Origin: an uncultured Clostridia bacterium
GTDB lineage: Bacteria; Bacillota; Clostridia; TANB77; CAG-508
Direction: 5' to 3'
Length of the DNA stretch: 40,986 bases
Assembly: GCA_947589065.1 (NCBI GenBank)
Contig: CANPZM010000011.1
Coordinates: 1-40,986 of the forward strand
Shown here: positions 1-40,986 of the stretch, piece by piece
Layout of the letters: every line of letters starts with the position of its first letter
Position numbering within the stretch: position 1 is the stretch's first letter
Translations under genes and position numbers: made by a program
Notes under the pieces: generated by a model
Seen by the model: the letters and a program-made list of their open reading frames with translations, nothing else
What the model was told of the DNA's origin: nothing
The model's database searches: none

Positions 1-191
1 TTTGTTCCTTATTAATAATACTGTAATTTCAAAATATAGATATTAATTTTTGCTCCTTGCGGGGCATTGTCTCCATCAAATATTAGATGGGAGGACAATG
101 CCAATCGCATTACGTTCAAAAATCAGTGATTTTTTCACTCCATTTGGTCGCTACGCGTCGCATCAAATTAATATCTATATTTTGAAATTAC
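1..191. repeat. Structured intergenic repeat, copy 1 (type 1), with end of a preceding unit
   Basis: A 27-bp perfect terminal inverted repeat lies at 23-49 and 165-191. Inside are a hairpin with arms GGCATTGTC / GACAATGCC and a short hairpin AAAAATC / GATTTTT with a 3-nt loop. The first 22 bases match the spacer that precedes the other copies, so the array probably continues left of the window. The same element recurs at 285-452, 19101-19269 and 19361-19529. It looks like a small non-coding repeat (MITE-like or a structured RNA). No transposase is visible. Confidence 0.8.
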
Positions 192-284
192 TAAAAAAAT
201 AAATACTGCGCGTCACAGCAAAAATTAATAGATGATTTTTTTAACTGAGTAGAGTAAATTTTTTTGTTCCTTATTAATAATACT

Positions 285-452
285 GTAATTTCAAAATATA
301 GATATTAATTTTTGCTCCTTGCGGGGCATTGTCTCCATCGAATATTAGGCGGAGGACAATGCCAATCGCATTACGTTCAAAAATCTATGATTTTTTCACT
401 CCATTTGTTCGCTACGCGTCGCATCAAATTAATATTTATATTTTGGAATTAC
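285..452. repeat. Structured intergenic repeat, copy 2 (type 1)
   Basis: This copy starts 262 bp after copy 1. Its left arm is identical to the left arm of copy 1. Its right arm (426-452) has two changes (C to T and A to G), and both keep G-U pairing at RNA level. The spacer between copies 1 and 2 (about 205-284) contains the right half of the type 2 element seen at 18900-19061. Confidence 0.8.
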
Positions 453-556
453 TAAAAAATATTATTTTATTGGCTTCACAATATCATTAAGTATTACTAA
501 TTCCCTAGCAAATAAAATAAAATGTAAAATAAAAGATAATTAAATAATAATTAGTT

Positions 557-608
557 AAAACAGATAGACTAAAACGGAATAAATCCGTAGTAGTCTATCT
601 GTTTTTTT
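557..608 (+). terminator. Strong hairpin followed by a T-run upstream of giant gene A
   Basis: The arms ACAGATAGACTA and TAGTCTATCTGT enclose an inner CGGA/TCCG pair and are followed by TTTTTTT. This is a typical Rho-independent terminator. No gene ends just upstream in this window. It either serves a gene left of the window, or insulates or attenuates transcription into gene A, whose start codon is 100 bp downstream. Confidence 0.75.
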
Positions 609-643
609 GCCTAAAAAACGATAAAAATCTACTTATTATTATA

Positions 644-671
644 TTGTTACTTATATATAAATAACTAAAAT
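644..671 (+). promoter_or_regulatory. Possible promoter of the giant gene A/B operon
   Basis: TTGTTA and TAAAAT are separated by 16 bp. They lie after the terminator at 557-608 and about 25 bp before the ribosome binding site at 691-700. The match to the sigma-A consensus is moderate. In DNA this AT-rich it could be chance. Confidence 0.35.
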
Positions 672-707
672 AAGAGATAAATAATAAAAAATAAGGAGAG
701 AAGTAAA

Positions 708-812
708 ATGTTATCAAAACTAAAGGAAAAAATTAAAGAGAAAAAAATGAAAAAGTGCGAAAATCATTGCAAGAGTACACACACACACACACACACACGG
801 GTATCTAATTAA
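708..812 (+). CDS. Out-of-frame 5' end of giant gene A (OFF-phase leader, 34 codons)
   Basis: ATG at 708 follows a good Shine-Dalgarno site (AAGGAGAG, 693-700). It encodes a lysine-rich N-region, then Thr-His codons from the AC tract, then Arg-Val-Ser-Asn and a TAA stop at 810-812. It ends before any membrane segment. The giant ORF downstream is in another frame, has no ATG, GTG or TTG before 856, and has no Shine-Dalgarno site at 856. Adding 2 nt (12 AC units) or removing 4 (9 units) joins the two frames. The N-region then runs straight into a hydrophobic stretch (codons 811-885) typical of a signal or anchor segment. I read this ORF as the true start of gene A, interrupted by a slippage frameshift. 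It is not an independent small gene. Confidence 0.8.
   Translation: MLSKLKEKIKEKKMKKCENHCKSTHTHTHTRVSN
777..798 (+). repeat. (AC)11 simple sequence repeat inside the gene A coding region
   Basis: Eleven perfect AC units lie between the start codon (708) and the signal/membrane segment of gene A. A tract of C-containing dinucleotides stands out in DNA this rich in A and T. The present count puts the start codon out of frame. Counts of 9, 12 or 15 would be in frame. Counts of 10 and 13 use the third frame and hit TAA at 806-808. Confidence 0.95.
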
Positions 813-855
813 ACGAAATATAATAATTGGAATTATAGTAATTGCTATATTTACA

Positions 856-3800
856 ATGGCATTAATAAGTTCAATATTATTTTTCGGACAAAGAGAGAAT
901 GTAAATAAAAATAATAAAATATATGATCCTGCATTGGCAAGAGCAATGGAATATAAGAGGGTTGGAGAAAATGATAAAGATACTGCGAGTGAATACGTTA
1001 AATTTGATGCATTTTTCTTAGCAGATTTAGATGGAGACCCAACTAATGAAGCAGATGCAGTTCGTGGAACATGTAATGAAATAGGGAAGGAAGATACACT
1101 TTACATGGAATTAAATGTACTAACGAATGGAAGATTAGTTGATGGTAAAATAGAAATCCAAAGTGATAACTTTTACTTACAAACAGCAATTCCAAAAGAT
1201 GGAGAAGTAAGTGAAAATGCAGTAGGAAATAATACGAAACAAATATTATTAAAAGATATAGAAACTGGAACACAAAAGACATTAACAGGAATAGTAAGAA
1301 GTGGAGATTATTCATATGAAAGTAAAAAAACAGCAGCAATAGGAAATGATACAACTAAATATAGTAAAGAAAACAAAATAATATTAACAGGAACACATAT
1401 AGCAGAAGATGGAAGCAGAACCCAAATAAATAAAGAAGTAAAATTTGAAGTAGATTGGTATGGAACAGTAGGAGCTCAATTTCAATATATAAACCAGACA
1501 AAAGATATAAGTAAAATAGTAGATGAAGAGAAACAAGAAGTAAATTTAGAATTTGATATAGAAGTAAGAGAACCACGAAATCAATTAAATATATCAAAAT
1601 CAGTATTAGAAGGAACAGTACCAGAATTAGGTGGACAAAAAGCAACTAGATTAGAAGTAACAGGAACAAATGTAACTTTTGATTGGATACAAGGAACAGG
1701 AAAATTTACAGCACAAAGAGAAGCTCAAAAAGATGAAAAAGGAATAATAACAACATCAGGATATAGTTCAGATTATTCATCATATAAAGTAAATACATAT
1801 AAGTTAAAAGTAACATATCCGTTAGAAGCATATCAGGCAATAGGAGAAAATACAATTGAATATAAAATACCAGTAATTGCACATTATGAAGGATATAATA
1901 ATACACATAAAGAAGCTGGATTTCAAAATCCATATGTATCAAACACAGTTAAAGATACAATAACAATAAATTTTAGAAAACCAGAAGGAAATGTAGCAAT
2001 ATTTGATATAACAGTAGGAAGGTATGTATATTCACCAACAGCAAGATATGTTATTTCAAAGAAAAAACCATTAAATATATACAATGAAATTTCAGAGACA
2101 GAAAAAGATGATGTATATACAGTAAGATGGGATGGATATACAGGTACTTATGGAAAATCAACAGTAATGATAATGAAAGAAACAGAAGGCGACAGTGAGA
2201 CAAAAGTAGCAGATCAGTTTGAAAAAAGTGATGGAAAATATGACAGTATGGAAAAAGTTACAACAAACGTAGGAATATATTTTTCAAACCCTGTAAACTT
2301 ATTAGGAGAAAATGGAGAAATAAAAGTATATGATGATGTAACAGGAGAATTATTAGAAACTTTCAATAAAAGTAATTGGAATAAATATACAAGTACAAAT
2401 CCATATAAATATAAATATCCAGTAAAACACATAAGAGTAGAAACAAGTGCGACAAATGAAAATGCAAGCATATCAGTATACAACATAAAAGAATTAGATG
2501 ATGAATATATAACAACAAATTATAATAGAACAGCATTTGATGAATTACAATACATAAAATCAACATTAACAGGATACTTAGATGAAAGAAAAATAAATAC
2601 AGATACGCATGAAGCACTTTATGAAGCACCAATGTCAGTAGTAGAATTAACAATAGATCCATCAATAATGTCAACACAAGAAACGGAAAAACATGCAATA
2701 ATAACAATAAAACCAGAAGTAAATGAAAATTATAATGAAGAAAAATGGTCAAATGGGTCATTTTTATTAAAGATACCAGAGGAAATATTAGATATAGAAT
2801 TAAATGAAGTAGAAACGACAAATGAAAGTGTGACAGTTATAGGTTCAGAAATAATAGAGAAAGAAAAAAATAAATATATAAAAATATTAACATCAAATGA
2901 AGAGCCAGCCTCATTTGAAATAAAAATTGATTGTAATATAACACCAGATCCAAGAACAGTTACACAAACATCACAGATTGATTTATATGCAATAAATGAA
3001 AACTGCCAAAATTATTATAAACCAGTACAAGATGAACACGATTTGAATGGAAATGAAAACAAAACAGAAATGATAGGACATGCAACAACAAGTGTAAGTC
3101 TAATCTCACCAAATTCATTATTAACAAATGAATATGCAACAGATTATGATGAGAAAGAAAGTGAAGCAGTAGCACCACAAGTAGCAAGAGTAAGTAAAGA
3201 GCAAGAAAGTGCAAAAGTAAATATAGAAATAAAAAATAATTATACAAGCACAATAAGTGATATAAAAATATTAGGAAGAATACCATTTGCAGACAATAAA
3301 TATGTAATAAATGGAGAAGAATTAGGTTCAAATTTTACAACTGAAATAAAAGAAAAAATCAAACTTCCAGCAGATTTAGCCGATGTAGCAACAGTATATT
3401 ATTCAACAAATGGAGAAGCAACAGAAGAAATAAATGGAGAAGGAAACAATTGGGAAGAAGAGCCAGAAAGCTTTGATAATATCAAGAGTTATTTGATAGA
3501 TTTAGGAGACTATCAATTACAAAAACAAGAAAAATATGTAATATCATATGCTATAAGTATACCATCAGGATTAAATTATAATGATGTATCATATAGCCAT
3601 CATGCAGTATATTTTAGTTTAGATACAAAAGAAGGAAAATATAAAACACACACAGAACCAAATAAACTAGGATTTATGATAGCAAAACAATATGATTTAG
3701 AACTAGTGAAATATCAAACGGGGAAAGATAGAATTGTACCAGGGGCAACATATTATATTTGTGAAGAAGGAGCAAAAGAAGGAAAAACGAGAGTAACAGA

Positions 3801-6800
3801 TGCACAAGGAAAATTAACAATACCAGGTTTATATGCAGAGAGAACATATATTATAAGAGAAATAAAAAGTCCAACAGAATATGAATTAAATGCAGGAGAG
3901 ATAAAATTCAAGACAAAAGAAGAAAATGGAAAACTAATATTAGAAGACATAACAGGAACAAGAAAAGAAATAGAAATAATAAACTCAGATGGAGAAAATG
4001 ATTATACGGTACATGTAGAAGTAGAAGATGAGGCAAAAGCAAAATTAAAAATAATAAAAACAGATAAAGAAAGTGAATTAAAACTTTCAAAAGTAAGGTA
4101 TAAAATAACAGGAGATGGATTACTAAAAAATGGAAAAATATTAAGAACAAATCAAAATGGAGAAGTAACACTAGATGGATTAAAAATAGGAACAGAATAT
4201 ACCCTAGAAGAAATAAAAGCAGATGGGTATTATTTAGCAGACCCAATAACTTTTACAATAAATAATGTTGAAGGAGAATACATTGTAACAATAACTGACG
4301 GAATAGATAATAGCATACAAGAAACAGAAGATATTCCAACATTAACATTAAATATAAAAGATGACAAGATTCCAACATATAATTTAGAAATATTAAAAAT
4401 AGAAAAACAAACAGTATTAGATACAGAAGAAGGACAAGCACAACCAGAAAGAAAACTATTAGCCGGAGCAAAATTTAAATTATATAAAGATGATAAGGAA
4501 ATAGGAGAATATACAACAAATAACGCAGGAAAAATAACAATAGAAAATTTATATCAATATGAAGAAGATAGAAAGATAGACCAAACGTATACTTTAAAAG
4601 AAGTATTATCACCAACGGGATATGCAAAAGTAAAAGACATAACCTTTAAAGTACAAAAATCAGCAGATGGAAATACATTAGAATTTGTAGAAGAATTACA
4701 AGAAGGACAAACAGCAAAAAAATATAAAGTAGAAGGAAATAAAGTAGAAGTAACAATAGAAGATAACCCGTCATTCAAATTAATAAAAAAAGACGAAAAT
4801 GGAGAAGAATTAAAAGGAGTAAAATTTGCAATATATAATGTAGATGATGGAGAAACACCAGCTAAAAATAGTAAAGGAGAAATACTGGGAAATAAAGAAA
4901 ATATAAATGGAAGAGATTATTATGTATTAGAAACAAATGAACAAGGATACCTAACAGCAGATTTACCTGAAGGATTATATAAGGCAGTAGAAGTAGAAGC
5001 TCCAGATAAGTATGATATAAAAGATAATATATATTATTTTGGAATAGGAGCATCAAGAGAAGGAAAAACAATTCCAATAACTGAATGGGGAATAGGAATA
5101 GGAGGAACAGGTGATGACAGAATAGTGTCAATCATTGCAACACAAGACGGTGGGTATATTGTAGGTGGAAATTTTTCTGATATGATTCAGATAGATAGAA
5201 ATAATACCTTAATAAGTAATGGGTCTGATGATGGAATATTAATAAAGTATAATGTTAATAATGAAGTTGAATGGAGTAAAATAATAGGAGGAGATGATGA
5301 AGATCAAATAAAAGCAGTGATAAACACAAGTGATGGAGGATACTTAGTAGGAGGATATTTTAAAAGCAATACCATTGACCTAAAAAACGACAAAACATTA
5401 ATCAATATAGATAATGAAGATGGAATGGTAATCAAGTATAGTAAAATGGGAGAAGTTGAATGGAATAAAGCAATAGGAGGAACAGGTTCTGATGTTATAA
5501 CAACAGTAGGAGAAACGATAGATGGGAATTATTTAGTAGGAGGATATTTTAGTGAAACTATAAATTTAGAAAATAATAAAACATTAAAAAGTAATGGGTC
5601 TTATGATGGAATGCTAATCAAGTATAGTATAGAAGGAGAAGCAAAATGGAGTGAAAAAATTGGAGGAACTAGTACTGATGAAATAACAACAGTAAAAGAA
5701 ACGTCAGATGGAGGCTACCTAGTAGGAGGATATTTTAGAAGTAAAGAGATAGAATTAGGAAATGAAAAAATATTAACAAATAATACTTATTATGACGATG
5801 GAATGCTAATAAAGTATAATTCTTATAATGAAGTAGAATGGTGTAAAGTAATAGAAGGAGATTATACTGATGAAATAACAACAGTAATAGAAACATCAGA
5901 TGGAGGATATCTAGTAGGAGGAATTTTTTCAAGCTATTATATAAGCCTAGAAAGCGGTAAATTATTAGGAAATCATAATTATGATAGACATTCTGATGAT
6001 GGAATGTTAATCAAGTATAGTGAAGATGGAATAGTAGAATGGTGTAAAGCAATAGGGGGAAAGGATGATGATAAAATAAATAAAGTAATAGAAACGAAAG
6101 ATGGAGGCTATTTAGCATGTGGATATTTTTGCAACAGTGATATAGGCTTAGGAAATGGAAATAAATTAACAAATCATAGTAGTTATGATGATGGAATGCT
6201 AATCAAGTATAATAAAGATGGAGATGTAGAATGGAGTAAAGCAATAGGAGGAGATTATAATGATGAAATAACAACAGTAATAGAAACAAAAGATGGGAGA
6301 TACTTAGTAGGAGGATATTTTAGTAGTACAGTAAATTTAGAAAATAATAAAACATTAAAAAGTAATGGGTCTCATGATGGAATGTTAATCAAAGTACAAC
6401 TTGAAGATGTACCAGAAGCAACAATAAAACAAGTAAAAATAATAGAAGGAGATAGTTCTGACTGTGTGAGAACAGTAATAGAAACGACAGATGGAGGTTA
6501 TCTAGTAGGAGGAGATTTTAAAAGTAGTACAATAAACTTAGGAGATGGAAACACACTAACAAATCATAGTCGTTATTATTCTGATGGAATGATAATAAAG
6601 TATAATTCTGATAATGAAGTAGAATGGTGTAAGGCAATAGGAGGAGATGGTTCTGACTATGTGAGAATAGTAATAGAAATGACAGATGGAGGATATCTAG
6701 TAGGAGGAAACTTTAGTAGTTCTAAAATAAATTTAGGAGCTGGTAGTTATACATTAACAAGTCATGGCAGTGGTGATGGAATGTTAATAAAGTATAGAGA

Positions 6801-9800
6801 AAATGGAGAAATAGAATGGTGTAAAGAAATAGGGGGAAATTACGATGATGAAATAACAACAGTAATAGAAACGTCAGATGGAGGATATCTAGTAGGAGGA
6901 AAATTTAGTAGTTCTAAAATAAATTTAGGAGCTGGTAGTTATCCATTAACAAGTCATGGCAGTGGTGATGGAATGTTAATCAAGTATAATGCTAATAATG
7001 AAGTGGAATGGAGTAAAGTAATAGGAGGAAACAGTATTGATGAAATAACAACCGTAAAAGAAATGTCAGATGGAGGTTATCTAGTAGGAGGATATTTTAG
7101 TAGTACAGTAAATTTAGAAAATAATAAAACATTAAAAAGTAATGGGTCTCATGATGGAATGCTAATCAAGTATAGTATAGAAGGAAAAATAGAATGGGGC
7201 AAAGAAATAGGAGGAACAAGTGGCGATAGTATAGAAACAATAATAGAAATGTCAGATGGAGGGTATTTAATAGGAGGATATTTTGATAGTAGAGAGATAG
7301 AATTAGAAAATGAAAAAAAATTAATAAATCAAGATTATAGAGATGGAATGCTAATAAAGTATAACTCTAATAATGAAGTCAATTGGTGTAAAGAAATAGG
7401 AGGAAATTACAATGATGAAATAACAACAGTAACAGAAACGTCAGATGGAGGTTGTCTAGTAGGAGGAAACTTTAATAGTTCTACAATAAATTTAGGAGCT
7501 GGAAGTAATACATTGAGTGGTAGTAAAAAATATGATACAGGAATGTTAATTAAGTTTAGTAATGGAGGAGAAGTAGAATGGAGTAAATCAATTGGCGATG
7601 AAATAACAACAGTAATAAAAATATCGAGTGGGAATTATTTAGTAGGAGGATATTTTAGTAGATATATAAATACAGGAGTTGGTAATGAGTCTGCAAGTGG
7701 TGGTTCTGATGGAATGATATTAAAAGTAGTAGAAGAAATGGGAGCATTGGAAGTAGAGAAACTAGAAGTACAAAATAAAGTAAAGCAATTTAAGATAACA
7801 ACTGATGTACAAGAAATAAATGGAATGAGAGGAGGAGATATTGACGGAGAGGATAAAAAGCCATATGAAACAGTAGAATATGATGGAACAAGCAAAAAAA
7901 CAATAAAAATGACACCAGAATCAGAATATGAAATAATATCAGTAACAGTAAACGGAAAAGAATGGAAATTTGATAAACAAGATGACGAAACATACACAAT
8001 GCCACCATTTGAACATATGAAAGAAGATAAACATGTAGTGGTAACATATAGTAAAAAATCAAATAAAATGGTAATAAAAAAGGTAGATAGTAAAACACAA
8101 AAAGGAATACCAGGAGTAAAATTCCAATTAGATCAAATAGAGGAAAGACAAAATCCACAATTGCCATATACATTAACAGATAATGGACAAGAATATGTAG
8201 AAGCAGATATGGCAAATCTAATAGAAGATGAAGGAGTAATAGGAGAATTAGAGCATTTAGGAACATCAGAATATTATTTTGTAGAAGATGAAGAAGGAAA
8301 CTATGTACCAACAAATAGTAAATCTTACAGTGAAAATAATGGAACAGGAAAACATAATAAAACAGCAAATTCATATATACAAATAGACCTATCACAGTTA
8401 AGTTCAGAAGAAAAATATGTAGTAGTTGTAAATGCAAAAGTGTCAAGTCAAAGTTATGATTATGGGTATGCAACAATAACAAATGATAATACAAAAGCAC
8501 CATCATACAATTCAACAACAGGAAGATTTATATATAAATCAGGGAATACAGATATTGAAGCACATGATTATACATCACAAGCGTTACAAGGAGGACAAAT
8601 ATATTATTTACATTTAGGATATTACAAAAATGGAAGTACAGATACAGGAGAAGACCAAATAGTATTTAATAGTGTAAAAGTATATAAAGCTAAAACAGTG
8701 ACATATAATTTTACAGAATCAGAGAGTGGAACATATGAATCAACAAATCAAGGAAAAGATAATACAGAATGCAATTCGTATATAGAAATAGATTTACAAA
8801 CATATACAGGAAAATATAATTTAACAGTAAATGCAGAAATATCAACAGAAAATGGAGATTATGGATATGCGACAATAACACAAAATGATACAAGACCATC
8901 ATATAGTAGTAGTACAGGACAATTTATCTATATAACAACAAAACAAGATAAAAAAGATTATACAACTGTATTAGATGGAGGATTTAAATATTACTTACAT
9001 CTAGGATATTATAAAAATGGAACAACAAATAAAACAGGAAATACAGAAGATAAATTTAAGGTAAATAGTATAGATTTAACTCCAAATGATTCTGAACTAT
9101 ACCATATAGAAGTAGAAACAAATAGTGAAGGAAAAGCAATAACAGAATTGCCATTTGGAAAATATCAAATAACAGAAATAAAAGTACCAGATGGATATTT
9201 ACCAATAGAAGATGATATAATTATAAACTTTAAGGAAAATCAAAAAGATGTAGAACAACCAGTAGACAGTGAAAAGGTGAAAGTAAATGAAATAGATGGT
9301 GAGTATGAATATGAAATAGCAAATAAAAAGAAAGCAAAAGTAACAGTACATCATTTAGCTAGAGAAAATGAGCAACCAGTGGCACCAGATGAACATCAAG
9401 AAGGAAAAGTAGGAGAACCATATAAAACACAACCACATTTAGATTTAGAGAAATATGAATTAGAAAAAGATGAACAAGGAAATCAAAAAATACCTGAAGA
9501 TGCAAATGGAGAGTTTGGAGAAACAGACAAAGAAATAACATATTGGTATATAAAAAAGAAAATTCCATTAACAGTACATCATTACATAGAAGGCACAAAT
9601 ACACCAGTACCATTAAAAGATGGAAATACAGCAGAAGATGTAACAAGTAAAGGAGAAGAAGGAGAATCATATACAACACAAGAAATATCAGATGACGAAT
9701 TATCAGAAGAATATGAATTATCAGAAGTACCATTAAACGCAGAAGGACAATATGAGGGAGACGAAGTAATAGTAACATATAAGTATAAAAAAGTAGCAAG

Positions 9801-12800
9801 AAAAGTAACAATAGTAAAAGTAGAAGAAGATGAAGAAACACCAATACAAGGAGCTAAATTCACAATAAAGAATAAAACAGTAGAAGAAGAGGAAGAACCA
9901 GAAGAATATGAAACAGATAAAAAAGGAAAATTAAATGTTACACTAGAAGCGGGAGAATATGAAATAACAGAAACAAAACCAGCAGAAGGATATCAATTAC
10001 CAGAAGATCCAACAACAGAGGTAACAATAACCAAAGAATCATCAGATCAAGAGATACAAATAGTAAATGAAAAATTAAAAGGAAGAGTAATAGTACATCA
10101 CTATGTATATAGAACAAATAATAGTGTGCCATCAAAAGTAGAGGGAGAAACAGTAGCAGATGAAGTAAAGATAGGAAATATAGGAGCAATATTTGCAACA
10201 CAACAATCAAAAGATGTAAGTCCAAAATATGAATTTGTAGAAGCAGATAAAGAAACAAGTGGAGAATATAAAAAAGAAGAACAAGTAATAACATACTATT
10301 ATAGAACAGATCAGCCAGAGATAGATTCTCAGATAACCAAAGAAGGAACAAAGAGAATAACAAAGAAAGATGCAGAAGTATCATATACAGTACATTACAC
10401 AGCAACAATAGAAGATTACATAGGTTATGCAACGATAACAATAGTAGACAAGTTACCATATCACATAGATGAAGGAGCATCAGATAAACAAGATGGAGTA
10501 TATGATGAAGATGCGAAAACATTAACATGGACAGAAGAAAGAAAAAATATTAACTCATATAATGATGATGGAAGTAACAAAATAGAAATTTACAAAAACT
10601 TAAGATTAGTATTTACAGACATAGATGTAAAAGCAGAAAATATGACGAATGAAGTAACAGGAACATTGAAATTACAGACACCAGAAAAGACAGATGAAAA
10701 GAAAGCAACAGAAGAAACAGAAACAGACTTTAAGATAGATATACCAGTAGAAAAGATATGGGTAGACAAGAGCGATAGAGATAAACAAAGACCAGAAGAA
10801 CTAGAGTTAGTATTAAAGAAAGATGGAATAGAAGAAAAGACAGTAACGATAAGCAGTAAAAAGAATCAAGACGAAGAAGATAGTAACAAATGGACATATA
10901 CTTTTAAAGATTTACCAAAATATGATGAAAATAAAGAAGAAATAATCTATACAGTAGAAGAAAGAGCGAAGGAAAAAGACGATTTGAAATATTACAATCC
11001 ACAGATAGATGGAGAAAATGTGGAAGAAGGAGTAAAAATAACAAATACAATAGATTATGGAAAAGTAACAGTACATCATTATATATTTGGAACAGACGAA
11101 AAAGTACCATCAAAAAATGGAAAAGTAGTAGAGGATGAGCTAATAGAAGGAAATGTAGGAGAAGAATATCATACAAAGCAATCAGACCAAGTAAGTCCAA
11201 ATTACGAATATGTAATAACAGAAGGAAATGAAGATGGAGAAATCCAAGAAGACCCAACAGAAGTAACATACTACTATAGACTAAAAGAACCAAAAGTAAC
11301 AGAGACAGATGTAATAAAAGAAGCACCAAGTATTGTAACACGCAAGAATGAAAAAGTACCATATACAATTAAATATGTAGCAGTAGTGGACGAATATATA
11401 GGAGATGCAACAGTAATAATAGTAGATAAACTACCATATCACATAGATGAAAAAGCATCAGACTTAGCAAATGGTAAATATAATGCAGAAAATAGAACAA
11501 TAACATGGGTAGAAAATATTAGTGGAATAGATACCTATGAAAGTCAAAAGAATGTAATTAAAGTAATAAAAGAAATAGAACTAGTATATACAGATATAGA
11601 TATAACAAAAGATAATATGACAAATAGTGTAACAGGAAGTTTAGATTTATTAATAACTAAAACACATTATGATGATGAAGATGAGGCAGAGACAAAAGTA
11701 GAAATACCAGGAGAAGTAATAGTAAAATATAAAGACAAAAATACAGATGAAGAAATAGAAGAGCCAGTAAGAAAAGAAGACAAAGTAGGAAATAAATTTG
11801 ATGTAGAAGAAGACAAGAAAGAGATTCCAGGATATACATTAGTAGAAGAACCAGAAGAAAAAACAGGAACGTATGGAAACGAAACACAAGAGAAGACATA
11901 TTACTATGCAAAGAATACAACAGTACATGTAACATATGTGGACAAGTTAACAAAAGAAGAGATAGCAAAAGATGAGTTAATAGAAGGATACGAAGGAAAA
12001 GAGTACACAACAGAGCAAAAAGAGATAGAAAATTACAAATTTGTAGAGAGTACAGATAATACAGAAGGAAAGATGACAATAGAACGAATAGAAGTAATAT
12101 ACTATTATGTAAGACCAGCAAAAGTAGTAGTAAGACATGTAGAGAAAGAAACAGAAAAGGACTTAATAGAACCAGAGGAAATTCCTGGATATCAAGATGA
12201 TGAATATACAACAGAAGAAAAACATTTGAAATTCTATAACTTAATAGAGAAACCAGAGAATGCAGAAGGAAATATGACTGTAACGGTAGAGAGGGATAAA
12301 GATGGAAAGATAACGATAAATGATGTAACATATGTAATTTACTACTATGAGAAGAAACCGTTTAACTTAAAACTAGAAAAGAAAATGGATAGCATAATAT
12401 TAAATGGAAAGACAATAAAGGTTAATGGAGATTTAGGAAAGGCAGAGGTATACAGAAAGGCTGTAAATACAAGTAAGATAGAGGTAGTGTATACGCTAAA
12501 GGTAACGAATACAGGAGAGTTAGCAGGAAAGGGAACAATAAGAGAGAGTATACCAAGTGGAATGACAATGGAAAAGGCAAAGAATACTGGCTGGAGGATA
12601 AATGATAGTAAGGCAATGCTAGAGACAGAAAATATTAATCCAGGAGAAACAAAAGAGTACAAAGTAAGGCTAACATGGAAGTCAAATGCAACGAATCTAG
12701 GACAAAAGACGAATATAGCAGAGATAATATCAACAGAGAATGAGGCAGGATTTGAGGAGACAATAAAGGTTGATAATGTTGATACGGCTGATTTGATAAT

Positions 12801-12915
12801 TGCAGTAGGAACTGGTAATGAGATAATCAATGAAATTATGATAAGCACAGGAATAATAGCAATAATGTTAATTGGATTAATAAGTTTAGCAAAGTGGACA
12901 AGAAGAAGGAAATGA
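856..12915 (+). CDS. Giant surface adhesin A: SpaA domains, two predicted 7-bladed beta-propellers, MucBP/Cna-B stalk, C-terminal anchor
   Basis: The open frame runs for 4019 codons from an internal ATG at 856 that has no ribosome site. The real start is probably 708, via the (AC)n tract, giving about 4069 residues. Layout, numbered from 856: a novel N-terminal region (1-780); a DUF11-like region (about 780-940); four SpaA-type domains (about 947-1400); fourteen ~62-residue blades (1411-2295) with recurring DGGYLVGG, DGMLIKY and W-x-K-x-IGG; a small beta domain (about 2310-2400); a SpaA domain split by two similar beta-sandwich modules (2405-2800, insert 2491-2745); MucBP, Cna-B and VDKLPYHID modules (about 2828-3830); and a DUF11-like C-terminal domain. 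It ends in AVGTG (3983-3987), a hydrophobic helix and TRRRK. The last ~940 residues are paralogous to protein B. The likely role is a long stalked adhesin or ligand-binding protein. Domain names rest on motif recognition; the function is inferred. Confidence 0.88.
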   Translation: MALISSILFFGQRENVNKNNKIYDPALARAMEYKRVGENDKDTASEYVKFDAFFLADLDGDPTNEADAVRGTCNEIGKEDTLYMELNVLTNGRLVDGKIEIQSDNFYLQTAIPKDGEVSENAVGNNTKQILLKDIETGTQKTLTGIVRSGDYSYESKKTAAIGNDTTKYSKENKIILTGTHIAEDGSRTQINKEVKFEVDWYGTVGAQFQYINQTKDISKIVDEEKQEVNLEFDIEVREPRNQLNISKSVLEGTVPELGGQKATRLEVTGTNVTFDWIQGTGKFTAQREAQKDEKGIITTSGYSSDYSSYKVNTYKLKVTYPLEAYQAIGENTIEYKIPVIAHYEGYNNTHKEAGFQNPYVSNTVKDTITINFRKPEGNVAIFDITVGRYVYSPTARYVISKKKPLNIYNEISETEKDDVYTVRWDGYTGTYGKSTVMIMKETEGDSETKVADQFEKSDGKYDSMEKVTTNVGIYFSNPVNLLGENGEIKVYDDVTGELLETFNKSNWNKYTSTNPYKYKYPVKHIRVETSATNENASISVYNIKELDDEYITTNYNRTAFDELQYIKSTLTGYLDERKINTDTHEALYEAPMSVVELTIDPSIMSTQETEKHAIITIKPEVNENYNEEKWSNGSFLLKIPEEILDIELNEVETTNESVTVIGSEIIEKEKNKYIKILTSNEEPASFEIKIDCNITPDPRTVTQTSQIDLYAINENCQNYYKPVQDEHDLNGNENKTEMIGHATTSVSLISPNSLLTNEYATDYDEKESEAVAPQVARVSKEQESAKVNIEIKNNYTSTISDIKILGRIPFADNKYVINGEELGSNFTTEIKEKIKLPADLADVATVYYSTNGEATEEINGEGNNWEEEPESFDNIKSYLIDLGDYQLQKQEKYVISYAISIPSGLNYNDVSYSHHAVYFSLDTKEGKYKTHTEPNKLGFMIAKQYDLELVKYQTGKDRIVPGATYYICEEGAKEGKTRVTDAQGKLTIPGLYAERTYIIREIKSPTEYELNAGEIKFKTKEENGKLILEDITGTRKEIEIINSDGENDYTVHVEVEDEAKAKLKIIKTDKESELKLSKVRYKITGDGLLKNGKILRTNQNGEVTLDGLKIGTEYTLEEIKADGYYLADPITFTINNVEGEYIVTITDGIDNSIQETEDIPTLTLNIKDDKIPTYNLEILKIEKQTVLDTEEGQAQPERKLLAGAKFKLYKDDKEIGEYTTNNAGKITIENLYQYEEDRKIDQTYTLKEVLSPTGYAKVKDITFKVQKSADGNTLEFVEELQEGQTAKKYKVEGNKVEVTIEDNPSFKLIKKDENGEELKGVKFAIYNVDDGETPAKNSKGEILGNKENINGRDYYVLETNEQGYLTADLPEGLYKAVEVEAPDKYDIKDNIYYFGIGASREGKTIPITEWGIGIGGTGDDRIVSIIATQDGGYIVGGNFSDMIQIDRNNTLISNGSDDGILIKYNVNNEVEWSKIIGGDDEDQIKAVINTSDGGYLVGGYFKSNTIDLKNDKTLINIDNEDGMVIKYSKMGEVEWNKAIGGTGSDVITTVGETIDGNYLVGGYFSETINLENNKTLKSNGSYDGMLIKYSIEGEAKWSEKIGGTSTDEITTVKETSDGGYLVGGYFRSKEIELGNEKILTNNTYYDDGMLIKYNSYNEVEWCKVIEGDYTDEITTVIETSDGGYLVGGIFSSYYISLESGKLLGNHNYDRHSDDGMLIKYSEDGIVEWCKAIGGKDDDKINKVIETKDGGYLACGYFCNSDIGLGNGNKLTNHSSYDDGMLIKYNKDGDVEWSKAIGGDYNDEITTVIETKDGRYLVGGYFSSTVNLENNKTLKSNGSHDGMLIKVQLEDVPEATIKQVKIIEGDSSDCVRTVIETTDGGYLVGGDFKSSTINLGDGNTLTNHSRYYSDGMIIKYNSDNEVEWCKAIGGDGSDYVRIVIEMTDGGYLVGGNFSSSKINLGAGSYTLTSHGSGDGMLIKYRENGEIEWCKEIGGNYDDEITTVIETSDGGYLVGGKFSSSKINLGAGSYPLTSHGSGDGMLIKYNANNEVEWSKVIGGNSIDEITTVKEMSDGGYLVGGYFSSTVNLENNKTLKSNGSHDGMLIKYSIEGKIEWGKEIGGTSGDSIETIIEMSDGGYLIGGYFDSREIELENEKKLINQDYRDGMLIKYNSNNEVNWCKEIGGNYNDEITTVTETSDGGCLVGGNFNSSTINLGAGSNTLSGSKKYDTGMLIKFSNGGEVEWSKSIGDEITTVIKISSGNYLVGGYFSRYINTGVGNESASGGSDGMILKVVEEMGALEVEKLEVQNKVKQFKITTDVQEINGMRGGDIDGEDKKPYETVEYDGTSKKTIKMTPESEYEIISVTVNGKEWKFDKQDDETYTMPPFEHMKEDKHVVVTYSKKSNKMVIKKVDSKTQKGIPGVKFQLDQIEERQNPQLPYTLTDNGQEYVEADMANLIEDEGVIGELEHLGTSEYYFVEDEEGNYVPTNSKSYSENNGTGKHNKTANSYIQIDLSQLSSEEKYVVVVNAKVSSQSYDYGYATITNDNTKAPSYNSTTGRFIYKSGNTDIEAHDYTSQALQGGQIYYLHLGYYKNGSTDTGEDQIVFNSVKVYKAKTVTYNFTESESGTYESTNQGKDNTECNSYIEIDLQTYTGKYNLTVNAEISTENGDYGYATITQNDTRPSYSSSTGQFIYITTKQDKKDYTTVLDGGFKYYLHLGYYKNGTTNKTGNTEDKFKVNSIDLTPNDSELYHIEVETNSEGKAITELPFGKYQITEIKVPDGYLPIEDDIIINFKENQKDVEQPVDSEKVKVNEIDGEYEYEIANKKKAKVTVHHLARENEQPVAPDEHQEGKVGEPYKTQPHLDLEKYELEKDEQGNQKIPEDANGEFGETDKEITYWYIKKKIPLTVHHYIEGTNTPVPLKDGNTAEDVTSKGEEGESYTTQEISDDELSEEYELSEVPLNAEGQYEGDEVIVTYKYKKVARKVTIVKVEEDEETPIQGAKFTIKNKTVEEEEEPEEYETDKKGKLNVTLEAGEYEITETKPAEGYQLPEDPTTEVTITKESSDQEIQIVNEKLKGRVIVHHYVYRTNNSVPSKVEGETVADEVKIGNIGAIFATQQSKDVSPKYEFVEADKETSGEYKKEEQVITYYYRTDQPEIDSQITKEGTKRITKKDAEVSYTVHYTATIEDYIGYATITIVDKLPYHIDEGASDKQDGVYDEDAKTLTWTEERKNINSYNDDGSNKIEIYKNLRLVFTDIDVKAENMTNEVTGTLKLQTPEKTDEKKATEETETDFKIDIPVEKIWVDKSDRDKQRPEELELVLKKDGIEEKTVTISSKKNQDEEDSNKWTYTFKDLPKYDENKEEIIYTVEERAKEKDDLKYYNPQIDGENVEEGVKITNTIDYGKVTVHHYIFGTDEKVPSKNGKVVEDELIEGNVGEEYHTKQSDQVSPNYEYVITEGNEDGEIQEDPTEVTYYYRLKEPKVTETDVIKEAPSIVTRKNEKVPYTIKYVAVVDEYIGDATVIIVDKLPYHIDEKASDLANGKYNAENRTITWVENISGIDTYESQKNVIKVIKEIELVYTDIDITKDNMTNSVTGSLDLLITKTHYDDEDEAETKVEIPGEVIVKYKDKNTDEEIEEPVRKEDKVGNKFDVEEDKKEIPGYTLVEEPEEKTGTYGNETQEKTYYYAKNTTVHVTYVDKLTKEEIAKDELIEGYEGKEYTTEQKEIENYKFVESTDNTEGKMTIERIEVIYYYVRPAKVVVRHVEKETEKDLIEPEEIPGYQDDEYTTEEKHLKFYNLIEKPENAEGNMTVTVERDKDGKITINDVTYVIYYYEKKPFNLKLEKKMDSIILNGKTIKVNGDLGKAEVYRKAVNTSKIEVVYTLKVTNTGELAGKGTIRESIPSGMTMEKAKNTGWRINDSKAMLETENINPGETKEYKVRLTWKSNATNLGQKTNIAEIISTENEAGFEETIKVDNVDTADLIIAVGTGNEIINEIMISTGIIAIMLIGLISLAKWTRRRK
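5086..7740 (+). repeat. Fourteen ~62-residue blade repeats within gene A (7+7)
   Basis: Fourteen tandem coding repeats share the pattern W-x-K-x-IGG, an acidic D-E-I-T-T-V segment, DGGYLVGG-x-F, a variable loop, then DGMLIKY. Unit 7 breaks the pattern with KVQLEDVPEATI (about 6391-6429), and unit 14 ends with LKVVEEMG. The array therefore divides into two groups of seven, the usual blade number for a closed propeller. Unit 14 lacks a few residues after its SIG. Some units are almost identical in DNA (9 and 10; 7 and 11), a sign of recent duplication or conversion. Confidence 0.8.
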
Positions 12916-12952
12916 AAAAATGCTGAATAAATTTGGAGGGGAGGATAAGTAG

Positions 12953-15900
12953 ATGAAGATAAAACATATTATTGTAATAGCGATAATTATATGCTTATTC
13001 ACAACTATAGGTATTATTCTAGGTGCAAAAAATGGAATCAATGTAATAAATTTTGATATTCAAAAAATAATGTCTTTAAATGAAGTAAATCAAGAAGGAC
13101 AACATAAATATTTTATCAAACATTATTACGGTGGAAAAATCGATACGGGCGAAACTAAAGAAGTTTTTGCTAGTATAGGTGATACAATAAGTCAAGTAGA
13201 TAAAATAGAGAAAAATGATTACATATTTAAAGAAGAAAAAAATGTACCATTAGAAATTACAGGAAATGAAGAAAAAGATGTTATAGAAGTTTACTATGAA
13301 AAACATGAGATAATTATAGAAAAAGAATTTATAGATATTGAAGATGCTGAGATTAAAAATATGCAAGATAAAGCATTTAATTTCAAGGTATATTTAGGAG
13401 ATGAAAACATTGAAGAATTTTCAAATTCGAATCTTTACAATGGCGAATATGAATTAATAACTAGTAGTGGTAAAAGTTTTCAAAATATGACTGATGGTCA
13501 ATTGTCTTTAAGACCTGGAGAAAAAGCAATTATTCATGACATTGAGGAATCAAATTATAAGGTAATAGAAGAGGAAGAATATTATTATAAGATAAAAAAT
13601 ATTGATGTTTATGAATTTGATACTGCTGACAGACAATATAAAGAATATGATGATGAAGACGCAGATGTTATTAATTTACAAGAACCTTCTGTTTCAGGGA
13701 CAATTAAAACAATAAGTAAAAAGATTGTATTTAAAAATGGACCAGATCACAGAACTACGATAAAAGGAAGAAAAATTTGGGCAGGAACACCAAGTAAAGG
13801 ATTACAAATTCCAGAAGAAATAGAAATTGTATTGTTGAAATTTGACTCAATGGGAACTTTAAAAGAGAAATATTATACAACAGCACATGCACCAAATTAT
13901 GAATTTGAATTTAATAATGCTTTTGACCTAGATGGAAGAGAGGATGATACATATTTAGTAAGAGACAAAAGATCAGATGATATATATGATTTTTATTTTA
14001 CACCAAGATATTATACTTATGAAAACCTTTCAGGAGGAAGAGATTCATATGAAAATTATTGTACAGAAATAGGTGATGGAGCTTATTATATGATGACACA
14101 AGAAGGAAGCAAGGAGAATGGATATGAAATTACTAATACATTACAACAAGAAAGGAATTTGACAGTAAGAAAAGAATGGTATATACCAGCGTATGATAAT
14201 TTAGTCCCAGAAGATTCAAATTATCCGTGGAATGTAAATGCTTCTTTGCAAGCAAATGTGTCATATTCAGAATATAATTATAATGTGTCAATTTCATTAG
14301 AACAATCAAGTAATTGGGAGACAACAGTAACAGTACCAAAATATGATACTAATGGAAATGTAATAGATTATATGTTGGTTGAAGATACTCATTTAGATAA
14401 TTGGGAATCAAGCATAATGGATGATGGTGAAGATGGGTATATAATTAAGAATACATATAATGGAAGGTATATACCAACATATGATACAGTAAATTTTACA
14501 GTAACAAAAGAATGGGAATATAATGGTGGTGGAACACCGACATATTCAAAACCAGAATCAATATATATAACTTTGGAATCAAGTGGAACAAACACTCAAA
14601 TGCCAGGAACTTATGATACAACGGTAGAACTATCTGAAAGTAATGAATGGACATATACATTTTTTGGTTTGCCAAAATATGATGATATGGGAACGGAAAT
14701 TGTTTATAGTGCAAGAGAAGATTCGTGGTTGGATTATTATATTCAAAGAGATTCGTATCTTGTGGGAAATACTTATACAATAGTTAATGAATATACAGGA
14801 CCATATTTACCAGAATTAGAAGTGACAAAAAGTGCAACGACACAATATGGAAAGGATTATGTATTACCAGGTGAAGAGATAACATATACTATCACAGCTA
14901 CGGATACATCTTGGAATAATTATATTGAAGGAGATATAACAGTATCAGATATTATTCCTGAGGGGACTACTTTTGTAAGCGGAAGTATAGCAATAGACGG
15001 ATATAGCGGAGGATATTATTATGATGAAAATAGTTTAAGAACAGGTATTGTGCTAAATATGCGAGAGAATCAAAAAACTATACAATTTAAAGTAACTGTT
15101 GATGATGATGCGACAGGTGTTATACGAAATAAAGCTACTGTAAATGGTAATGAAACAAATGAGACAGAGAATCCTGTGTTAAACATAGAAAAAACTGCTA
15201 CTGTTGTAGAAAGGCAAAGTAATCTAAGTGGCAATGAAGTATCAGTAGGAGACATTATAGAATATAAGATAAAAATAACTAATCCAGGAAAAGCAATTTC
15301 TTTAGGATATTATGATGAACTAGAAGTACAAGACACAATTCCAAATGGAACAGAATTAGTAGAATACAGCATAAATGAATATGGATATGAGTATAACAAT
15401 GTAGTTTTTTGGTCAATAGATTATTTAGGGGAGCGAGAAGAAAAAGAATTATCTTTCCAAGTTAAAGTAAAATATTTAGACGCAAATACAATAATAAGAA
15501 ATGTTGCAACAGTTGGTCAGGAAACAACAAATGAAACGCAAAATTCATATAAGGTTCCAGAAACAGAATTATCAAGTACACTGAATAAAACATGTTTATC
15601 ATCAAATATAACATCTACAAATCAAAAAATTGATTATAAAGTAATATTTAATGGAACAATTAAAAATTTTACTGGAAAAGCTAAAATAACTTTAACTGAT
15701 ACATTGCCTTATAAAATAGATAAGGAAAACTCAAAATTTGATAATGGTGAATATAATGATGATAAAATAATTACCTGGGAACAAATAATCGATGTAGATA
15801 CATCAAATCAAGAAAATGGAGAACAAAATATAAAGATTGAAAAGAATCTTAGCTTATTATATTTATATGAAGATTTAGAAGAAAATCCAGGAACAATAGA

Positions 15901-18841
15901 AAACAATGTTCATAGTAGAATAGAGCTAATTAAACAAGAACAAGTAAAAGATACAGATGAAAAAGATTCATCTGCAGATATAGATGTTAACTTCAAGCCA
16001 AGAGTAATTGTACATCACTATATAGAAGATACAAGTGAGCAAGTTCCATCAAAATTGGGAGATGGAAAAAGGGTTGATGATGAAATTCAAGAGGGAACGA
16101 TTGGACAAGAATACCATACACAACCATCAGAAAATGTTCAACAAAATTATAGTGTGGTGGATCCAAATCCTGCTGGGGCAAATGGTAATATGACGCTAAA
16201 AGAAATAGTAGTAATATACTATTATAGATTAAGAGAACCATCAATCATGTCACCAGAGATAACAAAAGAAGGACCGAATGAAACTATTACAGATAAAGAT
16301 GTAAGAGTACCATATACAATTAATTATGTGGCTACGATAGATAATTATATAGGTGATGCAACTGTAACAATAGTAGATAAATTGCCTTACCATATAGATT
16401 CAAAATTATCATCATTGCAAGATGGACAATATGATCAAGCCCAAAAAACAATAACATGGACAGAAGAAATCAAGAACATAAATTCATATGAAGAAGAAAA
16501 AAATAATATTAATATAAGAAAAGAAATTGAACTTGTATATACTGATATTGAAACATCAGCAACAAGTATGACAAATGATGTTACAGGAACAGTACATTTA
16601 AAAACACCAGGAAAAACTGAAGAGAGTACAGGTAGCGAAACAACGCAATTAGATTTTAATATTGATATTCCAGTAACCAAAATTTGGGATGATGATAATG
16701 ATAAAGAGAAAAATAGACCTAATGAGATAGAGATAATTTTAAAAGAAAATGGAACAGAAAAGAAAACGCAAGTATTAAATAATCAAAATAAATCAATAGA
16801 CAATAATACTTGGGAGTATACATTTACAAATTTACCAAAATATGATGAAGCAGGAAATAAAATAGTATATACAATAGAAGAAAGAGAAAAACAAGAAAAT
16901 GGATTAAAGTATTATACATCAAAAGTTACTGGGGATGATGTAGAAAAAGGAATTACAATAACAAATTCATCAAATTTTGCAAAAGTAATAGTGCATCATT
17001 ATGTGCTTGGAACTAAAGAACAAGTACCAGCAAAAGATGGTGGAACTGTACAAGATGAAATAAAGAAGGGAAATGTAGGAGATCCATATAGTACTGAAAA
17101 ATCAAATAATATAAGTCCTAATTATGAATATTTTGTAACAGACGGTGATGAAAAGGGAAATATGGCAAAAGGTACTATAGAGGTAATATATTATTATAGG
17201 TTAAAAGATCCAAAAGTGACAGAAACGGATGTAATAAAAGAGGGACCAAGTAAAATTACGGACAACGATGCAAAAATTTCATATACAATTAAGTATGTTG
17301 CTGTAATTGATGATTATATAGGAGATGCTACAGTAACGATAATAGATAAATTACCATATCACATAGATGAAAAAGTTTCTAAACTTGATGGAGGAAAATA
17401 TGATGAAAAAAATAAGACAATAACATGGAATAGCGAAATTAAAGGAATAAATTCTTATGAAGACAAGAATGATGATATAAATATTCAAAAAGAAATTGAA
17501 TTGGTATATACAGATATAAGCAAATCAGCTACATCGATGACAAATAGTGTAACTGGAAGATTAGATTTATTAACAACCAAAACACATTATGAAAACGAAG
17601 ACAAAGTAAAAACGGAATTAGGCAAATTGGGAGAAGTGATAGTAAAATATAAAGATAAGTCAACAGGTAAAGAAATAGAAGATAAAGTAAGTAAAAAAGG
17701 AAAAGTAGGAGAAAAATTTGATGTAACTCCGGACAAGAAAAAAATTCCAGGATATACTTTAGTTGAAGAGCCAAAAGAAAAGACTGGTGAGTTTAAGGAA
17801 AATCTTCAAGAAAAAACATACTACTATGCAAAGGATACAACAGTTCATGTGACATATGTAGATAAATTAACAAAAGAGGAAATAGCAAAAGATGAATTAA
17901 TAAATGGATATGAAGGCAAAGATTATAATACAAAACAAAAAGAAATAGATAAATATAAATTTGTAGAAAGCACAAATAATACAAAAGGAAAAATGGCAAG
18001 GAAACAGATAGAGGTAATTTACTATTATGTAAGACCAGCGAAAGTAGTAGTAAGATATGTGGAAAAAGGGACAGGAAAAGACTTAATAGAGCAAGAAGAG
18101 AAAAAAGGATATCAAGATGATAAATATACAACAGAAGAAAAGCATTTGAAATTCTATAACTTGTTAGAGAAACCAAATAATGCAAAAGGAAATATGACAG
18201 TAACAATAAAGAGGGATAAAGATGGAAAGGTAACAGTAAATGATACTACATATGTAATTTACTACTATGAGAAGAAACCGTTTAACTTAAAACTAGAAAA
18301 GAAAATAGATAGCATAATATTAAATGGAAAGAAGATAAGGGTAAATGGTGATTTAGGAAAAGCAGAGATATACAGAAAGGTAGTAAATACAAGTCAGTTA
18401 GAAGTGGTGTATACAATTAAAGTAGTAAATACAGGAGATATAACAGGAAAGGCCATAATACGAGAGAATATACCAAATGGAATGGTTATGAATAGAGAAA
18501 GCAATTCAGAGTGGACGGTTAAAGAAAATGATGCAATATTGGAAACAGATAATATTAATCCTGGAGAGGCAAAGGAGTATAAAGTAAGATTGACATGGAG
18601 AGCAAATTCAGCAGATATAGGACAAAAGACCAATACAGCAGAGATAATATCAACAAAGAATGATGTAGGTTTTGAGGAGACGATAAAGGTTGATAATGTT
18701 GATACGGCTGATTTAATAATTGCAATTGGTACTGGTAATGAGGTTATCAATGAGGTGTTAATTGGAAATGGAGTAATGGCGATAATGTTGATTGGGTTGA
18801 TTGTGTTGGCAAAATGGGAGAGGAAAAAAGAGGAAAAATAA
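12953..18841 (+). CDS. Giant surface adhesin B: Cna-B, DUF11 and MucBP stalk protein with C-terminal anchor
   Basis: This 1962-residue protein starts 37 bp after gene A, behind GGAGGGGAGG, so it is probably in the same operon. Residues 1-27 form a signal/membrane segment. The rest of the layout is: a MucBP-like module (about 48-115); Cna-B-like domains (about 115-260, 268-400, 402-500, 514-615); two DUF11-like domains (about 620-870); and from about 1018 the block shared with protein A. That block holds MucBP (VIVHHY...VIYYYR), VDKLPYHID modules, a Cna-B domain (VTKIWDDDNDKEKNRP), three further MucBP repeats (about 1561-1775) and a DUF11-like domain. The tail is AIGTG (1924-1928), a hydrophobic helix and ERKKEEK. 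It is an intact reading frame with a different N-terminal head from A on the same stalk. The likely role is a wall- or membrane-anchored adhesin; the ligand is unknown. Confidence 0.88.
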   Translation: MKIKHIIVIAIIICLFTTIGIILGAKNGINVINFDIQKIMSLNEVNQEGQHKYFIKHYYGGKIDTGETKEVFASIGDTISQVDKIEKNDYIFKEEKNVPLEITGNEEKDVIEVYYEKHEIIIEKEFIDIEDAEIKNMQDKAFNFKVYLGDENIEEFSNSNLYNGEYELITSSGKSFQNMTDGQLSLRPGEKAIIHDIEESNYKVIEEEEYYYKIKNIDVYEFDTADRQYKEYDDEDADVINLQEPSVSGTIKTISKKIVFKNGPDHRTTIKGRKIWAGTPSKGLQIPEEIEIVLLKFDSMGTLKEKYYTTAHAPNYEFEFNNAFDLDGREDDTYLVRDKRSDDIYDFYFTPRYYTYENLSGGRDSYENYCTEIGDGAYYMMTQEGSKENGYEITNTLQQERNLTVRKEWYIPAYDNLVPEDSNYPWNVNASLQANVSYSEYNYNVSISLEQSSNWETTVTVPKYDTNGNVIDYMLVEDTHLDNWESSIMDDGEDGYIIKNTYNGRYIPTYDTVNFTVTKEWEYNGGGTPTYSKPESIYITLESSGTNTQMPGTYDTTVELSESNEWTYTFFGLPKYDDMGTEIVYSAREDSWLDYYIQRDSYLVGNTYTIVNEYTGPYLPELEVTKSATTQYGKDYVLPGEEITYTITATDTSWNNYIEGDITVSDIIPEGTTFVSGSIAIDGYSGGYYYDENSLRTGIVLNMRENQKTIQFKVTVDDDATGVIRNKATVNGNETNETENPVLNIEKTATVVERQSNLSGNEVSVGDIIEYKIKITNPGKAISLGYYDELEVQDTIPNGTELVEYSINEYGYEYNNVVFWSIDYLGEREEKELSFQVKVKYLDANTIIRNVATVGQETTNETQNSYKVPETELSSTLNKTCLSSNITSTNQKIDYKVIFNGTIKNFTGKAKITLTDTLPYKIDKENSKFDNGEYNDDKIITWEQIIDVDTSNQENGEQNIKIEKNLSLLYLYEDLEENPGTIENNVHSRIELIKQEQVKDTDEKDSSADIDVNFKPRVIVHHYIEDTSEQVPSKLGDGKRVDDEIQEGTIGQEYHTQPSENVQQNYSVVDPNPAGANGNMTLKEIVVIYYYRLREPSIMSPEITKEGPNETITDKDVRVPYTINYVATIDNYIGDATVTIVDKLPYHIDSKLSSLQDGQYDQAQKTITWTEEIKNINSYEEEKNNINIRKEIELVYTDIETSATSMTNDVTGTVHLKTPGKTEESTGSETTQLDFNIDIPVTKIWDDDNDKEKNRPNEIEIILKENGTEKKTQVLNNQNKSIDNNTWEYTFTNLPKYDEAGNKIVYTIEEREKQENGLKYYTSKVTGDDVEKGITITNSSNFAKVIVHHYVLGTKEQVPAKDGGTVQDEIKKGNVGDPYSTEKSNNISPNYEYFVTDGDEKGNMAKGTIEVIYYYRLKDPKVTETDVIKEGPSKITDNDAKISYTIKYVAVIDDYIGDATVTIIDKLPYHIDEKVSKLDGGKYDEKNKTITWNSEIKGINSYEDKNDDINIQKEIELVYTDISKSATSMTNSVTGRLDLLTTKTHYENEDKVKTELGKLGEVIVKYKDKSTGKEIEDKVSKKGKVGEKFDVTPDKKKIPGYTLVEEPKEKTGEFKENLQEKTYYYAKDTTVHVTYVDKLTKEEIAKDELINGYEGKDYNTKQKEIDKYKFVESTNNTKGKMARKQIEVIYYYVRPAKVVVRYVEKGTGKDLIEQEEKKGYQDDKYTTEEKHLKFYNLLEKPNNAKGNMTVTIKRDKDGKVTVNDTTYVIYYYEKKPFNLKLEKKIDSIILNGKKIRVNGDLGKAEIYRKVVNTSQLEVVYTIKVVNTGDITGKAIIRENIPNGMVMNRESNSEWTVKENDAILETDNINPGEAKEYKVRLTWRANSADIGQKTNTAEIISTKNDVGFEETIKVDNVDTADLIIAIGTGNEVINEVLIGNGVMAIMLIGLIVLAKWERKKEEK

Positions 18842-18845
18842 TTTT

Positions 18846-18882
18846 AAAATGAGACGGTAAATAAAAAATCCGTCTCATTTTT
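18846..18882 (+). terminator. Rho-independent terminator after gene B
   Basis: A 12-bp stem, AAAATGAGACGG / CCGTCTCATTTT, encloses a 12-nt A-rich loop and is followed by T residues. It begins 5 bp after the gene B stop codon. The terminator after gene D (40813-40848) uses almost the same stem. Confidence 0.92.
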
Positions 18883-18899
18883 GTATACTTTTGCAGGAC

Positions 18900-19061
18900 G
18901 TTAAAAAAATCATCTATTAATTTTTTTGTTCCTTACTGGCATTGCCTCGGAATGTTTCCGGGAAGGCAATGCCAATCGCCCGCGAAAAAAATATCAAAGA
19001 TATTTTTTACTTGGTTGAACGCTGCGCGTCACAGCAAAAATTAATAGATGATTTTTTTAAC
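18900..19061. repeat. Structured intergenic repeat, type 2
   Basis: A perfect 26-bp terminal inverted repeat lies at 18900-18925 and 19036-19061. The inside mirrors the type 1 element: a central hairpin GGCATTGCC / GGCAATGCC and an A/T hairpin (AAAAAATATC / GATATTTTTT). Compared with type 1, one pair of the central stem changes from T-A to C-G on both sides, so pairing is kept. The end of this element recurs in the spacers between type 1 copies. Confidence 0.78.
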
Positions 19062-19100
19062 TGAGTAGAGTAAATTTTTTTGTTCCTTATTAATAATATT

Positions 19101-19269
19101 GTAATTTCAAGATATAGATATTAATTTTTGCTCCTTGCGGGGCATTGTCTCCATCGAATATTAGACTGGAGGACAATGCCAATCGCATTACGTTCAAAAA
19201 TCAGAGATTTTTTCACTCCATTTGGTCGCTACGCGTCGCATCAAATTAATATCTATATTTTGAAATTAC
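19101..19269. repeat. Structured intergenic repeat, copy 3 (type 1)
   Basis: Terminal inverted repeats lie at 19101-19127 and 19243-19269. One change in the left arm (A to G) leaves the rest of the terminal stem intact. The central GGCATTGTC / GACAATGCC hairpin and the short AAAAATC / GATTTTT hairpin (loop AGA) are conserved. A short open frame beginning with TTG runs through the repeat and is judged spurious. Confidence 0.8.
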
Positions 19270-19360
19270 TTAAAAATAAGTGCTGCGCGTCACAGCAAAA
19301 ATTAATATATGTTTTTTTAACTGTTCAGAGTAAATTTTTTTGTTCCTTATTAATAATATT

Positions 19361-19529
19361 GTAATTTCAAAATATAGATATTAATTTTTGCTCCTTGCGG
19401 GGCATTGTCTCCATCGAATATTAGACTGGAGGACAATGCCAATCGCATTACGTTCAAAAATCTATGATTTTTTCACTGCATTTGGTTGCTACGCGTCGCA
19501 TCAAATTAATATTTATATTTTGAAATTAC
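19361..19529. repeat. Structured intergenic repeat, copy 4 (type 1)
   Basis: This copy starts 260 bp after copy 3. Terminal inverted repeats lie at 19361-19387 and 19503-19529, with one wobble-compatible change in the right arm. The small hairpin has loop TAT, as in copy 2. The flank to 19607 is a decayed version of the inter-copy spacer and holds no gene. Confidence 0.8.
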
Positions 19530-19607
19530 TTAAAAATAAGTTTCGTGCATCACTGCAAAGATTAATATATGAATTTTTTTAACTATTTAGTGAATAATTT
19601 GTGTTTT

Positions 19608-20237
19608 TTAATGTTTGAAAATACTAAAAATTGCTTTAAAGAATGAAGAAACTAGGTTTACACAAAAGCGTATTATAATATTTTCTTCGTATAGTTGAAT
19701 ACAATAATTATGGATAGGTGGGATGAAAAATAGTATTGTAAAAACGATGATTGTGGTAACAATTGTAATAATAAGAGTCATAATTCTTTTGAAAGTCCAT
19801 TTATATTTTAATTTGTAACCTCTTTCACGTAAATAAGCGTCATAAGCTTCAAGATATCTTTCTTGTAGTTTTTGTTGAAGTTTCTTTTTTGTTTTTTCGT
19901 CTAATCCAGTTGTATTAACATAAAAAGTGTTGTCTTTTTCATAATAATCTGGATTCTGATTTTGCACAGTGCTAGAGTTATTTTGAGTATGTTGCTCTAT
20001 TTTTCTATTTTCAAGTGTACGTTTTTTTTGTAGTACACTATCATAATTTGCTCTTTTAGTATCATCGATTAAAACGTCATAAGCTTCATTAATTTGTTTC
20101 ATTTTTAATTCAGCTTCTTTTTTATTATCTTGATTTAAATCAGGATGATATTTTTTTGCAAGAGCTTTATATGCTTTTTCAATAACTTCTTTTGAAGCTT
20201 TTTCACTTACTTCAAGAAGTTCATAATAATTTATCAT
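19608..20237 (-). CDS. Membrane-anchored J-domain (DnaJ-like) protein
   Basis: This is a 209-residue protein. Residues 1-65 are a clear J domain, with YYELLEV at the start, HPD at 31-33 and the INEAYDVL helix. The HPD motif is the part that stimulates ATP hydrolysis by a DnaK partner. A polar linker follows, then a basic segment, one transmembrane helix (about 152-172) and an amphipathic C-terminal tail. The Gly/Phe region, zinc-finger and C-terminal substrate domains of true DnaJ are absent, so this is a type III J protein that presumably recruits DnaK to the membrane. The start is supported by AAAGGAG just upstream. It is transcribed divergently from adhE. The client is unknown. Confidence 0.9.
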
Positions 20238-20285
20238 TATTTTCTCCTTTGTAAAATAATTAAAGCAATATGTATAATATATAAA

Positions 20286-20314
20286 ATTATATACATTAAA
20301 TTAAAAGAAATCAA
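20286..20314 (-). promoter_or_regulatory. Promoter of the J-domain gene
   Basis: On the minus strand, TTGATT and TATAAT are separated by exactly 17 bp. The -10 box lies about 48 bp before the start codon. It is a strong sigma-A-type match, nearly back to back with the adhE promoter. Confidence 0.7.
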
Positions 20315-20320
20315 ATATTA

Positions 20321-20349
20321 TTGAAATAAAATAATATTATGGATATACT
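20321..20349 (+). promoter_or_regulatory. Promoter of adhE
   Basis: TTGAAA and TATACT are separated by 17 bp. The AAAGGAGG ribosome site follows at 20367-20374. This is a good sigma-A-type match. Confidence 0.7.
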
Positions 20350-20357
20350 AATATTAT
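20331..20357. promoter_or_regulatory. Inverted repeat overlapping the adhE -10 box (possible operator)
   Basis: ATAATATTA (20331-20339) and TAATATTAT (20349-20357) are perfect inverted 9-mers with a 9-bp gap. They flank and overlap the -10 box of adhE, which would suit a dimeric repressor. The sequence does not match the usual Rex (NADH-sensing) operator. In DNA this AT-rich, chance is a real alternative. Confidence 0.4.
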
Positions 20358-20383
20358 AAATAAAATCAAAGGAGGTTTTTTTT

Positions 20384-22996
20384 ATGCCAAATACAGAAGA
20401 TGAGCGAAAGGTTAATGAAATGATAGACAATTTGGTTGAAAGAGCCAAAAAGGCTTCATCTGAATATTTAAAATTAAATCAAGAGCAAATAAATGAAATA
20501 GTAAAGAAAATGTCAATGGCAGGGCTTGAAAATCATATGAAACTAGCAAAAATGGCAGTGGAAGAAACTGGAAGAGGAATATATGAAGATAAAATTACTA
20601 AAAACATGTTTGCAACAGAATATATTTATCACAGCATAAAATATGATAAAACAGTTGGTGTAATAAATGAAAATGTTGAAGAAGGTTATACAGAAATTGC
20701 TGAACCAATTGGAATTATAGCAGGAGTTACGCCAGTAACAAATCCAACATCAACAACAATGTTTAAATCATTAATTGCAGCTAAAACAAGAAATGTAATA
20801 ATATTTGGATTCCATCCATCAGCACAAAAATGTAGTACAGAAGCAGCAAGAATACTTCGTGATGCGGCGGTAAGTGCTGGAGCTCCAAAAGATTGTATAC
20901 TATGGATTGAAGAGCCATCAATTGAAGCAACAAGAGCATTAATGAATCATCCTGGAGTTAATCTTATATTAGCAACTGGTGGTACAGGAATGGTAAAATC
21001 AGCTTATTCATGTGGAAAACCAGCATTAGGAGTTGGACCTGGAAATGTACCATGCTATATTGATAAAACAGCTAAATTAGAGACATCAGTAAATGATCTT
21101 GTAATGTCAAAATCATTTGATAATGGAATGATTTGTGCTTCAGAACAAGCAGTAATTGTAGATAAAGAAATAGTAAAAGAATTTGAAAGATTAATGAAAG
21201 AATCTGGATGCTATTTTGCAACAAAAGAAGAAAAAGAAAAATTACAATCAGTAATATTTGATAAAACAGAAGATAGAGGATATAAGTTAGATGGAAAAAT
21301 ACCTGGGCAAAGCCCATATAAAATAGCACAGTTAGCAGGAATAAATATTCCAGAAGAAACAAAGGTCTTAGTTGTGAAGGAAACAGGTGTTGGAGATGAA
21401 TATCCATTTTCAAAAGAAAAATTAAGTCCAATTTTAACGTATTATACTGTAAAAGATAAAGAAGAGGGAATTCCATTAGCAGAAAGATTAATAGAGTATG
21501 GTGGTCTTGGACACTCAGCAGTTATACATTCAGAAGATCAAGAAACTATATTAGAATTTTCTGAAAATGTTAAAGTAGGAAGAATAATTGTTAATTCACC
21601 ATCAACACATGGAGCAATAGGTGATATATATAATACTAATATGCCATCACTTACTTTAGGTTGTGGAACATTTGGAGGAAATTCAACAACAGCAAATGTT
21701 TCTTCAGTTAATTTAATAAATATTAAAAGAGTGGCCAATAGAAGAGTGAATATGCAATGGTTTAAGATACCAGAAAAAATCTATTTTGAACCAGGTTCAA
21801 TATCATATTTAGAAAAAATGCCTGATATTTCAAGAGCTTTTATAGTTACAGATCCATCAATGGTGCAATTAGGATATTTAGATAAGTTGTTATATCATTT
21901 AAGAAAAAGAGAAAAATATGTTCATTCAGAAATATTTTCAGAAGTTGAATCAGATCCATCATTTGATACAATAAAAAAAGGTGTTGAAGCAATGAATATT
22001 TTCAATCCTGATGTTGTAATTGCATTAGGTGGAGGAAGTGCAATAGATGCAGCAAAGGGAATGTGGCTATTTTATGAACATCCAGAAGCAGATGTAGAAG
22101 GTTTAAAATTAAAATTTATGGATATAAGAAAAAGAACTTATAAATTTCCAAAGCTAGGACAAAAGGTTAAAATGGTAGCTATACCAACAACTTCAGGAAC
22201 AGGTTCAGAAGTAACATCATTTGCAGTAATAACAGATAAAAAGAAAAATATAAAATATCCATTAGCTGATTATGAACTAACTCCAGATATTGCAATAGTT
22301 GATCCTGATTTAGTAATGTCATTACCAAAGAAAATGACTGCAGATACAGGAATGGATGTATTAACTCATGGAATAGAAGCATATGTATCAAATATGGCAT
22401 CAGACTTTACAGATGGACTAGCAGAAAAAGCAATAGAATTGGTATTTGAAAATTTAGTAACAGCATATAATGATGGGACAAATAAAATAGCAAGAGAAAA
22501 AATGCATAATGCAAGTACAATTGCAGGAATGGCATTCACGAATGCATTTTTAGGAGTAAACCATTCATTAGCACACAAATTAGGGGGAGAATATCATATA
22601 CCTCATGGAAGAGCAAATGCAATTATTTTGCCATATGTAATAGCATATAATAGTCAAAAACCAACGAAATTTGTTTCATTCCCAAAATATGAATATTTTA
22701 TAGCTGATAAAAAATATGCAAAAATATCAGAAAGATTAGGATTACCATCATCAACAACAGAGGAAGCAATAAAATCTTTAATAAAAGCAATTCAAAAAAT
22801 GCTAGTAGATTTGGAAATGCCAACATCTTTAAAGGATTGTGGAATAGATGAAAAAGAGTTTATGGCAAATTTGGATGAATTAGCAGACAGAGCTTTTGAA
22901 GATCAATGTACAACAGCAAATCCAAGGCTTCCATTAGTACAAGAATTAAAACAAATATTAATAGATGCATATTATGGTAATGAAATAAAATTATAG
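20384..22996 (+). CDS. adhE: Bifunctional acetaldehyde/alcohol dehydrogenase AdhE
   Basis: This 870-residue protein has the normal AdhE length. It converts acetyl-CoA to acetaldehyde and then to ethanol, using NADH at both steps, in fermentative cytoplasmic metabolism. The N-terminal half (about 1-440) is an aldehyde dehydrogenase domain with the catalytic cysteine at 251 in GMICASEQ. The C-terminal half (about 450-870) is an iron-dependent alcohol dehydrogenase. It has GGGSAIDAAKG near 549, PTTSGTGSEVTSFAVIT, and metal ligands within DVLTHGIEA, HSLAHKLGG and HIPHGRANA. The start follows AAAGGAGG at normal spacing. It is a single-gene unit closed by the terminator at 23097-23135. AdhE proteins form filaments (spirosomes), so the same is likely here. 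Confidence 0.97.
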   Translation: MPNTEDERKVNEMIDNLVERAKKASSEYLKLNQEQINEIVKKMSMAGLENHMKLAKMAVEETGRGIYEDKITKNMFATEYIYHSIKYDKTVGVINENVEEGYTEIAEPIGIIAGVTPVTNPTSTTMFKSLIAAKTRNVIIFGFHPSAQKCSTEAARILRDAAVSAGAPKDCILWIEEPSIEATRALMNHPGVNLILATGGTGMVKSAYSCGKPALGVGPGNVPCYIDKTAKLETSVNDLVMSKSFDNGMICASEQAVIVDKEIVKEFERLMKESGCYFATKEEKEKLQSVIFDKTEDRGYKLDGKIPGQSPYKIAQLAGINIPEETKVLVVKETGVGDEYPFSKEKLSPILTYYTVKDKEEGIPLAERLIEYGGLGHSAVIHSEDQETILEFSENVKVGRIIVNSPSTHGAIGDIYNTNMPSLTLGCGTFGGNSTTANVSSVNLINIKRVANRRVNMQWFKIPEKIYFEPGSISYLEKMPDISRAFIVTDPSMVQLGYLDKLLYHLRKREKYVHSEIFSEVESDPSFDTIKKGVEAMNIFNPDVVIALGGGSAIDAAKGMWLFYEHPEADVEGLKLKFMDIRKRTYKFPKLGQKVKMVAIPTTSGTGSEVTSFAVITDKKKNIKYPLADYELTPDIAIVDPDLVMSLPKKMTADTGMDVLTHGIEAYVSNMASDFTDGLAEKAIELVFENLVTAYNDGTNKIAREKMHNASTIAGMAFTNAFLGVNHSLAHKLGGEYHIPHGRANAIILPYVIAYNSQKPTKFVSFPKYEYFIADKKYAKISERLGLPSSTTEEAIKSLIKAIQKMLVDLEMPTSLKDCGIDEKEFMANLDELADRAFEDQCTTANPRLPLVQELKQILIDAYYGNEIKL

Positions 22997-23096
22997 GTTG
23001 ATGCTAGATGAAAAAATTTCTAATGTAATAAGTAGCGGATATACAGTAAATTGAATTATTAGGAACAAATAAATAATTAAAAACTTATAAAGGTGA

Positions 23097-23135
23097 AATG
23101 AAGTAGAATTTATAAAATTCTATTTCATTTTTTTC
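23097..23135 (+). terminator. Rho-independent terminator after adhE
   Basis: A stem of about 13 bp (TGAAGTAGAATTT with AAATTCTATTTCA, one G-U pair) is followed by TTTTTTT. Confidence 0.88.
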
Positions 23136-23152
23136 TATAATAGGAAAGTTAT
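23136..23152 (+). repeat. Stub of the dispersed intergenic element (AATAGGAAAGTT family)
   Basis: CTATAATAGGAAAGTT matches the opening arm of the elements at 24977-25260 and 32076-32127. Only the left arm is present. Like the others, it sits directly behind a terminator. Confidence 0.45.
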
Positions 23153-23222
23153 TATATTTAATTAAGTATAATATTGAAACAAAAAAAAAATGTTATTAAA
23201 CAAGTAAGATTGGAGGTTTAGC

Positions 23223-23681
23223 ATGAATAGAATAGGTATATATTTAAAATCAATATTAATACCTGTAATTACAGGGGGAATTATTGCTTTTTTAATATCA
23301 AATTTTATGGATTATCAAACATTACAAAAACCTAATATAGCGCCACCAAGCACAGTATTTCCAATAGTATGGACAATTATTTATATTCTTATGGGAATAT
23401 CATATGGAATATTAGAAGATAAAAAATTACATGATACTAAAACTCGAAAAATCTATTATATTCAATTAGTAGTTAATGCATTATGGTCAATAATATTTTT
23501 TATTTTAAAATGGAGGTTAATTGCATTTCTATGGATAATTATTTTAGGAATACTAATTGCCGTAATGATAGATGAATTTTATCAAAAAGATAAATTAGCA
23601 GGAATACTGCAATTACCATATCTTTTATGGGTTATTTTTGCATCATATCTAAATTTATCAATATATTTGTTGAATAAGTAA
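23223..23681 (+). CDS. tspO: TspO/MBR family membrane protein
   Basis: This 152-residue, five-helix membrane protein has the family hallmarks: KPNIAPPSTVFPIVWTIIY near 37-55, LMGISYG, the NALWSIIFF helix and PYLLWVIFASYLN near the end. TspO proteins bind tetrapyrroles and related ligands and are linked to porphyrin handling and stress responses; the role here is unknown. GGAGG just before ATG supports the start. It lies 226 bp after adhE beyond a terminator, so it is not in the adhE operon. A TATAAT at 23167-23172 could be its -10 box, but I see no good -35 box. Confidence 0.93.
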   Translation: MNRIGIYLKSILIPVITGGIIAFLISNFMDYQTLQKPNIAPPSTVFPIVWTIIYILMGISYGILEDKKLHDTKTRKIYYIQLVVNALWSIIFFILKWRLIAFLWIIILGILIAVMIDEFYQKDKLAGILQLPYLLWVIFASYLNLSIYLLNK

Positions 23682-23692
23682 AATAATAACTC

Positions 23693-23721
23693 TTGTAAAA
23701 AGAAAGTAAATAATATAAAAT
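23693..23721 (+). promoter_or_regulatory. Likely promoter of the dUTPase gene
   Basis: TTGTAA and TAAAAT are separated by 17 bp and lie about 75 bp before the dUTPase start codon. The 5' leader shows no clear structure. Confidence 0.5.
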
Positions 23722-23796
23722 AAGCAAAAAGAGGAACAAAATAGTGAGAAAATGCATTTCACAAGATTTTGAACCAAGAAAGGAATAAGATTTGTA

Positions 23797-24258
23797 ATGG
23801 AAAGAGTAAGAGGATTTGAAGTAGCAAAAGGTTTCGAGAATAAAAATATTAATTTACCAGTTAGAAAAACTAAATTTTCAGCAGGATATGATGTAGAAGC
23901 GGCAGAAGATTGTGTAATTCCGTCATATCAATTTGGACAAAAACCAGTACTTGTAAAAACAGGAATAAAAGCATATATGCCGGAAGATGAATACTTAATG
24001 TTATGCAATAGGAGTTCTAATCCATTCAAAAAAGGATTAGTTTTAGCAAATAGTATAGGAATTGTAGATAGCGATTATTACGGAAATCCAGATAATGATG
24101 GTGCTATTATGTATGCATTTTATAATTTCTTTGATAAAGATTTAGAAATAAAAAAAGGAGATGTTATTGGGCAGGCAATATTTCAAAAATATTATGTTGC
24201 TGATGATGATAAGGCAGAAAGCACAAGAATAGGCGGTTTTGGCTCAACATCTAAATAA
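23797..24258 (+). CDS. dut: dUTP diphosphatase (trimeric dUTPase family)
   Basis: This 153-residue enzyme hydrolyses dUTP to dUMP and pyrophosphate, keeping uracil out of DNA and supplying dUMP for dTMP synthesis. The motifs appear in order: AGYDVEAAED (motif 1), NRSSNP (motif 2), GIVDSDYYGN (motif 3, with the expected aspartate and tyrosine), KKGDVIGQAIFQKY (motif 4) and the glycine-rich RIGGFGSTSK (motif 5). All active-site segments and the flexible C-terminal arm are present. The ribosome site AAAGGAAT is somewhat distant from the ATG. It has its own promoter and a hairpin downstream. Some clostridial dUTPases of this type are phage-derived, but nothing else here is phage-like. Confidence 0.93.
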   Translation: MERVRGFEVAKGFENKNINLPVRKTKFSAGYDVEAAEDCVIPSYQFGQKPVLVKTGIKAYMPEDEYLMLCNRSSNPFKKGLVLANSIGIVDSDYYGNPDNDGAIMYAFYNFFDKDLEIKKGDVIGQAIFQKYYVADDDKAESTRIGGFGSTSK

Positions 24259-24283
24259 AATAATAAAATATTATGTGAATTTA

Positions 24284-24314
24284 TTCCCAAAAGTCTTTGA
24301 CTTTTGGGAAATTT
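24284..24314 (+). terminator. Hairpin terminator after the dUTPase gene
   Basis: A perfect 11-bp stem, TTCCCAAAAGT / ACTTTTGGGAA, has a 5-nt loop and is followed by ATTTT. The T-tract is weak. The right arm overlaps the -35 region of the carD promoter. Confidence 0.7.
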
Positions 24315-24325
24315 TGTAGTATAAT
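24297..24325 (+). promoter_or_regulatory. Strong promoter of carD, embedded in the preceding terminator
   Basis: TTGACT and TATAAT are separated by 17 bp, a near-consensus sigma-A promoter. The -35 box lies in the loop and right arm of the dUTPase terminator hairpin. The carD start is 50 bp after the -10 box. Confidence 0.8.
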
Positions 24326-24374
24326 AACACTGTGCTGAAATAGTAAAATTTACCTGAAAGGAAGTGATACTTGC

Positions 24375-24929
24375 ATGTTTAATGTAGGTGACAAAGTTGT
24401 GTATCCAATGCATGGTGCTGGAATAATAGAAGCAATAGAAGAAAAGGCTATTCTAGATGAAAGACAATCATATTACATAATAAAAATGCCTGGCGAGGTA
24501 AAGGTTATGGTTCCTACTGCCAAAGCGGAAGAAATTGGAGTTAGAAATATCATAGATAAATCATCTGCTGAAAAAGTAATTGAAGTTTTGGAACAAGAAA
24601 GCACAGAAATGTCTATGAATTGGAACAAAAGATATAGAGATAATATGGAAAAAATGAAAACAGGAAATATATATGAAGTTGCAGACATTGTCAGAAACCT
24701 TAGTTTTAAGCAAAAAGAAAAAGGATTATCAACTGGTGAAAAGAAGATGTTATTAAATGCAAAACAAATTCTAGTTAGTGAATTAGTTCTTGTTGAACAA
24801 AAAGATTTATCAGAAATAGAATCTCTAATAGAAAATAAAATAAATGCTTCTTATGCTGAACATATAACAGCAATAGAGCAAAGTACACCAGAAGAAAATG
24901 TAGTTAAAAAACTAATTTCTTTAAATTAA
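24375..24929 (+). CDS. carD: CarD family transcriptional regulator
   Basis: This 184-residue protein has an N-terminal CarD/TRCF RNA-polymerase-interaction domain (about 1-60; FNVGDKVVYPMHGAGIIEAIEEK with YYIIKMPG). A helical C-terminal domain (about 70-180) carries the NWNKRYRDNMEKMKTGN segment and the E-x-L-S-T-G-E-K-KML region typical of the family. CarD proteins bind the beta subunit of RNA polymerase and the upstream fork of the -10 element and stabilise open complexes; some clostridial homologues respond to stress. It is a monocistronic gene with a near-consensus promoter and a terminator. The GAAAGGAAG site before the ATG supports the start. Confidence 0.92.
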   Translation: MFNVGDKVVYPMHGAGIIEAIEEKAILDERQSYYIIKMPGEVKVMVPTAKAEEIGVRNIIDKSSAEKVIEVLEQESTEMSMNWNKRYRDNMEKMKTGNIYEVADIVRNLSFKQKEKGLSTGEKKMLLNAKQILVSELVLVEQKDLSEIESLIENKINASYAEHITAIEQSTPEENVVKKLISLN

Positions 24930-24939
24930 GTATAAAATA

Positions 24940-24972
24940 AGCTAAAAAGGGGGAGAAAACCTCTTTTTTTTT
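24940..24972 (+). terminator. Rho-independent terminator after carD
   Basis: A stem AAAAAGGGG / CCTCTTTTT (one G-U pair) with a small A-rich loop is followed by a run of T. Confidence 0.85.
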
Positions 24973-24976
24973 ATAC

Positions 24977-25115
24977 AATAGGAAAGTTTTCTGAACTTCC
25001 TATTATATAAAGCATTCCACAGAAAAATTGTTATACAATTTTTCGTGGACGAACAAAGACGCGGACTTTAAAATGTTATAAATAGCAAAAATGCTAATAA
25101 TGACCGCTTTTGTTC
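24977..25115. repeat. Hairpin-rich dispersed intergenic element, tandem copy A
   Basis: Three hairpins follow one another: AATAGGAAAGTT / AACTTCCTATT (one bulge); TCCACAGAAAAATTG / CAATTTTTCGTGGA at 25016-25049; and a longer-range pairing of GAACAAAGACGCGGAC (25051-25066) with GACCGCTTTTGTTC (25102-25115). It has no coding potential. The next 145 bp repeat it. It could be a small structured RNA or a non-autonomous mobile repeat. Confidence 0.75.
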
Positions 25116-25260
25116 TATAATAGGAAAGTTCTACTTTCCTATTATAGAATAAATAAACATTCCACAGAAAAATTGTTATACAATTTTTCGCAGACGAACA
25201 AAGACGCGGACTTTAAAATTTCATAAATAGCGAAAATATTAATAATGTCCGCTTTTGTTC
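25116..25260. repeat. Hairpin-rich dispersed intergenic element, tandem copy B
   Basis: It opens with a perfect 14-bp hairpin, TATAATAGGAAAGT / ACTTTCCTATTATA (25116-25146). The core around CATTCCACAG to GACGCGGAC is nearly identical to copy A; two bases of the second hairpin's right arm differ. It closes with GTCCGCTTTTGTTC, which pairs better with its left partner than the same arm in copy A. Confidence 0.75.
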
Positions 25261-25308
25261 TAAAAATAAAATTAGAAAAAAATTACAAATATATTTTTAG
25301 TTAAAATA

Positions 25309-25337
25309 TATACAAAAATAAAATCAAATGGTATAAT
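25309..25337 (+). promoter_or_regulatory. Promoter of the sortase gene
   Basis: TATACA and a perfect TATAAT are separated by 17 bp, just before GAGGAG (25345-25350). The predicted 5' leader is very short, about 15 nt. Confidence 0.7.
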
Positions 25338-25358
25338 GTAATATGAGGAGACAGATTA

Positions 25359-26135
25359 ATGAACCAAATTCTTATAACAGAGAAATTGTATATAACTCCA
25401 GAGCTTAAGAGAAAAAAGAAGCTATATAAAATAGACTTTATTATCTCTGTTTTTTTGTTATGCCTTTTATTTTCTTATTACATATATGCTGAATATGATA
25501 AATATGCAGGTGAAAAAAAATCACAGGAAATATTATCTAATATGCAGTTTTCAGGAGAAGCTGAAAATACATATATGTATGATGATACAACAATTAAAAT
25601 TGAGGATAATGAAAGAATTGTAGTAATATTAGCAGATTCTAATTCAGATACTGTAATAGATCCAGAAAATTTAAACAGTAATAATAAAGTTCCTACTAAA
25701 ATAAAACCAAAAGATGTAAGGAAAACAGCTAAAGGTGAAGAATATTATACTATAGCTCAAATATCTATACCAAAAATAGATGTTAATTATCCAATATTAG
25801 ATCATTGGTCAGATGATTTACTAAAAATTTCACCATGTAAATTTCATGGAGCAGATCCAAATGAAATAGGAAATTTTTGTATAGTTGGACATAATTATAG
25901 AAATTCTAAATTCTTCAGTAAAGTTCCTAAATTAACAAAAGGTGATGTAATTAAAATTACAGATACATATAAAAGAACTTTAAATTATATTGTATATGAT
26001 AAACATGTTGTTCCAGATACAGATAATAGAGACACAACTCAAGTAACTCATGGAAAACGTGAAATTACAATTATTACTTGTACAAATGATAGTAAAAATA
26101 GGGTAATTGTTAGAGCTAGAGAAGAAGGCGTATAA
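25359..26135 (+). CDS. Sortase (cysteine transpeptidase), class not assigned
   Basis: This is a 258-residue, N-terminally anchored protein with one transmembrane helix (about 25-43), a spacer of about 80 residues and a C-terminal sortase domain (about 130-255). The catalytic triad is visible: His178 in VGHNYR, Cys241 in ITCTND and Arg248 in KNRVIV (Arg252 is the nearby alternative). Sortases cleave a C-terminal sorting motif and join the protein to the cell wall or to other pilins. It is the only sortase in the window and stands alone between a promoter and a terminator. It lies 360 bp before giant gene C. Likely substrates are A, B and D, which share an A[VI]GTG tail and lack LPXTG. Substrate pairing is inferred; the family call is firm. 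Confidence 0.93.
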   Translation: MNQILITEKLYITPELKRKKKLYKIDFIISVFLLCLLFSYYIYAEYDKYAGEKKSQEILSNMQFSGEAENTYMYDDTTIKIEDNERIVVILADSNSDTVIDPENLNSNNKVPTKIKPKDVRKTAKGEEYYTIAQISIPKIDVNYPILDHWSDDLLKISPCKFHGADPNEIGNFCIVGHNYRNSKFFSKVPKLTKGDVIKITDTYKRTLNYIVYDKHVVPDTDNRDTTQVTHGKREITIITCTNDSKNRVIVRAREEGV

Positions 26136-26151
26136 AATAATATTAATTATT

Positions 26152-26191
26152 AGAAAGAATGTTTCTTATAAAAATGGAGACATTCTTTTTT
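26152..26191 (+). terminator. Rho-independent terminator after the sortase gene
   Basis: A 12-bp stem, AAAGAATGTTTC / GAGACATTCTTT (one G-U pair), is followed by TTTTTTT. It separates the sortase gene from gene C. Confidence 0.9.
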
Positions 26192-26494
26192 TGCGTATAT
26201 GACTATTCCGTAAGAAAATAAAACATTAAAAATTATGATTTAAAAATAAAGTAATAAATTTGAAAAAGGTTTTATTATATTGTGTAGTACCGTAGGATAG
26301 AAAAAATAAAAATAAAAAAATAAAACATTTAAGCCAGTGATAATAAGAAAAACATAAAAAAAATATATAAATGTAAAAGAAAGAGAACGCATGTATCTCC
26401 GTAAATGAATATATATACTAATAAAAAAATAAATATTTACATTATAATTTAAATATTTATACTGAATTTAAAGTAATATTTTTTAGGAGATATA
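26192..26494 (+). other. 303-bp leader/intergenic region before gene C
   Basis: This is very AT-rich non-coding DNA with no ORF of note and no repeat copy. The only regulatory candidate I see is the possible promoter at 26436-26463. Confidence 0.5.
26436..26463 (+). promoter_or_regulatory. Possible promoter of giant gene C
   Basis: TTTACA and TATACT are separated by 16 bp. The -10 box lies about 30 bp before the ATG and before the AGGAGA ribosome site. Confidence 0.45.
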
Positions 26495-29400
26495 ATGAAT
26501 TATAAATTAATCATGCAAAAATTGAATAATTTAATAAACAAAAAGCAAGTCATAATTTGTATGGTAATTTTATGTTTTATTTTAAGCATAACATTAGTTT
26601 TTTTTGCTACAAAAGGAATTAATAATGTGATAAATGATGAACATGAAAGTGCACTAAAGTTAGAAAAAACAGAATCAAGTAATTTGATTAATGATGAACC
26701 AAAAAATGAATCAACAGAAAAAACTATAGAAATAATGGCAAAAGATACTGAAACTGGAAAGATATTAGATGATACCCTTTTTGGAATATATAGTGATAAA
26801 AATTGTAAAACATTAATAGAGACATTAAAGATATCAGAGGAAAAATCAGTAAAGTCTAAAAAACTTGAATCAGGTCAATATTGGATAAAAGAATTAGATG
26901 TACCTATTAACTATAAAATTGATAATACAGTAAAGCAAGTGACAATAGAAAATAAAGCAATGCAAGTAGAATATCAAAATATGCCAGTTGGTTTTATTCA
27001 AGTAACAAATTTAGATAGTGAAAAAAATGTAGCTTTGTCTAATACAAAATTTGGTATATATGGAAATGAGAATTGTTCACAATTAGTGCAAACAATTGAA
27101 ACTAATGCTAAAGGAACAATTATGTCACAGGTACTAGATGCAGGAGAATACTACATTAAAGAATTAGAGACGATAAAAAATTATAAAATAAGTGATGAAA
27201 TAAAAAAAGTTAGAATATGGAAGCCAGGAATAGTTGAGACTGTTGAGTATAGAAATATTCCTGAAGGATATATTGAAATATCTAAAATAGACCAAAAAAC
27301 AAATGAATTAATAAAAAATTCAGAATTTAAAATATATCAAGATGAATCTTGTAAAGATGAAATTGATACAGTATATACACAAGCTGATGGAAAAGCTAAA
27401 AGTAAATTACTAAGTGCAGGAACTTATTACATAAAAGAAGTAAAAGCAGATGACTATTATGAAGTAGATTCAAGTATAAAAAAAGTAAAAATTTCTAAGG
27501 CAGGAGAAATAGAAAAAGTAGAATGCAAAGGCTTATCATATAAGGGTAATATAACAGTAGTAAGCAAAGATAAAGGTACAGAGACTCCAATAACATCAAA
27601 AGATACTGTATTTGCTTTATATGAATGGTCAGAGAAAGATAAAAAATGGATTAAACCAATTCATATTGATAAAAATCAATTTAATGGATTAGTTTCAGAT
27701 AACCAAGGGTATAAACTAAAAGAAGAAACAGCAGGTACAAAAGGAACTTATAAAACGGGTGATTTGTATTGGAATAAGTCAAATCAAGGAAAATATAAAG
27801 TAGTAGAATATTCAACTCCATCTGGTTATACTGAAAATAAAAAATGGGAACAAGAAATAATAATAACCCAAAATAATACTGAAGAATATTATGATGTTAA
27901 AAATATTGAAGTAAAGGGAACCATAAGATTAAAAGTACTTGATAGTGAAATTAATTATAAAAATAAAAAAGAAAATTTAGCACAGGGGGATGGAACTTTA
28001 AAAGGAGCTACTTATGGAATATATGCTAAAGAAAATATATTAAGAACAGATACTCAAGAAATATTATATCAATCAGGAGCAATAGTAGATGAAAAATCAA
28101 CTAACGATAATGGAGTAATAACTTTTGATAATTTATGTTTAGGAAAATATTATATTCAAGAAATCGCTCCATCAACAGGTTATTTAGCAGATAAAAGAAA
28201 GTATGATGTAGATTTAAAGCAATATTATTCAGAAAATTACTATAATAAAAAGGATAGAACAACAGCAAATATAGTTTATCTAAATAAGAAAAAAGATGAA
28301 TTATATGATAATCCAAATGGATATATATTATCAAAACAAACAGTTATAAAACAACCAGTAAAAATAGAAAGATTAACTACTAAAGTAAAAAAGCAAAATG
28401 AAACAGTAAAAGTAGAAAATGCACAATTTGAGATATATTTAGTTAGTAAGTTAAAGGTAAACCAATATTGTACATATACAGAAATACTAAACAAATATTA
28501 TGATGCAAAAACCAAGAAATATAATTTGCCTAAAAATGCATTAGCAATGACATATGAAAAAGATAAAAATGGAAAGGCTATATCAACTATTGGAACAAAA
28601 TCTAGTGGAGAAGTAATATCTCCTAAATTGGCATATGGTAGATATGTTGTAATAGAAGTAAGTGACAAATCAAAATTAAAGACAAAAGATAAAGAGAAAA
28701 TAGAAAAAGATTTATCATTACCATTTTTTATTGAAATTACGGAAAATAATAAAACTCCAATAAATAAGACTGTTATAACAGATGAACATATGAAGGCATA
28801 TGTTGAAGTAAAAAATAGTGATTCACGAACAGGAAAAACTATTAAAAAATCAGGAGCTAAATATTTATTATATAAAATAACGACAAGTAATAAGGAAATA
28901 GATGGAGAAGTATTATCAAGAGATTTGGTAACACAGCAGACTTCAATAGATGATGGAATATTAGGCACAGAGGAAAATCCTTATACAACAGATGAGAACG
29001 GAAAATTCATCACACCACAAGCGTTGGATATTGGACTATATGAATTGGTACAAGTACAGGCACCAGAACAATATACATTATTTGGATATGAGAAATATAC
29101 AAATATAGGTAAATTTCAAGATGGCTATATATATAAAGGAAAAATAAAAAACGGAATACAAAAAACAATAAAATTTAAAATTGCTAAAACATCAGAATAT
29201 GAAAGAGATCCTAGTCTAGTGACTGAAACGGAAGATGGAAAAGTAAAAGTAGGAAATAAGATAATAATAGAACAATATAATAGTCCTCAGACAGGAACTT
29301 TAGAATTAAATAAAGTTGGAGAAGTATTAGACAGTGTAGTTAAAGATAATGGAATAAAAGAATTTAAATATATTGAAAAGGGAATGCAGGATGTAGAATT

Positions 29401-31978
29401 TGGAATATATGCAGCAGAAGATATTTTAACAAATGATAACCAAATAGATGAGAATGGTGCAAGAACAAAATATTATAATAAAAATCAAAAAATACAGGAT
29501 GTAAAAACAGATACATATGGAAAAAATTTTGTAGATAATTTACCAATAGGTCAATATTATATAAAAGAAAATGAAACGAAAAATGGATTTATATTAAGTA
29601 ATGAAAAAAGATTTTTTACAATAACTCCAGAAAATTTAGATAAAGACAAACTAGTGGATGGAGAAATGCAAAAGACTCCAATAATATGTGCAGAAAATGA
29701 AGTAGAAAAAGATGGCGAAAAACAAACCTCTATAAAACAAACAAATCAAAAACAAAAAATTGAAATTGTAATAGAACATATGGATATAGAGCATCCAGAA
29801 ACAAAATTACAAGGTGCAAAATTAAAATTATATGCACAAGATGATATAAAAAATGATAATGGTGATGTTATAATTGAAAAAGATGAATTTATAGCAGAAG
29901 CAACAAGTAATGAAGAAGGAAAAACACAATTTAATTTAGATATACCATTAGGCAAATATTATATAAAAGAAGTAAATTCAGCTAAAGGATATGCAACAAA
30001 TGGTAAAAATGAAATATTAATAAATGCTGAATATTCTCCAGAAGATAAGGAAAAAATTGTTGTTAATAAGGTTATAAAAAATCAAAAAATAAAAGTCAAC
30101 ATAAAAGTAGTTGATGAAGAGACAAGACAAAAATTAGTAGGTACAACAATAATATTAAAAGACGAAAATGAGGAACAAATTGGAGAATATAAAGTAGCTC
30201 CAAATGAAGAAATTACAGTTGAAGGACTAGAAGTAGGAAGAAATTACTTTATAGAAGAAACTCAAGAAAAAGAAAAATATAATAAAGACTTAATAATTCA
30301 TAATATTCAGTCAGATGTGCAAGAAGTGCAAAAAAATAAAACGATAAATGGTTTAATAAAGTTCAAAGTAAAAGATAATGAAAATATTCAAACAGTGACA
30401 ATGAGTAATTTGTCTAAAGTAGGTAATTTACAAATTGAATCTACAGGAGATGTATTAAAGCAGATAACCGAAGAAAATGAAATAAAAAAATTCAATTATG
30501 AAACACAAAGGATTGATACAGCTGTATTCAAATTATATGCTAAAGAAGATATTATTCATCCTGATGGAAAAACAGGAGTTATAGTAAAAGCAGGAACCAA
30601 GGTAGCAGAAGGAAAAACAGAAAAAGGTATTTTAACAATAGTAAAATATAGTGACGAAATAATAAAATTAAATAAAAATCAAGTAAGTAAGATACTAGAA
30701 AGAGGACTTCCTTTTGGTAAATATGAAATTTATGAAGCAACAGTGCCAAAAGGATATTGGCATAATGGTAATAGAATTGAAGTTCAGATAAAACCATCAG
30801 AAGATGAAAATCCAGTAAGCGTAATACAAACGACAGTATTTAATAAAAGACAGATGACTAATATTGGTAAGTTTATTCCAAAATTAACAGTAACTAATAC
30901 TACTGAAAAAGAAATATACCAGACTGGTGAAGAAACTAATTTCAAAATATTAGTAAGAAATGCTGGTACAACAGATTTAAAAAATGTAGAGATAGTAGGA
31001 ACAACAATAGAAGGCGAATTTGATGATAATGATTTAAATTTGTTTGGAAATATTAAAAAAGTAAATAGTAAAACAATAATAGTGGAAGAACTACCAATAG
31101 GAAAAGAAGTAACATTAAATTATAAATGTAAAATTACTGACAACATGAAAGGAAAAATTCAAAATATAATTAATGTTAAAGCAATTCCAATAATATATAG
31201 TTATGAAGAAAATAAAAACGTTGACAAAGAATTAGATCAAATTGAAGAGAAAGCAAAAGAAACAATATATGTACAAAATGAAGAAAATGCTAAAATAATG
31301 ATATCTAAAAAAGCAGTTAAAAGTTCATATGCAATAGGAGAAAAGGCACAGTACAACATAAAAGTGACTAATGTAGGTAAAATGCAATTAAGAAATATAG
31401 TGTTAGAAGATGATTTACCAAATGGAAAATTTGAAAAACAAGAGGGAATAACAGCAGATAAAAATGTAGCAGTTATAGGAAAATTAGAGTCTGGTGAATC
31501 AATAACATTAAAATATGAATATATAATTCCTAAAACAATGGAAATAGAAAGTAAAATACAAAATAATGTTAAAGCAATAGCAAAAGCAACAATAGTAGAC
31601 ATAGCTAAACCAGAAAATTCAAAAATTGAGGAAGTTATGGATCAGGATAGTGAAGAAATAACTGTAATTGAGGAACCAATTGATGAAAATTTAGGAATAA
31701 AGCAGATTGGCAAAAAGGTTCCTGAAACTCCAATAGGTTTGTATGCTAATGAAGATATAAAGATAAGCGGAAAAGTTGTAATTAAAAAAGATGAATTAAT
31801 AGATATAGCAGTAACTGATTCACAAGGAATGGCAAGATTTGAACAAGATATACCAATAGGAAAATATTATATTAAAGAATTAGGAAAATCTAGTAAAAAA
31901 CAAATTGATTCAACAAAAATAAAATCAAATGAAAGAGATTACAAAGTAAAAATAACTAATAAAAATACAGAAAAATAA
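26495..31978 (+). CDS. Giant surface protein C: tandem SpaA (Cna-B-like) domains plus two DUF11-like domains, no C-terminal anchor
   Basis: This 1827-residue protein starts behind AGGAGA. Residues about 20-45 form a strong hydrophobic segment, either an uncleaved anchor or a signal peptide. Three closely similar SpaA-type domains follow (about 78-168, 167-255, 259-345), each with a FGIY or FKIY strand and a Y-x-IKE strand that could form Lys-Asn isopeptide bonds. About eight larger or more divergent SpaA-type domains extend to about 1450. Two DUF11-like domains (about 1463-1590, 1600-1720) and a final SpaA fragment ending KYYIKELG (about 1746-1800) complete it. The C-terminus is polar (ITNKNTEK), with no hydrophobic helix and no sorting motif, unlike A, B and D. 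It has its own terminator. It may be a pilus-like backbone, a membrane-tethered stalk, or a protein that has lost its anchor. Confidence 0.88.
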   Translation: MNYKLIMQKLNNLINKKQVIICMVILCFILSITLVFFATKGINNVINDEHESALKLEKTESSNLINDEPKNESTEKTIEIMAKDTETGKILDDTLFGIYSDKNCKTLIETLKISEEKSVKSKKLESGQYWIKELDVPINYKIDNTVKQVTIENKAMQVEYQNMPVGFIQVTNLDSEKNVALSNTKFGIYGNENCSQLVQTIETNAKGTIMSQVLDAGEYYIKELETIKNYKISDEIKKVRIWKPGIVETVEYRNIPEGYIEISKIDQKTNELIKNSEFKIYQDESCKDEIDTVYTQADGKAKSKLLSAGTYYIKEVKADDYYEVDSSIKKVKISKAGEIEKVECKGLSYKGNITVVSKDKGTETPITSKDTVFALYEWSEKDKKWIKPIHIDKNQFNGLVSDNQGYKLKEETAGTKGTYKTGDLYWNKSNQGKYKVVEYSTPSGYTENKKWEQEIIITQNNTEEYYDVKNIEVKGTIRLKVLDSEINYKNKKENLAQGDGTLKGATYGIYAKENILRTDTQEILYQSGAIVDEKSTNDNGVITFDNLCLGKYYIQEIAPSTGYLADKRKYDVDLKQYYSENYYNKKDRTTANIVYLNKKKDELYDNPNGYILSKQTVIKQPVKIERLTTKVKKQNETVKVENAQFEIYLVSKLKVNQYCTYTEILNKYYDAKTKKYNLPKNALAMTYEKDKNGKAISTIGTKSSGEVISPKLAYGRYVVIEVSDKSKLKTKDKEKIEKDLSLPFFIEITENNKTPINKTVITDEHMKAYVEVKNSDSRTGKTIKKSGAKYLLYKITTSNKEIDGEVLSRDLVTQQTSIDDGILGTEENPYTTDENGKFITPQALDIGLYELVQVQAPEQYTLFGYEKYTNIGKFQDGYIYKGKIKNGIQKTIKFKIAKTSEYERDPSLVTETEDGKVKVGNKIIIEQYNSPQTGTLELNKVGEVLDSVVKDNGIKEFKYIEKGMQDVEFGIYAAEDILTNDNQIDENGARTKYYNKNQKIQDVKTDTYGKNFVDNLPIGQYYIKENETKNGFILSNEKRFFTITPENLDKDKLVDGEMQKTPIICAENEVEKDGEKQTSIKQTNQKQKIEIVIEHMDIEHPETKLQGAKLKLYAQDDIKNDNGDVIIEKDEFIAEATSNEEGKTQFNLDIPLGKYYIKEVNSAKGYATNGKNEILINAEYSPEDKEKIVVNKVIKNQKIKVNIKVVDEETRQKLVGTTIILKDENEEQIGEYKVAPNEEITVEGLEVGRNYFIEETQEKEKYNKDLIIHNIQSDVQEVQKNKTINGLIKFKVKDNENIQTVTMSNLSKVGNLQIESTGDVLKQITEENEIKKFNYETQRIDTAVFKLYAKEDIIHPDGKTGVIVKAGTKVAEGKTEKGILTIVKYSDEIIKLNKNQVSKILERGLPFGKYEIYEATVPKGYWHNGNRIEVQIKPSEDENPVSVIQTTVFNKRQMTNIGKFIPKLTVTNTTEKEIYQTGEETNFKILVRNAGTTDLKNVEIVGTTIEGEFDDNDLNLFGNIKKVNSKTIIVEELPIGKEVTLNYKCKITDNMKGKIQNIINVKAIPIIYSYEENKNVDKELDQIEEKAKETIYVQNEENAKIMISKKAVKSSYAIGEKAQYNIKVTNVGKMQLRNIVLEDDLPNGKFEKQEGITADKNVAVIGKLESGESITLKYEYIIPKTMEIESKIQNNVKAIAKATIVDIAKPENSKIEEVMDQDSEEITVIEEPIDENLGIKQIGKKVPETPIGLYANEDIKISGKVVIKKDELIDIAVTDSQGMARFEQDIPIGKYYIKELGKSSKKQIDSTKIKSNERDYKVKITNKNTEK

Positions 31979-32038
31979 TGAAAAAGCTACTAAATAATTA
32001 GGGAATTAGGCGATTATATAGTTTTTTAATATAAAGAA

Positions 32039-32068
32039 CAAAAGGCGGAAAAAATCCGTCTTTTTTCA
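32039..32068 (+). terminator. Rho-independent terminator after gene C
   Basis: A stem AAAGGCGGA / TCCGTCTTT (one G-U pair) with an A-rich loop is followed by TTTTT. Confidence 0.85.
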
Positions 32069-32075
32069 ATTTTTA

Positions 32076-32127
32076 TATTATAGGAAAGTTCTTTGAACTT
32101 CTATAATATAAAGCATTCCATGAAAAT
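32076..32127. repeat. Partial copy of the dispersed hairpin element
   Basis: ATTATAGGAAAGTTC and GAACTTCTATAAT form a hairpin, followed by ATAAAGCATTCCA as in copy A at 25004-25019. The rest of the element is missing or diverged. As at 23136 and 24977, it lies directly behind a terminator. Confidence 0.65.
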
Positions 32128-32401
32128 ATATAAAATCATGTACTTTAGTATCCGTAAGGCTTTAAAAAGAATAAAAAATGGTATGACTCTGAAATGCTGT
32201 TATATGAACCTGTTCAGGAAAATGAAAAAAATTGAATATTAAATAAATTTATTTAAAAATTAAACAATTTGTAAAATTAAGACAAACATATAATGTCCGT
32301 AAAAACAACTATACTAATATGTAATAAGAGAAGAGTTAGTATATTGAGTTCTATAATTAAAGACTTATATTAAAAATAGAATAATATATTGAAGGGTAAA
32401 A
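32128..32401 (+). other. Upstream region of giant gene D
   Basis: Non-coding and AT-rich. A TATAAT at 32289-32294 could be a -10 box but lacks a good -35 box at normal spacing. An 8-bp inverted repeat, TATACTAA / TTAGTATA, lies at about 32311-32344 in the probable leader. GAAGGG before the ATG at 32402 is a fair ribosome site. Confidence 0.4.
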
Positions 32402-35400
32402 ATGAAAATGAAAGAGAAAAGGATCATACCCAAGTTAATTGCATTAATTATTTCACTTATAGCTTTTTTAGCTGTGTTGATTTTTGCAATTAGTATTAAA
32501 GGAAACGGGATTGGTAAAATAAAACTAAGCGAAATGTTTTATGAAAAAAAGCCATTGCAAACATATCAAGTAAATTTTGTGTTGAATGGAGGAGATTGGA
32601 AAGAAGGCAATTCGTATGGTAGTGGAACTATGCACTATGAAATTGGAACTAGAATTGATGCACCAACTCAAGACAAAGATTATGTATATCCAGGATTCAC
32701 AATTGAAGGATGGTATACAGATTTGCAGTTTGAACATAGATGGGACTTTTCTCAAGACGTAGTTACTCAAGATATAACATTGTATGCAAATTATACAAGA
32801 AATAAATATAAAGTTAAATTTTATAATCAATTTGAAAATGAAGGTTCTGTACCAGAATTATTATACGAACAAGAGGTATATTATGGATACACATTAGTAC
32901 AAGATGGAGATGAATTAGGAGATTATGAATTTAAATATGAAGGACCAAAACCACAACGTGAAAATCATTCTTTTGTTGATTGGATTTCTACTACTGGAAG
33001 TTATACAATAACACAAGATACAAATTTTGTAGCAAGATATACATCAGACTTTATATATGTAATAACTGTAAATTATTTATATGAAAATGGAAGTGTTGCT
33101 GGTAATACTTATGTAAGTACGAAATCAGAAAATGATACATATGATATAGAATCTCCTACTTTTGAAGGATATACGACTAGTGTTGAACGTATATCTGGAA
33201 CTGTTACAAGAGCAGAAGTAGAAAAATTAGAAAAATTAGATTATGTACAAGTTGATTGGAATGAGGAAGCTAAAACGTGTAATATCTTCTTTAATGTAGT
33301 ATATAAACCAGGCTTATCTGGATATGTTGTAAATTATTATCAACAAGAGGTTAATGGAGAAGATTATAAATTTATTTCATCTGAGCAATATGATGATGTA
33401 TATGTAGGTACAGCAGTAGAAGCGAAAGCTTTAACTTATAAAGGATTCCATTTAAATGAACAAAAAACTTCTCTTACAGCAGTTGTAGAAGCTGATGGAA
33501 GTACAGCTATAGATGTATATTATGATAGAAATGTATATTATTTATATTTAAATAATACTGGTGATAAATATTATGAACCAATATCTGTATTATATGGACA
33601 AACAATAAGTGATTTACCAGTTCCAACTAAAGCTGGATATGTTTTTAATAAGTGGGTATGGTCTAATTCATTGAATGGAGCAGAAATACAAAAACCTGAG
33701 ACAATGCCTTTAAATGATTTATATTTAAATGCAACTTGGACTGAAAGAGTTGCCAATTATACTATTTCTTATTATATAGAGAACGCAAATGATAGTAGCT
33801 ATAGAAATATTGGAACAATGTTTGAAGAAACAACTACTGCAACAAATGTAAAAGATATAAGAAACCTTACTAAAGTTATTGAAGATAATTTTAAAGAAGT
33901 TAAATCAGATTATCAATACTTTACATATGATGCAGAATTAACAGCTAAAAGAAACAACAATTTTGACATGGAAGTAAAAGGTGATAGTTCTACTTTAATT
34001 CAAGTTTACTATAAGAGAAATACATATGTACTTGAATTTGATTTAAGTGATAATAGTTATGGAACAAAAGCAGTATTAACTATGAATGATACAAATTATA
34101 CAACGGCTACGCAAAAATATAGTTTTACTGCAAAATATGAACAAGACATAGCTGAGTTATGGCCATCTTATGATAATTTTAAAACACATCCTAAAACAGG
34201 AAATAGAACTTATCAATTTTCTGGATGGAGTGAAACTGGTGCATCATCTAGTTCATTACTTACTTCTAAAAAACTTAAACTTTCTGCTGATATGATTGTT
34301 AATACAACACTTAATGCTAAACAAACATTTACTGCTAATTATAGCCAATCAGGTTATACATCAAATTTATATTATTGTTTTGAAAGTTTTGATCAGACAT
34401 CAACAACGACATCTGATACAAGAAGATTTTATAATGGAAAATACTATGATTCTCAACCTGAATTATATCAAACAGCTTTTTCTTCTAGTACTAATTGGAA
34501 TGCAAAAGAGATAACAGGTGTTGAAAATGTTGGAAAAGACTCTTCAGGTAGTAAATTTTGGTTTTACTATGACAGACATGAGTTCAATATAACATTTTAT
34601 AATGTAGTACAAGATTTTTTGATAAAAACAGTAAAATATAAAGAAAGTGCAAAATCATTGGAAGGTATTGTTCCAGATTCATATCCAGTTGATACTCCAG
34701 GTGATGGAGAGTGGATATTTGAGGGATGGTATAGAGATCCATATTTCCAAACAGAGCTAGAATTAAAAAATGAAGATGGTTCATATAAAGAAATTGAAGA
34801 AAGTCTTACAGTGTATGCAAAGTGGAGTGAACCTTCATATGAAGTAGATTTTAATCTTCAAGGTGGAACTTGGACAGAAGAATCTGAGAACTATAAAGAT
34901 ATAGGAGATAATACTTATCAGTTAACTGTAAAAGAAGGTACTCATATATCAGAACCAGAAACACCAGAAAAATATGGATATAATTTTCTAGGATGGTATT
35001 ATACAACAGAAATAAATGGAGTAGCAACAGAAGTAAGATATTTATTTGAAGAGACACAAGCTGTTTATCATGATATTGTGCTTACAGCAAAATGGTCAAC
35101 AGATCTTTTATTACCATACAAAGTAAAGTACATTAAAGCAGAACTTGATGAAGATGGAAATATGATTACAGATATTAAACAATATAAAAACGGATTTGAA
35201 GAACTTGAAACAGAAAAAGTAGTAAATGATGTATTATTTGGAACAACAATAACAGAAAATGCTTTAAGTATTGTTGATGAAGAAACAGGACAATTTTGGG
35301 TGGTTGATTCAGCTACTAAAAACTTAACTATAAATTCTATGAATGAAGAGGATAATACTATTTATTTCTTCTATCACCTAGTACCAGAACTAAAATATAC

Positions 35401-38400
35401 TATATACTATGTTCAATGGACAGGTAAGGAATATAATAGAGGGGATATACCTGATAAAAGTGAGATGGTAGCTCCTCCAGAAACAGTAACATTAGTATCA
35501 AAAGATGGAACTAGTGTATCTGTAAATGCAATAAATATTCCTGGATATAGTCCTAGATTAACATGGACTAAAGAATTACAACTTATAGCAGATGAAAGTA
35601 AGAATACATTATATTTTTATTATGAGATGAATCATCAAATAGCAACATATAATATAAATTATTACTTTATGGATAAAGATGGTAATTATCCACTTACACC
35701 AAATCACACATCTACAGGTGAACTAGCAATAGGAACAACAGTTATAATAAGCGAATTTAATGACCCAAACCCACCAGATGAAAAATGGTTTAAGGGTCAT
35801 GAATTAGATGAAACTTTAAGTGATATATTTGTTATAATTACAGAAGGAACTTCAACTGTAAATGTTTACTATAAAAATATGATTTATGATGTTAAATATC
35901 ATTTACAAGGAGGAATTTGGGGAGAAAAAGGAGAACCATGGCAACAAGAAACAGAAGAAACATATTTTGAAAAAGTACCATTTACAAATTTAGCACATCA
36001 ACCAAATGTAACACCAAAAAATGGAGATTTCAGATTTTTAGGTTGGTATGAAGTAAAGACAGATGAAAATGGAAAAACAGTAAGTGAAACACCATTTGAT
36101 TTTGAAACACCAATAGAAAATAATGTTGAATTATATGCAATGTGGGCAGAAAGTAAAGAAATAACAGTAACAAAAGTATGGGAAGATGATAATAATAGAG
36201 ATGGAAAAAGGACAGAAGAAGTAACAATATCATTATCAAAAAATGAAGAACCATATAAGGACATCGTATTAAATAAAGAAAAAGTAGGTAAAGATACAAA
36301 TACATGGAAAGAAGAAATGACAGTAGATAAATATGATTATACAAAATATGACATAGTAATGGGATATGAAAATGAAGAAAAACAAGAAATAATCACATCA
36401 GAAGAATTACCAGTAGATACAAAGATATTAGGATTATATGTAAGACCAGAATCAGCACATATTAATAATGGACAAACCAAAGAAGAATTAATAAAAGCAA
36501 TAGTAAAATATGAAGTTGAAGAGAAAAATGTACCAGACTTGTATGAGGCAGAATATAATCAAGAAACATTAACCGTTACAAATAAACATCAACCATCAAA
36601 AATAAATAAAACAGTAACAAAAATATGGAGAGATAACCATGGAGAAGATGGATTAAGAACAGACTATGTAGATGTGCAACTAAAGAAAAATGGAGAAAAC
36701 TATGGAGATAGAGTAAGATTAAGTGATAGTAACTTAAGAGCAGGTAGCCAAGACGAATGGGAATATGAATTCACAGACTTATATCAATATGAAGATGGAG
36801 AAGAAATAGAATGGACAGTAGAAGAATTTAATGCACCAAAGGAATATAGTACAAAATATGTGCAAAAGGATTTAAAAATATATAATGCTTATCCACCAGA
36901 AGTAGATATTTATGTGGAAAAAGTATGGGAAGATGATAATGATAGAGACGGATTAAGAAGCCAAGAAGTAACAGTACAATTAGAAGCAGATGGAAAACCA
37001 TTTGATGAACCAGTAACATTAAACGAGGCAAATAATTGGACACATCAATGGGAATATTTAGAGAAATATAATGATGAAGGAGATGAATATCATTATACAA
37101 TAGAAGAAATATCATCAATACCAAATTATACTAGTACTACAGAGACAAGAGAAACATTATATGAAAGAAGATTTGTAATAACAAATACACATACACCAGC
37201 TACAACAAGTAAGACAGTAACAAAAGAGTGGAGCGATAGTGATGATCAAGATAGAATAAGACCAGACTCAGTAAAAGTACAATTAAAAGCAAATGGAGAA
37301 AATGAAGGAAAAGTAGTAGAACTAAATGATGACAATGGATGGACATACACATGGGATGATTTAAAATTAAATGCAAACCATGGAGTTCCAGTAACATATA
37401 CCGTAGAAGAAGTAGACGTACCTGATGGATATACACCTCAATATGACCAAGAAAACTTGAAAATAACAAATGTTCATGAACCATATACAGTAGAAAAAAC
37501 AGTAGTAAAAGCATGGCAAGACCATAATGATAATGCAGGAGTAAGACCAGACTCAGTACAAGTACAATTAAAAGCAGATGGAACAAATTATGGAGAACCA
37601 AAAACATTAAATGCAGCAAATAATTGGCGAGAGACATGGGAAGACTTACCACAATATAATGAAGGAGAAGAAATAACATATACAGCAGAAGAATTAACAA
37701 CAGCAGAACATTATACAACAGAATATAGTAAAGATACATATGGAATAACAAATAGTTTAGTAAAACATAACTATAAAGTAAAATATTACTATGACGATAT
37801 AGAAGCACCAGAAAAAGAGCATAATGGACAAGCTGATTATGGAGTATCAATAGAAGATTATCCACCAATGGATAAAGATGGATATAAAGTAGGAGATGTA
37901 ATAGGAACACCATTAAAGGTAGATGAAACAGAAGCTGATAATATAATAGAAGTTCATTATGTAAAAAGAAATGACTTAACATATACAATTAGATACATAG
38001 ATGAAGAAACACAACAGCAAATACAAACAGAAAAAGTTGTAAGAAATCAATTATATGACTCAATAGTAAGTACAAGCGGAATGGAAGAAGAAATAGACGG
38101 ATATGACTTTGTAAAAATAGATAAAGAACAAATTAAAATTGGGACAGGTGAAAATATAGTAAATGTATACTATAGAAGACAAAGAGGATTAAGTTATACA
38201 GTAAATTATTTTGATTATGATACAAGGATAAAAATACAAGATCCAAAGGTTATTACAGACAAGACATTTGGAGATATAGTAAAAGCAGAAGATCAAGTTG
38301 AAACAATATATGGATACAAATATCATAGTGCCGACCCAGAGCAAATAACAATAAAAACAACAGTTTCAGAAAATGTTATAAATCTATATTATGTAAAAAA

Positions 38401-40804
38401 AGATACTAAAGTAATAGTACATTATTATGAAGAAGGAACAAGAAATAGGGTTGCACCAGATGTAACTTTACCAGGAAAAGTATTTGACACATATATAACA
38501 CAAGAAGCAAATGATGTTCCAGATAAATATGAATTAGCATCAATAGATGGTGAAAAGACAGGAACAATGAAAGAAGAAACTATAGAAGTAATATATTACT
38601 ATAGAAAGAAAGCAACAAAAGTAGTGGTACACCATTATTTGACAGATGGAAGAACACAAGTAGCAGGAGATGTAACAATAAATGGAAAAATAGATGATCC
38701 ATATGAAGCATTACCAGCAGAGGAAATATTGTGGAAATATGAAGTAAAGAGAACATCAGGAAATACAAAGGGAATAATGGATAAAGACACAATAGAAGTA
38801 TACTATTATTATGAAGTAAAAGACTCTAAGGTAATAATTGAATACAGAGAAAAAGGAACAGAAGAACAATTAAGACCAAAGAAAGAAATAATAGGAAAAA
38901 TAGATTCTACATATGATGAAAAACCAATAGAAATAGAGAATTATGAATTTGTAGGAAACTCAGGAGAAATGAGTGGAACAATAGGAGCAGAAGTAAAGAC
39001 AGTAATATTCTATTATGCACAAAAAACGAAAGTAGTGGTTAATCATATAGATAAAACAACAGGAACAATAATGGAAACAGTAGAGCAAGAAGGATTAGTA
39101 GGAGACGAATATACGGCAACAGAGAAATACTTTAAAAATTATGTATTAGTAGGAAGACCAGAAAAAGAGACAGTAACAATGGCAAAACAAGTAATAACAT
39201 TAAATTATTACTATAGTAATATAGCAGGAGGAGTATTAGAAAAGCACGTAGATAAAATAACAAATGATGTAATACATGAGGAATTACATGAAGGAAAAAT
39301 AGGAGACGAATATGAAATCCTAAGTAAGACATTTGATGGATATGATTTATTAGAAACAGAATTACCAACAAATGCAAAAGGAACAATGACAGAAAATGGA
39401 ATAGAGGTAGTATACTACTATACATATAGAGCAAAAGTAATAGTAGAACATATAGATAAAAATACAAACAAAAAGATACAAGAAAAAGAAATAGAAGGGC
39501 ATGAAGGGGACGAATATAAAGCAGAGAAGTTAAAAAATGAAGACTACAAATTGGTAGAAACAGAAGGCGTAACAGAAGGAAAAATGACAAAAAAGGATAT
39601 AATAGTAAAATTCTATTATGTACATAAATCAGGAGGAGTAATAGAAAATCATTATGATATAGGAACAGGAGAGAAGTTAGCAAAAGAAGTAAAATATGAA
39701 GGATATGAGGGAGACGAGTATAATACAAGTCCAAAGGTATTTTCAGATTATGTATTGTTAGAAGAGAAATATCCAAAAAATGCAGAAGGAAAAATGAAAT
39801 TAGGAAAGACAGAAGTAAATTACTATTATGCAAAGAAAACTAAAATAATAGTAAAATATGTAGACAAGATAACAGGAAAGAAATTGGCAGACCCAACGAT
39901 AATAGAAGGATATGAAGGAAAGAGATATGAAATAGAGCCAAAAGAAATAGAAAGATATCAGTTAATAGAAGAGCCAAAGAATCAAAAAGGAAAAATGGAA
40001 AGAAATACAAAAGAGTTTACATATTATTACATAAGGACAGTAACAATAACAGTAAAATATATAGATAAAGACACAAATAAAACAATAATAAAAGAAGTAA
40101 AGATAGGAAAGCAAAACGAGAAATATAAGACAGAGGAAAAAGATATACCATATTATAAATTAATAGAGAAACCAAAGAATGCAGAAGGAATAGTATCAAC
40201 ACAAGATATAGAAGTAAATTACTATTACAGAAAAAAAGAATTCAATTTAAAGATAGATAAAAAGATAGTAAGTGTAATAGTAAATGGAGAGACAAGAGAG
40301 ATAAATTCAGATATAGGAAAGACAGAATTATATAGAAAAAATGTAGGAAAAAGTAAAGTAGAGGTTGTATATAGTATAATAGTAACAAATGATAGTGAGA
40401 TATCAGGAAAGGCAACAGTACAAGAGAAGATACCAAGTGGAATGAGAATGAGCAAAGAAAAGAATCCAGACTGGAAAATAGCAGGAAATGTAGCAACTAT
40501 TATAACTAAAGAAATAAAACCAAATCAAACAGTAGAATATAAAATATATATGGATTGGATAACAAAAGAAGCAAACTTAGGAACAAAGACGAATATAGTA
40601 GAAATAGTAGCAACAGAGAATTTAGCAGGATATGCAGAAAAGAGTGTAGCAGATAATAGTGATACAACAGAGATGATAATAGCAGTAGGAACAGGAAACG
40701 AAATGATAGATGAACTAATAGTTGGAATAGGAATTGTTGCAGTATTGTTAGTGGTGCTAATAGGAATTGCTAAATGGCAATGGGGAAAGAATGAGGAAAA
40801 ATAG
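32402..40804 (+). CDS. Giant surface adhesin D: InlB-type B-repeats, five Cna-B domains, about twelve MucBP repeats, C-terminal anchor
   Basis: This 2800-residue protein has a signal/membrane segment at about 10-33. Residues about 54-1245 hold roughly ten beta-grasp modules, several with clear Listeria-Bacteroides repeat features (VNFVLNGGDW, GYNFLGWYY, LTAKW). Five Cna-B domains follow (about 1252-1400, 1401-1497, 1501-1600, 1603-1695, 1697-1785) with VTK-x-W, acidic D-x-R-P and YTVEE/ITN signatures suited to isopeptide bonds. About twelve MucBP-like repeats of ~68 residues (about 1790-2610) end in YYY motifs. A DUF11-like domain then leads to AVGTG (2761-2765), a hydrophobic helix and WGKNEEK. 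The order, distal head then rigid rod then mucin-binding-type repeats then anchor, suits a long stalked adhesin. Mucin or glycan binding is suggested by the family only. Codon choice shifts sharply near 36100, where the Cna-B part begins. Confidence 0.9.
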   Translation: MKMKEKRIIPKLIALIISLIAFLAVLIFAISIKGNGIGKIKLSEMFYEKKPLQTYQVNFVLNGGDWKEGNSYGSGTMHYEIGTRIDAPTQDKDYVYPGFTIEGWYTDLQFEHRWDFSQDVVTQDITLYANYTRNKYKVKFYNQFENEGSVPELLYEQEVYYGYTLVQDGDELGDYEFKYEGPKPQRENHSFVDWISTTGSYTITQDTNFVARYTSDFIYVITVNYLYENGSVAGNTYVSTKSENDTYDIESPTFEGYTTSVERISGTVTRAEVEKLEKLDYVQVDWNEEAKTCNIFFNVVYKPGLSGYVVNYYQQEVNGEDYKFISSEQYDDVYVGTAVEAKALTYKGFHLNEQKTSLTAVVEADGSTAIDVYYDRNVYYLYLNNTGDKYYEPISVLYGQTISDLPVPTKAGYVFNKWVWSNSLNGAEIQKPETMPLNDLYLNATWTERVANYTISYYIENANDSSYRNIGTMFEETTTATNVKDIRNLTKVIEDNFKEVKSDYQYFTYDAELTAKRNNNFDMEVKGDSSTLIQVYYKRNTYVLEFDLSDNSYGTKAVLTMNDTNYTTATQKYSFTAKYEQDIAELWPSYDNFKTHPKTGNRTYQFSGWSETGASSSSLLTSKKLKLSADMIVNTTLNAKQTFTANYSQSGYTSNLYYCFESFDQTSTTTSDTRRFYNGKYYDSQPELYQTAFSSSTNWNAKEITGVENVGKDSSGSKFWFYYDRHEFNITFYNVVQDFLIKTVKYKESAKSLEGIVPDSYPVDTPGDGEWIFEGWYRDPYFQTELELKNEDGSYKEIEESLTVYAKWSEPSYEVDFNLQGGTWTEESENYKDIGDNTYQLTVKEGTHISEPETPEKYGYNFLGWYYTTEINGVATEVRYLFEETQAVYHDIVLTAKWSTDLLLPYKVKYIKAELDEDGNMITDIKQYKNGFEELETEKVVNDVLFGTTITENALSIVDEETGQFWVVDSATKNLTINSMNEEDNTIYFFYHLVPELKYTIYYVQWTGKEYNRGDIPDKSEMVAPPETVTLVSKDGTSVSVNAINIPGYSPRLTWTKELQLIADESKNTLYFYYEMNHQIATYNINYYFMDKDGNYPLTPNHTSTGELAIGTTVIISEFNDPNPPDEKWFKGHELDETLSDIFVIITEGTSTVNVYYKNMIYDVKYHLQGGIWGEKGEPWQQETEETYFEKVPFTNLAHQPNVTPKNGDFRFLGWYEVKTDENGKTVSETPFDFETPIENNVELYAMWAESKEITVTKVWEDDNNRDGKRTEEVTISLSKNEEPYKDIVLNKEKVGKDTNTWKEEMTVDKYDYTKYDIVMGYENEEKQEIITSEELPVDTKILGLYVRPESAHINNGQTKEELIKAIVKYEVEEKNVPDLYEAEYNQETLTVTNKHQPSKINKTVTKIWRDNHGEDGLRTDYVDVQLKKNGENYGDRVRLSDSNLRAGSQDEWEYEFTDLYQYEDGEEIEWTVEEFNAPKEYSTKYVQKDLKIYNAYPPEVDIYVEKVWEDDNDRDGLRSQEVTVQLEADGKPFDEPVTLNEANNWTHQWEYLEKYNDEGDEYHYTIEEISSIPNYTSTTETRETLYERRFVITNTHTPATTSKTVTKEWSDSDDQDRIRPDSVKVQLKANGENEGKVVELNDDNGWTYTWDDLKLNANHGVPVTYTVEEVDVPDGYTPQYDQENLKITNVHEPYTVEKTVVKAWQDHNDNAGVRPDSVQVQLKADGTNYGEPKTLNAANNWRETWEDLPQYNEGEEITYTAEELTTAEHYTTEYSKDTYGITNSLVKHNYKVKYYYDDIEAPEKEHNGQADYGVSIEDYPPMDKDGYKVGDVIGTPLKVDETEADNIIEVHYVKRNDLTYTIRYIDEETQQQIQTEKVVRNQLYDSIVSTSGMEEEIDGYDFVKIDKEQIKIGTGENIVNVYYRRQRGLSYTVNYFDYDTRIKIQDPKVITDKTFGDIVKAEDQVETIYGYKYHSADPEQITIKTTVSENVINLYYVKKDTKVIVHYYEEGTRNRVAPDVTLPGKVFDTYITQEANDVPDKYELASIDGEKTGTMKEETIEVIYYYRKKATKVVVHHYLTDGRTQVAGDVTINGKIDDPYEALPAEEILWKYEVKRTSGNTKGIMDKDTIEVYYYYEVKDSKVIIEYREKGTEEQLRPKKEIIGKIDSTYDEKPIEIENYEFVGNSGEMSGTIGAEVKTVIFYYAQKTKVVVNHIDKTTGTIMETVEQEGLVGDEYTATEKYFKNYVLVGRPEKETVTMAKQVITLNYYYSNIAGGVLEKHVDKITNDVIHEELHEGKIGDEYEILSKTFDGYDLLETELPTNAKGTMTENGIEVVYYYTYRAKVIVEHIDKNTNKKIQEKEIEGHEGDEYKAEKLKNEDYKLVETEGVTEGKMTKKDIIVKFYYVHKSGGVIENHYDIGTGEKLAKEVKYEGYEGDEYNTSPKVFSDYVLLEEKYPKNAEGKMKLGKTEVNYYYAKKTKIIVKYVDKITGKKLADPTIIEGYEGKRYEIEPKEIERYQLIEEPKNQKGKMERNTKEFTYYYIRTVTITVKYIDKDTNKTIIKEVKIGKQNEKYKTEEKDIPYYKLIEKPKNAEGIVSTQDIEVNYYYRKKEFNLKIDKKIVSVIVNGETREINSDIGKTELYRKNVGKSKVEVVYSIIVTNDSEISGKATVQEKIPSGMRMSKEKNPDWKIAGNVATIITKEIKPNQTVEYKIYMDWITKEANLGTKTNIVEIVATENLAGYAEKSVADNSDTTEMIIAVGTGNEMIDELIVGIGIVAVLLVVLIGIAKWQWGKNEEK

Positions 40805-40812
40805 TTCCCCTA

Positions 40813-40848
40813 AAGTGAGACGGAGAATAAGAATCCGTCTCATTTTTT
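40813..40848 (+). terminator. Rho-independent terminator after gene D
   Basis: TGAGACGG / CCGTCTCA, extended by G-U and A-U pairs, is followed by TTTTTT. It is nearly the same stem as the terminator after gene B. Confidence 0.92.
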
Positions 40849-40887
40849 GCTCTTTTGCAGTATAAAAACTTGATTTAATAATTGTGC

Positions 40888-40986
40888 TTTGCAGGACGTT
40901 AAAAAAATCCGAGAGTATCGTAAAGTTTGTGTAAACTTTAAACTTCTTATGATATAAAACATAATATAAAAAAATTTATTTATGCT
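40888..40986. repeat. Right-edge repeat fragment
   Basis: A 22-nt string containing GCAGGACGTTAAAAAAATC is shared with the sequence that follows the gene B terminator (ending near 18911), where it runs into the type 2 repeat. Next come a perfect 8-bp hairpin, TAAAGTTT / AAACTTTA (40921-40940), and AACTTCTTATGATATAAAACAT. The latter resembles the hairpin element at 24977. No gene is visible in the last 180 bp. Confidence 0.5.

Follow-up and report, generated by a model that had tools for sequence, protein, structure and literature searches.

Contingency loci built on simple sequence repeats have been described in Haemophilus influenzae (PMC2651432), Campylobacter (PMC6321876) and Neisseria (PMC5953494). 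Repeat-driven phase variation is known mainly from culturable, host-adapted pathogens and commensals. At the pil1 locus of Streptococcus gallolyticus, genetic evidence shows that the operon is ON when the leader stop lies within or beside the terminator and stays low when it lies at least 28 nt upstream (PMC3894217). In Escherichia coli, the pyrBI leader ORF runs through an attenuator, lets the ribosome prevent termination and responds to UTP. The locus described here lies at the 5' end of a contig of 40,986 nucleotides (the window, which makes up the whole of contig C11), one of 96 contigs of a 1.80-Mb, 98.3% complete genome of an uncultured Clostridia bacterium. It has three marks of a contingency locus: a short tandem repeat, (AC)11, sits 69 nt past the start of ATG 708, three-frame analysis of the window and its paralogues showed that the frame of the full gene is set by the unit count, and the out-of-frame gene body is intact and constrained (below). 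It lacks the pil1-type order of a separate leader ORF, a terminator and then the gene, as the tract is fused to the gene and no terminator follows it.

All features of the switch lie on the forward strand. A ribosome-binding site read from the sequence (AAGGAGAG, positions 693–700) serves the switch reading frame, which in the assembled state is a short OFF frame of 34 residues, MLSKLKEKIKEKKMKKCENHCKS(TH)n..., running from ATG 708–710 to TAA 810–812 (708–812). The TTGCAAGAGT box (767–776; consensus TTGNNRSHST), common to paralogues and relatives, abuts the 5' side of the (AC)11 slippage tract (777–798). Its TTG is invariant at 132 loci, but the motif used to select them demanded TTG and the adjacent columns are the informative ones. 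Directly after the tract, a two-frame stop box (799–812) shuts both wrong frames with TAA 806–808 and TAA 810–812. Stops stand at +7 and +11 after the tract in the window and in three paralogues (C25, C49 and C23), and most often at +3 and +11 in the leader-type relatives described below. The ON frame of the giant surface protein A (body at 796–12915) has no internal stop and encodes a membrane segment, six SpaA domains, Cna_B and six MucBP domains. This 12-kb frame is open from 751 to 12915, and its sole ATG, GTG or TTG up to 856 is ATG 856–858, a first possible start that has no ribosome site and would cut the hydrophobic segment. The giant gene is in frame with ATG 708 whenever the unit count is divisible by three, which 11 is not; with 12 units, protein A would by arithmetic have 4069 residues. 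A sortase gene is also present in the window (25359–26135). These results bear out a sequence-only reading of the site, which had placed AAGGAGAG, ATG 708, (AC)11, the stop at 810–812 and a 12-kb frame without a start before 856 exactly where we find them. It had also stated that 12 or 9 units would join the frames, as multiples of three do, and that ATG 856 lacks a ribosome site and would halve the hydrophobic segment. Its interpretation as a phase-variable ON/OFF switch is supported in kind; slippage and switching themselves remain inferred.

Upstream of the switch, a candidate promoter (TTGTTA-16-TAAAAT, 644–671) is kept in seven family copies, and by itself the consensus match is no better than chance (3 found against 3.7 expected). 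A hairpin with a T run lies about 100 nt 5' of the start codon (557–612) and is kept in all seven aligned family copies. Its role is inferred: it is probably a terminator duplicated along with the promoter and the N-region, and it may alternatively be a further regulatory element. Overall, the 200 nt 5' of the ATG, including this hairpin and the candidate promoter, are kept in all family copies, and a purine-rich site is equivalently placed in the other copies, being weakest in C23. Separately, a repeat of about 170 bp with 27-nt inverted repeats at its ends occurs as tandem pairs in the window (23–191 with 285–452, and 19101–19276 with 19361–19536). About 14 copies are present in the genome, several of them just 5' of giant surface-protein genes (C25, C28, C49 and C65); it could be a MITE-like or a recombination element.

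The genome contains seven AC tracts of at least seven units, all in 5' cassettes at gene 5' ends, against 0.012 (AC)7 tracts expected per whole genome under a first-order Markov model of the window. AG tracts of like length are absent from the genome, AT tracts of like length occur at two sites, and a reversed-pattern control gave no match. Four of the seven AC tracts belong to the giant surface-protein family, of which six members could be read. The window copy and C25 carry 11 units and are OFF, while C49 (12 units), C23 (15 units), C40 (3 units) and C28, in which the tract is absent (0 units), are ON. The sequence-only reading had proposed looking for in-frame homologues with a Thr-His N-region, and C49, C23 and C40 are such homologues within the same genome. 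The bodies of the family align across thousands of residues at about 40–61% identity. Those of the OFF copies are free of stops over 4038 codons (C11) and at least 3611 codons (C25), and dN/dS is 0.47 for the OFF–OFF pair compared with 0.44–0.61 for pairs that include an ON copy. The OFF bodies are intact and as constrained as the ON copies, which is not what long-dead genes would be expected to show.

The cassette has the layout ATG, about 30 nt, TTGNNRSHST, (AC)n and stops that close both wrong frames. Of 94 relatives, 40 have AC tracts of at least eight units, and in the fetched loci an ATG with a ribosome site usually lies 23–50 nt 5' of the tract. When the class was sampled evenly, the cassette was present in 9 of the 18 genomes of the window's order and absent from all 373 genomes of other orders; the reversed-pattern control did not occur in the same sample. 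In a partial survey of 84,980 species genomes for the box plus tract, all hits obtained were metagenome-assembled genomes labelled Clostridia, Clostridium or Eubacteriales; many bore animal-gut sample names, and one was named Candidatus Merdicola. We take the cassette-bearing order to be, probably, GTDB TANB77, which is inferred. All these counts come from related sequences rather than independent events, and start codons were picked automatically. Going beyond the sequence-only reading, the switch is no isolated oddity: genomes across the order carry up to dozens of such switches. No prior account of an AC cassette in Clostridia was found in the open-licence literature searched. A conserved peptide is doubtful as the cassette's reason, since the frame in which the DNA box is translated differs in relatives whose tract starts with AACAC. 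Inspection by eye, the only check made for a conserved hairpin in the TTG box, revealed no consistent pairing.

In relatives, genes fused to the cassette encode three HsdS type I specificity subunits, two acyltransferases, a GtrII glucosyltransferase, a GT87 protein and a hexapeptide transferase. HsdS, acyltransferase and GtrII-type genes are classic targets of phase variation, and the presence of such contingency genes among the fused targets provides independent support for the switch interpretation. The three type I restriction specificity subunits (L207, L122 and L193) carry the AC cassette fused in their N-terminus. These might be phasevarions in uncultured Clostridia; their frame state is uncertain because the start codons are unsettled.

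Among loci with enough downstream sequence, 35 were fused to a long frame and 114 were not. A terminator-like hairpin lies within 220 nt downstream in 87 of the 114 unfused loci, compared with 64 of 600 stretches taken at random and 2 of 114 after shuffling. In 80 of these 87, the hairpin is reached by one and only one of the three frames (mean 33 and maximum 50 in 1000 spacer shuffles), and the stop of the right frame falls inside the hairpin in 72 of 87 (shuffles: mean 25, maximum 41). For the longest frame, the stop falls at a median of 0.51 of the hairpin; for the other stops, the median position is 43 nt upstream. The pattern held when terminators were defined more strictly (63 of 65). 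Genes 3' of these leader cassettes have a hydrophobic segment at their start in 73 of 93 cases and a prepilin-like motif in 47 of 93, and surface domains such as BspA-type leucine-rich repeats turn up repeatedly among them. ON states were read in 16 of 85 leader loci, which is rarer than one third; this counts against the switch interpretation, although the figure depends on the automatic choice of start codon. The leader-type relatives, C19 and C29 from the window's own genome among them, show the pil1-type arrangement in which one leader frame ends inside the terminator and the others end well upstream. By analogy, and inferred from geometry alone, the leader-type cassettes are likely repeat-driven attenuators like pil1, the translation-dependent read-through being itself an inference. 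Many cassette copies would then act through transcription attenuation and not through direct frame control, a likely extension of what had been claimed for the window.

Both arrangements occur within one genome. In C19, what comes after the shared N-region and (AC)11 is a short frame with a terminator hairpin rather than a long gene; one frame stops at +141, inside the hairpin (+123 to +166), and the other frames stop before it. In C29 (L037), two adjacent paralogous membrane-protein genes without a Pfam match are each preceded by the cassette: the first is fused to a tract of 11 units and is in frame, and the second lies behind a 10-unit leader whose present frame stops within the terminator. 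The same kind of gene is therefore found under both control types. None of the cassettes compared with Rfam matched a known RNA family. Elsewhere on C19 (4912–5057 in genome G000; L035:2513–2658), Rfam matched an RT-14 RNA (RF02921, 118.7 bits), which, going by its name, we take to be a reverse-transcriptase-associated RNA.

Natural variation in tract length was assessed in pairs of records whose flanks align over 250 bases or more with an identity of at least 85%. The AC count differs in 36 of 47 such pairs and the phase in 27 of 47. Three pairs have completely identical flanks (385–810 nt) and carry 17 and 16, 15 and 13, and 14 and 11 units; two further pairs at 99.7–99.8% flank identity also differ. 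These five near-identical pairs are viral contigs and not the window's gene, so that the mixed AC counts which the sequence-only reading had sought as support are seen among viral records of the cassette and not at the window's own tract. AC counts differ among the six host paralogues as well. In the relative G075, exactly 11 units were present at all eight loci read, with diverged flanks (including L041, L241, L243–L246 and L248).

The cassette was found on 23 viral contigs. Viral loci preceding small phage genes are L258, L268, L271, L273, L274, L255, L275, L266, L269, L270 and L272. On the two viral contigs inspected closely, the genes after the cassette are small and lie, by our own reading, among tail-like and lysis-like genes. 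For one post-cassette gene, on another viral contig, Pfam/PHROGs gave matches to tail proteins and to a Gp10 C-terminal domain; most genes after viral cassettes have no Pfam or PHROGs match. In several viral cassettes the right frame ends at a TAATG that overlaps the next start codon; this raises the possibility, inferred from sequence, of translational coupling as a third output. A relative of one viral post-cassette gene, at 97% identity, is present in a genome of the order, and the cassette phages likely infect hosts of the order, a conclusion that rests on this one case. The viral contigs contained no relatives of the N-terminal part of protein A and no exact family flank.

We consider it very likely that the window site is a phase-variable contingency switch. 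Intact and constrained bodies, in-frame sister genes and the distribution of the cassette make this by far the best explanation. The anatomy, frames, constrained bodies, in-frame paralogues, cassette conservation, leader–terminator geometry and identical-flank length differences are shown by sequence; slippage, reversibility, rate, expression and benefit are inferred. In the proposed mechanism, slipped-strand mispairing would alter the length of the AC tract. When the tract holds a multiple of three units, translation from ATG 708 would pass through the Thr-His stretch into the membrane segment and on to the giant Cna-B/SpaA/MucBP protein (ON). At all other counts, the ribosome would reach a stop within 14 nt and produce only a short peptide (OFF, the assembled state). 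At unfused cassettes, the leader frame would decide whether the intrinsic terminator forms before the downstream gene. The benefit may be surface diversity against phage, immunity or competitors. Against active switching, the constancy of G075 at 11 units indicates that variation is absent in some lineages. A missing MutS was considered and rejected, as MutS is present in 90 of 94 genomes including the window's; with MutS present, dinucleotide slippage should be partly repaired. No variation was observed at the window's own tract, a statement with neither reads nor a second strain behind it.

Of the rival explanations, a consensus or assembly error survives best: the true count would be in frame and the gene ON. 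The assembly is in 96 contigs, counts were not checked against reads, and one paralogue has 12 units. This is nevertheless unlikely, since a 22-nt tract fits well inside ordinary reads, two paralogues stand independently at 11 and others at 12 and 15, and related records with identical flanks differ. Even if an error had occurred, the tract and its switching potential would remain.

It is very unlikely that an 11-unit allele yields the full protein through programmed frameshifting, through slippage of transcription on the AC run or from a start at 856. A two-base shift on an AC run would, by inference, preserve codon identity. However, both wrong frames stop at once, the tract varies in length among homologues, unlike known frameshift sites, and ATG 856 has no ribosome site. 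We give equally little weight to the view that N-region duplication has merely spread the AC tracts as neutral low-complexity sequence that plays no part in switching. The family N-region and the 200 nt upstream have clearly been duplicated, but the cassette is common to unrelated genes across the order and on viral contigs, and both wrong frames are closed directly after it. Nor can duplication of one gene family alone account for the single frame that enters the terminator (80 of 87). Finally, a decaying pseudogene, in which the frameshift is a permanent loss, has in its favor only that the gene is out of frame as assembled, and is all but excluded by 4038 codons without a stop, constraint equal to that of in-frame copies, and a sole lesion that lies within a repeat type also present in in-frame family members.

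The contingency switch resembles the simple-sequence-repeat loci of Haemophilus, Campylobacter and Neisseria in having a repeat near the coding 5' end whose count sets the frame, and in its targets, namely surface proteins, HsdS and acyl- and glycosyltransferases. It differs in that an AC dinucleotide is held in a conserved cassette (TTGNNRSHST on the 5' side, a two-frame stop on the 3' side) reused at many unrelated genes, in its host, an uncultured gut Clostridia, and in target genes of 12 kb. The novelty lies in how widespread the device is and how it is built: a single conserved AC cassette that has two and perhaps three outputs and is used order-wide and apparently in phages too. In an order of uncultured gut Clostridia, it appears to govern genes for the surface, for restriction and for envelope modification, always in the same recognisable form. 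Because its sequence is searchable and ON or OFF is predicted for each unit count, the population state of a locus can be read directly from metagenomes. A bolder reading, towards which the balance tips slightly, is that of a portable, hypermutable cassette serving the whole order as a general random switch, with frame control, attenuation and translational coupling as outputs, and used by bacterial surface genes and phage tail-region genes alike; if so, bacteria and phages would each be tossing coins with one shared device in their arms race. The leader-type relatives share with pil1 and pil3 of S. gallolyticus a repeat within the leader ORF and a matching geometry of stop and terminator, whereas those systems use a GCAGA pentamer at two pilus operons and the AC cassettes occupy up to dozens of loci per genome. 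They share with pyrBI a leader ORF running through an attenuator, although pyrBI senses UTP and not a mutable repeat. This comparison suggests that the S. gallolyticus pilus attenuator exemplifies a solution of wider use, and that the device may also serve phages for their tail-region proteins.

Follow-up and report, generated by a model that had tools for sequence, protein, structure and literature searches.

A giant Clostridia adhesin with two predicted seven-bladed beta-propellers and a candidate (AC)n switch

Organization of the adhesin gene

The window, which is the whole stretch of 40,986 nucleotides analyzed in the present study, comes from an uncultured Clostridia bacterium and contains a giant adhesin gene. 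The frame, the domains on both sides of the propellers and the C-terminus were located as follows.

751..12915, forward strand: reading frame of the giant adhesin, first in-frame ATG at 856, 4019 aa from there (ORF analysis)
3697..5070, forward strand: four prealbumin-like SpaA domains, preceding the propellers (domain scan)
7738..8058, forward strand: conserved domain that immediately follows the propeller slot (comparison with relatives)
9052..12780, forward strand: further stalk with SpaA, Cna_B, seven MucBP and a DUF11-like domain (domain scan)
12781..12912, forward strand: C-terminal VDTADLIIAVGTGNE, hydrophobic segment and RRRK tail without LPXTG, a possible non-canonical sorting signal judging from the sequence

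A Pfam scan of the whole adhesin returned SpaA, MucBP, Cna_B and DUF11 as the only credible domains. The upstream ~950 residues were common to the members of the adhesin gene family and were followed by the four SpaA domains. The propellers lay mid-chain, with about 1,400 aa before and 1,700 aa after them. The preliminary description of this DNA had placed them between SpaA domains and the rest of the stalk, and this arrangement was found, with four SpaA domains ahead and the stalk domains behind. The protein showed the composition of a fibrillar stalk, namely a hydrophobic N-terminal segment, six SpaA domains, Cna_B, seven MucBP domains, and a C-terminal hydrophobic segment with a basic tail. 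These stalk domains are those of the Gram-positive SpaA/Cna_B/MucBP fibrillar adhesins, and the genome likewise encodes sortases, with eleven matches, one of them in the window at 25359-26135. Unlike those adhesins, the present protein carried propellers in a fixed internal slot and ended in ADLIIAVGTGNE, a hydrophobic stretch and RRRK, without the LPXTG sortase motif. The gene product would be a giant fibrillar adhesin anchored in the wall or the membrane.

The window also encodes two more MucBP/Cna_B proteins, of 1962 aa and 2800 aa. A conserved [AE][LM]IIA[VI]GTGNE preceded the C-terminal hydrophobic segment in the adhesin (12781-12912) and in the products of 12953-18841 and 32402-40804, where it replaced LPXTG; it is a possible non-canonical sorting signal. 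Within a SpaA-like domain at residues 2480-2740 (window about 8290-9080), we observed two related modules of the form SYIQIDL...YGYATIT...YYLHLGYYKNG, for which Pfam gave no hit at E 1 or below and which are possible second binding modules. The intergenic region at 19021-19584 held a direct repeat of ~260 bp in 2.2 copies with 93% matches.

Units and borders of the repeat array

The array consisted of 14 units, each 58-67 residues long, at residues 1407-2293 of the ORF at 856-12915 (window about 5074-7734), and was divided as follows.

5074..6399, forward strand: propeller 1, comprising units 1-7 (closed toroid of seven blades predicted)
6400..6417, forward strand: inter-propeller linker LEDVPE (unit HMM and alignment)
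6418..7734, forward strand: propeller 2, comprising units 8-14 (all seven pair with those of propeller 1, at 52% identity)

The spacing between YLVGG anchors was 61-67 aa. All 14 units scored 67-106 bits with the unit HMM, and Tandem Repeats Finder reported the array as the strongest tandem repeat in the window (period 192, score 1305), so the array is not a product of chance. The pattern was interrupted after unit 7 at KVQLEDVPEATIKQ, where the W of W-x-K-x-IGG was missing, and again after unit 14, which was shorter than the other units. The anchor spacing, the HMM scores and the lost W confirmed the earlier reading of 14 tandem units with breaks after units 7 and 14. The range first given, 5086-7740, was right within a few residues, except that the first strand of unit 1 begins at ~5074.

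The repeats had initially been compared in style with SBBP or delta-60 repeats. For the repeat region, Pfam SBBP (PF06739) had no listed match up to E 10, and DUF5122/delta-60 (PF17164) reached a marginal 28.1 bits against a cut-off of 27 over one short stretch of 13 residues. Weak Pfam matches to MoaF, DIL and others were rejected as repeat noise. The repeats also matched NF047494, the NCBIfam model of the Leptospira SBBP-repeat beta-propeller lipoprotein LipL53 (E 9e-24), at 84 bits, far under the curated cut-off of 400, which places them outside that family. In contrast to LipL53, the window protein is no lipoprotein and has two propellers within a Gram-positive stalk protein.

Predicted fold and nearest structures

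AlphaFold2 folded units 1-7 into a closed seven-bladed beta-propeller with a long N-terminal strand (pLDDT 87.5, pTM 0.89), from an alignment built from seven-unit relatives, which favours seven. The predicted ring comprised seven four-stranded blades, with the strand order a (IxxVIET), b (YLVGGYF), c (DGMLIKY) and d (VEWSKIIGG). According to this strand list, the first W-strand would be the d strand of the last blade, giving a one-plus-three closure. The structure prediction recommended in the preliminary description therefore gave the expected toroid for units 1-7, whereas the whole 14-unit region, folded as a single sequence, reached a pLDDT of 32 and was uninformative. Predicted models of a highly repetitive 47-blade array are also reported to collapse into each other, which resembles the failure of the whole array here (PMC9218822).

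The top VIA-align match of the propeller-1 model was CylK, which aligned over 381 residues between model positions 9 and 450 (Z 42.9, rmsd 2.5). WD40-type rings came next with Z of 33 or below, the designed seven-bladed v13WRAP-T gave Z 31.5, and Foldseek agreed with VIA-align. The alignment profile of the propeller family also retrieved CylK by sequence (E 2.6e-39), whereas a phmmer search with the raw propeller region found no match among the PDB sequences; the profile alone succeeded. The search against propeller families that had been suggested earlier thus yielded CylK, with SBBP unmatched and LipL53 below its cut-off.

CylK is a Friedel-Crafts alkylating enzyme (PDB 7RON, 7FH6) whose propeller is reported to be seven-bladed, with calcium at the blade junctions (PMC8916777). 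It shared the closed seven-bladed fold with the propeller-1 model end to end at 22% identity, and its repeats were of the same type as the window units (W...GG...G...D.w..K.d..G). Since CylK is the closest solved relative, the propellers could themselves be CylK-like enzymes, which we regard as very improbable. Catalysis in CylK needs Arg105 of its N-terminal calcium-binding domain, and the active site lies between the domains (PMC8916777); the Pfam scans of the adhesin, a long stalk protein, gave no such calcium-binding domain, and its blade sequences were homogenised, with unique residues not kept.

The fold of propeller 2 is deduced from its alignment with propeller 1. When both window halves were aligned with 14 stand-alone relatives, seven units paired with seven with no internal loss. 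An alignment that included the 7+7 array of another Clostridia genome (L039) was dropped; MAFFT displaced propeller 1 by one unit, and the relatives with seven units were placed across the two rings, so that closure would have been biased. On this comparison, units 1-7 and 8-14 would form two separate closed seven-bladed beta-propellers in the middle of the protein, with the W-x-K-x-IGG strand at the N-terminus of each ring pairing with the last blade to close it.

Unit counts in relatives and the 7+7 division

The 7+7 division was deduced by comparison, from the seven units of stand-alone relatives and from the 7, 14 or 21 units found in this slot in paralogues and relatives. About twenty stand-alone relatives with seven units by HMM were found in Bacteroidota, Ignavibacteria, Hydrogenothermaceae, Paenibacillus and archaea. 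In the genome of the window, such arrays occurred at ten further places. Six further paralogues had 14 units and one (C19) had seven in the same slot; C47 carried an N-terminal propeller of seven units by eye, and C90 a similar but weaker N-terminal one. Propeller matches were present in 34 of 195 sampled genomes and in 16 of 39 genera of one bacterial family. The giant surface proteins of the bacterium studied here bear one or two propellers mid-protein, and that of a relative bears three. The slot between the four SpaA domains and the downstream domain appears to be conserved across this bacterial family. In L039, the linker and the slot were kept in a 7+7 arrangement despite several eroded blades.

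Among the fetched family loci with both flanks (n = 28), the automatic count was 14 in 13 cases, 7 in eight, 21 in one and other values in six, so that 22 of the 28 arrays were multiples of seven. Three of the automatic non-multiples (L150, L165, L172) were 14 on reading, and another (L091) gave 14 under another version of the model. The L092 array was too degenerate for counting, and L153 (G116 C2) was a real, intact 6+7 array and hence an exception to the sevens. In L139, which has 21 units, junctions fell after unit 7 and after unit 14. A related pair outside the 28-array set (L040 and L042) had eight units each. These counts suggested that seven is strongly preferred but not obligatory. 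The survey for the same insertion elsewhere that had been proposed earlier therefore found the slot filled with 7, 14 or 21 units in paralogues and relatives; together with the propeller-1 model and the CylK match, it supported the original core claim of seven-bladed propellers in the slot after SpaA. At three loci (L041, L050, L051; two related Clostridia genomes), the propeller gene shifted frame at the same spot (~10480-10530) with the sequence GTC TTT TAA C. This site resembles a +1 frameshift of the prfB kind and may be that, or it may reflect decay.

One 14-bladed ring or an open solenoid stack would also account for 14 units, and the whole array, as a single-sequence fold, reached only pLDDT 32. 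Against it stand the conserved linker and the W missing at unit 8, the lone arrays of seven units, found both in this slot and in stand-alone relatives, and the division of 21 into 7+7+7. The near-repetitive blades of WRAP (Npun_R6612), one of several recently amplified propellers, also argue against it; its 14 near-identical units make two seven-bladed rings (PMC9218822). Unlike the propellers of the window adhesin, WRAP sits on a STAND ATPase. We therefore consider a single ring or stack to be hardly credible. Closure into two rings after unit 7 within the 14-unit chain is supported indirectly by the linker and by the unit counts of 7, 14 and 21.

Turnover of the blades

In its N-terminal region, the window protein shared 67-70% identity with the two paralogues closest to it. 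Same-index blades shared 0.47 identity with the window in the first paralogue and 0.45 in the second, and different-index blades shared 0.45 and 0.43, respectively. Hardly any positional orthology of the blades thus seems to be kept between these paralogues, although their flanks match at 67-70% identity. Within the window array, units 3, 7 and 11 were 76-79% identical among themselves. In the most diverged paralogues (C34, C28), blades were no more alike within an array than between arrays. These values, taken from identity tables and not from a tree, suggested that either blades were copied among positions or arrays were re-amplified, with the copy number returning to whole sevens either way. 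Propellers are thought to arise through blade amplification with no counting system, and recent amplifications show many blade numbers (PMC9218822); the counts here were almost entirely 7, 14 or 21. It appears that blades were homogenised or reshuffled over evolution and that, as the counts imply, sets of seven persisted almost alone because they close.

The (AC)n tract and the start region

Upstream of the adhesin frame, three elements were recognized.

644..671, forward strand: promoter-like TTGTTA-16-TAAAAT (invariant in six paralogues; as a single match no better than chance)
708..812, forward strand: conserved start region MLSKLKEKIKEKKMKKCENHCKST(HT)n, running into a stop at 810-812, OFF (paralogue alignment)
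777..798, forward strand: (AC)11 tract, candidate slipped-strand switch (five copies of the gene in this genome have tracts of 6, 22, 22, 24 and 30 nt)

The (AC)11 tract separated the conserved start ATG 708 from the 12-kb adhesin frame. That frame was open only from 751 and contained no ATG, GTG or TTG before 856, and ATG 856 fell inside the signal segment. Residues had originally been numbered from ATG 856, which is unlikely to be the true start, in place of the conserved ATG 708. Paralogues on four other contigs (C40, C25, C49, C23) had the invariant promoter-like site, the start MLSKLKEK or a near variant, an AC tract and the signal segment; C28 had the same promoter and start without the tract. 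Their flanks were well conserved, and the tract measured 6, 22, 24 or 30 nt, compared with 22 nt in the window. Tracts of 6, 24 and 30 nt (three paralogues) were in frame, and those of 22 nt (window and C25) were out of frame and hit a stop, the window reading MLSKLKEKIKEKKMKKCENHCKSTHTHTHTRVSN-stop. The adhesin copy is OFF in the assembled sequence. Tract length therefore sets the reading frame in these copies, as at a contingency locus, with lengths taken from one assembly and variation seen among paralogues, not among cells. The genome contained seven AC tracts of at least 16 nt, four of them at the adhesin gene family, and 100 shuffles of the window produced no such tract.

The tract could instead be a feature of assembly or decay, the gene being a pseudogene or starting at another codon. 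A metagenome-type assembly can miss a tract length by one unit, and translation could in principle begin at ATG 856. Yet the 4,000-codon frame was intact, the promoter, ribosome site, start and flanks were conserved while the tract alone differed in two-base steps, four of the seven long AC tracts sat at this gene family, and a start at 856 would fall within the signal segment. We consider this explanation unlikely. Expression would probably be turned on and off by strand slippage within the (AC)n tract, which lies just past the start codon, and the lengths among paralogues suggest that the adhesin may switch reversibly in a population. In oipA of H. pylori, a CT repeat likewise forms a 5' dinucleotide tract that moves a surface adhesin in and out of frame (PMC10564699); the present case differs in having an AC tract and a giant adhesin, in Clostridia, and in that tract variation is known among paralogues only.

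A terminator-like element at ~562-610 was rejected as a regulator, as it lies upstream of the promoter-like site, and no Rfam families were found within the window. At other loci (L122-L137; C19 and C29 of the same genome, and G012, G013 and G009), an (AC)n tract followed a short conserved start, MKNAESLERV-HTHT.. or MKTLKVLREY-THTH... One congener (G012) had many such loci, with a stop next and, in several, then a terminator-like hairpin and a surface-protein gene. The (AC)n start peptides at these loci could be length-variable leader peptides acting as an attenuator.

Possible role of the propellers

The propellers would most likely act as ligand-binding modules displayed on the stalk. A binding role is plausible by analogy with smaller proteins. 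In two small proteins (L038, L037), a propeller at the N-terminus was linked to Cna_B and MucBP domains, and two proteins of other genera (L154, L160) had the propeller near the N-terminus. The term 'ligand-binding head' is unproven here because the propellers are internal and not at the tip. Loop variability did not mark one face, with 1.79 (b-c) and 1.68 (d-a) bits on the nominal top and 1.17 (a-b) and 1.89 (c-d) bits on the nominal bottom, and a single variable binding face was therefore not cleanly supported.

A doubtful but not negligible alternative is that the propellers serve as spacers or as rigid elements of the stalk, and that binding is done by other parts, for example by the 950 N-terminal residues or by the repeat pair at residues 2480-2740. 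The internal position, with about 1,400 aa ahead of the propellers, agrees with it, as does the strong conservation of the N-terminal region across the gene family, which would be expected of a functional tip. However, in smaller proteins encoded by this genome and by related ones, a propeller directly follows the signal region, and the propeller diverges faster than its flanks, as a diversifying contact surface would. Overall, we think it probable that the gene encodes a giant adhesin with two closed seven-bladed propellers that bind ligands on a stalk, with blade reshuffling and on/off switching by (AC)n.

The kinds of element involved are known, namely amplified propellers, a fibrillar adhesin and slipped-strand phase variation; a literature search found no propeller-bearing fibrillar adhesins. 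The added interest lies in the sevenfold counts despite blade turnover and in the probable phase switch, which was absent from the preliminary description. High blade turnover with counts nearly fixed at 7, 14 and 21 offers a natural test of ring closure selecting copy number. We give about even chances to the broader view that the adhesins of these uncultured Clostridia have propellers continually rebuilt from reshuffled blades and held to whole sevens, and that several in this genome are independently switched by (AC)n slippage, so that a population would display changing combinations. For gut-type bacteria, these results point to an uncharacterised, probably phase-variable adhesin repertoire.
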